Virus record (IMG/VR): IMGVR_UViG_3300048837_000552
Coordinates: 1-50,238 of that record
Length of the DNA: 50,238 nucleotides
DNA from: a virus
Reading direction: 5' to 3' (one strand)
Under the pieces are notes generated by a model that saw only the letters and a program-made list of their open reading frames with translations, did not search any database and had not been told where the DNA came from. Of this stretch, positions 1 through 50,238 are shown one piece after another. The translations under genes were made by a program, and so were the position numbers. Numbering within the stretch: the first letter of the stretch is position 1; each line of letters starts with the position of its first letter.

Positions 1-537
1 CGCGGCAACCCGGCCAACCGTGCCGGCGGTTTTCAGGGCGGCGCCCGCTCCCGTTGGGATCAGGGCGACATCCGACAGGAATCCAGCCGGGTCCGTCCTG
101 ACCGTATTCGCGGCGGATTCAACGCTCCCGTAGCGGTCCCTGTAAGCGTCCACGAAGGCGCGGCGCACGTCGGAACCCCTGAAGACCTGCTCCTCTGGCT
201 CGCCTGGCTTGTACGTCCAATCCTTGCCGGTAGCCAGAGCCGCAAACGCATTCGCGGTCTTCACTGGGCTGCTCACCGCCTCCCACATGCCGCTCAACAC
301 GCCACCAACAGACTCTGGAGCGTACCGCACCATATCGCTAAAGGCAGACGTACCGCTGGCGTCAAAGGGCTCGTAGGTGTCGCCATGCTCCTTAGAGTAG
401 AAGTCGAACCACTGTTCCGGGGTCTTGCCTTCCCTCGCCGGAAGACCTTCTGCGGCCTTATAGAGATCGGCTTCCGACATGAACTTCGAGGGATCGTCTT
501 TGCGTCGGAGGTATCGGGTTTTGCTTCCAGCGGACAT
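1..537 (-). CDS. Partial large protein, probably internal virion protein
   Basis: Open frame of 179 codons from an ATG at 537 running off the left edge with no stop, so only the N-terminus is visible. The first 60 residues are charged (begins MSAGSKTRYL). After about residue 145 the chain turns alanine/glycine-rich and hydrophobic. It starts 9 bp after the stop of the glutamine-rich virion protein upstream and continues the same leftward late operon, which suggests another ejected or internal virion protein. No catalytic motif is visible in this part; a lytic transglycosylase domain could lie beyond the edge. Function is inferred from position only. Confidence 0.6.
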   Translation of the reverse strand, partial: MSAGSKTRYLRRKDDPSKFMSEADLYKAAEGLPAREGKTPEQWFDFYSKEHGDTYEPFDASGTSAFSDMVRYAPESVGGVLSGMWEAVSSPVKTANAFAALATGKDWTYKPGEPEEQVFRGSDVRRAFVDAYRDRYGSVESAANTVRTDPAGFLSDVALIPTGAGAALKTAGTVGRVAA

Positions 538-546
538 AGGTCCCTC

Positions 547-2913
547 CTAGAACAACTTGGGCGTGCCTTTTCCGGGCTTCGGCGGCTCACTCTTCCCGCC
601 TGCTGCCGATGGTGACGCGAATGGGTTATCCCCACGGCCCGCGCCGGAAGAGGCGCCGGCAGGCGTCGGGCTCCCGCCGCCGCTACCGTACTTCTCCCTG
701 TAGTGCTCGTACATCTCGCCAGACAGGATGTAATCCGCCCGAAATGGCCGATCCGACACGCGAGATCCCCACTGATCCTCCAGGTGCAGGATGGACGGAC
801 GGACCTCCTGCGCGAACAGGTCCATCGCATCCTTTCTCAGGTCCTCCATCACGCGAATCATGACATTGCGAGTGGCGTCACTCAGGACACGACCGCTGCC
901 ACCGTGCTTGAGAAGCTCCTCGGCCGCTTTCATCTCGGCCTTGATCGACTCAAGCCGACCGCCGGACTCGGCCATGATCTTGCGTTCCGCGTCCCGGATG
1001 CCGGTCTGCGGGTCGATCGAGCGGCCAAACGCAGCAACGAGCAACTGGTCGATCGGGCCATGCACGCCCCTCGCAGAGTATCCCTTCGCTGCTGTCAATG
1101 CGCCGGTCACGATGCCGCCCAAGGCAGTGAAGTGCCGGCCCGCCGGACTGCTGCGAATCCTGTTGCGCTCATCGCTGATCGCCTTGTCCAAGTAGTCCCG
1201 GTCCTTCTTGGGCGCGTTGGCCTCTCGAAGCGCGGCGGCGATCGCCCGGCTCTGCTCTCGCGCATGGCGCCGATCCAGCGCCGACTCCAGATCCTTGGCT
1301 ACCTGTTGCAGTTTGCCCATCGGATCGCTGGAGGACTTCGATGCAAGGCGCACCCGCTCCGTATACGATTTGACGAGATCAGGGTAGCCCTGCGCCATAG
1401 ACTGAACGTGGGCGGTAGTCGCCGCCACCTCGCGGGCCATCTCTTCCGGATCAATGCCCGCCTTCTGGATGGGTGGACGCTGGTTGCCAATGTTGACGAA
1501 CCCGGACGCCTCCGGGGTTCCCTGAATTGGAAGCTCTGTGCCGGCCTCCACGCGCATCGACCTATTCCCCTGCGGGTCCACAACGCCATAGTCCCGCACG
1601 CGAATCCGTTCTCCTGTCTTCTCGTTCCAGAGCGTGTACTCGCGGGTCTGCGCACCAAACACCTTCTGGAGCATTCCGACACGCAACCGCTGGCGTGCAT
1701 CCAGCGGCGCCGCGCCGATCAGCGACTGGTTGGCCCCCTGTAGCGCGGTATCGCCATCGGCCTCCATGGGGAACTGCCTGCCTTGTGGCGTCGGCTGCGG
1801 CCCCGGCTGCATCGGAGACGCTTGAGGCGTTTGAGACACTTGAGGCACTTGGGACACTTGGGACGTTTGAGACGCAACGGCTGGAGGCATGGCCGCCGCC
1901 TGGGGCTGCCCCTGCGCGACCGGTTGGCCCTGTTGAGGATTTGCTTGCGGAGCCTGCCCATGCCAAGGCAGGGGTCCGGTAGCCATCTGCGTCAGCGCCT
2001 GAAGCGGGCCGGCTCCCGGCCCGGCATCCGTCGCCGCGCCGCCGCCCGAAAACTGGTTCGCGGCCAGCATCAAGGAGGATGACTGGCCCTGTGCGTCCGG
2101 CGTCGGACCTTGAGCGGTTGGCCCTTGAGCGACCGGAGCCTGCGCTGTCTGCCCCTGCTGCCCCGGCGCGGCGGGCGGCTGCCCGCCTGGCGAAGCGCCG
2201 GCGCCGATCTCATCGTACAGGCCCATCATCATGGCTTCCTGCGGAGACACGCCTACCGTTTGCAGGAAAACCTTCATCGGCTCGTTCATCGGGACGCCGG
2301 CGCTGGTCAGTAGCTCATAACCCTTACGCGCCGCATCGTGGTTCATGAGCCGATCCTTCAGGATGCGCCCGTTGGGGTCCTTGGACTCGTTGGCCGCCTG
2401 ATTCCACAGCGCCAGCGCTTCCTCCTGGACAGACTGTGTGGTCTTTCCTGTCAGCATCCTCTGGTAGAGGTTGCCGAGGTCTTCATCGCCGAGGGGTTTC
2501 ACTTTGGGGGCGCCCGGACCCAGGAGGTTCCTCGCCGTCTGTGTCACGAAATTGAAAAGGGGGTTGGAGTTCTTTTTGTCTACCGGCTTGGTACTGGCAA
2601 CCTCCCCAACGAGACGCTGCATGATGTCTTGCTGAATAGCCTGCTTCTCTGGCTCGATCAGGCTGGACTGCTCAACCTGCCGGCCCAGCATCTCCAGCGC
2701 CGTGATGTTCCGCGCCCTCTGCTGCTCGGCCTGCTCGCGCTGCGCCTGACGGCTTTCGCTGGCGCCCTTCAGAAAGCTCGTAGCAAACTGCGTGATGGCA
2801 GCGAACGGCCCGCCCCACCCGGCCATCGCCGCCTGGTTGTCGGCGGGGAGTCGGGGCGGCTGCGCCGGCTGCGTGAGTTGATCTGTGAATGGACCTCGCG
2901 GCATGGAACCCAT
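547..2913 (-). CDS. Large Gln/Pro-rich internal virion protein (hypothetical)
   Basis: A 788-residue protein. The ATG at 2913 has a GGGAGG ribosome site 6 nt upstream. An N-terminal helical, charged part (about residues 40-230) is followed by a long low-complexity Gln/Ala/Pro/Gly segment (about 235-385), then a helical C-terminal half and a Gly/Ser/Pro tail. It is the second gene of the operon that starts at the promoter-like site at 3.53 kb. Composition, size and position after the tail genes resemble internal or ejection proteins of short-tailed phages, but no family is recognised. One dispersed palindrome copy (2096) and a 9-bp tandem repeat (about 1810-1870) lie in the low-complexity part. 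Confidence 0.75.
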   Translation of the reverse strand: MGSMPRGPFTDQLTQPAQPPRLPADNQAAMAGWGGPFAAITQFATSFLKGASESRQAQREQAEQQRARNITALEMLGRQVEQSSLIEPEKQAIQQDIMQRLVGEVASTKPVDKKNSNPLFNFVTQTARNLLGPGAPKVKPLGDEDLGNLYQRMLTGKTTQSVQEEALALWNQAANESKDPNGRILKDRLMNHDAARKGYELLTSAGVPMNEPMKVFLQTVGVSPQEAMMMGLYDEIGAGASPGGQPPAAPGQQGQTAQAPVAQGPTAQGPTPDAQGQSSSLMLAANQFSGGGAATDAGPGAGPLQALTQMATGPLPWHGQAPQANPQQGQPVAQGQPQAAAMPPAVASQTSQVSQVPQVSQTPQASPMQPGPQPTPQGRQFPMEADGDTALQGANQSLIGAAPLDARQRLRVGMLQKVFGAQTREYTLWNEKTGERIRVRDYGVVDPQGNRSMRVEAGTELPIQGTPEASGFVNIGNQRPPIQKAGIDPEEMAREVAATTAHVQSMAQGYPDLVKSYTERVRLASKSSSDPMGKLQQVAKDLESALDRRHAREQSRAIAAALREANAPKKDRDYLDKAISDERNRIRSSPAGRHFTALGGIVTGALTAAKGYSARGVHGPIDQLLVAAFGRSIDPQTGIRDAERKIMAESGGRLESIKAEMKAAEELLKHGGSGRVLSDATRNVMIRVMEDLRKDAMDLFAQEVRPSILHLEDQWGSRVSDRPFRADYILSGEMYEHYREKYGSGGGSPTPAGASSGAGRGDNPFASPSAAGGKSEPPKPGKGTPKLF
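1808..1872. repeat. 9-bp tandem repeat in the Gln-rich protein
   Basis: On the plus strand the unit resembles CTTGRGRCR and recurs about six times with small changes. On the coding strand it gives a run of Ser/Thr-Gln-Val/Thr/Ala-Pro/Ser units. It probably expands and contracts by slippage. Confidence 0.6.
2096..2107. repeat. Dispersed palindrome copy, TCCGGCGTCGGA
   Basis: Inside the low-complexity part of the 788-residue virion protein, read as Pro-Thr-Pro-Asp-Ala. Confidence 0.85.
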
Positions 2914-2925
2914 CTCGGAGCCTCC

Positions 2926-3513
2926 CTATACGACGGTCGCGCCGCCCGGCGACTGCGGTTTCTTCATGCCCCCGGCTGCAATCTGCCCACCCAACCCGGC
3001 GGCCTGTCCGATCGCGCCCATCGTCGCCGATTTCCTCGCCGTCGCGTTCTGGATCAACGATTGGTTGCCAGCCACCCCGCCCTCCAGAAACCTGGACCCG
3101 GCGCCGAGTTGTTGCAACCCGAAATTCCCCTGTTCGCCGCCCGCGCCAAATAGAGTCTGCAACCCCTCCAGGAATGTCTTCGTCTGCATGTCGGCAACTT
3201 GGGCATTTGCATCCCTGCCAGTTCGCGCAAGCATGTAATCGCGAACCGGCCCCTCTCGCACCGTGTCGAACACGTTGTTCACCGTTGCCTGCTGCGATCG
3301 CTTCAATTGCGACATCGGGATAGACAACGCCCGGTTATAGGCCGTCTGGTCCCCACTTACGATGTCTTTCGCGAACTGGATGGCTGGGGCCTGAAGCTCG
3401 TCCATACGGCCAAGGCGCTGCTTGGAATGATCCAACTGCTCCTTCGCCATATTCGTTTGCGTTTGAATAAGTTGGCGCTGGTTCTGTTCGGCTTGTTTGT
3501 CGCGTCCGCTCAT
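2926..3513 (-). CDS. Internal virion-type protein (hypothetical)
   Basis: A 195-residue protein starting at ATG 3513, with GGAGG about 10 nt upstream. The N-terminal 50 residues are Gln/Lys-rich and probably coiled coil. The C-terminal 60 residues are Gly/Ala-rich with an amphipathic pattern (AAGLGGQIAAGG). Short Gln-rich proteins with an Ala/Gly tail are common among DNA-ejection proteins of podoviruses. It is the first gene behind the promoter-like site at 3531-3564 and lies 12 bp ahead of the 788-residue protein. The role is inferred; no conserved domain was recognised. Confidence 0.65.
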   Translation of the reverse strand: MSGRDKQAEQNQRQLIQTQTNMAKEQLDHSKQRLGRMDELQAPAIQFAKDIVSGDQTAYNRALSIPMSQLKRSQQATVNNVFDTVREGPVRDYMLARTGRDANAQVADMQTKTFLEGLQTLFGAGGEQGNFGLQQLGAGSRFLEGGVAGNQSLIQNATARKSATMGAIGQAAGLGGQIAAGGMKKPQSPGGATVV

Positions 3514-3530
3514 GAGCTACACGCCTCCAA

Positions 3531-3564
3531 CCTCCGAACTAGCACAAAAACAAGAATTTGTGAA
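3531..3564 (-). promoter_or_regulatory. Late-type promoter-like element, copy 1
   Basis: Minus-strand TAGTTC (3536-3541) followed by CGGAGG. Exactly 17 bp upstream lies TTCACA (3559-3564), one base from TTGACA. The conserved block TTTTTGTGCTAGTTCGGAGG spans 3531-3550. It stands between the stop of the GNAT-like gene and the first internal virion protein. Confidence 0.6.
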
Positions 3565-3576
3565 CCAAATAGGGGT

Positions 3577-4143
3577 CTATGGTTGCCGATTCAGCCAACT
3601 CTCCGCGTCCATCTGGGAGATGTACGCCCCGCACGCCTCGCCGTGCCACGAACAATACCGGGGCACCGGACCAAACACCCGCATCCCCACCCTGCGGATC
3701 ATCGCGACTGCCCCAGGATTCCGCTCGGGAGTGAGGCCGGTGAGGCTGTCCAAGCCAGAGAACTCAAACGCATAGTCCAGCATCCGGCGAACTAACTCCG
3801 CCTTCATGAAAATCATCGGAGCCATCGGAGACCAGAACGAGAACCCCACTTCCGCCTTAGTCAAGCCGGCGAGTCGCTGAATGGAGTTGATGAAGCCCAT
3901 CCCGCACAGCGTCACCGCGTCCGACTCCAGTTGCTTCCGGTAGGCCCCGATGATGACGGACTCCTGCTCCGTCATCCACGACAGGAACCACTTGATGTCC
4001 GGCTCTGCCTGATGAAAAACCTGCCGAATCGAACCATCCGCGATCATGGCGCAGTAGGCCATCGCCAGCATTTCGTCCGTGGGCCTGGGACCCACAAGCC
4101 ACTCTCCAGAATCGTAGCCGATGCTCGTCTTCTTCCACGTCAC
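3577..4143 (-). CDS. GNAT-like acetyltransferase fold protein
   Basis: A 188-residue protein. Its C-terminal half follows the N-acetyltransferase pattern: a strand LDSLTGLTPE, then ERNPGAVAMIRRVGMRVFG, which corresponds to the family's N-x-A-(x)n-lGF acetyl-CoA-proximal helix and following strand. Such proteins occur near podoviral tail and internal virion genes, but their substrate is unknown. The GTG start at 4143 shares bases with the TGA of the dNMP kinase gene (GTGA overlap), so the two are translationally coupled. The N-terminal half carries Cys and Trp residues without a recognised motif. The fold is moderately supported; activity is not shown. Confidence 0.6.
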   Translation of the reverse strand: MTWKKTSIGYDSGEWLVGPRPTDEMLAMAYCAMIADGSIRQVFHQAEPDIKWFLSWMTEQESVIIGAYRKQLESDAVTLCGMGFINSIQRLAGLTKAEVGFSFWSPMAPMIFMKAELVRRMLDYAFEFSGLDSLTGLTPERNPGAVAMIRRVGMRVFGPVPRYCSWHGEACGAYISQMDAESWLNRQP

Positions 4144-4742
4144 GCGAGCACCCCCGTCATCCTCAGCGCCGCTAGCACATTACAGCGAAGCTCCGCGATC
4201 CCCCATCGGTTCTCCAAAACAACTGAAGGGCGAATCAGGTCAACGAATCTCTCGGAAGAGTGCCGATCCGGGTTTGCATCCGACGCCGGACGTGTCACCC
4301 GCCACAGGATTCCGCCCTCGTGCTTGATGCACTCCGACTCATTGACAAAGCGGACATCCGTTACCACCCAAAGCGTAGCCGGCTCCGCCCGAACCGATTC
4401 CAAGAAAGCAATCAGCCAGTAATCCGGATTTTGTACGCGCCGATACTCAGTTCCCCATGTTTGCAGGATTCGCCTGATGCTGTCTCGGTATGGCTGCTTA
4501 AAGAGGTCATCGGGTTGCGCCGCCGGGCCGTTCTGGATCTCCTGCTCCAATCTGGATCGCAGGATCTCCGGGGCGTCCTCCGGGATCGGCTCCTCACCGC
4601 GCAAGACGCGCCCAACCTCATCCCGAAGCGCATCTCCAAAGGCAATTCGCTTACATGGGACAGCCTCTTGGATGAGAGAGAATATGGTGTCTTTCCCGCT
4701 CTGCTTGCGCCCCACGACACCGATGATCCTTGGCTTTTCCAA
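4140..4742 (-). CDS. Deoxynucleoside monophosphate kinase
   Basis: A 200-residue protein with the P-loop GRKQSGKDT at residues 11-19, the signature of the T4 gp1-type dNMP kinase family, and a downstream DVRFVNE segment typical of the family's middle strand. It would phosphorylate dNMPs to dNDPs and feed phage DNA synthesis. I chose a TTG start at 4742 because GGAGG lies 7 nt upstream and the peptide then begins directly before the first strand. A GTG at 4757 would overlap the ribosome site. The spacer reads TGCTAGG, matching the start-proximal motif seen elsewhere in the window. A palindrome copy sits at 4279. Confidence 0.85.
   Translation of the reverse strand: MEKPRIIGVVGRKQSGKDTIFSLIQEAVPCKRIAFGDALRDEVGRVLRGEEPIPEDAPEILRSRLEQEIQNGPAAQPDDLFKQPYRDSIRRILQTWGTEYRRVQNPDYWLIAFLESVRAEPATLWVVTDVRFVNESECIKHEGGILWRVTRPASDANPDRHSSERFVDLIRPSVVLENRWGIAELRCNVLAALRMTGVLA
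4279..4290. repeat. Dispersed palindrome copy, TCCGACGCCGGA
   Basis: Inside the dNMP kinase gene, read on the coding strand as Pro-Ala-Ser-Asp-Ala. Confidence 0.85.
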
Positions 4743-4798
4743 CCTAGCACCTCCCACGCGACTACATTGACATTGTAACCCGAATCGCGTTCAATCGT

Positions 4799-5572
4799 CT
4801 ACTTGTCCGGGTGCATAATCTTCGCCCAATCGAATGCCGGCCCGATATCGAACTTGTCTGAACGGAAGTTCTGGTGTGAGGCGATTCCTTGAAACGACTG
4901 GAAGTAACTGGTAGCCGGATTGTTGATGTCGGCGCTCAATCTGAATCCCTCGCCGGGGATGACGCGGGGGATCGAGAAAGACTCGCACAACTGGCTCACC
5001 AGCGCTCGCCCGCTCTCGTATTGCTGCGGAGTGAAGGTTGCATAATACCGCTCTCCGCGATGCGCCTCTTCCTTGTATTTCGCCAACTCGTCAACCGTGC
5101 AGTACTTGGTGCTAAAGTTCCCAGGCGGCCACCAGAACAACTCATCGCCCTTGCGCCGCAGTGGCCCGACGTTGACGAACTCGATTCCGATGCTGCGCCG
5201 GTCATGTTTGTAGCTTTGGCTCGCCTGCCCCGGAATGCCAAGATGGAAGGCCCAGTGTTTCGGGTCGAACAGCTCATACACCGCGCCGTCCCGGTCAATG
5301 ATGTACGCCGTCGCCACGCGCTGTTCGTCGGACATCCAATGCGAATACGCACCTTCAGCCGAACTGCCCGCCGTGAAGTGCAGCACGACGAGGTCCTTGG
5401 GTGTCACTTCCGGGATATACTGCGACTCTGGAAGCCTGAACCTAGTGCGATTGATGGAGAGAGGTTGCGCCGCAACAGTGGGGACGGCGGGCGCCGGCGC
5501 TACCTCTGCGACTGGCGGGTCGATCTCGTCGGCCCACGCCCTCATCTTTGCGGCCAGATCCTTGGGTGTCAT
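4799..5572 (-). CDS. Endolysin, N-acetylmuramoyl-L-alanine amidase (Amidase_2 type)
   Basis: A 257-residue protein. An N-terminal helix and an Ala/Pro linker (about residues 20-40) precede a type 2 amidase domain (about 50-257). Visible landmarks are LHFTAG with His65, the W-x-x-H element around 107-110, IGIEFVN with Glu131, and the C-terminal SHQNF...KFDIGP..DW with His233 and Asp242, matching the zinc ligands and the family's K-x-D-P-G-p ending. It would cut the amide bond between muramic acid and L-alanine in peptidoglycan. No signal peptide is visible, so it needs a holin. Its ATG overlaps the TGA of the hydrolase gene. Confidence 0.9.
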   Translation of the reverse strand: MTPKDLAAKMRAWADEIDPPVAEVAPAPAVPTVAAQPLSINRTRFRLPESQYIPEVTPKDLVVLHFTAGSSAEGAYSHWMSDEQRVATAYIIDRDGAVYELFDPKHWAFHLGIPGQASQSYKHDRRSIGIEFVNVGPLRRKGDELFWWPPGNFSTKYCTVDELAKYKEEAHRGERYYATFTPQQYESGRALVSQLCESFSIPRVIPGEGFRLSADINNPATSYFQSFQGIASHQNFRSDKFDIGPAFDWAKIMHPDK

Positions 5573-6306
5573 GCTGCGACCGCCTCCCTCCAGAGGTCCT
5601 TATACCGAACACTGCGCTTGTAGTCGCCATGCTTCTGGATGTGTTCAGACAGGTCCCAGAGCTTGACGTGCTGCGGTACAGCGCGGGGATTCCGTGGCCC
5701 TCGCAGTCCGAGGGCGCCATCCCAAAGCGCGAGGCGATACGCCCGCTTCAGAACCGCATCGTTCTGGCTGTATGCCACAAAGACCCGCTCTGCGCGATCA
5801 AGATATTGTCCGTACCCCTTCTTCCGGGTTACGTCAAGGTCGTCGTCCCCTATGGCGGCGGCGGCCAGAATCAGGTCATCCAGATGCAACCCGGCCTTCA
5901 GGGACTCACAGCCAACGCGGCATCCCATACTGTGCCCTTGGTAGGTGAGGCGGGTCTTCTTGTTTTTACGCAACGGAGCCAGGGCGGCAGCAAGACGGCG
6001 GCCTGTCTCTTCGGCCCTCCATCGGGCAGACCAAAACCCCAAGTTCAGTGTGGAACCAGGCCACGTGAGGCCGACAAACGCATCGTAGCAACCGTACAGG
6101 CTGCGTTCGATCTCCGAGTACGCCCCAAACGCATCGTCCACGTTAAAGCCGTGGCCGAGCACGCAGACCGATAAACCCTCCAGCCGGGCCAGCGCCTCCT
6201 CCTCCGGGATCGGCGGTGCCCCAACGTCGAGTTCATGCCATGTCACCGCCTGATCCGGATTGTGCCGCAGTGTACTCGTGCCGTAGCGGGTATTGAGAAC
6301 CAACAT
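5569..6306 (-). CDS. Alpha/beta hydrolase in the lysis cassette
   Basis: A 245-residue protein with the GXSXG nucleophile elbow GHSMG (124-128, Ser126), an earlier GHGFN (51-55, oxyanion-type loop) and a TWPG strand end (81-84). This order resembles DUF900-like esterases. The start at 6306 is supported by GGAGGGG 6 nt upstream and a TGATG overlap with the preceding small membrane gene; an ATG at 6336 is less likely. It sits between the holin candidate and the amidase, so a role in degrading an outer-layer lipid or ester during lysis, as LysB does in mycobacteriophages, is a reasonable inference. The substrate is unknown. Confidence 0.75.
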   Translation of the reverse strand: MLVLNTRYGTSTLRHNPDQAVTWHELDVGAPPIPEEEALARLEGLSVCVLGHGFNVDDAFGAYSEIERSLYGCYDAFVGLTWPGSTLNLGFWSARWRAEETGRRLAAALAPLRKNKKTRLTYQGHSMGCRVGCESLKAGLHLDDLILAAAAIGDDDLDVTRKKGYGQYLDRAERVFVAYSQNDAVLKRAYRLALWDGALGLRGPRNPRAVPQHVKLWDLSEHIQKHGDYKRSVRYKDLWREAVAA

Positions 6307-6641
6307 CACGCCCCTCCGATTTCCCGAATTACCCAAACCTCAAACTTCTTACCCCCCATGCTGAGGATTGCCTTCTCCTTCCAGTCGGGCTTGGCCTTCT
6401 CCTGTATCAGGATCTCTTCAACGATCTGACCGATGACAGAATCCTCAGGCAGCGCCTCAGCCAGACCAGCCGTGGCGAGTTGCGCCAGTATAGGCCGCAG
6501 GCCATCCAAAACCATCTGTTTCTTCGTGGGGCCAGTGCCGGGAGGCAGCATTTCTTCAGCCTCTCGGATACGCGATGGGGCATATCGCGCAACGAGTGCG
6601 CGGATGCCCCAGACGCCAGCGGCGACGGCGATCGAGGCCAC
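6306..6641 (-). CDS. Small membrane-linked protein, holin candidate
   Basis: A 111-residue protein with a GTG start at 6641, preceded by GGGGGGAG. The N-terminal hydrophobic stretch (about residues 3-20, MASIAVAAGVWGIRALVA) could span the membrane once. A charged helix with a GTGPTKKQMVLDGL element follows, recalling LL-H-type phage holins, which carry one N-terminal segment and a Gly-Lys-rich helix. It is coupled by TGATG to the hydrolase and amidase. The hydrophobic segment is short, so an accessory lysis or unrelated role remains possible. Confidence 0.5.
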   Translation of the reverse strand: MASIAVAAGVWGIRALVARYAPSRIREAEEMLPPGTGPTKKQMVLDGLRPILAQLATAGLAEALPEDSVIGQIVEEILIQEKAKPDWKEKAILSMGGKKFEVWVIREIGGA

Positions 6642-6645
6642 GAGG

Positions 6646-7389
6646 CTACTCCCCCCTGCTGACTACCGCCGCGTAGATGGCTTCCAGCATCTCCCGGTCG
6701 GTCATCTCGCTGGCGGGGACGATAATCCATCCCGCGATTGTCTGCCGCAGCCTCTCGTCCTTGTTGAGTGGGCGAACAGGCACCGGAATCGCATCTTTTT
6801 CGTCGCCGGCGTGGACCTCCTCGACCAGGGGCACCCACGCCAGTTCCGCACCGCTGTGTCCCCACATCCCAGGCGAGTTCACTCCGTTGACGTTCCGCAT
6901 CTTCAGGAGAGCGCCGACGTTGTATCGCGCACCCTTCACCTCGATGAGATGCTGCCGGCGCGAATCGCCGCGATAGTCGATGAAGTACGGGCCACCATAA
7001 GTGTTCTCCGTAACCGCATCGGGAGAGAGTTTGAGATCAGCAGCCAGCTTCGCTGCTTCTGCCGCCGAGGAAAGCGTCTCCGGAGGAATAGGCCAAGTCT
7101 GCCCGTCGATGATCGACACCATCACTGCCGCCGTCGGCGGAATGGCATAGGCCGGGTACTCGGTCATGCCCGGCAGGTTTAGGGCCGCAGCCTCACCCTG
7201 CGACATCTTCAGCAACTCGAATCGCCCGTCGCGGAAGACCGTGTATTCCGGCGACGGCGCGGGTTTCGGGTCCATCCACCGCTTGATCGGCTTGCTTGGG
7301 TCAAACGGGGGCGGCTCCTCGCCGAACTTCTGCCTGAATGTCGCACGGGTATACGTCTCGAAAATGTTCAAGTCTCGAATGTTTTTCAT
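6646..7389 (-). CDS. Hypothetical protein, 247 aa
   Basis: Starts at ATG 7389 with AAAGGAAG upstream and stops 4 bp before the holin candidate. The N-terminal part is rich in proline (PPPFDPSKPIKRWMDPKPAPSP). The rest looks globular, with aromatic and Gly clusters around residues 130-175. No membrane segment, signal peptide or catalytic motif is visible. Its place between the tail-fibre and lysis genes suggests a late function, perhaps a fibre chaperone or virion component. I do not recognise the family. Confidence 0.6.
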   Translation of the reverse strand: MKNIRDLNIFETYTRATFRQKFGEEPPPFDPSKPIKRWMDPKPAPSPEYTVFRDGRFELLKMSQGEAAALNLPGMTEYPAYAIPPTAAVMVSIIDGQTWPIPPETLSSAAEAAKLAADLKLSPDAVTENTYGGPYFIDYRGDSRRQHLIEVKGARYNVGALLKMRNVNGVNSPGMWGHSGAELAWVPLVEEVHAGDEKDAIPVPVRPLNKDERLRQTIAGWIIVPASEMTDREMLEAIYAAVVSRGE

Positions 7390-7424
7390 GTGCTTCCTTT
7401 CACTCGTCTACCGCCTGATCCGCG

Positions 7425-7628
7425 CTACGCCGGTTCTGGCGCCGGCACGGTCAGGGTTTTCCCGTCGCTGGAGACGACGGGGTTTCCGGCTATGGGGATG
7501 TTGGCGCCCAGCATGAACCCCGTAATCAAAAGGGTGCGCTGCATCTCCAGGTTCTCTTTCTCCTTTGCGATCCTCTGTAAATGGGCCTGAACTACTTCTG
7601 GCAGTTCAAGCACGGTGTCTTTAGGCAT
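7425..7628 (-). CDS. Hypothetical small protein, 67 aa
   Basis: ATG at 7628 preceded by GGGGAGGAG. The N-terminal half is an amphipathic helix rich in Glu and Gln (about residues 5-28), followed by a hydrophobic Leu-Ile-Gly-Ala stretch and a Pro-rich end. It lies 3 bp after the ribbon-helix-helix gene, in the same transcription unit. Function unknown. Confidence 0.55.
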   Translation of the reverse strand: MPKDTVLELPEVVQAHLQRIAKEKENLEMQRTLLITGFMLGANIPIAGNPVVSSDGKTLTVPAPEPA

Positions 7629-7631
7629 GGC

Positions 7632-7883
7632 TTACTCCTCCCCTTGCGGGTCGCCTTCTGGCGCGTCTTGTTCTTCACCGACAATCACAACTGGCGTCGG
7701 GATGCCGTCCGCTTGAGCCGAGGCAGCGTTGATCGCCGTCTGCATGACGTGCCCAGCGATTCGCTGGCGCAGGCTTGTTGCCACGAACTCGCCTGCTGTT
7801 GTTTCTTGAGATGCCGCCATCTCCTGAAGCGTGGCGTACACCTCCACGGGCAGCATAATTGTAATTGGCCGGACTTTCTGCAT
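7632..7883 (-). CDS. Ribbon-helix-helix-like small protein
   Basis: An 83-residue protein whose first 45 residues fit a ribbon-helix-helix (CopG/Arc-like) pattern: a short strand RPITIMLP, then helix A (EVYATLQEMAAS), a turn, and helix B (TAGEFVATSLRQRI). Such proteins bind DNA as dimers and often act as repressors. The C-terminal 35 residues are acidic and probably flexible. The ATG at 7883 has GGAG 7 nt upstream and follows the tail-fibre stop by 2 bp. A DNA-binding protein in the late operon could shut down other genes; this is an inference. Confidence 0.6.
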   Translation of the reverse strand: MQKVRPITIMLPVEVYATLQEMAASQETTAGEFVATSLRQRIAGHVMQTAINAASAQADGIPTPVVIVGEEQDAPEGDPQGEE

Positions 7884-7885
7884 AC

Positions 7886-10800
7886 TTACTCCAGTGCCGA
7901 GATACGAGAATCCAATTCGGCCAGTTTCTCGTTGACTGTTTGATCCCCGCTATAAATGAGCGGAGCTTTCGCTGCTAGCTCATTCGTCAGTCCTGAAACC
8001 TTCGCTATGGTGAACCCTGTCACTGTTCCAGAATTAGTAAAATTAATGCCACCATTGGCAACAAACTGCAATTCCCCCTGGATCTGAAGCAGCGTGGATG
8101 TCGCCGTAAAGCATACAGTGGTTCCTTGCTTGACCTGCAAGGCTTCTGCGATGACGTAGGTGCTCAGCAGGGAGAGGACGGCTGACCCGTTTGTGATGAC
8201 GATTCCGCCGGCTGAGATATTAACCGAGTTGGCGCCCTTGACGAAGGCGGCACCAGACGCATTTAGAACGATGTACGCATCCGTGGAGGAGTTATTGATC
8301 CTCATTTCGCCAGTCAGGTTGATTGTCTTCGCCAGCAGGAAGTTCATCACCGCAGCTTCAAAGATGACGAAACCGCTATCCACGCCAAAATACGACGGGC
8401 TCAACCCCCACGTTTCGAGGTTGGTCAGCGCCTTCGCTGTGAGTTTCTTCTGCCCACTCTCATCCACGATGACAAGGCGGTCGCCGAGTAGCGGAGTGAG
8501 TTTGCCCGCAACAATGGTCATGCCATCGCCCAAATTGACCGTGATTCCTTCTGCGGTCCTGGTCACTCCGCCCGCTGTGGGTTCCTCCACCGTCAAAACC
8601 ACGTTGTCAATCAGCATCCGGCCCGAGGTCGCGGCGGCGGGCAGGAAGAATACCACCTGGAGCTTTGCAGCGTTCGCCGGGGCCGTGCCGGTCACGGTGT
8701 ATGAGGCATAGGAGTCTCCAGTGATTGTCGCCGGCGGGATGTCGCTGATGTAGCCGCCTGCGGCGTTCAGCCACTGCAAATACATGGACCCCGTCGTGTT
8801 CGTGTTCTCCCGCGCATACGCTTGCAGCCGATAGATTCTGCCAGGGGCCACATTGCCTACCGTCTGAGTGAAGTATCGGTTTTCCGATGCGGCGGGAATG
8901 TAGGCAGCCTGACCATCATAGGCATCAGTGGTGGTAGCGACGATGCCAGCGACGGGGGGGTCCCAATCGTTGAGGCCGGCGGCGAAGTTCCCATTCGACA
9001 AACCCCCGCCATCCTTGGTGGAAACCAACTTGCCGTCGATGATATTGGCGCCAGATCCCAATGTCGATGGGTCAATATGGGCAGCATCGAACCCCTCGCT
9101 CGAAGGAACCGCGATCGGGCCAACGATAACCGGAGTGCCAGGGACACTGTCCTGGTTGATCGGGGTCAGGCGGATCTTCCACCAGGTTGGATACGCCTCC
9201 ATCTTCCAGAGGGACGTGCGCTGCTCCGATACCCACTTAGACGTGCCGGCATCGAACACGCCTCGCGGATCAAGTCCACCCAAGTCGATCCACTCTTCCG
9301 AATCCGGCGTGGTCATCGCCTCATCGAGGTAGGGCATGGCATCCACCTCGATCCAGTAAATGCCGGCCCAGTCGTTCTCATCGTCGTAAATCGCCCGCTT
9401 GATGAACCCATACGACGGGACGCCATCTACCACCGCTGTCACGGCCAACGAGTTGTTAGCGTATGTCGAGGGTGGCGCTGGCGCCGCTGCGATCAGAGGG
9501 AGCGGAGCCTGCGAGTCAACCCAGTCCGTCGTTGTCCCGTCGGCATAGACCAAGCGCACGCTCGCTTTTGCGTAGCGCTCATATTCGGGAAGGGGCCTGG
9601 GCCATGCGCCCCACGTCCACGATTCTTGAGAGATCGGGATACGATCACCGAAGACCCGCCAATCGCCCTCTTGCGTTGTCCCGGCGTCTTCGTAAAAGAA
9701 CCCAAGCCGGGCCTGCCAGGAAACAGCGCCCGTCGCCGGGATCGGAGGGATGATCGTGATTTCAGACTGATAGGCCTCCGGGTGTCCGGGCGGGCTCTGG
9801 ATGGCGACCGAACACGCCATGCTCTGCGTGGGCTCAACCGGGACGCCCGCCTTTGGAACAAGCGCACTCGCCCCGCTGTAGACCCACGCGCCGCGCTCGC
9901 CGCGCTCGTTGAATGCACGCACACGGGACCAGAGGGAGACATCGGTGGCGTCCCGGTAGAACGGCGGCAGCGGCGGCGCACCAGGATTCACTTCCCGAAC
10001 GAATCCGCCATAAACGCTGCCGGCAGGAATCCAATCGCCGTCAGCGCCCGGCGGCGTGACTGAATCTCCATACGCCAACTCGTATTCGTACCCAACGGTG
10101 CTCCCGATGGGTGATGGGAGGGTCCAAAAAATACTGGCGTGCCAGGTGAGGGGACCTAAGACAACAACCCTCTGTCCGACGCCGGACGGAGGGTTGGGCG
10201 CAACCCCGTCACTAGGGTTCCCAGACAACTCACCACTCGTGATGTTGATTGTCCAGTAGGTTGTCAGCGACGCCTTAGTGTGGTCTTTGTACGGCTGCCG
10301 GCTGCGCTCACCATAAGAGGCGAGAAGCAGGTAATTGTCGCCCTCGACCAGATACCCGCGAGGGATGATGACATCGACTTCGCCGAGATTATCCGGCGGC
10401 GGGTCGGCAGGTGTCCCGGTGTAAGGCATCTGCCCGGACGCATACGGGCGCTTGGGGTCGTCTGCCGGCTCCCAAAATGCGACGACTCCTTGGAACTCGG
10501 GGTTGATCGTCGGGATTGCGCTACTGCCAATATAGGGAGGCGCGTACCCGCTATAGGGCGTATCCGTGCGGAGTGCCTGAAGGCGTAGATCTCCGTTGGC
10601 GAGCCACGTCTTGACCGGCGGCGCCGAGGACGTGACTGTGACGTTCCCTAACCCGTCATCCACAATCCCGGACAGGTAATCCGTGAAATCGAGCGTGATT
10701 GTCGCAAATGGCGTGTACCCCGCCGGCGCGGGCGGGGCAAGCGCCGTGAGCCGAACGAGCCGGTTGGCGTACCCCCAAGAGCGAGATAGGGCGTAGATCA

Positions 10801-11680
10801 CCCATTTCACCTTGGGATCTACCAGTGACTCAAGGTAATCCATGGGCGGCACTGGAACGTCGAGTTTGGCCGTCCAGGTTTTCGGGTCAAGCTCCTGCGA
10901 TTCTTCGCTGAAGTGCCAGCCTTGCGGGTAGAGTTGGCCCGGCAGGGTGATATTCTCCGGGTCAACATCGTCCTCTTTTGGGATTTCGATGAAGACTTCG
11001 ACGCCAGCGAAGTTACCATCCTCCGGGGCCGTACCCGTCATCGTCACCAAGACCCGTCCGTCCTTGATCTCGAACGTCGCAGCGACATCTGTTGAGTCGG
11101 CAAGCGGAGTCTCCCCGACTGGAGTAGCCGCAGGGATTTCCACCACGACAGAGGGGGTAGCACCCTCATCCAGCGGGTTTGTGGCCGTAGCCGTCATCGA
11201 CGAAAGCCAAATCTGACAATCCCGATCGCCAGCAGCCGGCTGAGTCACCACCACGCGGACCATGCCCCACCCGTCCTCGTCCGGCTGGTAGGGCATAAAC
11301 CCTGCATCGACAGGCACGTCCGTTGATGTGTCCGGCATCCGGAACCAGGCTTGGACACCCCAAAAGGAACCGATCGGAGAGGGCGCCCGGTATCGCAGCG
11401 TCACAGCCGCCGTGATCCCATCGAAGTTGACTGTCTCCACGACTTCGATGTCGGTGACGTTTCCAGGGATGGCCCCACTGCCGATTGCTGCACCGATGGC
11501 GTTTCCGGCTGTCCCGCCAACCCGCCGCATCCGCCCCAGGTCGCTCCGGACAGACCTCACCTCATCCGATGACTTCGCAGCCCGTTTGAACAGATCCGCG
11601 ATGATCGAATTGATGCGGAAGACCTTGGGGTCCTCCATATCTGCCTTGGTGATGCGAGGGATCAGGCTCTCTTCGGCCAT
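7886..11680 (-). CDS. Tail fibre / host-recognition protein
   Basis: A 1264-residue protein. A short helical N-terminus (about residues 20-60) probably attaches to the tail. A long series of beta-rich Ig or fibronectin III-like segments follows (about 75-880). A carbohydrate-binding CBM4/9-like module, starting GNFAAGLNDWD and ending MLIDNVVLTVEE, lies near residues 890-1030. A repetitive C-terminal fibre part with Asn/Ser/Gly strands ends in a short helix that could trimerise. It would bind cell-surface glycans. AAGGTACTAG precedes the ATG at 11680. One palindrome copy (10175) lies inside. Confidence 0.8.
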   Translation of the reverse strand: MAEESLIPRITKADMEDPKVFRINSIIADLFKRAAKSSDEVRSVRSDLGRMRRVGGTAGNAIGAAIGSGAIPGNVTDIEVVETVNFDGITAAVTLRYRAPSPIGSFWGVQAWFRMPDTSTDVPVDAGFMPYQPDEDGWGMVRVVVTQPAAGDRDCQIWLSSMTATATNPLDEGATPSVVVEIPAATPVGETPLADSTDVAATFEIKDGRVLVTMTGTAPEDGNFAGVEVFIEIPKEDDVDPENITLPGQLYPQGWHFSEESQELDPKTWTAKLDVPVPPMDYLESLVDPKVKWVIYALSRSWGYANRLVRLTALAPPAPAGYTPFATITLDFTDYLSGIVDDGLGNVTVTSSAPPVKTWLANGDLRLQALRTDTPYSGYAPPYIGSSAIPTINPEFQGVVAFWEPADDPKRPYASGQMPYTGTPADPPPDNLGEVDVIIPRGYLVEGDNYLLLASYGERSRQPYKDHTKASLTTYWTINITSGELSGNPSDGVAPNPPSGVGQRVVVLGPLTWHASIFWTLPSPIGSTVGYEYELAYGDSVTPPGADGDWIPAGSVYGGFVREVNPGAPPLPPFYRDATDVSLWSRVRAFNERGERGAWVYSGASALVPKAGVPVEPTQSMACSVAIQSPPGHPEAYQSEITIIPPIPATGAVSWQARLGFFYEDAGTTQEGDWRVFGDRIPISQESWTWGAWPRPLPEYERYAKASVRLVYADGTTTDWVDSQAPLPLIAAAPAPPSTYANNSLAVTAVVDGVPSYGFIKRAIYDDENDWAGIYWIEVDAMPYLDEAMTTPDSEEWIDLGGLDPRGVFDAGTSKWVSEQRTSLWKMEAYPTWWKIRLTPINQDSVPGTPVIVGPIAVPSSEGFDAAHIDPSTLGSGANIIDGKLVSTKDGGGLSNGNFAAGLNDWDPPVAGIVATTTDAYDGQAAYIPAASENRYFTQTVGNVAPGRIYRLQAYARENTNTTGSMYLQWLNAAGGYISDIPPATITGDSYASYTVTGTAPANAAKLQVVFFLPAAATSGRMLIDNVVLTVEEPTAGGVTRTAEGITVNLGDGMTIVAGKLTPLLGDRLVIVDESGQKKLTAKALTNLETWGLSPSYFGVDSGFVIFEAAVMNFLLAKTINLTGEMRINNSSTDAYIVLNASGAAFVKGANSVNISAGGIVITNGSAVLSLLSTYVIAEALQVKQGTTVCFTATSTLLQIQGELQFVANGGINFTNSGTVTGFTIAKVSGLTNELAAKAPLIYSGDQTVNEKLAELDSRISALE
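10175..10186. repeat. Dispersed palindrome copy, TCCGACGCCGGA
   Basis: Inside the tail fibre gene. Here it is read in a different frame, as Pro-Ser-Gly-Val-Gly. Confidence 0.85.
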
Positions 11681-11730
11681 CGACTAGTACCTTGCGATCT
11701 AAAACCTTCTTCTATTCTACGCCCACTTCC

Positions 11731-14700
11731 CTATTTCTGAATCGGCATTTCATCCCACAAGTAGTGCTGCGCATACGGTGAGCGGGCATCCCCGGATAGG
11801 CTCATCGTCTCGATCCGGGTGGAATCCCGGTACAAGTAGAAGTGTTTCCCGGCCACATTCCCCTCAATCGTGATTCGGTAGCTGTGGCTCTTGTTCAGGA
11901 CCCCGGCATTGATCGCCGGCAAGTAGAATCGCTGAACGTCCCGGTATGCCTGCTGGGGCAGGATTTTCGAGAAGAATAGCACCCCGCCGTCGCGATAGAT
12001 CTTCACGGTGATAGCGCTCTCCGAGCGATACTCGAACCACGCCTGCTTCATGTACTTGAAGCCGTTGCTTCCGAAGTACTGCTCGAACGTATCAAAAAAC
12101 GTCTTCGCGCACGGCTCCCGCGTGAACTCATACTTCACGTCGAACAGTTGGTTTTTCCCGCTTGCGTGTGGAGTAAACCTTAACCCCACCAGACGCCCAA
12201 TCACCTGAGTATTGGTCATGTTGCTGATGAAGCTGTAGGTCCGCACACGGTCAACAGCCGTTCCTGTGTGCGTGAAGTTCGCCACGTTCACACCGTCCAC
12301 CCAAACACCGACACCACACGCCGTCCCCGCCGTATCCATGTCGAGCGTCACTGTGCGAAAGACCTTTTCACACATGTAGCCCAAGTCAGACGGCTCAGTG
12401 AATAGAATGGTGTCCGGCGGGCGCCGCTCGAACGTCATGTCGATGCCGAAAATCTTGAAGTCTGCGGAGGTGACGGTGGGCCGCAGGCGATACATCTTGC
12501 AGATCACTTCCCCGCCATCCGAAGTCCGCTTCACTGGGAAGCTCGGCTTGCTTCGCCCGGAGCCCGTCAACACGAACGAAGCCACGTTCAACGTCTGCAC
12601 GTTGCCACCGATGCCGCTGATCGTGTCGAGGTTCAGCGTCACAGTGGTCCCGTTCGTGTCGTACTCAACGATCAGTTGCTCCAGGCGCTTATCGAACGGA
12701 TAGCCGCCGTCCAGCCAATCCGAGGCGCGGCCCCTTTGAATCTCTGCTAGATCGAGGACCGTGAACGTGATCGAGTGCAGCGTTACTGGCGTGTTTTCGC
12801 TGGAATCCCCCTCGAATCGAAAGCCGATGGCGTAGGCTTCCTTCGCGCTGCCAGTATTGAAAGGAAGCGGAATCCGCCGCCGCCCAGCCGCTCCCGGAAT
12901 CGTGAGTGTCTGGTCTGGGGTGGAAGCGTTGAAATCATAGTAGATCTTGACGGTAAGTGTGTTGGCTGATTCGAGTTCGACAACGACATCCCCCCACAGC
13001 TTGTTCATGGACGGATTGCCCATGACATAAAATCCGGTCTGCGCCATGAACGGGATGGCGTGCCCGTTGTCCCGGTAGCCCACTTCCTCCTCATAGAGGT
13101 AGGCAGTGGTTCCGCCCGAGGTCAGAAACCTGCCGGCGAACAACCTGTCCTGGAACGAAAGCAGCGTTGACCACGCCGAGTACGTTGCCCCCTCCAGCGC
13201 GGGCGTGTTTGGGCACCATCGCCCGCCGCCGACCGGGTTATAGACCCACTTCACGGTAGATCCGTTCGTATCCCGGCAAACCAGATGGATCTCGCCCTGA
13301 TGGAAAGCCATCTTGACGTAGTCCAATGCCGCAAGTGAACGGTCCAGGGGCGCCCGCCCGTTCACCGTCTTCTTCCTGAAGAACCAGTCGATTTGCGAGG
13401 AGATCTTCTCCGCGCCGCCCCCGGCCCAACGATACACGCCATCGTCGGAAAGATAGTAAAGCTCGTTGTCCCCCCGACACCACCCACCCTCGCAGACGAC
13501 TCCGCGCTGTGCCGGCGTCTGGATGGGGTCTTGCATCTGCCCATTGAACACGCGCACAACGAAGATGCCGTGGCGGTTGAGGCAGACAACCTCCCCGCCG
13601 TACTCATCCAGCCCGAGGATTGGGTTAGATGGCGATCCGACCATGATCTGATGAACCGTCTCCATCCCGTCTGCGACAACCGGAAACGCCTCCGGACGGC
13701 CGCTCTTGCTCTTATAGAGAACGTGAGGGTTGTTCTGATCTCCAGCCAGGTACACACTCATGCCGGCCCGCGTCGAGAACCGGCACGGAACGCCCACGAT
13801 CGAACTGGTATTCAGCCGGATTGTGCCCGTGTGCGCCGCTTGAAAATTGACGGTGATATTGTTCCCGCTGAGGGATTGGACCTGAACCCATTCCGTCCGC
13901 TCGTTGTCCTGAACAAGGAGGCGCGTCCCCACCGTCAGCACTTGCTGCGCGTTCTGCCCAGCCGGCTGGATCATCGTCACAGCGATGGTCCGATTGCCCG
14001 TATTCCCATCCCCGGCAAAGGTCGCCATGAACGCTGTGGGCATCTTGCCCGTCACGGGTGGATCGTTATCGAACTCCAGGAGTTTCGAGTAAATCAGGTC
14101 TGAGTCGGAAAGGGTGTCGGTGAAAGTGGCTGTTCCGTTTGTGATGTACCCCACCAGCCGAAAATCCTGCCCAAGCGTGCCACCGCGACGGTAAATCCCC
14201 ACGGACCCGACTTGGGTATCCGAACTGGTGACGATGCCACTCAGCGAGACTGCCCGTCGCTCCACGTCCCGCATGTAGCGGCCCTCGATCATCAACGGCG
14301 ACGGGTTGCTCTCGTGGCCGGTGGCGTCGTTCCGGTAGGTGTACGCCCACTCATACGGCGCCAGTCCCGGCTTCGCGTTGTAGAGACCACTCCCGCCCAC
14401 CATCCGCAAGGAGGTGAAGGTCAGCGTGAGACTGGAATCCCCCACGGCTGCCGATTTCGCCCAAAGGCGAATCGCTTTCACGTTTGCCCATGTTTTCCCT
14501 GTCTGACCAGCGGCGCCAACGCGGGCGAATGCGTTCTTTGGAACGGAAACCTTGATGACGGGGCCGGTCCCTGAGTCATCAGCCCGAGAGAGAGGCAGTT
14601 CAGCCGGACGGCTCCGGTCGAACTCGTTGTCGGCCTCCGCAACGACAAAACGCACACTCCCGTCTGCCTCCGTCACTGGAACGAGCGAGGACCCGTAACC

Positions 14701-15600
14701 AAGGATGCCCGCATTCACAAGGACTGCCCGCGCCGCCGCGTCCGACAGCGGATTCCCGCCGGTTCCCGAGAGTGAGTTAGGAACGATCACCTTCTCGTAA
14801 TAATCGTTCCACTGGCCGGATGTGTCGCTAACCTCGAACTGAAGGATGAAGTACTCGAACCGCGATGGGTTTTTTGGCTGAATCGTGAGTTCTAACAGGT
14901 CCCCGGAGTCGTAGCCATTCCCGGCGCTTCCGCTTGGGGTCGAACTATTGAACTGCGACAAATCAACCGCCGACCCAAGTAGCGTGATGGCCGATCCTAG
15001 CCCGCCGGTCCCTTTGAACTGGAAGGACTCATCGGGGCTAGCGGTCCATGTCGTCGTCGAAGGCGTGTTCGCGACCGACAGCGCAACTTCGGCGGCAAGG
15101 GCCGGCGTCGGCGCCGCCGGCGGCGGCAAGATCCCCCAATTCTGAAATTCGGTCGTCACTGCCCCGGTATTCGTAAGCGCCGGGTCCTTCAGCATCCGGC
15201 TCGCAGCGATGAAGAGATGCGGACGCGCAGCCAGGCCGGCGTCCATCTTGACGGCGCTCCACCTCTGGCCCCACGCCGGCAGCGATGCGCTCATGTTCGT
15301 CGGGGCGCTGCCCAACTGATCCATCCGAACACGGTAGATGTCCGTCCCCTCGCCGATATACATGAACTGCTTGTTTTGCGCAGCCTCGACCTCGAACACT
15401 TCCAGGGTGTGAATCAACGAGCCGATCGCGGGACTCAACCTCGCACTCCCAAAGCGGCTGGTTAGGGTCCCTTCCTTGATCGACGTGCCGTTGAGCATGT
15501 CGTAGAATTGACCCTCCGTGAGGAAGTCGGAATCAAGTCGCTGGACGACTCCGCCGTTTTGGAATTTGACCGGGACCTTTCTGTAATCAGAATCAGACAC
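11731..15600 (-). CDS. Large tail nozzle-like protein
   Basis: A 1289-residue protein with a GTG start at 15600, with TAGGAG about 8 nt upstream. The middle third (about residues 600-850) has repeating beta-blades, with landmarks GDQNNPHVLYKSKSGRPEAFP, GLDEYGGEVVCLNRHGIFVV and DRLFAGRF. This is the propeller-like pattern of podoviral tail nozzle or stabilisation proteins (T7 gp12 and P22 gp10 types). Beta-sandwich insertions flank it, which makes it longer than T7 gp12 (794 residues). Position next to the adaptor-like genes fits a protein that closes the tail tube below the adaptor. The family call is by pattern, not by alignment. Confidence 0.7.
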   Translation of the reverse strand: MSDSDYRKVPVKFQNGGVVQRLDSDFLTEGQFYDMLNGTSIKEGTLTSRFGSARLSPAIGSLIHTLEVFEVEAAQNKQFMYIGEGTDIYRVRMDQLGSAPTNMSASLPAWGQRWSAVKMDAGLAARPHLFIAASRMLKDPALTNTGAVTTEFQNWGILPPPAAPTPALAAEVALSVANTPSTTTWTASPDESFQFKGTGGLGSAITLLGSAVDLSQFNSSTPSGSAGNGYDSGDLLELTIQPKNPSRFEYFILQFEVSDTSGQWNDYYEKVIVPNSLSGTGGNPLSDAAARAVLVNAGILGYGSSLVPVTEADGSVRFVVAEADNEFDRSRPAELPLSRADDSGTGPVIKVSVPKNAFARVGAAGQTGKTWANVKAIRLWAKSAAVGDSSLTLTFTSLRMVGGSGLYNAKPGLAPYEWAYTYRNDATGHESNPSPLMIEGRYMRDVERRAVSLSGIVTSSDTQVGSVGIYRRGGTLGQDFRLVGYITNGTATFTDTLSDSDLIYSKLLEFDNDPPVTGKMPTAFMATFAGDGNTGNRTIAVTMIQPAGQNAQQVLTVGTRLLVQDNERTEWVQVQSLSGNNITVNFQAAHTGTIRLNTSSIVGVPCRFSTRAGMSVYLAGDQNNPHVLYKSKSGRPEAFPVVADGMETVHQIMVGSPSNPILGLDEYGGEVVCLNRHGIFVVRVFNGQMQDPIQTPAQRGVVCEGGWCRGDNELYYLSDDGVYRWAGGGAEKISSQIDWFFRKKTVNGRAPLDRSLAALDYVKMAFHQGEIHLVCRDTNGSTVKWVYNPVGGGRWCPNTPALEGATYSAWSTLLSFQDRLFAGRFLTSGGTTAYLYEEEVGYRDNGHAIPFMAQTGFYVMGNPSMNKLWGDVVVELESANTLTVKIYYDFNASTPDQTLTIPGAAGRRRIPLPFNTGSAKEAYAIGFRFEGDSSENTPVTLHSITFTVLDLAEIQRGRASDWLDGGYPFDKRLEQLIVEYDTNGTTVTLNLDTISGIGGNVQTLNVASFVLTGSGRSKPSFPVKRTSDGGEVICKMYRLRPTVTSADFKIFGIDMTFERRPPDTILFTEPSDLGYMCEKVFRTVTLDMDTAGTACGVGVWVDGVNVANFTHTGTAVDRVRTYSFISNMTNTQVIGRLVGLRFTPHASGKNQLFDVKYEFTREPCAKTFFDTFEQYFGSNGFKYMKQAWFEYRSESAITVKIYRDGGVLFFSKILPQQAYRDVQRFYLPAINAGVLNKSHSYRITIEGNVAGKHFYLYRDSTRIETMSLSGDARSPYAQHYLWDEMPIQK

Positions 15601-15624
15601 CGCGTTCTCCTAGTACCTTTCGCA

Positions 15625-15636
15625 TCCGGCGCCGGA
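15625..15636. repeat. Dispersed palindrome copy, TCCGGCGCCGGA
   Basis: Non-coding copy in the 38-bp gap between the first adaptor-like gene and the nozzle-like gene, about 25 bp upstream of the GTG. Confidence 0.85.
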
Positions 15637-15638
15637 CG

Positions 15639-16265
15639 CTACCCGCGCTCATCGAGCACGTCCTCCGACATGATTGCCTGCCCGAGGTTCACAATCTCGT
15701 CGATCCTCGCACGGCAATACTCCGCCCGAGAGCGGTCTTTCGCCTCGCCATCGGAACTGAAAATCTTCCGCAGAACGAAGTACTTCAAGTACGCCGCCAT
15801 TGAGTCCGGAACCAGCGGAATCGTGTCGCCAGCGAGCAACCCGGACGTAGCCGGTTGGACGGTGCAGTATGCAAGCACGGAGCCCGCCGACTCGGGAGTG
15901 GGGATCAGTTCAATGGTGTTTTTCGCGAGCTTGTCCTCGCGCCACTTGATCGGCACTCGCTCCAAAAGCCCCCGCCTGTCATCGCTCTCATCCAGATCAA
16001 AGCCCGTGCTTTTGTGAAGGTACTTGCCGTTCCAATAAACGTCCATCACCTCCATGTATTCATCAGGCACGGCAACGACCGCCTGCCCGGAGCCAACCGC
16101 AACCGTCACCATGTCCTTACAGATCCCCGTGCGCTGAAGAAGTTCACGCACGGCCATTGTCAGGTCCGACAGGAACCCGCTTTGCGTGTAGGCCATTGTC
16201 AGACCGGCATCCTCCAGGAGAACCTTGCAGACTTCGCCGTAAACCTTTGCGACCGTGTACGCCAT
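15639..16265 (-). CDS. Head-tail adaptor-like protein 1
   Basis: A 208-residue protein. The N-terminal helical part (VAKVYGEVCKVLLEDAG) and the middle beta element (VPDEYMEVMDVYWNGKYLHKST) resemble phage adaptor proteins that dock on the portal, as T7 gp11 does. The C-terminal helix (AAYLKYFVLRKIFSSDGEAKD...YCRARIDEI) is typical. It overlaps the next adaptor-like gene by one base (TAATG), and AGGAGAAG precedes the ATG. The role is inferred from pattern and position between portal-capsid and nozzle genes. Confidence 0.6.
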   Translation of the reverse strand: MAYTVAKVYGEVCKVLLEDAGLTMAYTQSGFLSDLTMAVRELLQRTGICKDMVTVAVGSGQAVVAVPDEYMEVMDVYWNGKYLHKSTGFDLDESDDRRGLLERVPIKWREDKLAKNTIELIPTPESAGSVLAYCTVQPATSGLLAGDTIPLVPDSMAAYLKYFVLRKIFSSDGEAKDRSRAEYCRARIDEIVNLGQAIMSEDVLDERG

Positions 16266-16906
16266 TACTTCTCCTGCTCGATCTCAACGAAAAAGATCGG
16301 GTTGATCTTCGCTTGGTATCGGCGCAAGTCTTTCATCCGCGAGAGGAAGGACTGATACTGCATCATTGCCGAGCGGGCGGCCATGCCGCCAGCTTTCAGT
16401 AGCAGCGAATGCACCGCGTAGAGCGTCAGAGCATCCTGAAATTCACTCGGGTATTGAGCCTCATCGCTGGAGCCAGCCAGAGGAGTTGGCTCCGCTACGC
16501 CAGTCACCGTGATCTGCCTGCCGCCAATCCCGTCGTAGGGGTGAATCGCGAACTTGTTCAGGCCCATCGGCACCCATCGCTCCACTGGAGATTGCTGCGT
16601 CTCTGTGGACTCCGCGAGCCAGTTCTGCCGCGATCGCCCCATCGACCGAAACGACGAACGCCCAAGCGGGCGGCCAAGGAAGGCCACCCGTGTCGGAATC
16701 AGAATCCCCGCCGGCACAGCGTAGACCGCTCCCGTATTGACGCTGGTTACGCTCGCCGTCGCCGAAATGAACCCAGTGAAGAGGTTCAGGACGCGAATGG
16801 CGTCATTGATGGCGTCATCCACTTCGGCTTGCGTATAGAAGACAGTGTTGTCCTCAAGGTGCGAATACACCTGAGCCCGCAATGCTTCCAGCGTGACAAC
16901 CGGCAC
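16265..16906 (-). CDS. Head-tail adaptor-like protein 2
   Basis: A 213-residue protein with a GTG start at 16906, preceded by AAGGGG. It shares the layout of its neighbour: N-terminal helices (ALRAQVYSHLEDNTVFYTQAEVDDAINDAIRVLN), a central beta part with a VPAGILIPTRVAFLG element, and a C-terminal helical pair (FQDALTLYAVHSLLLKAGG). This suggests a diverged duplicate or a second ring protein. A portal-adaptor-nozzle stack can need two ring components. The family is inferred. Confidence 0.6.
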   Translation of the reverse strand: MPVVTLEALRAQVYSHLEDNTVFYTQAEVDDAINDAIRVLNLFTGFISATASVTSVNTGAVYAVPAGILIPTRVAFLGRPLGRSSFRSMGRSRQNWLAESTETQQSPVERWVPMGLNKFAIHPYDGIGGRQITVTGVAEPTPLAGSSDEAQYPSEFQDALTLYAVHSLLLKAGGMAARSAMMQYQSFLSRMKDLRRYQAKINPIFFVEIEQEK

Positions 16907-16920
16907 TCAGAACCCCTTCC

Positions 16921-17175
16921 CTAGTAGCGGTTCCGCTTGCTGAAATCGAACGTCTTCCCGCCGGATTCAGTCATCTCATTGAAGCGGCGGCGCTTACGAT
17001 ACGCCCGCTCCCAGTCTTCCGGATCAAAGTCCACAGGGTCGCCCGGACGACGCGCATCCTCTGCGGCCCGGTCCTTCGCTTCCTGCTCCAGATAGTCACC
17101 CATCGGGTTGCAGGCGCCCACATCTTCCGGTGAAGACATCGACTCCGCCAAATGATCGAACATCGACTTCGCCAT
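16921..17175 (-). CDS. Hypothetical acidic-basic small protein, 84 aa
   Basis: The ATG at 17175 is preceded by GGAGGAT. The sequence is very hydrophilic: an acidic first half and a basic middle (YRKRRRFNEM). No membrane segment or cysteine pair is visible. It lies between two adaptor-like genes in the structural operon, so it may be a minor head or joining protein. I do not recognise it. Confidence 0.6.
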   Translation of the reverse strand: MAKSMFDHLAESMSSPEDVGACNPMGDYLEQEAKDRAAEDARRPGDPVDFDPEDWERAYRKRRRFNEMTESGGKTFDFSKRNRY

Positions 17176-17187
17176 TGAAATCCTCCA

Positions 17188-18354
17188 TCACCACCACAAA
17201 CCATTCATCGAATAACCCGCATTGTTGACAGGGAGTTCCTGGAACGATGCGCCCATCGCAAGGCCGCCGATCCGCTGGTACTCCTGCTTCAACTGCGTCT
17301 GCATCTTGCCCTCATCGGCAATCTTCGCGTGCTCCAACTCCTTTTCCGACATGGCGTAGTAGGTATTCGCCGTGACCGGATCGTAGTATGGGTCTTTCCC
17401 CTCGCCCGCCTTGGTCCGTAACGCAAGCGCGGCCGCCCCATAGACGAAGACGTTGGGGTTGATGAACGACGGCAAAAGATCCCCACTCCGCCGTAGCTCC
17501 TTCCACTGGATCGCATAGATGACGTGAATCTGCCTCACCGCCCGCTGCAACGGGTAGACCTCCACCCGCATATTCCCCGCGAGCGACGGAGAAACGGGCG
17601 CCAAAAGAACCGGAGGCCCCGACCCCTCGCGCCGGGGGTCGATCACGTTCAGGTGCTCGATCGGGTAGTTGATCTGCAAACAAAGAGGCTGCTGCGGGTC
17701 TACAGCCCACATCAAATGCTTGAGGTTCGGCGGAAGCGTGAGGTACAGATTCAGGATGGAATATCCGACGCCGGACGTTGACGCGCCGGCCCACGCGGCA
17801 TCCAGAAGGAGCGATGTCGCACTCACGATCGCCTTGATTGTGTAGATGGGGTAGATGGACCCCAAGCGCAACTGCCGCCCGGCGAGGCGACTCATCGTGA
17901 CGGAAGCGCCGAGCGAGTGAGCCTTCTGAAAGTCAGCCCGAATCCGATTCCCGACAACATCAACAACGGAAACCACTTCGGAACCGGAACCCGTTCCCAC
18001 CAGCAATAAACTGTCCGCTGTCACGCCGGCCCCGGAGGTCAATACAACTACCTGCATCCCCGGCTCGGATACCGCCGCCGCCAGCGTCGTATTCACAACA
18101 TCGGACACCGGCCAATTTGTGCCAGTCCCCGCCACGGCGTCAGACCCAGCCGTCAAGGCGATTGACCCCTCGTTGTATTCCGGGTGAATCGGAAGGACGC
18201 TAGAGCGGACCAAGCCCGCCCAGATCCGACGATCAAGCACGCTGCGCACCTGCTGATTGATGAAATCCTCAGCAAGGTTCACATCCAGGTTCGGCTTCAA
18301 CCTCCGAATGTGCCCGATGGCCTCGCCTAGTGTTGTGGTGAATTGCTGAGACAT
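17188..18354 (-). CDS. Adaptor/head-completion-like protein 3 with inserted beta domain
   Basis: A 388-residue protein. The first 55 residues (LGEAIGHIRRLKPNLDVNLAEDFINQQVRSVLDRRIW) and the C-terminal helical third (about 290-370) look like an adaptor-type helical body. A beta-rich insert with repeated Gly-Thr-Gly and Val-Val strands fills about 60-200. It is the first structural gene downstream of the capsid/decoration genes. A palindrome copy (17764) lies inside and is read as Thr-Ser-Gly-Val-Gly. A role at the portal or neck is inferred. Confidence 0.55.
   Translation of the reverse strand: MSQQFTTTLGEAIGHIRRLKPNLDVNLAEDFINQQVRSVLDRRIWAGLVRSSVLPIHPEYNEGSIALTAGSDAVAGTGTNWPVSDVVNTTLAAAVSEPGMQVVVLTSGAGVTADSLLLVGTGSGSEVVSVVDVVGNRIRADFQKAHSLGASVTMSRLAGRQLRLGSIYPIYTIKAIVSATSLLLDAAWAGASTSGVGYSILNLYLTLPPNLKHLMWAVDPQQPLCLQINYPIEHLNVIDPRREGSGPPVLLAPVSPSLAGNMRVEVYPLQRAVRQIHVIYAIQWKELRRSGDLLPSFINPNVFVYGAAALALRTKAGEGKDPYYDPVTANTYYAMSEKELEHAKIADEGKMQTQLKQEYQRIGGLAMGASFQELPVNNAGYSMNGLWW
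17764..17775. repeat. Dispersed palindrome copy, TCCGACGCCGGA
   Basis: In the adaptor-like protein 3 gene, in the Ser-Gly-Val-Gly frame. Confidence 0.85.
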
Positions 18355-18374
18355 TGAGTTTCCCTAAAGAGAGA

Positions 18375-18401
18375 GGGGCGAGCGGCTAACCCGCCCGCCC
18401 C
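18375..18401 (-). terminator. GC-rich hairpin upstream of adaptor-like gene 3
   Basis: GGGGCG (18375-18380) pairs with CGCCCC (18396-18401), with an inner GCGG/CCGC and a 5-nt loop. On the transcribed strand it is followed by TCTCTCTTTAGGG, a weak U-rich tail. It probably partly terminates or processes the capsid-region transcript. Confidence 0.55.
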
Positions 18402-18430
18402 TTGTTTCACAAGCCGTCCATCTTTTCGCG

Positions 18431-18442
18431 TCCGGCGTCGGA
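18431..18442. repeat. Dispersed palindrome copy, TCCGGCGTCGGA
   Basis: Non-coding copy just downstream of the decoration-like gene, 30 bp from the hairpin. Confidence 0.85.
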
Positions 18443-18449
18443 TGCGACG

Positions 18450-18812
18450 CTAGGCCGCCAGATTGGCAAGAGCCTTCCAGGTACCCGGTGTGCCCGCTGT
18501 CGTACACACCCAGCCCGGCGCTCCCGCCGCCGATGGCTCCGTATTCCAAACGATGTCGCCACGCGCCCAAGTGCCGGCGACCGGAGCCGCAGTCCCGTAG
18601 GCCACCTTTCTCGGTGAGGAGTAGATGCCCTGCCACGTCCCGGGCGTACCGCCCGTAATGCAGAGCCACCCCAGAGGCCCCCCCGAAACCGAGCCGGGAG
18701 AGTCATTCCAGACGATGTCGCCAGCATTGAATGTGCCGGCGGTCGGGGCGGCGTCGCCCCAGTAGATCTTGTTGACCGTGTTGGCCGAAGTGTTGAACTC
18801 GCGAATTGCCAT
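18450..18812 (-). CDS. Small beta-repeat protein, decoration or fibre-like
   Basis: A 120-residue protein built from two similar halves. Each runs from a G-(x)n-GDIVWN element to GW-x-C-(x)n-GTPGTW (residues about 18-62 and 72-115). This duplicated motif is familiar from phage fibre and decoration proteins. The ATG at 18812 has GGGAGG upstream. It follows the major capsid gene with a strong hairpin between them, so it may be a head decoration protein made in amounts different from the capsid. The role is inferred. Confidence 0.6.
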   Translation of the reverse strand: MAIREFNTSANTVNKIYWGDAAPTAGTFNAGDIVWNDSPGSVSGGPLGWLCITGGTPGTWQGIYSSPRKVAYGTAAPVAGTWARGDIVWNTEPSAAGAPGWVCTTAGTPGTWKALANLAA

Positions 18813-18838
18813 ATCGAAGATCCTCCCGAGAGATCCAG

Positions 18839-18869
18839 CGCCGGGGCGGGGTTCAAATCCGCCCCGGCG
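18839..18869 (-). terminator. Strong hairpin behind the major capsid gene
   Basis: Perfect 11-bp stem (18839-18849 with 18859-18869) and a 9-nt loop, 9 bp past the capsid stop. No U tract follows, so mRNA stabilisation or partial termination is more likely than full termination. Confidence 0.6.
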
Positions 18870-18877
18870 TCAGGACA

Positions 18878-19960
18878 CTAGGCCAGCGCCGACCCCACGA
18901 GCTTGAAGCAGGTACGCGGGTTGGGCACCACCATGTTGCCGCTGAACAGGAACTGGCCGGCCAAGTTCGGTGTGTTCTGCGCCTCCTTGAACCCGGTGAA
19001 GCCCATCTGGAACTTCGGGTTGTCGGAGATGTAGAACTCCAGGTACTTGGTGTTGAGGCCGAGCATCACCTCGCTGGGCATGTACTTGTCCACCACAACG
19101 GACGCGCCGTTGAAGCGGAAAGCGCGGAACCCGATCTCCGCGAGATCGCCGGTTTCCTCGTTGAAGCGCTGGTTCGGCTGGATCGCGTTCCAGAGCTTGT
19201 TCCAGCCGCCCTGCTGCACGGTGATGAGATCGACCGCCTGATTGCCGTACCAGGCGTTGCCGAACGCCTCGTTGATCTTCGAGAGCGAGAACGCCGTGAA
19301 CGCACGGTCCACGTAGGCATTCGCCCCGCTGATCGCCGAAATCGGCGTGGTGGCGCCAGTGAAGGTCGGAGCCGAGGCAAACAGGTCGTCTCGGGTCAGC
19401 CCGCCGACGCTCAAGAACGACTTCGCCAGCGTGGTAGCCGAGGAATAGGTTCCCGGCCCCGCCGAATTGCCGTCGTCAATCCAGGCGAGCAACCCATCGA
19501 GGTTTTCGCTGGCCGAAAGCAGCCCGCCCGATGTCGTCACGTCGCCGCTGGAGGTCTGACCGTCTTTGTAGAGGTTGGACGCCAGAAGCTCCGCCATGCG
19601 CATCGAGGCGTTCGCCGTCTTGGTCTCGACGACCGAGAACGCCGCCTCACGGCCACGGTTGAGAACGTCATCCGTGCCGTACAGCGTGATGTTCACGTAG
19701 TAGAACTTCAGGTTCACGTTGAACGCCGCGTCGGTCACGACGTAGTCGATGTTGAACGTGCCCGTTCGGGTGAACGCGCCGCCGTTCAGCTTCGCGTACA
19801 TGATGGGGCGAGTAATCGACGACCCGCCGGGAAAAACACGACCATTTCGGATCATGCGCGTAATCAACGGGCTCTCTTTGTAGATCACATCCGTCGATTT
19901 GGGCACCAGAAACCGATTGGTAAAAGCGTTGATGTCGGCAACACTTGTTGGGATAGCCAT
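18878..19960 (-). CDS. Major capsid protein
   Basis: A 360-residue protein directly downstream of the scaffold gene. It starts MAIPTSVADINAFTNRF and has the mixed beta/helix layout of HK97-fold coat proteins: an N-terminal arm, a PLITRMIRNGRVFPGG loop, a spine helix near 105-135 (REAAFSVVETKTANASMRMAELLASNLYKDG) and a C-terminal domain with an ITVQQGGWNKLWN strand. GGAGGTAATAG precedes the ATG at 19960. It has its own late-type promoter element and a hairpin on each side, which fits high expression. It is unrelated by eye to the second, P22-like coat gene at 45.5 kb. Confidence 0.85.
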   Translation of the reverse strand: MAIPTSVADINAFTNRFLVPKSTDVIYKESPLITRMIRNGRVFPGGSSITRPIMYAKLNGGAFTRTGTFNIDYVVTDAAFNVNLKFYYVNITLYGTDDVLNRGREAAFSVVETKTANASMRMAELLASNLYKDGQTSSGDVTTSGGLLSASENLDGLLAWIDDGNSAGPGTYSSATTLAKSFLSVGGLTRDDLFASAPTFTGATTPISAISGANAYVDRAFTAFSLSKINEAFGNAWYGNQAVDLITVQQGGWNKLWNAIQPNQRFNEETGDLAEIGFRAFRFNGASVVVDKYMPSEVMLGLNTKYLEFYISDNPKFQMGFTGFKEAQNTPNLAGQFLFSGNMVVPNPRTCFKLVGSALA

Positions 19961-19974
19961 TGCTATTACCTCCT

Positions 19975-20003
19975 GAACTATTTGGGGTGCTTGCCGGCAT
20001 CAA
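19975..20003 (-). promoter_or_regulatory. Late-type promoter-like element ahead of the capsid gene
   Basis: TAGTTC (19975-19980) followed by AGGAGG, with TTGATG (19998-20003) exactly 17 bp upstream. It lacks the GTGC part seen at the other copies but keeps both hexamers and the spacing. Confidence 0.5.
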
Positions 20004-20020
20004 CGCTGAAGATTCAGCGT
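20003..20020 (-). terminator. Hairpin between scaffold and capsid genes
   Basis: ACGCTGAA (20003-20010) and TTCAGCGT (20013-20020) form a perfect 8-bp stem with a 2-nt loop. It ends exactly where the -35-like hexamer of the capsid promoter begins. No U tract. Confidence 0.5.
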
Positions 20021-20025
20021 CATGC

Positions 20026-20925
20026 CTAGCCGTTGGTCCCCTGCCAATTTCGGGCCGCGTGCTTCGCCAACTGCCCGCGACCGAGTTCCGCTTTGGAAGC
20101 GTCGCCATCGCCGTCCGCTCCCTGAATACTCATAATCCGTTTCATCATCGGCCCCACGTCCGGGGCGCCGTTGTCGTCCGGCATCGAACCGGGGCTCATG
20201 CCCCGCTCTGCGAGGACCTTCTCCCGCTCCTCGCGCCGAACCTGCTCCAACTCTTCCTCGCGCTGCTTCGCCGCCCGCTCGTCGCGCTGGCCCTTGATGA
20301 AATCGTCGTAGGCCGTGTCCAGATCGGGCTTCTTGTTCTTCAGCGCATATTCGATCAGGCTGTCCGGGTCCAGGATCTCCCCGAACTCCTTGAAGTGCTT
20401 CAGGGCAATGACCGGCGTTCGTGTCGCCAGATGCGTGTACCCTTCGAGGTTTTTCTGCATGAACTGCTCGACTCCGGAAGCCTTCTCGGCGATCAGCCGG
20501 TCCACGTCTTCCTTTCGGGCCAGTCCGGTTTCCTGGAGTTTGCGGTCCAGGTGGGCATTCAGTTCGTCAAACGTCACTTCGCCTCCTAACTCGATTCGTT
20601 GCTGCATCTCCTTCAACCGGGCATCGGCATCCTTGAGCTTCTGGATCTGCTCAAGCTCTCGCTTGGTCGCCCCCATCCCTTCGCCCAGTGCGTCGGGAAC
20701 CCAATTCTGTCGATACCAGGCATCCCACTGGTCCGCGTGCTCTGCCCGGCCCTGAAGTGCCTCTTCCCTGCGTTGGATCTCACCCATCCGCCGGCTGTAG
20801 TCACTCTGCCGAAGCATCGACTCGCGTAACGCTGGATACTTTGCAGCCACATCTTCCAGTACCTTTCGAGCATCCCCATCCGGGATGATCGAAGCCAGCA
20901 CATCTTCAAAGGCGTTCTTGCTCAT
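20026..20925 (-). CDS. Scaffolding protein
   Basis: A 299-residue, strongly helical and charged protein immediately upstream of the major capsid gene. Long coiled-coil stretches (about 45-70, 85-110 and 200-235, rich in Glu, Arg, Lys and Gln) and few aromatic residues match phage scaffold proteins. These guide capsid assembly and then leave the head. The C-terminal 30 residues are basic (KHAARNW), the usual capsid-binding end. AAGGAC precedes the ATG at 20925. No protease motif is seen. Confidence 0.8.
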   Translation of the reverse strand: MSKNAFEDVLASIIPDGDARKVLEDVAAKYPALRESMLRQSDYSRRMGEIQRREEALQGRAEHADQWDAWYRQNWVPDALGEGMGATKRELEQIQKLKDADARLKEMQQRIELGGEVTFDELNAHLDRKLQETGLARKEDVDRLIAEKASGVEQFMQKNLEGYTHLATRTPVIALKHFKEFGEILDPDSLIEYALKNKKPDLDTAYDDFIKGQRDERAAKQREEELEQVRREEREKVLAERGMSPGSMPDDNGAPDVGPMMKRIMSIQGADGDGDASKAELGRGQLAKHAARNWQGTNG

Positions 20926-20980
20926 TCGGTCCTTCTTGCGCCTTCCGCCTCATGACGGAGCCAGCGCTTCTGCCAAGCCA

Positions 20981-21349
20981 CTAACCCATCGAGATGGCGC
21001 CCGCCTGGCTTTGTGGCGCCGGATTACCCGGCATCACCTGATTGCCGTCCGGAGCGGGTTGCTCGGTCGCTTTTACGCGATCCATCAATTCCGCACCAGC
21101 CGAAATCATCGCCTTCAGGAACGGCACCGCCGATGGCTTCGTCGCCATCAACACATCGGCAACCTCTTTCAAGGAAGCCGCCACCTCCATCAGCTTCTGT
21201 TCGAGAAAAGCCTCCGGAGTAAAACCTTCCGCCCCGCCGGCCTGCGGCGATGGAGGCATACCGGGACCGCCCTGCCCAACAAACTGGACAGCCGGCGAAC
21301 CCTGCATCTGCCTCGCCACATCGGGCGGGATTGGGGGAGTTGAGGTCAT
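20981..21349 (-). CDS. Hypothetical head-region protein, 122 aa
   Basis: Pro/Gly-rich ends flank a central helical part (about residues 43-92, FTPEAFLEQKLMEVAASLKEV). AAAGGGGG lies upstream of the ATG at 21349. It lies between the portal and scaffold genes, where small head or portal-associated proteins are usual. No family recognised. Confidence 0.55.
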   Translation of the reverse strand: MTSTPPIPPDVARQMQGSPAVQFVGQGGPGMPPSPQAGGAEGFTPEAFLEQKLMEVAASLKEVADVLMATKPSAVPFLKAMISAGAELMDRVKATEQPAPDGNQVMPGNPAPQSQAGAISMG

Positions 21350-21361
21350 ATCAATCCCCCT

Positions 21362-21634
21362 TTACTTGCTCTGCTTCGTGGCCCGATCGGACATGGGCGC
21401 GCCGCCGGACGACTGCCATCCCTTGATCGGCTTCGGGGAAATGTCGGCAGTGGACGCAAAGGATTCAACCTGCCGCCCATTGCTGGAGAACATGTTGCTG
21501 GACGGGGTGCTCGCGAGATCCGCTCGCGTCCCAAGGGTGTCGATGGACCCGCCACGGCGAACCGCCTCATCGTGCTCCACATTCCCCGGCCCGCGCTTGA
21601 GATCCGCCTTGCTGGCGAAAGAGTCGATACTCAT
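21362..21634 (-). CDS. Hypothetical protein with three Ser-Phe-Ala-x-x-Ala-Asp repeats
   Basis: A 90-residue protein containing three related segments, SIDSFASKADL, SIDTLGTRADL and ESFASTADI, spaced about 30 residues apart. It is otherwise disordered-looking and Ser/Gly-rich. The ATG at 21634 has GAGGAGG upstream. It is the first gene behind the promoter-like element at 21.69 kb. The repeats might bind three identical sites in the head or portal; this is speculation. Confidence 0.55.
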   Translation of the reverse strand: MSIDSFASKADLKRGPGNVEHDEAVRRGGSIDTLGTRADLASTPSSNMFSSNGRQVESFASTADISPKPIKGWQSSGGAPMSDRATKQSK

Positions 21635-21683
21635 TGCCTATCACCTCCTCGTCGCCTATAAACGACGCTAATACCTAACTACA

Positions 21684-21715
21684 TCCGAACTAGCACAAGA
21701 AAAAAGGCCAGTCAA
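21684..21715 (-). promoter_or_regulatory. Late-type promoter-like element, scaffold operon
   Basis: TTGACT (21710-21715), 17 bp, TAGTTC (21687-21692) inside the conserved CTTGTGCTAGTTCGGA block. It lies just past the portal stop, ahead of the three genes that end with the scaffold. Confidence 0.65.
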
Positions 21716-21723
21716 ATAATTCG

Positions 21724-23592
21724 TCAAACAGGAGAGCCGTTCCGCTGCCCTCTGGTCAATCGCAGAGATCCGGCGCCGGATGTAGGCTCTGCGCCCTGCT
21801 GCATCGCCATCAACTCTTCATCGGAAACATCATTGATTTCCAACTCCTCCAAGAGCTTCTGCCTGGAAATCGCCTTCCTGTCGAAAAGCTGGATCATCAT
21901 GAGCTTCGTTCGGTCGCGGGCGCCGCCGTGCATTGATCCTGGCGTCACGCGAACAGGGAAATTCTTCCAGTAGTCAAACTTGTGAATCGGGTCCCGGTTG
22001 ATCGCACTAGGGTCGCCCATGAAGTCCGGCAGACTCAACCCCTCGTCGCCCGCCAATTCCACGCGCCGATCGCGTCCGTAAAACTGAAGGGTGTTGCTCA
22101 CAGCTTGGACCCCGCTATCCCGCAAAAACACTTCCGTCAGCCGGCCCTCCAGCCGCGCCCCGGACGGGTTCGCGTCCCGGATCTGCTCAATGGTATCGCC
22201 ACCGGGGACCTGCTTCTTCCCGCCAAGCACGGCAATATCGAAAATGCCGGTCAGCTTGTCGAACTCGGGACCCAGATAACTGGTCAGTGCCTGAAATACG
22301 TAAGAGGGGATCTCGGGCGGGCGCGAAAACTGAATATCCTGCTGCGGGTTCGAGAGCGTCCCGTCCAACCTCAACTTCGAGCCCGGCATATCGGGCAGGA
22401 ACCGCATCCATGCCTCATTACTAACGCTGGACCCCTTTGCAATCGTGGTGGGGTTCAGTGCCCGCTTCACCATGTCCAGCAACCCTGAGACGATCTGGTT
22501 GATAGCATCGTTCATCGGCAGGAGATCGCGATACTTCGACAAACCCCAGAAGCTCCAGAAAACCGGGTTCAGGCGTAGAGTCGCGAACGGATACAGGCCA
22601 TGCCAGTATGGCGATGGCCCGTCGTAAACAATCGAATCGCCAATGAAAATCACGAGCCGCTTCCGGGGGTAGAGGCGCTGTCCCGGTTTCACCCGATACC
22701 ACCAATTGTGCTCCTCCAGCGTGAGATTGGGAGCCCTCATGATGACATCAGCCCTGGATTCATTAACGCTCAGGTCGTCGATGTAGTATTCCTGCCATTC
22801 GACCGACTTGAACGCCGATGTGTCCAGCGACATATCCGTCGCAGACGGTGAGCGCTGAGAAAGGAACCTCTGCATCTGTGGGGCGAGCCCGCTCCACGTG
22901 TGGCTATCAAGGTGATCCGGCTTGGTGTATGCACTCGCACTGCCGGCCAAGTAGGACGACTTCGCATTGCGGTCAATCTCTTTGGCCTTGCGGGGAAACT
23001 TCTGGAGCGCGAAGGCGAGCGGCTTCCATGTCCGGTAGAGGACGGCTGTGGACTCCTGGATTCCGAACCCTGGCTGAATCGGCATGACCATATCGGGTCC
23101 ACATGGTTGCATCCGCATCATGCCCGGCGCCGAAGCGGAGAGCTTGGCGAACCCGGTTCCGCAGACTGCCGCGATGTCTGCGACGCTTACCAGCGACAGG
23201 TCCATGTCGTTATTGATCCACTCCTCCTCGATGATTCGGCGGATCATCTTGGCGTGCGCGATCGCATCGGGGTCCTTGCTGCGACTCCGTACCTCGATGT
23301 CTGGCCGCGAATCAGTGAGAAGCGCGAGATGGGTTGTTCGCGCCAGCCCCGTCTTGTTGATGTAGGCAGAGCTTTTATACCGGGCGCGGCGCCCGAACTG
23401 ATTCCACTGGTCCCCTTCGAGGTACTTCTGATACACACGAATTCGGTCTTCTTCCGGAGACATCTTCCGGAACTTGAGGGCTTCCTCGTAAGCCTGCCCC
23501 CTCCACGCAGACATTAGAGACTCGTAAGCCTCTGGCTTGTCGGCAACGTCGCCGTCGCCCATGTAAACCGGACCTCGCGGAGTAAGTTGCAT
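21724..23592 (-). CDS. Portal protein
   Basis: A 622-residue protein in the normal position between terminase and scaffold genes. It has the hallmarks of podoviral portals: an N-terminal helix-rich clip and wing part (YESLMSAWRGQAYEEALKFRKMSPEEDRIRVYQKYLEGDQW), the conserved LALLTDSRPDIEVRSRSKD segment, IRRIIEEEW, and VAAVCGTGFAKL. It would form the dodecameric ring at the packaging vertex. The C-terminal tail is flexible and carries palindrome copy 21769. The ATG at 23592 follows the zinc-ribbon gene by 6 bp. Confidence 0.85.
   Translation of the reverse strand: MQLTPRGPVYMGDGDVADKPEAYESLMSAWRGQAYEEALKFRKMSPEEDRIRVYQKYLEGDQWNQFGRRARYKSSAYINKTGLARTTHLALLTDSRPDIEVRSRSKDPDAIAHAKMIRRIIEEEWINNDMDLSLVSVADIAAVCGTGFAKLSASAPGMMRMQPCGPDMVMPIQPGFGIQESTAVLYRTWKPLAFALQKFPRKAKEIDRNAKSSYLAGSASAYTKPDHLDSHTWSGLAPQMQRFLSQRSPSATDMSLDTSAFKSVEWQEYYIDDLSVNESRADVIMRAPNLTLEEHNWWYRVKPGQRLYPRKRLVIFIGDSIVYDGPSPYWHGLYPFATLRLNPVFWSFWGLSKYRDLLPMNDAINQIVSGLLDMVKRALNPTTIAKGSSVSNEAWMRFLPDMPGSKLRLDGTLSNPQQDIQFSRPPEIPSYVFQALTSYLGPEFDKLTGIFDIAVLGGKKQVPGGDTIEQIRDANPSGARLEGRLTEVFLRDSGVQAVSNTLQFYGRDRRVELAGDEGLSLPDFMGDPSAINRDPIHKFDYWKNFPVRVTPGSMHGGARDRTKLMMIQLFDRKAISRQKLLEELEINDVSDEELMAMQQGAEPTSGAGSLRLTRGQRNGSPV
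21769..21780. repeat. Dispersed palindrome copy, TCCGGCGCCGGA
   Basis: In the portal C-terminal tail, frame Thr-Ser-Gly-Ala-Gly. Confidence 0.85.
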
Positions 23593-23598
23593 CTTCGT

Positions 23599-24021
23599 CT
23601 ACACCCACTGACCCGGAATGCCGGCTGTCTCGATCTTTCGCCCTGTGGCATCCACTCGCGCATTTGGGTTCACGTCGTCCGGCATCGACAAACCCTCAGC
23701 CCGGCAGTAGTCCCGGACATCCTGCCGCGTCCGCAGAAAGTCTTTTTCCACCCCGCCTTCGGGGTCCCGGCTGGAGCGCCGGCGAACGACATGAATCCCT
23801 TCCTCTGTGAACCCCGGCTGCTCACGATCCTGCTGACGAACTCCGTAGGACCCCCACGGCTTCGCCCAGATTGTCTTTGGGGCAGGGAATTGACGCTCCA
23901 TCGTGGCGCCGCATTCCGGGCACTTGGGGTCCGGCGAGTCCCACGATCGAAGCAGGCTCTCGCAGCGGACCCCATTACGCCCACACCCATCCGCTCGGCA
24001 AATGAAGTCGTAAGTAACCAA
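23599..24021 (-). CDS. FmdB-like zinc-ribbon protein
   Basis: A 140-residue protein that begins VTYDFICRADGCG and continues to KCPECGATMERQF (Cys pair near residues 34-37). This is the layout of the FmdB-type small zinc ribbon often found near phage head genes. The rest is hydrophilic. The start is TTG at 24021: GGAGG sits just upstream and the TAG stop of the preceding gene overlaps it (CTAGTTG). It probably binds DNA or protein during packaging or head assembly; there is no direct evidence. Confidence 0.6.
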   Translation of the reverse strand: MVTYDFICRADGCGRNGVRCESLLRSWDSPDPKCPECGATMERQFPAPKTIWAKPWGSYGVRQQDREQPGFTEEGIHVVRRRSSRDPEGGVEKDFLRTRQDVRDYCRAEGLSMPDDVNPNARVDATGRKIETAGIPGQWV

Positions 24022-24582
24022 CTAGCCCTCCTGCCGCGCCGACTGCGCCGCCATGACCTCTTGGAGTTTGGCAGCAACCTCTTCGCCCGTGAAGGCGCCT
24101 CGGCCCATGAAGGCGCAGAGGATGTCCCACGCATCGCCCGCAAAAGGAATCTGCTGGCCGTCTCGCGAGTTGAAATGGTAGAGCCACCCGTTCTGGAGCG
24201 CCATGTTGATGCAGTTCTGGAGAAGTTCATCCACCGTGCAATTCTGGAACGCGGCGATCTCCTTCAGTGGCTCAATGAACGCCGGATCGACGTTGGCTTT
24301 GATCGTGTACTGGCCCTGCTCCCGGCCCATGGCCGCACTCACCACGTCCACGATCTCCCTGGGAGACTGGAAGACCTTCCCGCAAGCGTTTTCGAGCGCG
24401 TCGAGGTCGCGCTTCGTCATCATCATGCCGCCGTCGGCATGTTGGGCGATGAAGTACTTCGCGAGCCGCGTCAATTCCCTGCCAAGCTCAAAGTCCTTTC
24501 CCGCCTGGTCTCGGAGTGCCGCGATGTGGGATTCGCGAACCTCGACAGTCACTGGATGTAGGAACGATTTTTCTTTCGCCAT
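24022..24582 (-). CDS. Hypothetical helical protein, 186 aa
   Basis: Predicted mostly helical and without membrane segments. It contains KSFLHPVTVEVRESHIAAL at the start and a Cys near residue 117 (FQNCTVDELLQNCINMAL). It is the first gene behind the promoter-like element at 24.6 kb. The GGAG of that element is only about 5 nt from the ATG at 24582, so the message would be leaderless or nearly so. Position between terminase and portal suggests a packaging helper. No family recognised. Confidence 0.6.
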   Translation of the reverse strand: MAKEKSFLHPVTVEVRESHIAALRDQAGKDFELGRELTRLAKYFIAQHADGGMMMTKRDLDALENACGKVFQSPREIVDVVSAAMGREQGQYTIKANVDPAFIEPLKEIAAFQNCTVDELLQNCINMALQNGWLYHFNSRDGQQIPFAGDAWDILCAFMGRGAFTGEEVAAKLQEVMAAQSARQEG

Positions 24583-24588
24583 GCTGTC

Positions 24589-24620
24589 TCCGAACTAGCA
24601 CAAAAACCGAAAAAAACCAA
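24589..24620 (-). promoter_or_regulatory. Late-type promoter-like element, portal operon
   Basis: TTGGTT (24615-24620), 17 bp containing two T runs, TAGTTC (24592-24597), then GGAG. It lies in the 46-bp gap between the terminase stop and the next gene. Confidence 0.65.
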
Positions 24621-24628
24621 GACATCTT

Positions 24629-26830
24629 CTAAAGAGAGTGGTAATCCACCTCAAGTTCGTCCGCAGTCGGGTCTGGATACTTCAAGAGTTCGGCGTGTGG
24701 GTCCATCCCAACAGTCGGCTGAATCATAGACCGAATCTTGACGTGCATGGAACTACAGCGGAAGCACCGTCGATAGTCGGATGGCTGGTTTGCCGGCCAC
24801 CGCTCCCCGCAGCTTTCACACGAAAAGATGTACGGAGCCGACTCCAGGGTGAGTTCGCTCTCCACTCGGAGGATGCCTTTGTCGGAATCCCAATCTCGCT
24901 CATGAGCGGTCGCATAGGCGATCATCAGCGCCATGATGCGATCGTCGTGGCCGACGCCGGCGCCCATCTTCGTGGTGGAGTTGTCTTCCTTCCTGAAGTT
25001 CAGGATTTCTGTCGCTGTGACCTTACTCCGAATCAGCAGGATGCGATGATCCAGCGCCGTGCGAAGTGCATCATACAGCCTCGACTTGCTGTTGGCTGTC
25101 GTCTTCCACCCCAACCCCTGCGTTTCCATGGCGAGGCTGGAAGAGTTAAGGGGACGGAAGATGTTTGGGTACTGGAGTCGAACCCGGAGCGCATGTAAGA
25201 CGATCCCGCCGCAAGTGTTGTTGATCTCCGATGCCACCATGGCGGTGTTGTAATACTGCCCCAGTCGATTCAGTAACTCAGCGAACGCAGTCGGTGAGAT
25301 CACGTTTGAGGCAAACTCTGCTACCTGCTCATCTGTGCCCCCAAATCGGTGCCTCTTTATCACCTGAGCAACGCTGTAGTCATGGTCCCCGCCCAACCCC
25401 TCGGCAATGTCAGCGCCGATGACATACTGTTCGCCCGGCACCGGGCGCTCCCACACCACAAGGGAGGTGTCCTCGTACCGATGATCGAGAGAGCACCCGC
25501 CCAGCCAGCACGTCGCCGTCTTCGGGTTATGACCGTGAAGGTTCAGCGACTTATCGAGGTAGCCAGTGAATTCCGGATCACTCAATGAGCTATTCACGTA
25601 AGCCAACTGCTTCTCGTTGAAAAGGCGGATACCAGATAGCCGGAACGCCTCCTCGGCAGTGGAGCATAGCTCCTGGCGCATCTTATTCAGGGACTGCTCA
25701 TCCGACTCGGAGCTTGTTCGCTTCGTCTCCATGTAGAAAGCCTGCTCATCGGAGAGAGTGAATTCACGAATCACCCCAAAATTGCAGTAGGAGCAAACCG
25801 ATCCAATCTGCTCCACGCCATTGCTCCGGCGCGGGACGTACTGGAGGCAGAGCTTGTTATCGCAACGAGCCCAATCGCGATTGGCCCGCGCCCGCATGTC
25901 TGACTCTTCCTGTTGGATCTTCCACCCAGGCATCACCACGGAGCGGCGCGACTTGTCGAAGAACCAGGGTAAAAACATCGGGCGCCATGGGGCACGGTCG
26001 CCCATCTTCACCATGCGCTTCCAGAATTCGTGCGAATAGGTGCCGGCGCCCTTCGCTGTGGACTCAAGGATGCCAAAGGTGTGGGGGCCATCGGCTAGCG
26101 CATAGGTGATGTCCTCCTCGATGATGTCGCGGGCCTGCTTCGGGTTCCAGTCTGCCCACTCTGACAGGTGCGCTCCAGCGAGCGCATGTCCCTGCCCGAT
26201 GCCAGTCAGGGACGTAGCGCCCTTCGCCGTCACCCGACAGTTCATGCCGGGGTTGGTTCGGCGCTCACTGAAATCCTTGCGATCCAAGATCAAGCCGTCC
26301 TTGAATTCGCGACTGGCGCACTCCGGGCGCATCCACCACGGCAACTTGTCGTAGATGTGCTGGACATAGCCGAACAACCGGGCCGCGTGGTCATCGTCGT
26401 AAGAGACGATGAAGCAATCCGAGTTCCGGTAGAAAACCACACGATGCGCAATCAGCGACTCTGCGACCGTGGAGATACCCAACTGCCGGGCCTTGATTAC
26501 AACGATGCGCTGTGACAGGCCCTGTGCCTTCATGTGCAGGATTTCGTTCAGAAGAAGCTCTTGCGACTCCCAGAGCTTGAAAAGCTGATCCTCTTTGGTT
26601 TCTTTGTTGACGATCCAGAAGTAATTGCGGGCCGCGTAGCTGAAATCGTCCTTACAGCGCTGGATCTCCTGGACGACGACCTGAAGCTCTTTGGCTGTGA
26701 GGTAATCCCATGGACTCCCGTGCTTCTTCCCCTGAACCCACATCGCCTCTTTCTCGTCCAGGTGCCGGATCAGTTCGTCCACCCCCTGATCCCTCTCCCA
26801 TCTCGGCTTTGGTTTGTTGACTATCAGCAC
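24629..26830 (-). CDS. Terminase large subunit
   Basis: A 733-residue packaging motor with ATPase and nuclease domains. The ATPase has a Walker A-like KARQLGIST (about 113-121), Walker B AHLSEWAD (about 220-227) and coupling motif GILESTAKG (about 253-261). A zinc-ribbon-like insert with Cys pairs follows (about 323-349). The nuclease begins at GADIAEGLGGDHDYS, and a late DDRIMAL supplies a further acidic residue. A second zinc ribbon (CESCGERW...CFRC) lies near the C-terminus. I chose GTG 26830, because GAGG lies 9 nt upstream and the CTAGTG context recurs here. The upstream ATG at 26887 lies inside the previous gene without a ribosome site. Confidence 0.88.
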   Translation of the reverse strand: MLIVNKPKPRWERDQGVDELIRHLDEKEAMWVQGKKHGSPWDYLTAKELQVVVQEIQRCKDDFSYAARNYFWIVNKETKEDQLFKLWESQELLLNEILHMKAQGLSQRIVVIKARQLGISTVAESLIAHRVVFYRNSDCFIVSYDDDHAARLFGYVQHIYDKLPWWMRPECASREFKDGLILDRKDFSERRTNPGMNCRVTAKGATSLTGIGQGHALAGAHLSEWADWNPKQARDIIEEDITYALADGPHTFGILESTAKGAGTYSHEFWKRMVKMGDRAPWRPMFLPWFFDKSRRSVVMPGWKIQQEESDMRARANRDWARCDNKLCLQYVPRRSNGVEQIGSVCSYCNFGVIREFTLSDEQAFYMETKRTSSESDEQSLNKMRQELCSTAEEAFRLSGIRLFNEKQLAYVNSSLSDPEFTGYLDKSLNLHGHNPKTATCWLGGCSLDHRYEDTSLVVWERPVPGEQYVIGADIAEGLGGDHDYSVAQVIKRHRFGGTDEQVAEFASNVISPTAFAELLNRLGQYYNTAMVASEINNTCGGIVLHALRVRLQYPNIFRPLNSSSLAMETQGLGWKTTANSKSRLYDALRTALDHRILLIRSKVTATEILNFRKEDNSTTKMGAGVGHDDRIMALMIAYATAHERDWDSDKGILRVESELTLESAPYIFSCESCGERWPANQPSDYRRCFRCSSMHVKIRSMIQPTVGMDPHAELLKYPDPTADELEVDYHSL

Positions 26831-27260
26831 TAGAAATGTCCTCAAATTCGGCGTACACGGGCGGCGGCGCCTCGATCGCACGCACATCCGACGCCGGACG
26901 ATCTATCGCTGCCCGCTCCCGGCTGTCCAGTGCCGCAACAATTGACTCAAAACTCCTCGCCCCGGAGCCCCGCCCGCCGCCGCGCCCACCTGACGCATTC
27001 AGAATCTGGTTATTGTTCTGAATCTGCACCTGTGGCCCGATCTCCAGGTACTTCATCATCTTGGCTGTCATCTGGATGATGCCGGGATCGCCCGCCTTCA
27101 ACTTCTTCTTGATGGCCTCAAACATCCCATCCAAGAGATCAGGGGTATGCTCGCGGAGCTTCCGCTCCTTCTCCCTCTCAACCTGCTTGCGGGTCAGCAA
27201 GCGCCGCTTCCCAGTGTTGCCAGTTTCGGGTGCTGCTTCTTGCGTTTCAACTTCAGGCAC
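26652..27260 (-). CDS. Putative terminase small subunit or packaging accessory
   Basis: A 202-residue protein with a GTG start at 27260, in the context GACTAGTG with GGAAGG upstream. Residues 15-75 are helical and basic (TRKQVEREKERKLREHTPDLLDGMFEAIKKKLK). A Gly-rich hinge and an acidic Gly/Arg-rich tail follow. It stands where TerS is expected, directly ahead of the large subunit, but no clear HTH is seen. The last 60 codons overlap the large-subunit start by 179 bp in another frame, which is unusually long, so its true end or the neighbour's start may differ. Palindrome copy 26887 lies in the tail. Confidence 0.5.
   Translation of the reverse strand: MPEVETQEAAPETGNTGKRRLLTRKQVEREKERKLREHTPDLLDGMFEAIKKKLKAGDPGIIQMTAKMMKYLEIGPQVQIQNNNQILNASGGRGGGRGSGARSFESIVAALDSRERAAIDRPASDVRAIEAPPPVYAEFEDISSADSQQTKAEMGEGSGGGRTDPAPGRERGDVGSGEEARESMGLPHSQRASGRRPGDPAL
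26887..26898. repeat. Dispersed palindrome copy, TCCGACGCCGGA
   Basis: In the small-subunit candidate, read as Pro-Ala-Ser-Asp-Val, 57 bp upstream of the large-subunit GTG. Confidence 0.85.
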
Positions 27261-27273
27261 TAGTCAAACCTTC

Positions 27274-30045
27274 CTATTGGACTGTGAACGTCCCACCCTT
27301 CCGCACCGTGCCGCATGACACCCGGTAGTGGTACGCCCCTGCGCTCAACTCAGTCGCCGTGAACGTGTGCAGCCGCCCGTTCTGAGTGTCTGCCGGGTCC
27401 GCGCTGTCGTCACTCGTCGCCGGAACGGACGCCCCCACGTAAACCCGGCACGCCGCCCCGGAGGGCGCCACATACCGCAGCGTGGCCGTGCCTTCCGCCA
27501 CCGACACCCGCACGCGCTGAATCGGCCGGTCGGGATCGAACAGCCAGCGCGGATCGCTGTAACTCGAATAGATCCCGGTAATCCCCACCGCCTCATTCGT
27601 GTGGCAGTTCGCGGAGAATACTTCCGACGCCCGCGCCGAACGGAGGAAGTCAGAAGACCATCGCCCTGCCGCGCACATACCCTCGGCATAGCTCCCACTG
27701 TCAGACATGAGGGTATCGTGGCCGACTACCACCGACGGCAGGGTGTACGTGTAGGCAGAAACGAGTTCAGCGTAACTGGTGCCGGGGCGAGAGCAACTGA
27801 CCGTGGTCCCGCTAGTTCTGGCCCCCCGCGTCGTCACGTTGTAACCGCGCCCACCCCGCCAGGTGCTGCCCGCGATCATGTTATTGCCCTCGACCGCCAC
27901 AATCAGGACCGTCTCCCCAACCCAGATCGTAAACGGTGGATCACCACACGCCGCGCCGTTCGCCACTGGAATCGTGGTGTCGTTTGCTCCGATGTTCGCC
28001 GTGAGCGTGGTGGAATTGTGGAACCGCACCGGATGATGGTACTGTCGCAGCATCGAGGGGTTCGCCCCTGGCTGAGTCGTCACCAACTGGTAGCGTTCGG
28101 CGTGGTGCCGAGCAAGGCCACAGGCCATCCCTTCCGTTCGGCACATATCAAAAAACGCCATCGAGATCCACACATCCATCCACGGAGATGTGCCCTCCGA
28201 CACGATGGCCGTATCCTGCCCACTGCGTTGTGCTGTAGAGCCTCGCACCGTCGAGTGCCGATTTGGGTTCCGGCTGGCTTGCGATTCAATCATGAAGCCG
28301 TGACACCATCGGCTCGTGTCCGTCGTCGGATCGTAAGGGTTCGTCGTGCATGGCTCGTAAAAATCTCCGTCCCTGACATTGAAGTACCCCTCACGTTGGG
28401 CGAGGACATCAAGAAACTTCTCACGCAGGTAGCCGTGTTGCGGGTCATCGTCCGGCACGATCAGCGAAGCCCGCCAGATGTTCCACGAAAGCCATGCGAC
28501 CTGCCGATGGTTCGACTCGAAAGAACTCAGCGTCCCCCACGTTCCTTTGCGCTGCCCGGACTGGTGGGCCACCAACTGAGCCCAGAAGAAGACCGTATGC
28601 GCAAGAAACGACTGCTCCTGCATAAAGAACCAGTCCCCGGTGATGAGATAGGCCAACTGGGTATGCGTGTGACGATGAGCGCCATCGGGAGACCATCCAT
28701 TCCAATTATTCGGCGACCATGCGACAGGGCCGACCGCAGAGGGAAGCCCAGTGGTGCTGCCGAATAACCACACGTTCGTCGTCGGACGTGTGTTCAGCGA
28801 GAGGGGCATCCCTAGCGCTGGCGTGCTGCCTCGATAGTTGGGCAACCCCGTCACCAACTCACGGTGATGGTGTGGCTGCGAGGTGACATACTCCGCGTTT
28901 CCGATCACGATGTCATAGAGGTCTTTCCTTTGCGTGTAGAGCCACAACGCCTCCCAGTGCGGGTAGAAACCGCGATCGCCTCGCCCCCCGGTCGCCGAGT
29001 AGTCTCTCGTTCGGTTGCCGCAGACTATCCCCGTCAACGTGCAGGCGAAGGGGAAATCGTTGTTCGTGCCAGCCGACCAGCCCGCCAGCACTCCATTAAT
29101 GGAGGTCTGTCCCCCTAGCGCCGCTGTCTCCGTGATCGGTCCGAACGGGTAGCGGTAGGGCGGGATCATCTTTGAGTGGCGCAGGTACTCCATGTTGAAG
29201 TCGGTGTTGGTGGCGACCGGCTGGTCGCCGTCCCAGAAGGTCTTCCTCCACCACGTCAAGGCAATCCCGCGAATCCCCGCCTGAGTCAGGACAGCGCCCG
29301 CCGACGTGCGGAATTCCACGCTGTAGCGCTGATCCTGCCGCTTCGAGGTCCAGTAATTCGCAATGATATTCTCGATCCTCACCCCTGCACCCTGCTGGAA
29401 CGTCAGAACGAAGATCGGATGCAGGCTCCGGTGCGTGGTGTCATCGGCCCAGGTGCAGGTGTCATAGGGCGCCGTGCAGCCAGCGCCCGCCCAGCCAAAG
29501 TCGTAGATCCGGTCCACGCTGGCGTCCTCCGCGATCACCGCTGTCACCAGCGGCCCACGCAGCCAGTAGGTGAAGTGGTTCGCGGTCAGCATCGTGCGGG
29601 CGTTTGCCGTGCGCTGAGTCGTCGCGCCCACCGGATCGGCGGACACCCGCATCTCCGCATCCCATGTCCCGCCGTTCGCTGCCAGCATCCCCGCGCCATC
29701 CAGCCCCGCTGCCTCGCACGTTGCCTGATTGCCGAGGTGACAGGCGTTGGCCGAGTCGCGGAAGTCCACCACGATGCTGCTGAGTGCCGGGATCGCTGCC
29801 TGAAAGTGGATGATGGCGTACCGCACGCTGCCATCCGGCCAGCGGTTCTTCACGTCCACCTGCCACGCCGATGCCGCCGCGTTCGAGACGAACGGCTGAG
29901 GGTAGTTGACAATCTCACCCTGAGCGAACCAACGGGGAACGCGATGGGCTTGCGAGGCCGGCACCTCGTTCGTGGTGGAGATTGTCACCGCGTTCGACAG
30001 GCTCCAGAGGGGGAGGGCCAGTAGGGTCAGGAGGAGGAGTTTCAT
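27274..30045 (-). CDS. Secreted polysaccharide lyase-like protein
   Basis: A 923-residue protein with a classic Sec signal peptide (MKLLLLTLLALPLWSLSNA, cleavage after about residue 19). The next 130 residues, with a WPDGSVRYAIIHF strand, resemble the RIFT-barrel N-terminal domain of PcRGLX/YetA-type exo-rhamnogalacturonan lyases. A long helical toroid-like part rich in Trp and His follows (about 230-680), then beta-rich C-terminal modules (about 690-923). Many Cys residues fit disulfide formation outside the cytoplasm. Its ATG overlaps the TGA of the previous secreted protein. It may degrade capsule or exopolysaccharide; both enzyme class and substrate are inferred. Confidence 0.65.
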   Translation of the reverse strand: MKLLLLTLLALPLWSLSNAVTISTTNEVPASQAHRVPRWFAQGEIVNYPQPFVSNAAASAWQVDVKNRWPDGSVRYAIIHFQAAIPALSSIVVDFRDSANACHLGNQATCEAAGLDGAGMLAANGGTWDAEMRVSADPVGATTQRTANARTMLTANHFTYWLRGPLVTAVIAEDASVDRIYDFGWAGAGCTAPYDTCTWADDTTHRSLHPIFVLTFQQGAGVRIENIIANYWTSKRQDQRYSVEFRTSAGAVLTQAGIRGIALTWWRKTFWDGDQPVATNTDFNMEYLRHSKMIPPYRYPFGPITETAALGGQTSINGVLAGWSAGTNNDFPFACTLTGIVCGNRTRDYSATGGRGDRGFYPHWEALWLYTQRKDLYDIVIGNAEYVTSQPHHHRELVTGLPNYRGSTPALGMPLSLNTRPTTNVWLFGSTTGLPSAVGPVAWSPNNWNGWSPDGAHRHTHTQLAYLITGDWFFMQEQSFLAHTVFFWAQLVAHQSGQRKGTWGTLSSFESNHRQVAWLSWNIWRASLIVPDDDPQHGYLREKFLDVLAQREGYFNVRDGDFYEPCTTNPYDPTTDTSRWCHGFMIESQASRNPNRHSTVRGSTAQRSGQDTAIVSEGTSPWMDVWISMAFFDMCRTEGMACGLARHHAERYQLVTTQPGANPSMLRQYHHPVRFHNSTTLTANIGANDTTIPVANGAACGDPPFTIWVGETVLIVAVEGNNMIAGSTWRGGRGYNVTTRGARTSGTTVSCSRPGTSYAELVSAYTYTLPSVVVGHDTLMSDSGSYAEGMCAAGRWSSDFLRSARASEVFSANCHTNEAVGITGIYSSYSDPRWLFDPDRPIQRVRVSVAEGTATLRYVAPSGAACRVYVGASVPATSDDSADPADTQNGRLHTFTATELSAGAYHYRVSCGTVRKGGTFTVQ

Positions 30046-31034
30046 CGGACCCCCGCCGAGGCCCCAAACTGCCCCTTGAAGGACCAGTAATCAACGTCGA
30101 TGTGCTTGGCTCCGGTCGAGTCCGTCTGGACATAAAACCACGGATGGCCGTTCGCGGCGTCGGTCCAGAACGAAGACCCATCCGCGATGGTGAGGTCGCA
30201 GCCCGACACGCAGGCCGTGATCGGGGTGCCGCTGTCGAGTTGCGCGTAGACCTTTTTGTTCGTCCCGTCTGTGTAGACCCGGAAGGTGTGCCATGCCGTG
30301 TCCAGCGCCACCCCGGTCGAGACGGATGCCTGCTCACCGCCCGCGCCCCAGACCACTTCAAAGTTCCCGGTTACTGGCCGCAGCCCGATCCCGCGCGACA
30401 CGCTCAGTCCGTTCGATGCCCACACCCCGAACGCGATTCGGAAGGTGATGTCGGCGGACTGCCCCAGTCGGAAGATCTTCTTCTCCTCCCAGATCTTCGT
30501 GGTGTCGGTGTAGATGTTTCCGAAGATCTGAGATCCTGTTGGGGACAAAGACACTACCCCGTTGTTTCCACTCGTCGCGCCCGACGCCACCCGCAGAACA
30601 CCGTAATAGGGGCGCGCGCCCGTCTGGAGAGAGACGGTCGCGTTCGAGTTGAACCATCCGAGCGCCCCGATCTGGAGCGAGGTCGTACCGCCGCTGACAA
30701 ACTCTTCAGCGGCGCAGACCCACCGGGCATCACCCGGCAGGCAAGGCACGTCCGAGAGTTCAATCCCCCCTCCGCCGCCGCTCGTCACAGCGGTCCAGGT
30801 ATTCGCCGCCGTACACAGCATCAGGTTTGAGCCGGCTTCCGCATCCGAGTCGAAAAACTGCTCACCTACGGTACACGTCGCCGGAGCCGTCGTCCCCACC
30901 TTCGCAGGAATGGTCCAGAAAGAATCCGAGGCGTCCCAATATCCCTTCAGGACTCTCGACCCATTGATTGTTTCAACGCTGCCCCAAAGAAGGGCGACGA
31001 TGCCCAGAAACAGAAAAATCAGTGTGCGCTTCAT
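30042..31034 (-). CDS. Secreted lectin-like beta-sandwich protein
   Basis: A 330-residue protein. I set the start at ATG 31034, where a signal peptide begins (MKRTLIFLFLGIVALLWGS) and GGAG lies 9 nt upstream. The frame open further upstream lacks these. A Cys-containing module (CTVGEQFFDSDAEAGSNLMLC) is followed by a concanavalin A/LamG-like sandwich (about 125-330) with WHTFRVYTDGTNKKVYAQLD, the usual back-sheet signature. It would bind sugar or surface polymer. It lies between the fibre-like and lyase-like secreted genes with a 2-bp gap and a 4-bp overlap, so all three are one unit. Confidence 0.65.
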   Translation of the reverse strand: MKRTLIFLFLGIVALLWGSVETINGSRVLKGYWDASDSFWTIPAKVGTTAPATCTVGEQFFDSDAEAGSNLMLCTAANTWTAVTSGGGGGIELSDVPCLPGDARWVCAAEEFVSGGTTSLQIGALGWFNSNATVSLQTGARPYYGVLRVASGATSGNNGVVSLSPTGSQIFGNIYTDTTKIWEEKKIFRLGQSADITFRIAFGVWASNGLSVSRGIGLRPVTGNFEVVWGAGGEQASVSTGVALDTAWHTFRVYTDGTNKKVYAQLDSGTPITACVSGCDLTIADGSSFWTDAANGHPWFYVQTDSTGAKHIDVDYWSFKGQFGASAGVR

Positions 31035-31036
31035 CG

Positions 31037-32944
31037 CTAGAAACTCCTCACAATCGTTGCCCCAAACTGGAACCCATTCGCGACCGCAATCCCCGCTCCG
31101 GTGAAATTGCAGATCTTCACCGTCATCTGGTCGATGCCGGCCACGTAGTACTCCACGATCAGACTGGCAGGCAGTCCCGCCGGCCTGGCTCCCGCTACCG
31201 AATCCCCAGACAGCGCCCCCGGGAATGCATACGTCTGCGTCGGACACGCGCCCGCCGCGATCGTCCCCCAATCGTTCACCGTGGCTGCCACCTTCAGAAA
31301 CATCGGCACCAGCGCCGGGTTGACCCCGAGCGGGGCTCCCTCACTGCCATCCCCCACCAGCGACTCGTCCGTCACCACGGTGCCCGACCCGCCTTCGCCG
31401 CCGCCCGTGTTGGTGATCGTGATGATGTCCATTCCCTCTGTCACGCTGATTCCGGTTCCCGCCACCAGAGTCCGCGCCGTCACGTTCGTCCCGGTCTTCA
31501 GTACCTGCGCACCGGCGCCCGAATTCGCAACGCTTGTCGTATCGCCGCTCCCACTACCACTGCTGCTCCCGCCGCCGCCTGACACGTTGACAGCGAACGC
31601 CCCGGACTGCGGAACCGCGAACGTCAAGCGGGATTCATTGTCGCTGAGGTGTTGCAGTGAGCCAGCATCCACACTCGACCCGCCGCTGTCGTACACCTGA
31701 TACACCAGCGCCCGGTGTCCCGCATTGTGCTCAATGTCGATCGTCGTCACATTGTCCAGAGGAATCCAGAGATTCGGCGATGACCCGGACCCACCACCAG
31801 GGATCAGCAATAAACGACCCGCCTGCGCCACCGCAAACGGGACCGTCACGTCAAACTGGCCTTCCCCCGCATCGGTCTGGCACTCGCCGGCGCCGGCGGC
31901 CACGACCTTGACCCCAGTGGAAGTCGCCTCCTGCGTCACGATCGCGAAGTCACAACTCCCGATCCCATGCTCCGCCGCCGTAACAGTCCAAGTGGTAGCT
32001 GGCTCCGTGAATTCCTTAACGAACGTCGCCGTCGTTGTCGAACCTTCAACACCCCCCACCCCACACGCAGCCGCTGCGACCTCCAGCGATTGTCCGTCTG
32101 CCGCCACTTGCACGCACCGGCCCGCCGTCCAGGACGTGCGCCCTGTTCCACCCATGTTCACGCCCAACGTGGAAGACAGACCCCCGGCTGTTCCTGTCGT
32201 ATTCTGATTCAGCGTCGGAAAGTTCGTCAGATTCGCCGCGCTCACCGCCGGCAGTTGCCCCGACTCATTCAACTGCACCAGATTGTTCGCCGCCGCACCA
32301 ACCGTGTACGACGTGCCCCACGCGCTACCCGTCGAATTCGGAACGCCGGCTCCGGGATAGATCATCTCCCCGCCACCGCTGCTCCCGCAAGCGGCTCCCG
32401 CACTCTCCAATTGCGTTCCGTCCGCGCTTACTTGAACACACCGGCCCGCTACCCACGTCCCCTGGTTTGTGCCGCCACGCGCCAGCGGGATTGTCCCTGT
32501 GGCGATTTTGCTCGCGTCCAGCGCCGGGATGCGTGCCGCATCGAACGTCCCGCTGGAAATCTGCGAAGCAGCCAACTCAAGCGCAGACTCAACAACATCC
32601 CAATCGATGTAATTGCCACTCTCGGACACAGTGACTCGCGCACTACCGGCCCGCGCACGTCGAAACTGCAAATCCACCGAATTCTTCGAGACGAAGAAGC
32701 TCGCCGCCCCAGTCCCCAAATTCGATGCCGTGTTCGCTTCGCCTCCAGTGGCGCCAGGAGCCGTGGCGCACTCAATCCGGCCCGTTGCTGTGTTCAGCGT
32801 GAGGAAGTTGTTCGCGCCGACGCAAAGAGAAAGATTCCCAACAGGCTTGCCGCCCAAGGCGTTCCCGCCGCCGCCGCCGACCCCCATTTGTCCGAATACC
32901 CCGATCGCCGTCAAGGCTGCCAACAGAAGCAATCGCTGGAACAT
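31037..32944 (-). CDS. Secreted tail-fibre-like repeat protein
   Basis: A 635-residue protein with a signal peptide (MFQRLLLLAALTAIGVFG). Residues about 130-160 carry the fibre repeat FDAARIPALDASKIATGTIPLARGGTN. The element GRCVQVSADG...LESAGAACG occurs twice (about 165-185 and 270-290). The rest is Gly/Thr/Ala-rich with beta character, typical of trimeric fibres. TTAGGTACTAGGAG precedes the ATG at 32944. A fibre-type protein carrying a Sec signal is odd for a virion component, because assembly happens in the cytoplasm. It may instead be exported to the cell surface during infection or lysogeny. Confidence 0.65.
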   Translation of the reverse strand: MFQRLLLLAALTAIGVFGQMGVGGGGGNALGGKPVGNLSLCVGANNFLTLNTATGRIECATAPGATGGEANTASNLGTGAASFFVSKNSVDLQFRRARAGSARVTVSESGNYIDWDVVESALELAASQISSGTFDAARIPALDASKIATGTIPLARGGTNQGTWVAGRCVQVSADGTQLESAGAACGSSGGGEMIYPGAGVPNSTGSAWGTSYTVGAAANNLVQLNESGQLPAVSAANLTNFPTLNQNTTGTAGGLSSTLGVNMGGTGRTSWTAGRCVQVAADGQSLEVAAAACGVGGVEGSTTTATFVKEFTEPATTWTVTAAEHGIGSCDFAIVTQEATSTGVKVVAAGAGECQTDAGEGQFDVTVPFAVAQAGRLLLIPGGGSGSSPNLWIPLDNVTTIDIEHNAGHRALVYQVYDSGGSSVDAGSLQHLSDNESRLTFAVPQSGAFAVNVSGGGGSSSGSGSGDTTSVANSGAGAQVLKTGTNVTARTLVAGTGISVTEGMDIITITNTGGGEGGSGTVVTDESLVGDGSEGAPLGVNPALVPMFLKVAATVNDWGTIAAGACPTQTYAFPGALSGDSVAGARPAGLPASLIVEYYVAGIDQMTVKICNFTGAGIAVANGFQFGATIVRSF

Positions 32945-32960
32945 TTGACTCTCCTAGTAC

Positions 32961-33302
32961 CTAACGAATGTGCGCGGACACCAGCCCAGCATCCCCGTTG
33001 TTATCCGCATCCAGGTACAAGTCATGCGGCTTGATCGTGTTCAGGGCGTTGTACTCGCCAAACGCCCAAGTGCTGCCCTGTGGGATGATCGCCAGGACGC
33101 CGGCCAGCGTGGTCCGATTCATGTCTGCGTACCCCAAGTACAGCGGGCCGGTATTGTCCGTGAGCGCCTGGATATTCAGCTTGCTCACAACCATCTGCTC
33201 GAACTCGCTGTCGGATGGGAAGTTCGCCGTCAATCGAACCGGCGTTCCCGCCGCAGCCACAGCCACTTTCCCTAATGGAACGGGGTTCATCGTAATCGGC
33301 AT
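32961..33302 (-). CDS. Small virion-type protein, 113 aa
   Basis: A beta-rich, Thr/Ala/Gly-containing protein (MPITMNPVPLGKVAVAAAGTPVRLT at the start) without signal peptide or membrane segment. It resembles small phage head or tail proteins of the kind annotated as structural. It is the first gene after the terminator and promoter-like element at 33.3 kb, with GGAGG followed by TATTAGGT directly before the ATG. The secreted trio follows in the same direction with a 16-bp gap. Exact role unknown. Confidence 0.55.
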   Translation of the reverse strand: MPITMNPVPLGKVAVAAAGTPVRLTANFPSDSEFEQMVVSKLNIQALTDNTGPLYLGYADMNRTTLAGVLAIIPQGSTWAFGEYNALNTIKPHDLYLDADNNGDAGLVSAHIR

Positions 33303-33317
33303 ACCTAATACCTCCCC

Positions 33318-33349
33318 TCCGAACTAGCACAAAAAGGCAATCGGCTCAA
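33318..33349 (-). promoter_or_regulatory. Late-type promoter-like element, secreted trio unit
   Basis: TTGAGC (33344-33349), 17 bp, TAGTTC (33321-33326), then GGAGG. It begins a few bases after the U tract of the terminator at 33355-33388, which is the best contextual evidence that the element is a promoter. Confidence 0.7.
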
Positions 33350-33354
33350 TCCAA

Positions 33355-33388
33355 TAAAAAACCCGGCGAGCCAAGAAGACCCGCCGGG
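33355..33388 (-). terminator. Rho-independent terminator
   Basis: Stem CCCGGCG/CGCCGGG (33362-33368 with 33382-33388), 13-nt loop, followed on the transcribed strand by TTTTTTATT. It lies 43 bp past the stop of the 267-residue gene. Confidence 0.85.
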
Positions 33389-33431
33389 GACCCGAAAGGA
33401 GGAGGATTGGGGTAAATCTGATCTCCGCTGG

Positions 33432-34235
33432 TTACTTGCCGCCCCGGATGAAGGCCATCTCTTCAGGAGATCGGCTTGCGCGCCACATTGCCGCTTTCTC
33501 GGCGCCCGACTGTGCGGCCTCATCCGCATCACCACCAACACCACCCCGCCCCGATTGCGGGTCAAAGGCCCGGATCGGCTCAATGCGAGGCTTGACCTCT
33601 CTGTGTCCAACAAAGAATCGGGAGCGGGCCGCGTCCTTGATCTCGCGAATCTTCTCGCTGAGGCCGATCTTCTCCTGCGTGGTGGCGAAGATCGCGTAAG
33701 GCCCATCCTGGCTGCCTTCTGGGTTATACGCCAGCCGGACGATCTTGAGCCCTTCGTCCGGGCGGATCTGCCGGAACAAGCGAAGAGGCGCCTCCTCCCC
33801 CATGTCAACATCGAGAATCGGGGGCGCGGAGTTCTCCAGATGATCGCGGATGGTGTCCACGTCGAAGTACTCAAAGTCAGCCGGACGAACCGTATCCACC
33901 CGGACTCGGCGCGGCGGCGCGATCGGCTCATCATCCGCCAGTGACACTGGCACCGTCACCCCGGCGTCCGACGCCGGATGTACTGAATGAACCTTGAACG
34001 ACTTCTCCTCTGCCGAAATCACCCGGCCTGGATCGTCCCGACAGGCGCCGGGGAGCGGGGGGCGAGGGGCGAGGCTAGCCTGCGCCGGCACCGCCGCCAG
34101 AACCCCGCTCCCCATGATCTGCTCCGTGATCTGAATGCTTCTGGCAATCTCTTCCGCAATCTCGCTCGCCGTGGCGCCGGCGGGGACCCGCCCCAACGCG
34201 CCCGCGATCACTGTCTTCAACGTGCCAAAATCCAT
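33432..34235 (-). CDS. Hypothetical protein, 267 aa
   Basis: Start chosen at ATG 34235 (AAGGAG 6 nt upstream). A short helical N-terminus (MDFGTLKTVIAGALGRVPAG) and a Pro/Ala linker precede a globular part (about 110-240) with an acidic stretch and a LKIVRLAYNPEGSQDGPYAIFAT strand pair. No signal peptide or catalytic motif is visible. It ends the unit that begins with the two membrane proteins, ahead of the terminator. Palindrome copy 33967 is read here as Pro-Ala-Ser-Asp-Ala. Family not recognised. Confidence 0.55.
   Translation of the reverse strand: MDFGTLKTVIAGALGRVPAGATASEIAEEIARSIQITEQIMGSGVLAAVPAQASLAPRPPLPGACRDDPGRVISAEEKSFKVHSVHPASDAGVTVPVSLADDEPIAPPRRVRVDTVRPADFEYFDVDTIRDHLENSAPPILDVDMGEEAPLRLFRQIRPDEGLKIVRLAYNPEGSQDGPYAIFATTQEKIGLSEKIREIKDAARSRFFVGHREVKPRIEPIRAFDPQSGRGGVGGDADEAAQSGAEKAAMWRASRSPEEMAFIRGGK
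33967..33978. repeat. Dispersed palindrome copy, TCCGACGCCGGA
   Basis: In the linker of the 267-residue hypothetical protein. Confidence 0.85.
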
Positions 34236-34249
34236 CTCAACTCCTTCCG

Positions 34250-34732
34250 TTACTCGAAGCCCGGCGTTTTTTTTTCGCTCCACGCGCCGGACTCATCCAT
34301 CCCTTCCGTGTTCAAGCGGAAATCAGCGTTGGTGTGCTGGACGTAAAGAGCGTCCCGGTCCTCTTCCGTCAAAACCTGGACCTGCTCACGATCATCCGCT
34401 GGAGGTGCGTCGCGCACAATGACATCGACAAACCGGCCAATGGACTTCTCCAGGCGAAGTGCGGTTTCACCCGCCGTCTGGAATGCCTTCATCATCCCTT
34501 CCGCGTACCGATCGCCATTACGATAGGACTCAAGGAGTCCGGTCATGATGACCGTAAGAGCGGCCTGCGATTCGGCCAACTGCTTCGCGGACGCAACGAG
34601 GTCGCGAAGCAGTTCCGTCCGCTGTGCCTCACGAGACTGCATGTACTTGCGGACGCGGGGAACCACAAGAAAAACCAAGAGAATAAGCGCCAGATTGGCT
34701 GTCGCTATGACCCAAAATGCTGAACCTTGCAT
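34250..34732 (-). CDS. Single-pass membrane protein with helical tail
   Basis: A 160-residue protein starting at ATG 34732 (AAGGAG 10 nt upstream). One strong membrane span (about residues 6-25, VIATANLALILLVFLVVP) is followed by a long, charged amphipathic helix (about 30-105) and an acidic tail. Topology resembles phage inner-membrane spanins or accessory lysis proteins, but no outer-membrane lipoprotein partner is seen beside it. It overlaps the end of its upstream neighbour by about 3 bp spacing. It could also act in membrane anchoring during DNA entry. Role unassigned. Confidence 0.55.
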   Translation of the reverse strand: MQGSAFWVIATANLALILLVFLVVPRVRKYMQSREAQRTELLRDLVASAKQLAESQAALTVIMTGLLESYRNGDRYAEGMMKAFQTAGETALRLEKSIGRFVDVIVRDAPPADDREQVQVLTEEDRDALYVQHTNADFRLNTEGMDESGAWSEKKTPGFE

Positions 34733-34733
34733 G

Positions 34734-35144
34734 TTATCGAGACTCCTTCTGTCTCCCGCGCCGCGCCTCATTCAGCCGGCACGATTCGTCGTGGTCCATT
34801 GGGCAGTCCTGTCTTTTGTCGTAAGCCGACTGCACCATGTCTGCCATCAACTCAAGGCTCCTTGAGATGTTGACTTGAGCCACCGTGTTCTCCTTGATGA
34901 CAACAGCCAAGTTGGCGGCCAACCGATTGTCGGCCTCGCGAATGCGATCCTCCCTCTCCCTCGTCGCCTTCGTATCCTCCCGCCAGTACTTGAACATGAC
35001 GAGAACCAGGGAAAACATCAAAACAGCGAAAGTCTGCTCCGAGATCCATTGGGCATTCGGGATGCCGACCCCGGAAACGAAAAGAGAGAGCATACCCATG
35101 GGCGGGACCACGTATGGGGCAGCATCCTTCAAAAATAAGAGCAC
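34734..35144 (-). CDS. Membrane protein with two hydrophobic segments, holin-like candidate
   Basis: A 136-residue protein. GTG 35144 is favoured because AGGAGG lies 10 nt upstream and a promoter-like element lies just ahead; ATG 35099 is an alternative. Two hydrophobic stretches (about residues 1-25 and 40-60, TFAVLMFSLVLVMFKYW) are followed by a charged coiled-coil-like helix and a Cys-containing basic tail. A small two-segment membrane protein at the head of a late unit would fit a holin, yet the endolysin lies 29 kb away. Function open. Confidence 0.5.
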   Translation of the reverse strand: MLLFLKDAAPYVVPPMGMLSLFVSGVGIPNAQWISEQTFAVLMFSLVLVMFKYWREDTKATREREDRIREADNRLAANLAVVIKENTVAQVNISRSLELMADMVQSAYDKRQDCPMDHDESCRLNEARRGRQKESR

Positions 35145-35163
35145 AGGCAGAAGCCCTCCTGTG

Positions 35164-35194
35164 TCTGAACTAGCACAATTGCTTAGTCTGGGCA
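35164..35194 (-). promoter_or_regulatory. Late-type promoter-like element, membrane protein unit
   Basis: TTGCCC (35189-35194), 17 bp, TAGTTC (35166-35171), within AATTGTGCTAGTTCAGA. AGGAGG for the GTG at 35144 follows. It lies after the dUTPase stop, the boundary between early-type and late-type genes. Confidence 0.6.
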
Positions 35195-35228
35195 ATGATT
35201 CACGGGTAATTGCTGCCGGCATTTTTTG

Positions 35229-35786
35229 CTATACCCCCGTTGACCCAAAGCCCCCCTCGCCCCTATCCGAATCCGACAAAGATTCACCATCCACGGCGAC
35301 TTCAACGTCTGGCGCGAGGTACGGCATGAAGACGATTTGCGCGACGCGGGACCCTGCGGGAATGAGCTTCTCGAAACCCATCTCACCAGTGCCGTCCATC
35401 CGGTTGAACGTCATCCCGGACCACACCAAGATGACCCCGACATCGCCCCGGTATCCGGGGTCAATCGTGCCCGGCGAGTTGAAAACGCAGACGCCTTCCT
35501 TGAGGGCGAACCCGCTTCGACTGCGAACCTCTGCCTGCACGCCGGCGGGCAGTTCCATCCTGAGTCCCGTCTTCACGAGCACCGGGACATGCGGGCGGAG
35601 AACCACCTCCTCGATCGAGAACAGGTCCATGCCGGCGTCTTCACTCGGCCCATGCGCGAATCTTGGGATCTGCGCCAAAGGCGATGTCTTCAGAATCCGG
35701 ACTTTGAGCGGCGGCGGGATCGGCGCGGTTTGCGACTCCGCGACCTGCGCTTGCGCCTGAACTGCTTGCGTGCCCTTACTCTTCAA
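35229..35786 (-). CDS. dut: dUTP diphosphatase (dUTPase)
   Basis: A 185-residue protein with all five trimeric dUTPase motifs: DAGMDLFS (50-57), RSRSGFA (88-94), the substrate hairpin NSPGTIDPGYRGD (103-115, Tyr112), RVAQIVF (147-153) and the mobile C-terminal RGEGGFGSTG (175-184). It converts dUTP to dUMP and pyrophosphate, keeping uracil out of phage DNA and supplying dUMP. An extra Gln/Ala-rich N-terminus of about 28 residues precedes the domain. The start is TTG at 35786 with GGAGG 7 nt upstream and the TACTAGG spacer. Confidence 0.93.
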   Translation of the reverse strand: MKSKGTQAVQAQAQVAESQTAPIPPPLKVRILKTSPLAQIPRFAHGPSEDAGMDLFSIEEVVLRPHVPVLVKTGLRMELPAGVQAEVRSRSGFALKEGVCVFNSPGTIDPGYRGDVGVILVWSGMTFNRMDGTGEMGFEKLIPAGSRVAQIVFMPYLAPDVEVAVDGESLSDSDRGEGGFGSTGV

Positions 35787-35814
35787 CCTAGTACCTCCAT
35801 TCGTAGTTAGATCT

Positions 35815-36528
35815 TCACTTCCGCTTTTGCGGTTTCAACCTGAGTTTCCGCTCCCGGCACATCGCAGAATTGCACTCGATGCACATGGACATCCAGACGC
35901 CCGTTGCGTACCGATAGAACTCACCGATCGGGCGAAGGGCTTGCGACTTTGGGCAGCGGGTACAGATCTTGTAGTTCATGCCAAACCGCCGGATTCCGAA
36001 ATCCTCGTAAAAAGCCCAGCATGACTCTTCTTCACTGTACGCGGCGGCGAGGCGCTTACGCTTCTTAGGGATGTCGGCGCCAAAGCGCCGCATCACTTCA
36101 GCGTACTGAATCGTCTCCAACTCGACCCGCTGAAAAAAGTAACCCTTGATTCGGGCGAGGCTTTTTTGAGACGGGCCATCGCGCAAGTCGTACAGGCTCG
36201 CCACCGCGATCGACGGGAACTTGGCGGCCAAACATTGCGCCGCTTTTGCCCCCATCAAGGCAAGCGCCTTGCGGTAGGTCGCATGAGCCCGCTGCCTGGA
36301 AACGCTACGGAACCCGAACCCGCCAAGAGCCTCACCAACTTGCGTCATGCTGAGCGGGGTCCCGTCATGGTACACCCCGCATCTCAACTTAACGACAAGC
36401 TCCTGCGCGGGGCTCAACGGCATCACAGCCAAGGCCATGCACTCAGCCACGCGAAGATCGAGCGCCTCCACGTAGCCGGGGCGCCGGGCGGCGATCACTT
36501 CAGACGCTTTATGTGTGGACCGAACCAA
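35815..36528 (-). CDS. Sigma region 4-like HTH protein with C-terminal zinc ribbon
   Basis: A 237-residue protein. Residues 37-93 follow the sigma-70 region 4 pattern: LSPAQELVVKLRCGVY, then TQVGEALG, then a recognition helix SVSRQRAHATYRKALALM. The middle is basic. The last 50 residues carry CTRC (189-192) and CIEC (216-219) in the IGEFYRY...W context of endonuclease VII-type zinc ribbons. No region 2 is visible, so it may recruit host polymerase as an activator or partial sigma. TTG 36528 has AAGGAG 5 nt upstream; ATG 36546 is the alternative but lacks a site. It is the best candidate for controlling the late-type promoters. Confidence 0.6.
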   Translation of the reverse strand: MVRSTHKASEVIAARRPGYVEALDLRVAECMALAVMPLSPAQELVVKLRCGVYHDGTPLSMTQVGEALGGFGFRSVSRQRAHATYRKALALMGAKAAQCLAAKFPSIAVASLYDLRDGPSQKSLARIKGYFFQRVELETIQYAEVMRRFGADIPKKRKRLAAAYSEEESCWAFYEDFGIRRFGMNYKICTRCPKSQALRPIGEFYRYATGVWMSMCIECNSAMCRERKLRLKPQKRK

Positions 36529-36665
36529 GGTTTCTCCTTCTGACATTCAGGACAGTACTTGCCAGTTCGGTTGTAGGTCCAAAAGACCTTACCGCACCGA
36601 ACCCTATCCTTGCCAATACTCTCGCAGACTTTGCGAATTAGCTTCTTCGGGAATACGAATCCCAA
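36495..36665 (-). CDS. Small zinc-finger-like ORF, 56 aa
   Basis: A short frame from TTG 36665 to TGA 36495, overlapping the sigma-like gene start. It encodes four cysteines (14, 24, 38, 41) in a KVCESIGKDRVRCGKVFW...KYCPECQKEK arrangement typical of small treble-clef or ribbon proteins, and ends in a basic tail. The ribosome site is poor (GAGG too close to the TTG), so an ATT start or a longer frame cannot be excluded. The cysteine spacing makes chance less likely. Confidence 0.4.
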   Translation of the reverse strand: MGFVFPKKLIRKVCESIGKDRVRCGKVFWTYNRTGKYCPECQKEKPWFGPHIKRLK

Positions 36666-36676
36666 TCCTCATCCGC

Positions 36677-36720
36677 TCTGACATAGTCGCTTCCCTGGTT
36701 TGCGGCTACCGTATGTCAGA
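36677..36720. repeat. Inverted repeat in the leader of the zinc/sigma-like genes
   Basis: TCTGACATA (36677-36685) and TATGTCAGA (36712-36720) are perfect 9-bp arms with a 26-bp spacer. It is a possible operator or RNA hairpin in the 134-bp gap behind the first SSB gene; I see no clear promoter hexamers in that gap. Confidence 0.55.
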
Positions 36721-36799
36721 TTTCAGTCCGCGTGCAGTATCCCTGCCAGCGAGCCAACCTATCACATTCAACCTAACGCTTAACCCAGGGCCATCGTTG

Positions 36800-37165
36800 T
36801 CATGACCGCGACATCCGAGCCAGCTTGGCAACATTCTGAGACATATACTGGTTCACGCTCTTAATCATCTGGGCGTGAACTTCGTACATCCAGTACGTGT
36901 TGCCAGAGTGAGCGTCGATATACCTTCGACGCTGCAACCGGCCCTCAACCCAAACCACATCACCCTTGTCGAACTTCTCGACCCAGTCCTTGTTCCACGC
37001 GAGAACCTCGACAATATCGGACTCCCGTTCAACTCTTCCGCTGGATGCCTTCATCCACTCACGCTCGGTCTCAACCTCAAACCGAAAGTAGAATGAACTC
37101 GCCGAAATCGTAACCAATTCCGGCTTATCCAGCAAAGCCCCTACTAGAATCACTCGGTTCATCAT
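36800..37165 (-). CDS. Single-stranded DNA-binding protein-like (OB fold), copy 1
   Basis: A 121-residue protein starting MMNRVILVGALLDKPEL, the standard SSB opening, with WNKDWVEKFDKGDVVWVEGRLQRRRY matching the central OB-fold strands and VEGRL. It ends in a basic tail without the acidic DDxPF peptide, so it may not recruit partner proteins as bacterial SSB does. AAGGTGA lies 7 nt before ATG 37165. It has its own promoter (37244-37272), so it can be expressed apart from the second SSB. Confidence 0.8.
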   Translation of the reverse strand: MMNRVILVGALLDKPELVTISASSFYFRFEVETEREWMKASSGRVERESDIVEVLAWNKDWVEKFDKGDVVWVEGRLQRRRYIDAHSGNTYWMYEVHAQMIKSVNQYMSQNVAKLARMSRS

Positions 37166-37243
37166 AAACGTCACCTTCTAGGGCTATTCGATTTATTGTG
37201 CAAGTGGCCTATCACTTACCGGCAGAATCCAATGCACATCCGT

Positions 37244-37272
37244 ATCGTACATTGAACCGCCGCTAAAGTCAA
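37244..37272 (-). promoter_or_regulatory. Sigma-70-type promoter of SSB copy 1
   Basis: TTGACT (37267-37272), 17 bp, TACGAT (37244-37249). It lies in the 161-bp gap between the two SSB genes, about 80 bp ahead of the start. A CTAG-containing segment lies upstream. Confidence 0.6.
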
Positions 37273-37326
37273 TAGGTCGCCTGCTGCCTTGGTTTTGTTA
37301 CTCTGGGACTAGAGGCGACACTGGTA

Positions 37327-37773
37327 CTAAAATGGGACTTGGTCGTCGCCGAAGCCAGTGTCCCATGGCTCCGTCCCACCGCCATCGTGTCCACCGCCAT
37401 CGTGTCCACCGCCAGCGTTTCGCGGCTGCGATCTCTCACCGGACCCGGACCCCGATCCGCAGAGGATCACATCGGAGGCGACAACATCGGTATAGTACCT
37501 CGTCTCCTCGCCCGGTTTCTCGACCTTCCGGTGAGCAAGCCGGCCCTCGACAAGCAACTTTGTCCCTTTGGTCAGGTAGCTGAGAAGACCTTCCCGCCCC
37601 CAGAGCGTGACTCGGTGCCAGTCGGTTTCATCGTGGTAGTTCTCGCCACGCTTGACCGACCTTGTCGTCGCCACGCTCAGGGCTGTCACCGGGGTCCCAT
37701 CCTGCATGTAGCGGGTTTCCGCGTCTTTCCCGAGGTGCCCAAGCAATTGGACGCGATTCAATGATTTCGACAT
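37327..37773 (-). CDS. ssb: Single-stranded DNA-binding protein, copy 2
   Basis: A 148-residue protein, canonical SSB: SLNRVQLLGHLGKDAETRY, WHRVTLWGREG, KLLVEGRL and YYTDVVA in order, a Gly/His/Asp-rich linker, and the acidic C-terminal tip DDQVPF that binds partner repair and replication proteins. It coats single-stranded phage DNA. The start ATG 37773 has AGAAGG followed by TACTAG directly before it. The linker contains a duplicated 15-bp unit giving Gly-Gly-Gly-His-Asp repeats. Confidence 0.93.
   Translation of the reverse strand: MSKSLNRVQLLGHLGKDAETRYMQDGTPVTALSVATTRSVKRGENYHDETDWHRVTLWGREGLLSYLTKGTKLLVEGRLAHRKVEKPGEETRYYTDVVASDVILCGSGSGSGERSQPRNAGGGHDGGGHDGGGTEPWDTGFGDDQVPF
37377..37411. 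repeat. 15-bp tandem duplication in the SSB linker
   Basis: The unit CCACCGCCATCGTGT is repeated and then partly copied again, lengthening the flexible linker between OB domain and acidic tip. Confidence 0.7.
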
Positions 37774-37810
37774 CTAGTACCTTCTTCTCCTGGAACAATT
37801 CAAACAGTCA

Positions 37811-37841
37811 ATAAGAGGGGCGGCGATTCACTCCCCGCCCC
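37811..37841 (-). terminator. Terminator-like hairpin behind the polynucleotide kinase gene
   Basis: GGGGCGG (37817-37823) pairs with CCGCCCC (37835-37841), then TCTTATT on the transcribed strand. It lies between the kinase stop and the second SSB. The weak U tail suggests partial termination. Confidence 0.6.
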
Positions 37842-37855
37842 AGAACAGAAGCCAT

Positions 37856-38761
37856 CTACGCGGGCAAGGGCTTGATCCCGTCCCGCATGGCGCCCACCAA
37901 CTCGACATGGGGCATGTAATACTGCCGCAGGAAGGCGACAACAAGAGGGTCGTCGTCGTAAATGCGGCTCACCTGGGCCGGGTCGCAGTACCGCTCCAGC
38001 ATGTCCAACTTCACATCCGGCGCCGGACGCCGATCCCCCGTCGCCCGCATGACGAGCATTTCAGCGACTTCGTAGAGCCCGTGATGGCGAAGCCACTCCT
38101 CTGTGAGTTGCCGGCAGGACTCTTCGCGCCCTGTCATGTAGATGATGCGGTGCCCGGAGCGATGATGCTCCATCAGGACTTCGATCATCTTGGGTATGGG
38201 CTTGTCGTTCGGAATGCCCGCCGCCGCCGCGTCCCAATCGAAATCTTCCTGGTCGCGGGCCTGCATCCGGTGGGAACTGTCAGCTAACGTCCCGTCCAAA
38301 TCGAAGATGACATCAACGCCGTCATACTTCCGGCTCAGGTACTGCCTTGCCATGCCGGCGATCACCGTCCGGCCTACCCGCGCATCACCGCGCACGGAGT
38401 CCCGCCGAACGCACTCCTCGAACGGGGTATTGACGAAGTCAATCTCCAGCGTGACACCGTAGTCGTCCGCAATCGCGGCCCACCCCGTTTGGTGTCGCCA
38501 CCCCAGATTTGTGTCGTCAACGATCACCGACACCCCATTCGCGAGCGCCCTGGCGGCGATCGCGAACTGAGCGGATCGCGTGATTTCTTCCTGCTCGCGG
38601 CTCCAGGGACGGCCCGCGTGCAGCATCTCGCGCAAGGAGTCCTTATTCACGCGAATCGTGGGTGCCTTCGCGGCCTCCACTAGGGATCTCGCCCTGGTAC
38701 TCTTGCCGCTCGCAGGCAGGCCGGAAAGAATGGTCAACCGAAGTTGGTCAAAGCCCATCAC
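37856..38761 (-). CDS. Polynucleotide kinase / 3' phosphatase (T4 PseT type)
   Basis: A 301-residue protein, the same length as T4 Pnk and in the same domain order. An N-terminal kinase has the P-loop GLPASGKST (14-22) and VDDTNL (81-86). A C-terminal HAD-type phosphatase has DVIFDLDGTLAD with Asp154 and Asp156 and an YMTGREE element. It phosphorylates 5'-OH ends and removes 3' phosphates, repairing cleaved RNA (for example tRNA cut by host anticodon nucleases) or DNA. No RNA ligase is visible in this window. GTG 38761 has GGAGG 7 nt upstream; ATG 38758 is the alternative. It has its own strong promoter. Confidence 0.92.
   Translation of the reverse strand: MMGFDQLRLTILSGLPASGKSTRARSLVEAAKAPTIRVNKDSLREMLHAGRPWSREQEEITRSAQFAIAARALANGVSVIVDDTNLGWRHQTGWAAIADDYGVTLEIDFVNTPFEECVRRDSVRGDARVGRTVIAGMARQYLSRKYDGVDVIFDLDGTLADSSHRMQARDQEDFDWDAAAAGIPNDKPIPKMIEVLMEHHRSGHRIIYMTGREESCRQLTEEWLRHHGLYEVAEMLVMRATGDRRPAPDVKLDMLERYCDPAQVSRIYDDDPLVVAFLRQYYMPHVELVGAMRDGIKPLPA
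38016..38027. repeat. Dispersed palindrome copy, TCCGGCGCCGGA
   Basis: In the phosphatase part of the polynucleotide kinase gene, read as Pro-Ala-Pro-Asp-Val. Confidence 0.85.
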
Positions 38762-38863
38762 TCAAAAACCTCCATATCCAGAATGAGAAATCGCAAGATT
38801 TCCCCCTACAAGCATCGACCCATAGCCCGGCGATGACAAACCGGAACCAAAGGTATTACGCTT

Positions 38864-38892
38864 GTTATACAATAAATCACGGCACTTGTCAA
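38864..38892 (-). promoter_or_regulatory. Strong sigma-70-type promoter of the polynucleotide kinase gene
   Basis: TTGACA (38887-38892), 17 bp, TATAAC (38864-38869), the best match to consensus in the window. A small GAAATC/GATTTC hairpin (38787-38802) lies in the roughly 95-nt leader before the gene. Confidence 0.8.
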
Positions 38893-38912
38893 CCAGTGAT
38901 AGCTCTGAACTA

Positions 38913-39371
38913 CTATCGCTGCGCATTGTTTTCTGCCGCAGACAGCATTTTGATGCCGCTCTCCAGAAAGGCTTCGTAGAAAGTCTGCCCGTTTGGCGCC
39001 TGAGCGTAGGGCAGGAACACTTGATCCACCGTAACCATCCCGGTCTGAATCAGCGCAAGCTGCGCCTCCACCCAGCGAAGGATCTGCCTCCAAGCGACCC
39101 GAACGGCTTGCTGCCGGATTGCCTGCCGGTCACGCACGGACACCCGCTTCTTTCGCAGTGCAGATTCGATGGGGTCGATATTGGCCGGCAGTGCGTAGCT
39201 GACCAAGTGCCCGCCAACGGGGACACTGAAGCAAACACCAGATACGTCGCCCTCAGGACTATATGAATGGCTGATCTGCCGCGCCCCAGCCTCCACCAAT
39301 TTTGTCGTGATCTCGCTAACCGTCTTAGACGCAGAGATTGAGGTTGTTTCCATGAAAATACGCTTAGGCAT
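38913..39371 (-). CDS. Hypothetical phage protein, 152 aa
   Basis: Starts at ATG 39371 with GGAG 8 nt upstream. A beta N-terminal half (residues 20-65, ending CFSVPVGGHLVSYALPANI) is followed by a basic loop and a helical C-terminal half with WRQILRWVEAQLALIQTGMVTVDQVFLPY. That element recurs in conserved hypothetical proteins of phages and mobile elements. No catalytic residues can be proposed. It ends the early run just before the polynucleotide kinase promoter, so the two are expressed separately. Confidence 0.6.
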   Translation of the reverse strand: MPKRIFMETTSISASKTVSEITTKLVEAGARQISHSYSPEGDVSGVCFSVPVGGHLVSYALPANIDPIESALRKKRVSVRDRQAIRQQAVRVAWRQILRWVEAQLALIQTGMVTVDQVFLPYAQAPNGQTFYEAFLESGIKMLSAAENNAQR

Positions 39372-39383
39372 GGTAGTTTTCTC

Positions 39384-39446
39384 CTATAAACTCACCAGCG
39401 CGTGCAGCGCCGGGGTGCGGTGGTGGAGGGTGGTCAGGTCAGGCAT
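39384..39446 (-). pseudogene. Truncated copy of the Met-x-Asp-Leu-Thr-Thr-Leu-His-His gene start
   Basis: A 20-codon frame (MPDLTTLHHRTPALHALVSL, then TAG) whose first nine codons nearly repeat those of the next gene upstream (39446-39760). The underlying DNA shares an exact 21-bp repeat. GGGAGG lies upstream and its ATG overlaps the neighbour's TGA. It is probably the remnant of a partial duplication, though a real small peptide is possible. Confidence 0.5.
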
Positions 39447-39755
39447 CAAATCACCCTCCCTGAGTTGTCCACAAGTAGCCGCTGCATCTGCGTGACAGTG
39501 CGGCCAGCAAGCGGCGGAGTCACCATCGCCAGAACGTCCTCATTGCTCTCCCACCAGACGCGGTGTGGTGTCCCCGCGACGGTGGACGGTAAGCGGTCCG
39601 AGGGACAAAGAATGACGGTGAACGCCGTATCCCCCGCGTCCTCGATTCGCACCATTGCATTGACTGGCGGATACCAGTGGAAGCCGAGGCGGGCGCCGCG
39701 GATGGTTTGGCCGAAGGTGGGGCGGCCTTTTTTATGGTGGAGGGTGGTCAGGTCA
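39421..39755. repeat. 21-bp direct repeat flanking the 104-residue gene
   Basis: TGGTGGAGGGTGGTCAGGTC plus A occurs at 39421-39441 and exactly again at 39735-39755. It covers the start codons of both copies. Confidence 0.8.
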
Positions 39756-39760
39756 CTCAT
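39446..39760 (-). CDS. Hypothetical protein, 104 aa
   Basis: Starts at ATG 39760 (GGGGGTGGAG upstream), four bases into the stop of the previous gene. A basic N-terminus (LHHKKGRPTFGQTIRG) is followed by a compact, beta-rich part with a WYPPVNAMVRIEDAGD segment. No motif is recognised. Its 5' end is duplicated downstream as a 20-codon remnant, which shows recombination at this spot. Confidence 0.5.
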   Translation of the reverse strand: MSDLTTLHHKKGRPTFGQTIRGARLGFHWYPPVNAMVRIEDAGDTAFTVILCPSDRLPSTVAGTPHRVWWESNEDVLAMVTPPLAGRTVTQMQRLLVDNSGRVI

Positions 39761-40157
39761 GCTCCACCCCCATCGCGCAACCTGTACGGCGTGCGCTTCT
39801 CCCACCTCTCAAAGTGGCGTTCGTCGTTGGCGGTATCCACCCGGTAGGTGAATTCCCTTTGCAATTTGTGCTTCATCAGATAGTTCATGATTTCCACCGC
39901 CACGGATTTCTTGACGCGGTATGTGGCCCATGCCCAATTCGCCGCGCCAGCCCATCCCTCATGCCGAAACTTTCGCCGCCCGATGCGCAGATGTTCGCCA
40001 GTGGACAGGAAAGCTGCGCCACGATCCCAGAAAATGCTTTCGACTTCAACGCCGAAGGCATCAAACCGCATCAAGTGATGCCCCTCAAACCCGTTGTCTC
40101 CCCCATGGCACACGTGAACGAGTACGACCTTTTCACTCACGCCCCACCCCCATCGCG
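39753..40157. repeat. 25-bp near-identical gene-junction repeat
   Basis: Positions 39753-39777 and 40133-40157 match at 23 of 25 bases (core CCACCCCCATCGCG). Each lies over a stop/start junction, so the segment between them looks like a movable or duplicated gene cassette. Confidence 0.75.
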
Positions 40158-40221
40158 GCGTGCATCCGCGAATCGGGTTCCAGGTTGCGTCGGTCCATTC
40201 GATCTTGCTGTTTTCAGCCAT
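39757..40221 (-). CDS. Fusion of a truncated Gp37/Gp68-like N-terminus with a hypothetical protein
   Basis: A 154-codon frame from ATG 40221 (GGAGG 8 nt upstream). The first 22 residues (MAENSKIEWTDATWNPIRGC) match the opening of Gp37/Gp68 (DUF5131) phage proteins. That family normally continues for over 200 residues with a Cys cluster; here it stops after one Cys. After the 25-bp junction repeat the frame runs into another protein (SEKVVLVHVCHGG...) that could start alone at GTG 40140. The fusion looks like a deletion product. The second part contains His and Cys but no known motif. Confidence 0.5.
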   Translation of the reverse strand: MAENSKIEWTDATWNPIRGCTPRWGWGVSEKVVLVHVCHGGDNGFEGHHLMRFDAFGVEVESIFWDRGAAFLSTGEHLRIGRRKFRHEGWAGAANWAWATYRVKKSVAVEIMNYLMKHKLQREFTYRVDTANDERHFERWEKRTPYRLRDGGGA

Positions 40222-40447
40222 TCGCTTTTCCTCCAAACCCGCTCCCACCAGGGCGACCTTCACCGTCCGCCACCTCGATCTCGGACTCCCCAAGTTCAGC
40301 AACCAGCCGAAACTCATGGGACAGGTCGATCAATTCCTCTGCGAGTTCGGGGTACCGCCGGAGGTAGTTCTCAAGTGTTTGGCGGTCATGTTGCGGTTCT
40401 ACCGAAAACGCGAACAAGACGTCTTCTGCCAGTCTTCGGTCAATCAT
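40214..40447 (-). CDS. Hypothetical small helical protein, 77 aa
   Basis: A helical first 50 residues (QTLENYLRRYPELAEELIDLSHEFRLVAELG) and a Gly-rich tail. The pattern recalls short regulator-associated or antitoxin-like proteins, but no HTH is evident. Overlaps of 8 bp with both neighbours show tight packing in the early operon. Function unknown. Confidence 0.5.
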   Translation of the reverse strand: MIDRRLAEDVLFAFSVEPQHDRQTLENYLRRYPELAEELIDLSHEFRLVAELGESEIEVADGEGRPGGSGFGGKANG

Positions 40448-40631
40448 CTGCTTCTCCTTTGGGAGACAGGAGATCGCGGAGCGTCGCGTAGCAGTTCGCG
40501 CAGCCGGGGGAGATTTTCTGGCAGTGGTGGCCGATCTTGCCCGTCTCCAGGTTACGGAAGCGGATGGGGTTGATGGTGTGGCCGCGTGATCCGTCGCGGT
40601 TCGTGACCCACTCGATCTTGGTTTCAGGCAT
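40440..40631 (-). CDS. Truncated Gp37/Gp68-like protein, 63 aa
   Basis: Starts at ATG 40631 with GGAGGG 7 nt upstream. The sequence MPETKIEWVTNRDG...INPIRFRNLETGKIGHHCQKISPGCANCYA matches the N-terminal Cys motif region of Gp37/Gp68 (DUF5131) proteins, including C-(x)n-GC-x-x-C, but ends after about 63 residues, far short of the full family. It may be a decayed gene or a free zinc- or cluster-binding peptide. It is the second such fragment within 400 bp. Confidence 0.6.
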   Translation of the reverse strand: MPETKIEWVTNRDGSRGHTINPIRFRNLETGKIGHHCQKISPGCANCYATLRDLLSPKGEADD

Positions 40632-40638
40632 CGCGGCC

Positions 40639-40818
40639 CTCCGCCTGCGCGAGCGCGGCGCTATCGAATCGAAATTGAGACATGGTTGAATATCCACCAC
40701 AGAATGAACGGACTTCCCAATACCAGCAAGACGATAAACGCCAAGCCAAACCAAAGAATGATCTCGATTCCCTTGAATGGGTTCATGATTTCGACTACTC
40801 CGCCTGCGCGAGCGCGGC
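40639..40818. repeat. 21-bp direct repeat flanking the 41-residue membrane gene
   Basis: CTCCGCCTGCGCGAGCGCGG plus C occurs at 40639-40659 and exactly again at 40798-40818. The second copy encodes the C-terminal Ala-Leu-Ala-Gln-Ala-Glu of the next gene; the first is its non-coding relic. Confidence 0.8.
40661..40786 (-). CDS. Small membrane protein, 41 aa
   Basis: ATG 40786 to TAG 40661. Almost the whole chain is one hydrophobic span (IEIILWFGLAFIVLLVLGSPFILWWIF), with a short basic end. A GGAG lies about 13 nt upstream, further than ideal. It could be a small holin-like, regulatory or superinfection-related membrane peptide. It lies between two copies of a 21-bp repeat, which suggests it was inserted or left by recombination. 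Confidence 0.5.
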   Translation of the reverse strand: MNPFKGIEIILWFGLAFIVLLVLGSPFILWWIFNHVSISIR

Positions 40819-40995
40819 CGCCACAGCCGCGTCGAAGTCCGCGTCCTTTGCGCTGTACTCGCGCACCGCCTCCGGGGTGTCCAGCGTCAGGCACACATCC
40901 CAGACGCCAGCGCTGCGGATGCAGTAGGCGGCGCGGTATTGCGGGTCGGCGGCTTCCCACTTCTCCAGCCGCTCCTTCTGGGTCATGTCAGCCAT
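40795..40995 (-). CDS. Hypothetical protein, 66 aa
   Basis: Starts at ATG 40995 with GGGAGG 8 nt upstream, overlapping the HTH gene stop by 8 bp. The short chain, with KERLEKWEAADPQYRAAYCIRSAGVWDVCLTLDTPEAV and an Ala-rich helix at the end, seems to be one small domain. Not recognised. Confidence 0.5.
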   Translation of the reverse strand: MADMTQKERLEKWEAADPQYRAAYCIRSAGVWDVCLTLDTPEAVREYSAKDADFDAAVAAALAQAE

Positions 40996-41278
40996 CCCGG
41001 GCCTCCCGCTTCCGCGCTGTGACGACCAGATCCATGTCGAGGCGGTCGAGCATCTGGGCGACCTCGGTGAAGGTGAGGTTGAATTTGCCCTGCATGAGTT
41101 GGATGATGTGCCAGTGGTTCGGCGAACCCGTTGCTTCGGCGAGTTGTCCCTCATCCCATCCGCGCTCCACCATCACGTCCGCGAAAAGTTGCGCCACGTC
41201 CATGCGTGCCTTTTCGTCCACGTACTTCCGGCGAAACTCCGGGTCTTTCAGCATGGTTTCGAGGGTGGTTTCAGCCAT
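40988..41278 (-). CDS. XRE/HTH-type antitoxin-like regulator, 96 aa
   Basis: Starts at ATG 41278 (MAETTLETML). Residues 32-85 form an HTH_3-like fold: LFADVMVERGWDEGQLAEATG, a turn, then HWHIIQLMQGKFNLTFTEVAQMLDRLDMDL. This resembles HigA-type antitoxins and small phage repressors. A toxin partner is not recognised beside it, although the 100-residue coiled-coil gene overlaps upstream. It probably autoregulates or represses early genes. Confidence 0.65.
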   Translation of the reverse strand: MAETTLETMLKDPEFRRKYVDEKARMDVAQLFADVMVERGWDEGQLAEATGSPNHWHIIQLMQGKFNLTFTEVAQMLDRLDMDLVVTARKREARDG

Positions 41279-41573
41279 TCTGGGCCTCCTCCGCGCTGAG
41301 CACGCTCTGCCGCTTGAGTTTCGTGATCTGCCCCTTGAGTGCTGCGATGCGGCGCTTGAGCCGTTCTTCGCGCCGGAGTGCGTCGTTGTACCAGCGCTTG
41401 TAGTCGTCGCGCTCCCTGATGATCCGGACATGGTACTCCGCCATCGCCTCCGTCGCGTTGGCGATGCGCTGGAGGCAGCCCACTTTGATTTGGTCGTCGT
41501 TCAGCGTGGGGGACCGGTCGGGCCTGTGCCAAGCGACCTTGGATCGATCGATGTAGGATATGGTGTCAGCCAT
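41271..41573 (-). CDS. Hypothetical helical protein, 100 aa
   Basis: Starts at ATG 41573 (MADTISYIDR). The C-terminal 60 residues are a long basic coiled coil (DDYKRWYNDALRREERLKRRIAALKGQITKLKRQ). Overlaps of 8 bp on both sides use the same gene-junction sequence AATGGCTGA. DNA-binding or scaffolding by the basic helix is possible; there is no specific evidence. Confidence 0.5.
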   Translation of the reverse strand: MADTISYIDRSKVAWHRPDRSPTLNDDQIKVGCLQRIANATEAMAEYHVRIIRERDDYKRWYNDALRREERLKRRIAALKGQITKLKRQSVLSAEEAQNG

Positions 41574-42261
41574 TCTGCTCTCCCTTCTCCGCGTCGAGGG
41601 CGGCGAGGGCGGCGCGAACCTGATTAACGTAGCCATTCCAAAGGGCATACTTGTCGTCGTCATGCCCGGTGTCGCTGAACCTATAGCCCGGCAGCCCCCG
41701 CATCGCCTCCCGCTTGGCCTCGCGGCGGACGCGGGCGAGGATGGGGGCGGGGTCCGACAACTCCGCCAGTACGCCAGCGAAACGCGCCTCAGCATACGTT
41801 CCGGCGACGTCCTGCCGGCACGCCTCGATCTCCTGACGGGCGATGTCCAGCGCCGCCGCCAGCGCCGCCTCCCGCTCCCGCGCGGCGGCGAGGTCGTTGC
41901 GGTAGCCATCCACCTGCCCGCGCAGTTGCTCGATGGTCAGCCTGATATACTCCCCGATGGTGTCCACCGTGTCACCGTCTGGCTCGGGTTCAAATCCGAC
42001 CGAAGAAGCAATACTGCGGAGTTCACGGGAGCAATCGGCCTCCCATTCGTCGAGATCGCGGCGCAGGGCGTGCGTTGCCTCCTCCGCTTGTTCTTCAGCC
42101 TGTTCTGCCCGCTCCTTCGCGGCGGATGATTCGGCTTCGAGGGCGGCAATGCGGGCCTCCAATGGACCTGTGGAGGCGATGCAATTCACTACGCCGTTGT
42201 CGTCCACTGTGATGCCCCGGTTGGCGAGAATGGCTTTTTGCTCGGGGGTCAGTTTACTCAT
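41566..42261 (-). CDS. Coiled-coil protein, 231 aa
   Basis: Starts at ATG 42261 (MSKLTPEQKAILANRGITVDDNG). A long acidic coiled coil with an Ala-Glu repeat (about residues 30-75) is followed by a second helical region (about 110-150) and a C-terminal segment with HDDDKYALWNGYVNQVRAALAALD. The last segment is a recurrent ending of hypothetical phage ead-like proteins. No enzymatic motif. Part of the early leftward operon. Confidence 0.5.
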   Translation of the reverse strand: MSKLTPEQKAILANRGITVDDNGVVNCIASTGPLEARIAALEAESSAAKERAEQAEEQAEEATHALRRDLDEWEADCSRELRSIASSVGFEPEPDGDTVDTIGEYIRLTIEQLRGQVDGYRNDLAAAREREAALAAALDIARQEIEACRQDVAGTYAEARFAGVLAELSDPAPILARVRREAKREAMRGLPGYRFSDTGHDDDKYALWNGYVNQVRAALAALDAEKGEQNG

Positions 42262-42622
42262 CGACGGCCTCCAACTCCTCGCCCGTAACCGCCAGGTACG
42301 CGGCGCGGGCGGTCTGGGCGGGGGTAGCAGACAGTAAATCCCACATGTCTGTATACCCGGCCCCAACCATCTGCCAGTCCGAGCCCACAACGGCGGTCAG
42401 GGCGTCGATAAACTCAGAGATTCGCCGGAACTCCCTCACTCGCGCGCGCACCAGCGCGGCGGCGTTGTGGTCTGTGGCGAAGTCATACCCACGTTCCCAG
42501 TAATCAACACCATCCACGGAAATGCGATACCGATACCCCACTTCTCCCGCCATCGTAGACGGCTTTGTGTCCCACCCCATCACCCGCTCCGCAATCGCGA
42601 CGTTAAAGTCTTTCTTCTTCAT
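42254..42622 (-). CDS. Phage ABA-sandwich-like protein, 122 aa
   Basis: Starts at ATG 42622 (MKKKDFNVAIAERVMGWDT). The opening IAERVMGW, a beta-rich middle with W and Y, and the ending TAAYLAVTGEEL pattern resemble the small phage ABA-sandwich domain family (IA-x-x-vMGW signature). The function of that family is unknown. It overlaps its neighbours by 8 and 4 bp. Confidence 0.55.
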   Translation of the reverse strand: MKKKDFNVAIAERVMGWDTKPSTMAGEVGYRYRISVDGVDYWERGYDFATDHNAAALVRARVREFRRISEFIDALTAVVGSDWQMVGAGYTDMWDLLSATPAQTARAAYLAVTGEELEAVDE

Positions 42623-42948
42623 GGCTGGCTCCCGCCGCCAACCAGTTTCTCTTTCGGCGCCCGCAACTCCATGAGGATCTGCTGGTACTCCATCATAAGC
42701 TGCCCGTAGGCTTGCGCCACCATGGGCAGGGCGTGGAAAGTGTCCCCCCAACTGTGCAGGCTTTGCCCACCCAAAACCCGCCCATCGGGGTAGCGAGTGT
42801 CCGCTTTGGCAACCAGGACGACATCCTGGATTCCGAATTCTTCCCGCGCCGATGCAACGGCGGCATAGAAAGCGGCTAGCGCCGCATTGGTCTCCTCTGG
42901 GCCGTCGAATGGCGGCATGTCGGCTTTGGTTTTTTTCTTCTCACGCAT
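42619..42948 (-). CDS. Hypothetical protein, 109 aa
   Basis: Starts at ATG 42948 after AGGAAG. The basic N-terminus (MREKKKTKAD) is followed by an alpha/beta part with FGIQDVVLVAKADTRYPDGRVLGG and a C-terminal helix. It resembles small phage proteins found in accessory operons but is not assigned. Overlaps of 4 and 8 bp couple it to its neighbours. Confidence 0.5.
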   Translation of the reverse strand: MREKKKTKADMPPFDGPEETNAALAAFYAAVASAREEFGIQDVVLVAKADTRYPDGRVLGGQSLHSWGDTFHALPMVAQAYGQLMMEYQQILMELRAPKEKLVGGGSQP

Positions 42949-43228
42949 CTTCCTGTTCTCCTTTTCCTGCTGGTATCTCTTCTTCGCGCTTCACTTTCAC
43001 TGAGATTGCATGGAAACTCTGGTCCAGCCAATTGGAGAACCGGAGAGCGCCTGGCGCGAAATGCAGAGAGATCTCGCTGCCGGCGGCGTCGTTTCTCTGT
43101 GTGACTGCCCGCACAACTTCGCCTTTGTCCATTTCGATGAGTGTAAACAGAACCTTTTTGCCTCCGTTGGCGACACCGGCGACGCGGAGACCCAGCATAA
43201 TCAGGAGGGCTCCCAAGTAAATCAACAT
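42941..43228 (-). CDS. Small membrane-anchored protein, 95 aa
   Basis: ATG 43228 with AAAGGAGGAGGC immediately upstream. The N-terminal hydrophobic segment (MLIYLGALLIMLGLRVAGVA) is probably a membrane anchor or uncleaved signal. The remainder is a soluble beta-type domain of about 70 residues that could lie outside the membrane. Function unknown; membrane-anchored early proteins sometimes block superinfection. Confidence 0.5.
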   Translation of the reverse strand: MLIYLGALLIMLGLRVAGVANGGKKVLFTLIEMDKGEVVRAVTQRNDAAGSEISLHFAPGALRFSNWLDQSFHAISVKVKREEEIPAGKGEQEDA

Positions 43229-43743
43229 GCCTCCTCCTTTTCGGGGGCACCTTCACCCGCTTCGCTTTCGGCGTCCGGCGCCGGATGTTCCGCCGGCTCA
43301 ACCGTAGCGGACGCCAATTCGATCTTGAACGATGGGAGGGGGATCTTGCACGCGAACGGCTCGCCGTCCGGGCCGATTCCGGCGACACTCACGGAAGACA
43401 TGTCTTTGCTTTGCGACCAGACGACCGTTCTGTCGTTAATGCCGGGATCGACATACACCTTGAGGCCGCCCAAGAGAGACGACAGAGCCGGGAGGCTCAC
43501 CAACTCAAGGTTGCGGGCAATCTCAGAATTTGGATTGATCGTAGTGAATCTCTGGGGATCATCCGGGCTGGCGACTTGGCTGGCGCGCGCGCGGCATTCC
43601 TCTATCGCTTGATGCACCCCCTCCCAGAACGAGGTAAGAGGGGACACTCCTTTTGCTTCAGGCTGGTTCATCCCCCGATGGACCTCTCGCCCAAACTCAG
43701 TCAAGACGAACACGTCATCGGGATCATCCTTCCGTGTTGGCAT
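43222..43743 (-). CDS. Hypothetical protein, 173 aa
   Basis: Starts at ATG 43743 (MPTRKDDPDDVFVLTEFGREVHRGM). The first 60 residues are helical (REVHRGMNQPEAKGVSPLTSFWEGV). The middle is beta-rich, and the last 30 residues are a low-complexity acidic tail (Ala/Glu/Pro) that contains palindrome copy 43274, read as Pro-Ala-Pro-Asp-Ala. No known domain. Confidence 0.5.
   Translation of the reverse strand: MPTRKDDPDDVFVLTEFGREVHRGMNQPEAKGVSPLTSFWEGVHQAIEECRARASQVASPDDPQRFTTINPNSEIARNLELVSLPALSSLLGGLKVYVDPGINDRTVVWSQSKDMSSVSVAGIGPDGEPFACKIPLPSFKIELASATVEPAEHPAPDAESEAGEGAPEKEEAC
43274..43285. repeat. Dispersed palindrome copy, TCCGGCGCCGGA
   Basis: In the acidic tail of the 173-residue hypothetical protein. 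Confidence 0.85.
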
Positions 43744-43942
43744 TCGTGGTTCCTTTCTGCTTCTGCTCCTGCTCGGCTTTACGTCTGGATCGCTCTCTGG
43801 ACTGAACCCGGTTCCACGTGGCGGCGCATGGCGGGCAACGCTTGGCGTTTCTGGCCGGGGACCGCCACGGCTGACCGCAATCGAAGCAATACACGACGAC
43901 GGTGGGCACGATCGCGGGCATCGGCGGAGGTGCGGAACTCAC
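43724..43942 (-). CDS. Small zinc-ribbon protein, 72 aa
   Basis: A GTG start at 43942 overlaps the HTH gene TGA (GTGA); ATG 43921 is a second option. The core VYCFDCGQPWRSPARNAKRCPPCAATW has two CxxC pairs 16 residues apart, a clear zinc ribbon, followed by a Lys/Arg/Gln-rich helix. Such small proteins often bind nucleic acid. It is coupled with the HTH protein upstream. Confidence 0.6.
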   Translation of the reverse strand: MSSAPPPMPAIVPTVVVYCFDCGQPWRSPARNAKRCPPCAATWNRVQSRERSRRKAEQEQKQKGTTNANTEG

Positions 43943-44445
43943 TTCCGGCTCTCGCTCTGTTCGCTGGGCTCTGGCTTGCCGGCATCCTCCAGTACTTTGA
44001 CGACGGCGGCGTATTCGCGCGGGGACGGCTTGACGGAGCCGCGCACCCAGCAGCGGACGGTTTCCACCGACACACCGCAAGCGTCTGCAATGAACAGCAC
44101 CGGGACGCCGGACTCTTCAATGCGGTCGCCGATGCTCTTCGTGTTCCGGACGCTGTTGGCGATGTCGCGAGCGCGTTTTTTGGCTCCCTGGATTTGCGCC
44201 CACGCAGCATCCAGCGTCGCGCTGGTGAATTGCGCCAGCCTCTTCGGCACGCTGGGCGCCGGCCACTGGCGGATGCCGCAGAGGAACATTTCTAACGCGG
44301 CCCGGTTCACCTGATCGGACGCACTATGAGGTTGCGACGGCGCGGCGCCTTTGGGGTACATGCCGCAACCGTGGGTGATTGCCTTGCGGTGAACAAAATG
44401 AGCGGAGTTGACGCTCTCGCTATCTGCTTGCACTGGTTGATTCAC
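43939..44445 (-). CDS. HTH-type regulator candidate, 168 aa
   Basis: A GTG start at 44445 with GGAGG 7 nt upstream. Residues about 105-155 (SIGDRIEESGVPVLFIADACGVSVETVRCWVRGSVKPSPREYAAVVKVLED) have the layout of an XRE-like helix-turn-helix with a CW-x-x-G recognition region. The N-terminal 100 residues are helical and unassigned. It may be a regulator of the early region. No inducible-repressor protease domain is seen. Confidence 0.6.
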   Translation of the reverse strand: MNQPVQADSESVNSAHFVHRKAITHGCGMYPKGAAPSQPHSASDQVNRAALEMFLCGIRQWPAPSVPKRLAQFTSATLDAAWAQIQGAKKRARDIANSVRNTKSIGDRIEESGVPVLFIADACGVSVETVRCWVRGSVKPSPREYAAVVKVLEDAGKPEPSEQSESRK

Positions 44446-44495
44446 TCAAACCTCCAATCCTGAAACCTTCAAACAATTACTCAGCCACTCGCATT

Positions 44496-44921
44496 TCACT
44501 CGTGCAGTTCTTCTGCCGCCATGTCGAACAAGCTCCCCCCGACAACTTCGGAGGCTGGCTCTGCCTCATCCGTCCGAACGATCCCCCCGCATAGGGTGTC
44601 CACGATGCCGGGGACATCGCCCGGCGCTTCAGACCGGGCCTGCTTGGAGCGTTCGATCTGTTTCAGTTTCTTGTCGATCGAGTCGAGGAGCCAGCCAGCG
44701 AGGATGATTTCATCGTGGAGCCCGAGCTTGAAACTGGAGGTCTGCAAACTTCCCGGCAGCGCCCACGCAACAGTCACAAACCTTGGGCCGGAAGCCTCCC
44801 GCGATTTTGTCGCCGGGGTGTATTCGACTCGGGTGATGGCCTGAAACGTCTGGTCAGATTTCGTGACCACGCCGCCCGGCAGGTCAATAATCAGCGTCTT
44901 GTTGTAGGGTCCGGCTCTCAT
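44496..44921 (-). CDS. Hypothetical protein, 141 aa
   Basis: Starts at ATG 44921 (MRAGPYNKTLIIDLPGG). A beta-rich first 80 residues (FQAITRVEYTPATKSREASGPRFVTVAWALPG) is followed by a helix and an acidic tail. A 50-bp gap with no clear promoter separates it from the HTH gene. Overlaps the next gene's stop by 4 bp. Not recognised. Confidence 0.5.
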   Translation of the reverse strand: MRAGPYNKTLIIDLPGGVVTKSDQTFQAITRVEYTPATKSREASGPRFVTVAWALPGSLQTSSFKLGLHDEIILAGWLLDSIDKKLKQIERSKQARSEAPGDVPGIVDTLCGGIVRTDEAEPASEVVGGSLFDMAAEELHE

Positions 44922-45340
44922 TGGTGGGTGCTCTCTTTCCTTCCTTCGCTGTCTTCGCGCTCTGCTTCTTCGATGAGTTGGTCGATCGCGTCCAGGCTTT
45001 CGCAGATTCCTTCGGACGGCCCCGGATTCGGCGGCATCTTGAATGGCTGGATCTCGACCTTGGGTGCGTCCGGCGTCGGACGCTGAATATGGATACCTGT
45101 CGCCGGCAGCCACTGGACCGCAGGCTGGTCGTCGGCACGGTCAGGGGCCGATTCGGGTTGGCGCACCTCCACGATGCCATGCACGTCCTCAAGGGAGGCC
45201 CAGTACATTTCGGAACCATCCTCGGGTTGCAGGAGTATCCATTTCAGATCGAGGTCGATCGCGGCGAGGGTAGCGCGACGCGGGGGCGAATCATTGCTAC
45301 GCCACCGGATCTCAACCAACCGTCCAATCCAGGAAGCCAT
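44918..45340 (-). CDS. Hypothetical SH3-like small protein, 140 aa
   Basis: Start uncertain. ATG 45340 gives a compact beta-barrel-like beginning (MASWIGRLVEIRWRSND... ILLQPEDGSEMYWASLEDVHGIVEV), while ATG 45376 adds 12 residues; neither has a good ribosome site. The second half is Pro/Asp-rich and ends in an acidic helix. The 45.4-45.5 kb hairpins lie just upstream, and palindrome copy 45069 inside reads Pro-Thr-Pro-Asp-Ala. Function unknown. Confidence 0.45.
   Translation of the reverse strand: MASWIGRLVEIRWRSNDSPPRRATLAAIDLDLKWILLQPEDGSEMYWASLEDVHGIVEVRQPESAPDRADDQPAVQWLPATGIHIQRPTPDAPKVEIQPFKMPPNPGPSEGICESLDAIDQLIEEAEREDSEGRKESTHQ
45069..45080. repeat. Dispersed palindrome copy, TCCGGCGTCGGA
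   Basis: In the linker of the SH3-like small protein. Confidence 0.85.
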
Positions 45341-45403
45341 GTCGTTCACGGCTCGGTTATGGCGATATGTGACCATATTTGCTAACCAATCAATCTTTTC
45401 AGT

Positions 45404-45479
45404 CCGGGTCGCGTTGTACCTTATCCTCGTTTTGCGAGTTTCGCGACCCGGTGCCACTGTCCGGTGGAGCCGGGTCGCG
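45404..45479. repeat. Three copies of CCGGGTCGCG, two forming a long hairpin
   Basis: CCGGGTCGCG at 45404-45413 and 45470-45479, and its complement at 45442-45451. The last two pair as a perfect 10-bp stem, and the loop itself can pair (CCAC with GTGG). This is non-coding DNA between the orphan capsid gene and the next gene; a terminator, a protein-binding site or an insertion scar are possible. Confidence 0.65.
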
Positions 45480-45490
45480 CCCGGCGCGCT

Positions 45491-45508
45491 GGCTGCAAGA
45501 GTGCAGCC
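45491..45508 (-). terminator. Hairpin downstream of the orphan capsid gene
   Basis: GGCTGCA/TGCAGCC, perfect 7-bp stem with a 4-nt loop, 20 bp past the capsid-like gene stop. No U tract on either strand, so termination strength is doubtful. Confidence 0.5.
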
Positions 45509-45527
45509 GGAAACCGTAAAACTTGGC

Positions 45528-46394
45528 CTAGCTCAAAACCTGCACGCCTTGCTCCGGCGAAAGCACGCCAACGCCATAGAGCAGATCCACCGTGAACTGC
45601 TGCGCCAGCGTGTTCGGCTGGTAGCTCATCAGCACCCGCATGCCGAAGTTGCCCAGCTCCGCGTACTCCGCGAGCATGCCCGAACCGGGTTGAGGCTTCT
45701 GCAACCGCCGGATCGCCAGGCCGATCGCGCTCTTCGCGAACGCCATGTTGTGCGTCGTCACCGGGCTCGCCCCCGTCTTCGGCACGAAGTGCGACCGGAA
45801 CACGTAGAAGTCCTTCAACTTCCCGATCGTCCCGTCCACCAGCGCCCGCAAACCGGCTTCGCCCGCCGTGTTGTACTCGCTGAAGTTCTTCATCTGCCTC
45901 AGATGCGAGTAAGCATATGGGTCCACCACCATGTACTTCGGCTCGTTGGTCGCCACGTTCGCGTTGAACAGCGTCGTCTCCGCCGCGTCAATCACGCCTT
46001 CCGCCAGCGGCGTCCCCCCCGTGCCCAGCGGCGCGTTCACCGTGAACTGGCTGTACAACCCCAGCAGATCGCTCTCCACCCGCTCCGCCAGCGCCACCAT
46101 CGCGGGTTGCATGTACAGCCGCAGCAGGTCGGGCACCGCAATCACCTTCGTCACATCTGGGATCTGGAAGGTCGCTTCGATATGGCGATCCAGGCTGATA
46201 GAGACATCACGCGGGAGTTCCGCTGCTGGGTTGAAAATCGGGATACCCACGTGGTCGCGGATTTGCGCCGTCGTCGGCTCGAAAACGCGGTAAACCAAGT
46301 TCCCCATCACGAGGTTCCCAATCAATGCCGGAAGCGCGTCCACCGCCACCAGCTTCACAATCGCATTCGCCAAATTGGCTGAGGTCCAGATCAT
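45528..46394 (-). CDS. Second capsid-like protein, P22 coat type, outside the structural cluster
   Basis: A 288-residue protein starting at ATG 46394 with AAGGGG 8 nt upstream. It has the P22-type coat pattern: an N-terminal stretch to VMGNLVYRVFEP, IPIFNPAAELPRDVSI, the helix PAMVALAERVESDLLGLYSQF, and later YMVVDPYAYSHL. The main capsid gene, portal, scaffold and terminase lie about 20-27 kb away, and this copy sits among unknown early genes. It could be a minor shell protein, a capsid-interference factor or a foreign remnant. The length is near or slightly below the family norm, and the frame is intact. Confidence 0.75.
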   Translation of the reverse strand: MIWTSANLANAIVKLVAVDALPALIGNLVMGNLVYRVFEPTTAQIRDHVGIPIFNPAAELPRDVSISLDRHIEATFQIPDVTKVIAVPDLLRLYMQPAMVALAERVESDLLGLYSQFTVNAPLGTGGTPLAEGVIDAAETTLFNANVATNEPKYMVVDPYAYSHLRQMKNFSEYNTAGEAGLRALVDGTIGKLKDFYVFRSHFVPKTGASPVTTHNMAFAKSAIGLAIRRLQKPQPGSGMLAEYAELGNFGMRVLMSYQPNTLAQQFTVDLLYGVGVLSPEQGVQVLS

Positions 46395-46399
46395 ACTCG

Positions 46400-46636
46400 T
46401 TACCCCTTCGACACGGCCTGCCACGCCTCGCTGTAGCGGTCCACCTTGTCCCGGCGAGTCCACTCGTCGTAGGTGTAATCGCATTGCCAGTGGTAGCAGG
46501 AGTGCGGGTTATTGTTCGCGTAGGCGGAAAACCAGATCTTGTCTTTGGTTTCCTGGTACAACTCGTCATCGGTCAGCCGTTGCAGTTTTGCCTTGTACTC
46601 GGCTTTTTTCTCAGGTGTGTTGGAAGGGTTTTTCAT
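46400..46636 (-). CDS. Hypothetical protein, 78 aa
   Basis: Starts at ATG 46636 (MKNPSNTPEKKAEYKAKLQRL) with GAGGA upstream, directly behind a rho-independent terminator. Helical, hydrophilic first half; the second half has Trp, Tyr and a C-x-x-x-x-C pair (SCYHWQCDYTYDEW). It precedes the orphan capsid gene by 5 bp, so the two may be cotranscribed. Possibly a partner of that protein; no homologue recognised. Confidence 0.5.
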   Translation of the reverse strand: MKNPSNTPEKKAEYKAKLQRLTDDELYQETKDKIWFSAYANNNPHSCYHWQCDYTYDEWTRRDKVDRYSEAWQAVSKG

Positions 46637-46647
46637 TTCGTCCTCTC

Positions 46648-46678
46648 AAAAAACGGGGGCGGGAGAAGGTCCGCCCCC
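46648..46678 (-). terminator. Rho-independent terminator
   Basis: GGGGGCG/CGCCCCC stem (46655-46661 with 46672-46678), 10-nt loop, then GTTTTTTGAG on the transcribed strand. It separates the early run at 46.7-49.2 kb from the gene pair containing the orphan capsid. Confidence 0.85.
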
Positions 46679-46686
46679 TAACCGCT

Positions 46687-46998
46687 TCACTTCGCACCGT
46701 ACAAAAAACACATCGCCACAAAAGCCATCCACCCTGCCGCCGCCGTCCACGCCGCATTGCGAAGCGCCGGGTGCAGCGACTCGCAGCCCGCCTCGAAGCC
46801 CGCGTCAAAGTCGTCTTGCTTGGCGTCCGGGATATTCCGCGTCAGCCGGGGCGGAACCTCGACCGCGCCTCGGTTTGTTTCCCATGTGGACGGTGGCGCG
46901 TAACTGCCAGCCACGCGGCGTTGCGGGGGTACGTCGATCCCATGCAGGTCCGGGTCGATCCAGTCGGCGTGGTCCAACATGTCTCGCTCGTTGCTCAT
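46687..46998 (-). CDS. C-terminally anchored membrane protein, 103 aa
   Basis: ATG 46998 overlaps the stop of the previous small gene (ATGA). An acidic, Asp/Pro-rich N-terminus (MSNERDMLDHADWIDPDLHGIDVPPQRR) is followed by an Ala-rich region and a hydrophobic C-terminal segment (LRNAAWTAAAGWMAFVAMCFLYG) that fits a single-pass tail anchor. The last gene before the strong terminator. Function unknown. Confidence 0.5.
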   Translation of the reverse strand: MSNERDMLDHADWIDPDLHGIDVPPQRRVAGSYAPPSTWETNRGAVEVPPRLTRNIPDAKQDDFDAGFEAGCESLHPALRNAAWTAAAGWMAFVAMCFLYGAK

Positions 46999-47150
46999 CT
47001 CACTCTCCTCGCTTCCTCTGCCAGTTCCTCTGCAATCTGCTCCAGTTTCGCCGGGGTCAAATTGGCGTCGATGGCGCACAGCCGCTCCGTGTCCCGTTCG
47101 CGCTGCCGCGCCGCGATGCGGGCTTCGACCTCGCGGGCTAGTCGGGTCAT
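46995..47150 (-). CDS. Small helical protein, 51 aa
   Basis: ATG 47150 to TGA 46995, overlapping both neighbours by 4 bp as ATGA. This supports it as real although it is very short. It is one basic to acidic helix (MTRLAREVEARIAARQRERD ... KLEQIAEELAEEARR) containing one Cys. It could be a protein-interaction peptide or small regulator. Confidence 0.6.
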   Translation of the reverse strand: MTRLAREVEARIAARQRERDTERLCAIDANLTPAKLEQIAEELAEEARRVR

Positions 47151-47365
47151 AGCGCCTTCCCCCTCAAAGCCGCAATCCGAATTGCCTCAGCCAAACTCAG
47201 TGCCATGTCGTGCGGCAAGTTTTGCACGCAATTGATGTTGACGTACACATGAGCGGGTGCGCCCTCAACGTAAGCCGCACCGGGAGGCACTGGTTTATCG
47301 CTTGGAACGAACGGGTACACCTGAACGCTCCTGATGCCAAACTCGTCAAGCTCCACGATCTTCAT
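47147..47365 (-). CDS. Hypothetical protein, 72 aa
   Basis: Start at ATG 47365, coupled by TGATG to the preceding gene. Beta-type N-terminal half (MKIVELDEFGIRSVQVYPFVPSDKPVPPGAAYVEG) and a helical end. No motif recognised. Confidence 0.5.
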   Translation of the reverse strand: MKIVELDEFGIRSVQVYPFVPSDKPVPPGAAYVEGAPAHVYVNINCVQNLPHDMALSLAEAIRIAALRGKAL

Positions 47366-47595
47366 CACACCCACCCCCGCTTCCGCGCCTCGCGCTCGGC
47401 CCGGTGCATCGCGCCCAAGTACGTCCGGTATTCGCGGTATTCGTCGGCCGTCTCGCCGGAAATCACCACCGGGAAATGCGCTGACCGCCCAAACGACTCG
47501 ACTACCAGCAGCCGCCCGTTCCCCAGATCACACCGCCAACTGCTGCCGTACTCCGCCCACTCAAAGGGGCCGGATGTGGATGTCAGCTTTTTCAT
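47365..47595 (-). CDS. Hypothetical protein, 76 aa
   Basis: Start at ATG 47595 in an ATGA overlap. A compact, aromatic-rich first half (FEWAEYGSSWRCDLGNGRLLVVESFG) and a basic helix at the end (AMHRAEREARKRGW). Not recognised. Confidence 0.5.
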   Translation of the reverse strand: MKKLTSTSGPFEWAEYGSSWRCDLGNGRLLVVESFGRSAHFPVVISGETADEYREYRTYLGAMHRAEREARKRGWV

Positions 47596-47915
47596 GACCA
47601 CCCCTCCGCTTTGGCGATGGCGGCAGCGATCATGACTTCCACGTCCCCCACCGTCTCACACCGCGCTCCACGCTGCTCCGGCGTGCGCCGCGTGCCATCA
47701 ACGATCCAGCACTGCGCTTCTTGCAGCGCCATCAGCAGTTCCGGCGCCGCCGCCATCGCCCGTCCGTGGGTGTCGCGTACCTGGCGGCCCGCCTCATCGC
47801 GGACGGGGTACAGTCCAGCTATGGCAATGCGCCCGTCTTCGCTTTGGATCGTGCCATCCTCTTGGCTGTACCGCCAAGGGGTAGCGGTCAAATTGTGAAC
47901 TTTCTCTATCGGCAC
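47592..47915 (-). CDS. Conserved-type phage hypothetical protein, 107 aa
   Basis: A GTG start at 47915 with GGAGG and TTCTAG directly before it. It has the common phage pattern SEDGRIAIAGLYPV ... DTHGRAMAAAPELLMALQEAQCW. This alpha/beta element recurs in phage proteins of unknown function, often at the end with the helix AAPELL. First gene of a unit after a 91-bp non-coding gap. Confidence 0.6.
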   Translation of the reverse strand: MPIEKVHNLTATPWRYSQEDGTIQSEDGRIAIAGLYPVRDEAGRQVRDTHGRAMAAAPELLMALQEAQCWIVDGTRRTPEQRGARCETVGDVEVMIAAAIAKAEGWS

Positions 47916-48006
47916 CTAGAACCTCCAAACACCTAGTACTCAATCCAGACAAACACGCAGCAAGTAATTCTGACTATTACGCGATATTGCTGCGGCTGTG
48001 GCCGGC

Positions 48007-48294
48007 TTAACCGACGCGGTTCTTGATCTCGAATCCAGGGACCACGCAAATGTGGTTCCCGGCTCCGTCTTCCTCGCAGAGATGAATGTTGACGGCCTGA
48101 CCCTTGGTGGCGCCGGCAAACCTGTAAGCGAAAGTCCGAGCTTCTTCCGCGCTCTTGAACGGGGGCTCGTCGGGGGTATTGAAGTCGGGGATCGTATCGC
48201 CCCTCAGCAGGGCGCCGTCAACCCACTCGAAATGAATCCGGTAGCGCCGCTCAGACTTCACGCGGATGAGCTTCTTGGCCTCTTTCAGCGTCAT
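48007..48294 (-). CDS. Hypothetical protein, 95 aa
   Basis: ATG 48294 overlaps the previous stop (ATGA). It begins MTLKEAKKLIRVKSERRYRIHFEWVDGALLRGD and has a VNIHLCEEDGAGNHICVV end with two Cys, 10 residues apart. Mixed alpha/beta, small and soluble. Not recognised. Confidence 0.5.
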   Translation of the reverse strand: MTLKEAKKLIRVKSERRYRIHFEWVDGALLRGDTIPDFNTPDEPPFKSAEEARTFAYRFAGATKGQAVNIHLCEEDGAGNHICVVPGFEIKNRVG

Positions 48295-48794
48295 CGCCAG
48301 CACCCCGGCGCTTCGGGTTTCTGTGCTTCAGTTCCTTGCGCTTCTGGTTCCAGCAAGGCGATGGCGGCGTCCACTTTGCTCCGGAACTCGTTCCACCCAC
48401 GCCGGCGCCAAAAGGCCATGGCGTTTTTCTTGAGAAGGTCCGGGTTCTCCTTGACGGCTTTCGGCAATCCCCGCAGCGCTTCCTTCGCCCCAATGTTCTT
48501 CAACCGGGCATCACGCGCAGCCCGCGCAGCGAGAATGGCGGCGGGGTTGCCCAGTTTTTTGATGATCGGCGCGACTTCTTCTTCCCACCCCTCCGCCAGG
48601 GACGCTACAGCCCACTTCGCGTATTCCACCGTCGCCATCCACTCCTCCCGCTCGGCACGAAGGGTGGCGATCTCGGCCTTCAGCCGGTCCACCTCAACCT
48701 CCCGCTGGCGCAGATCTCCGCGCAAACTACTCGCTATCCTCAACGCATCCTCTACTATGATCGCTTGCGGGGTCTGCCCACGATAGAAACTCAC
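48291..48794 (-). CDS. Hypothetical coiled-coil protein, 167 aa
   Basis: GTG start at 48794 with GGGAGGAAGGG upstream. An N-terminal coiled coil (residues 20-55, RIASSLRGDLRQREVEVDRLKAEIATLRAEREEW) and a C-terminal helical domain with WRRRGWNEFRSKVDAAIALLEPEA. A short frame ending in TAG overlaps the GTG just upstream and could act as a leader peptide. Role unknown. Confidence 0.5.
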   Translation of the reverse strand: MSFYRGQTPQAIIVEDALRIASSLRGDLRQREVEVDRLKAEIATLRAEREEWMATVEYAKWAVASLAEGWEEEVAPIIKKLGNPAAILAARAARDARLKNIGAKEALRGLPKAVKENPDLLKKNAMAFWRRRGWNEFRSKVDAAIALLEPEAQGTEAQKPEAPGCWR

Positions 48795-48799
48795 TATCC

Positions 48800-48833
48800 C
48801 TTCCTCCCTTGCACCTTCATCTCCTGAAACCTG
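48800..48833 (-). promoter_or_regulatory. Tandem purine-rich leader with possible leader peptide
   Basis: Two near-copies of AGGTTTYAGGAGAT are arranged head to tail in the leader of the 167-residue gene. An 8-codon frame (MKVQGRKG) follows and its TAG overlaps the gene's GTG. Function not shown. Confidence 0.35.
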
Positions 48834-48879
48834 ATCTCCTAAAACCTCACAGCCAACCCAACTCAGGCCAGCCCAACCG

Positions 48880-49191
48880 TCAACAGCGGCCCAAAATCAA
48901 CAGCACCGGCAACCCGACGATCACGGCCAGCGTCACCACCGTCTCTGTCTTCCGGACACCCGCCATATGATCCGCACCAGGCGCCCACGGACCCAACCCC
49001 TCCTCCCGCCGCCACCGCTCATGCTCCGCACTCCCAAGAACAAATCCGTGCCCCCTCATCTCACCCCTCACTTCTACCCCACCCCGCCCCCCATCCAGAA
49101 TCTGATCCAGGACGCTACCGGAACCCCCGCCCGAACCCCGGCCAGAACTTCTACCGACCTCTTCGTACTCGTACCACTGTTCGTTCTTCAT
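48880..49191 (-). CDS. Early membrane protein, 103 aa
   Basis: The first gene behind the main leftward promoter; ATG 49191 has AGGTGA upstream. Gly/Ser/Arg-rich soluble part (residues 1-78) and a C-terminal hydrophobic segment (TVVTLAVIVGLPVLLILGRC) that fits a tail anchor ending in Cys. As the earliest expressed gene here it could alter the host membrane or block superinfection; this is an inference. Confidence 0.55.
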   Translation of the reverse strand: MKNEQWYEYEEVGRSSGRGSGGGSGSVLDQILDGGRGGVEVRGEMRGHGFVLGSAEHERWRREEGLGPWAPGADHMAGVRKTETVVTLAVIVGLPVLLILGRC

Positions 49192-49213
49192 GTCTCACCT
49201 GCCTACACCCCTA

Positions 49214-49242
49214 ATCCTACAGCAATGCGCCCAACTTGTCAA
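49214..49242 (-). promoter_or_regulatory. Main leftward early promoter
   Basis: TTGACA (49237-49242), 17 bp, TAGGAT (49214-49219), about 23 bp ahead of the first leftward gene. It shares the TTGACAAGT start with the polynucleotide kinase promoter. Confidence 0.7.
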
Positions 49243-49353
49243 TAATAAACGCCGAACGTCCGCGATTTTTTTTCTGGGAGGGTTCTGTGTGGTTCCCGCG
49301 TGGTTCCCGCCCACGCAGGGACGGGCGCAGCGACAAGCAACCCATCAATCAGT

Positions 49354-49389
49354 ATTAGTAAAACTAATTCTTCGGCACGGAGAATTAGT
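49354..49389. promoter_or_regulatory. Triple ATTAGT/ACTAAT operator-like cluster
   Basis: ATTAGT (49354-49359), ACTAAT (49363-49368) and ATTAGT (49384-49389). The last two belong to perfect 9-bp arms ACTAATTCT/AGAATTAGT (49363-49371 with 49381-49389). They form two nested inverted repeats that suggest a repressor site or an RNA hairpin. Confidence 0.6.
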
Positions 49390-49414
49390 GTAGGTAATCC
49401 TCCGACCGCTCCGA

Positions 49415-49432
49415 ATTGTATATTCATACAAT
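49415..49432. promoter_or_regulatory. Palindromic operator-like site
   Basis: ATTGTAT-attc-ATACAAT, perfect 7-bp arms with a 4-bp spacer. Its size fits a dimeric repressor. It lies between the two divergent promoters. Confidence 0.6.
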
Positions 49433-49504
49433 GAGGCGCCGGGACCTCATTCACCCTCCTCTGGTCTCCACCCGGCATCTCGGCTGCCTTTTGCCCTAAA
49501 GGCC

Positions 49505-49518
49505 CTATCTTCAGATAG
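49505..49518. repeat. Short inverted repeat in the control region
   Basis: CTATCT-tc-AGATAG, perfect 6-bp arms, flanked by AT-rich DNA to the right (49590-49650). Confidence 0.5.
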
Positions 49519-49724
49519 TGTACGCCTCGATCGCCCCTGCATAAACATACGGCAGAATGAATAACCACCCAGAAATCTGCGCCCAGCGTAATCACATATA
49601 AGCGGCATTATTTTTTGTTTGGCTTTCTGTTTTGTTTTTTTATTGGGGTGGATGGGGACAAGCCTCCAATAAATCTCCCCGTCTGGCGGGCGCCCGGCCC
49701 CTGTGCAGATTCCGGCCCGGCCCA

Positions 49725-49801
49725 CGCGCTAGCGCTAGTCCGCGCTACCCCCTCGACTCGCTCGCTGCGTCCCACTGGGCCGCTAGGCTAGCCCGCGCTA
49801 G
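49725..49801. repeat. CTAG-centred repeat cluster
   Basis: CGCGCTAG at 49725-49732 and 49794-49801, overlapping the 10-bp palindrome CTAGCGCTAG (49729-49738) and GCTAGGCTAGC near 49782. The complement CTAGCGCG recurs in the rightward promoter. Confidence 0.6.
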
Positions 49802-49847
49802 TTCTCACCAGGGGATCACTGGAGCACTAGGGGCTTCCCTCGCGGCC

Positions 49848-49892
49848 ACACTCTCGCCCCCCCCACACACTCGCCCCCCCCACACACTCTCT
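49848..49892. repeat. 17-bp C-rich tandem repeat
   Basis: Two 17-bp units ending in eight C residues (49848-49864 and 49865-49881), then a partial third (ACACACTCTCT). The strand asymmetry is strong; a slippage-prone or structured DNA site. Confidence 0.65.
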
Positions 49893-49950
49893 AGACCCCA
49901 GAATCTAGCCGCATCTAGCCAAACCATCATACAAATCAGCAATTTGGTAG

Positions 49951-49979
49951 TTGACATCTAGCGCGGACTAGCGCAAAAT
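49951..49979 (+). promoter_or_regulatory. Rightward promoter with CTAGCGC operator in the spacer
   Basis: TTGACA (49951-49956), 17 bp, CAAAAT (49974-49979). The spacer carries two direct CTAGCGC repeats (49958-49964 and 49968-49974), 10 bp apart, i.e. on the same face of the helix, where a bound protein would block polymerase. Confidence 0.6.
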
Positions 49980-50010
49980 AGGGGTAGGGGCATACCCCAC
50001 ACAACAAACC

Positions 50011-50034
50011 AGACCAAACCCAAGACCAAACCCA
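50011..50034 (+). repeat. 12-bp tandem repeat in the rightward leader
   Basis: AGACCAAACCCA is repeated twice in a leader almost free of G and T, which would leave the mRNA unstructured ahead of the start at 50066. Confidence 0.6.
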
Positions 50035-50065
50035 ACAAAACAAAAGACAAAGGAACCCAAACACA

Positions 50066-50238
50066 ATGACAATCAACGGTGGAAAACAGACCAAAATGAC
50101 AGCAACGGAACTCTTCAACCAGATCGACCCTCGCATCACGGCAGTATGGGCAGCACTCAACCAACCGAAACGCGCCAATATGGCCGCTCTCCTTCCCGGC
50201 TGCACCAATGAGGGGCTCATCCAGTACGGCTCATGGTT
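50066..50238 (+). CDS. Partial rightward protein of unknown function
   Basis: ATG 50066, preceded by AAAGGAA about 11 nt upstream, opens a frame that stays open to the window end (57 codons, MTINGGKQTKMTATELFNQIDP...). It is the only supported plus-strand gene. It lies behind the TTGACA promoter at 49951 in the divergent arrangement typical of phage control regions. The visible part is soluble and helical with no recognised motif; replication or regulatory genes often begin here. Confidence 0.6.
   Translation, partial: MTINGGKQTKMTATELFNQIDPRITAVWAALNQPKRANMAALLPGCTNEGLIQYGSW

Follow-up and report, generated by a model that had tools for sequence, protein, structure and literature searches.

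Runs of fibre-type genes with predicted Sec signal peptides recur in phages of Acidobacteriota hosts, probable or known

In the textbook view, assembly of tailed phages takes place wholly in the cytoplasm. An IMG/VR virus record of 50,238 bases (the window, meaning the whole stretch of DNA analysed) carries three consecutive fibre- or enzyme-type genes, here named A, B and C, each of which starts with an apparent Sec signal peptide. This locus raises the question of whether the signals are real and, if so, what a phage would do with such proteins outside the cytoplasm. As the first-pass annotation had described, the three genes are near-touching or overlapping and lie upstream of the terminase (Table 1). 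The spacing is 16 nt between the 113-aa gene and A, 2 nt between A and B, a 4-nt ATGA overlap between B and C, and 13 nt between C and the small-terminase candidate, and these five genes were therefore regarded as a single unit, in which A-B-C are translationally tight and all on the minus strand. The start of B given in the ORF list (31271) is too early; the ATG at 31034 is preceded by GAGGAG, and ribosome sites are good at the start codons of both A and B. The terminator claimed before the unit was found as a hairpin upstream of the 113-aa gene. The late-type promoter claimed with it was not recovered, as no sigma-70-like site, the only type scored, occurs in 26500..35500.

Table 1. Features of the A-B-C region in the window. 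A slash marks the predicted cleavage site.
Feature	Coordinates	Strand	Description
Large terminase subunit (TerL)	24629..26887	-	
Small-terminase candidate	26652..27260	-	adjoins C downstream; L032 has a weak homologue in the corresponding place
Gene C	27274..30045	-	923 aa; Sec signal MKLLLLTLLALPLWSLSNA/V; 16 Cys
Gene B	30042..31034	-	330 aa; Sec signal MKRTLIFLFLGIVALLWG
Gene A	31037..32944	-	635 aa; fibre-like; Sec signal MFQRLLLLAALTAIGVFG/Q
113-aa gene	32961..33302	-	no signal; first gene past the terminator-like hairpin
Terminator-like hairpin	33362..33388	-	strong; 5′ of the 113-aa gene; CCCGGCGGGTCTTCTTGGCTCGCCGGG + TTTTTTATTG

The window phage generated matches to portal, major head and internal virion proteins, and showed distant similarity to the Acidobacteriota isolate Tunturi_1 in TerL, portal, head protein, a structural gene, a 1289-aa gene and the 113-aa gene. 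Based on these matches, it was classified as podovirus-like and related to Tunturi_1. Homologues of the 113-aa protein were found in L032 (54%), L034 (34%) and Tunturi_1 (gp33, 28%, deposited as tail fiber). Elsewhere on the minus strand (4799-6336), an Amidase_2 endolysin gene adjoins a gene for a DUF900 alpha/beta hydrolase, which may be a lysis partner acting on lipids or the envelope. TerL, with 18 Cys in its ORF, carries a C-terminal zinc-ribbon-like extension with a weak match to HypA. A polynucleotide kinase/phosphatase-like gene (AAA_33 and HAD_PNKP) is located at 37856-38761, and a surface-binding candidate with a weak CBM_4_9 match at 7886..11680.

Signal and gene calls were made using our own rule-based scripts. 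A, B and C all passed the Sec test (positive n-region, hydrophobic core, small residues at -3 and -1), compared with 0/24 other window genes of at least 200 aa (Fisher P = 3e-4), though no sharp cleavage site could be assigned in B. The first-pass annotation had named related phages lacking the hydrophobic starts as counter-evidence; instead, the signals are kept in divergent relatives of A, B and C, down to 24-45% identity. The related loci L002 (75-80% identity in B and C) and L003 (24-45%) carry four signal genes each, including an extra collar-type protein (MKKLVVVGFLAVFTLAAFMQ.. and MKKKLIAAFFMGVLLVFGYFQ..). Between the window or L007 and L002, the signal of B differs by 10-11 amino-acid changes, all of which replace one hydrophobic residue with another, compared with an expected share of about 0.57-0.6 (P about 0.004-0.008).

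Cysteines were compared between the mature part of 31 cassette proteins and 116 other genes of the same phages; the cassette loci had been picked as A-B-C homologues or for their signals, and the cysteine results are independent of the signal call. Cysteine content was 1.63% in the cassette proteins and 0.92% in the other genes (P = 2e-6). An even number of cysteines was found in 27 of the 29 cassette proteins having any (P = 8e-7; 23/25 after close homologues were dropped), compared with 42/87 other genes. Since pairing is expected in an oxidising compartment, the even counts point to disulfide proteins folded outside the cytoplasm. Cysteine pairs are also conserved in the alignments of A and B (C54/C74 and C275/C279 in B). 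The cleavage sites of the cassette proteins favour A/G-Q, with [AGS]Q present at residues 14-30 in 20/31 of them and in 2-5 in control windows. The same pattern of a small residue followed by Gln occurred in 26/52 chromosomal signal proteins from two Acidobacteriota genomes, suggesting that the phage signals resemble those of the host. This recalls the Q-rule defined for Bacteroidetes (PMC5837995), by which most substrates of signal peptidase I have Gln at +1; within the window, a clear fit is seen for A only. The claim of a Sec signal on each of the three proteins is thus borne out by the rule-based test, the relatives, the substitutions in the B signal, the cysteines and the cleavage sites. 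Chance hydrophobic starts were rejected, and the predicted signal peptides are genuine by these several independent criteria.

The products were less readily assigned to families. A contains a fibre-type repeat segment (ISSGTFDAARIPALDASKIATGTIPLARGG) with local similarity to a tailspike of a Streptomyces phage and to proteins of Pelagibacter phages; two Cys are conserved in its C-terminal domain. B is mostly beta. None of the three hit Pfam or an informative PHROG family. B and C, annotated at first as lectin-like and lyase-like, had no Pfam, PHROG or PDB sequence match, and a 10-sequence profile of C had no match in PDB. AlphaFold2 models of C (pLDDT 33, 6 sequences) and B (pLDDT 37, 4 sequences) were unusable, and a PDB fold search with the latter returned nothing at E <= 0.001. 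Relatives of C include secreted Acidobacteriota chromosomal proteins, of which three were noted. One is of lipoprotein type and lies beside a priA-like gene; another (L022:12555-15047) combines a signal with a dockerin domain, is encoded within an Acidobacteriota gene cluster for polysaccharide biosynthesis, and is a candidate dedicated exopolysaccharide-degrading enzyme. A distant phage homologue of C (23%) is gp39 of EBPR siphovirus 1 (JF412302), whose neighbour gp40 was deposited as a glycosyl hydrolase. From the secreted chromosomal homologues and this neighbouring hydrolase, C is probably a polysaccharide-acting enzyme, with surface polysaccharide as the best guess for its substrate. The proposed polysaccharide action therefore gained support for C, while the specific labels of lectin and lyase found no family match. 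Taken together, A, B and C are very likely exported proteins of fibre or depolymerase type, judging from their sequences.

Runs of 2-6 signal genes were also found in L002, L003, L010, L026, Tunturi_1, Tunturi_4 and Tunturi_5, spanning podophages with T7-type adaptors, a T4-like myophage and three cultured phages; the Tunturi phages comprise podo-, sipho- and myovirus morphotypes (PMC11924767). In L002, L003 and L026, the signal set directly follows a stand-alone T7-fibre-N-like adaptor without a signal, five candidate signal genes being present in L026 (two from an alternative start only); the adaptor relatives in L027 and L028 are longer single proteins, also without a signal. L010, a T4-like myophage fragment, carries a baseplate-wedge gene (phrog_438), A-, B- and C-like genes each with a signal, and a large tail-type gene, and L009 carries a beta-helix-type spike and a C homologue, both with signals. 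The signal genes of Tunturi_1 are gp12, gp13, gp14 (deposited as tail spike), gp16 and gp17; for gp14, the start used was 12 codons inside the deposited one and may lack a start codon, and the deposited start also yields a signal. In Tunturi_4, gp113 and gp114 have signals, as does gp111 when read from a TTG start further upstream. In Tunturi_5, six signal genes lie in a row (gp337-gp342), with gp337, gp341 and gp342 deposited as tail fiber and gp338 as virion structural protein. After the cleavage site, gp337 and gp341 carry the tail-fibre-type motif NLxL..P.D....WGPL...DLxxLD, which resembles Tunturi_4 gp112, itself signal-less; such an N-terminal motif is also present in Tunturi_1 gp13. The LamG and GDSL esterase domains of gp342 indicate that this protein is polysaccharide-directed. 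A fibre slot and fibre-type domains were found for the relatives in L002, L003, L010, L026 and Tunturi_1/4/5, while for the window cassette, located beside the terminase, a fibre nature is suggested only by homology and the repeat motif. By these sequence comparisons, runs of signal-bearing fibre-type genes recur across unrelated phages of Acidobacteriota hosts, probable or known.

Two further observations concern these loci. The deposited start of Tunturi_4 gp111 (L112:10075-13172, PP885687) appears to lie about 120 codons too far downstream; the upstream in-frame part provides the TTG start and a signal, MNRISKAIGLCALALSVGSSYG/QTAAV, homologous to that of gp113. The C homologue of L003/L147 (IMGVR_UViG_3300037010_002266) spans the contig ends, so that the 41,984 bases of this contig appear to represent a complete genome, either circular or permuted.

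The frequency of such signals was determined in two control sets, not all of them whole genomes. Of the roughly 550 genes in 80 TerL-related loci, 8 scored, and the single run was in L074. The second set, ten further phages (T7, part of T4, crAss001, B40-8, phi38:1, Mx8, P60, HTVC010P, LKA1 and 11b), gave 4/258 scoring genes and no runs. The run in L074 (16346-20583), whose host is unknown, comes after a portal-like gene and has no recognisable sequence kinship to A-B-C. No signal fibres were found in the structural region examined of Tunturi_3, whose fibres are signal-less, and no such runs in ten Acidobacteriota prophage terminase regions, where the signal runs look ordinary chromosomal ones. 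The trait is therefore recurrent, not universal. Imposition by the host was ruled out, as Tunturi_3 lacks the trait on the host of Tunturi_1.

Over the 18.8 kb compared, nothing but A (its C-terminal part), B and C is common to the window and L002, and identity there is 48-80%. The TerL of L032 is 59% identical to that of the window, and in this locus the 113-aa gene, small-terminase candidate, TerL and portal gene are contiguous without A-B-C. These comparisons indicate that A-B-C is a cassette moving between phage lineages. The closest C homologue among genome contigs (81% identity) was on a short contig of a Bryobacterales (Acidobacteriota) MAG, which was the single phage-like C homologue in a scan of one genome per species; the contig also carries B and may be phage DNA.

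We hold, at about even confidence, that the locus is an exchanged fibre/depolymerase cassette whose products are exported by Sec and dock on virions late, via adaptors. The horizontally exchanged proteins would pass through the host Sec pathway and, once cleaved by signal peptidase, would fold and form disulfide bonds in the oxidising periplasm; that cleavage and disulfide folding take place there is highly probable from the signals and cysteines. At lysis, the mature fibres would meet the released virions and dock through signal-less adaptors made in the cytoplasm, and the receptor-binding and polysaccharide-degrading parts would thus be added late, outside the cytoplasm. C and its relatives would cleave Acidobacteriota surface polysaccharide, with A, B and the related collar-type protein acting as binding or structural parts. 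The docking step taken by itself could go either way. Fibres and spikes of other phages attach in vitro to otherwise finished particles, so late docking is physically plausible, and the separate signal-less adaptors of L002, L003 and L026 would suit it. Since relatives of A-B-C occupy tail-fibre slots and some have fibre-type N-termini directly after the signal, they may belong to the virion after all, produced in an unconventional way. Against the docking model, the window has no T7-type adaptor and contains other signal-less surface-binding candidates (7886..11680), the fibres of Tunturi_3 are signal-less on the host of Tunturi_1, and the ten prophage terminase regions gave no such runs.

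Virion membership of A-B-C would be preferred over free action at the cell surface, with a purely secreted set nearly as likely. The first-pass annotation favoured the latter. In such a reading, the proteins would be exported, never enter the virion, and bind and digest polysaccharide in order to free progeny from exopolysaccharide, clear or mask receptors, or exclude other phages. This is a serious possibility. In mature A, B and C, no domain for attachment to the virion was identified; C shares its N-terminal region with chromosomal secreted proteins, and this region is thus not a virion adaptor. The membership of C in a family of secreted Acidobacteriota proteins, among them the dockerin protein of the polysaccharide cluster, and the insertion of the cassette beside the terminase also agree with secretion, as does the presence of secreted Q-rule proteins of unknown function in Porphyromonas phages (PMC10367356). 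However, most cassettes lie in tail-fibre slots together with collar- or fibre-type proteins, some of which have the tail-fibre-type motif after the signal, and a secreted set would leave Tunturi_1 and L002 few obvious receptor-binding proteins. It is improbable that the signals are leftovers of captured secreted host proteins on fibres assembled in the cytoplasm with uncleaved N-termini: the chromosomal secreted homologues of C and the signal-less gp39 would fit, but several unrelated gene families keep their signals at high divergence, the changes in the B signal stay hydrophobic, and cysteine parity and content indicate disulfides. An uncleaved N-terminus anchoring the fibre in the virion or host membrane is very unlikely; tailed phages have tail proteins that insert into membranes, and the ill-defined cleavage site of B would agree, but a plausible small-x-small site is present in most members, and Gln often comes next, as it does in host signals. 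Cargo serving the host or lysogen through auxiliary polysaccharide use is the least probable explanation, for although polysaccharide-degrading auxiliary genes occur in soil phages and C has secreted bacterial relatives, A-B-C are tightly packed and co-directional with the head and terminase genes, resemble fibres, and no integrase was recognised among the proteins examined.

Returning to virion membership, the cassettes resemble known tail fibre and tailspike genes (T7 gp17-type adaptor, collar-type, beta-helix spikes) in that the relatives' genes follow a tail adaptor or adjoin baseplate genes and encode fibre repeats, collar-like and beta-helix domains and, in some, a tail-fibre-type N-terminal motif. 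They differ in their Sec signals, many cysteines in even counts and separately encoded adaptor; T7, the part of T4 examined and the eight other control phages lack signal-gene runs. In the Porphyromonas phage proteins, signal cleavage likewise exposes a glutamine, matching host usage, but those phages have a Bacteroidota host and the proteins were not described as fibre cassettes (PMC10367356). SAR endolysins and spanins are also late phage proteins using the host Sec pathway, whereas A-B-C are large fibre- or enzyme-type proteins with cleavable-type signals, and the window amidase (4799..5572) is signal-less. Unlike C, gp39 of EBPR siphovirus 1 has no signal peptide, even with the upstream reading frame included. 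A literature search for signal-bearing tail fibres found no earlier description.

We tentatively propose, while placing it a little below an even chance, that Acidobacteriota tailed phages build part of the virion extracytoplasmically, from Sec-exported disulfide-bonded receptor-binding fibres and depolymerases that dock after lysis and, paired with a cytoplasmic adaptor lacking a signal, make up mobile two-part fibres. Gene callers can hide such signals, as with Tunturi_4 gp111, where the deposited protein apparently starts about 120 aa too late. The recurrence of exchanged signal-bearing fibre genes across phages of three morphotypes would imply one of two things: virion parts can mature beyond the cytoplasm, or many soil phages shed unattached fibre or depolymerase proteins onto their hosts. 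The cultured Tunturi phages make the question of virion or secreted proteins directly testable.
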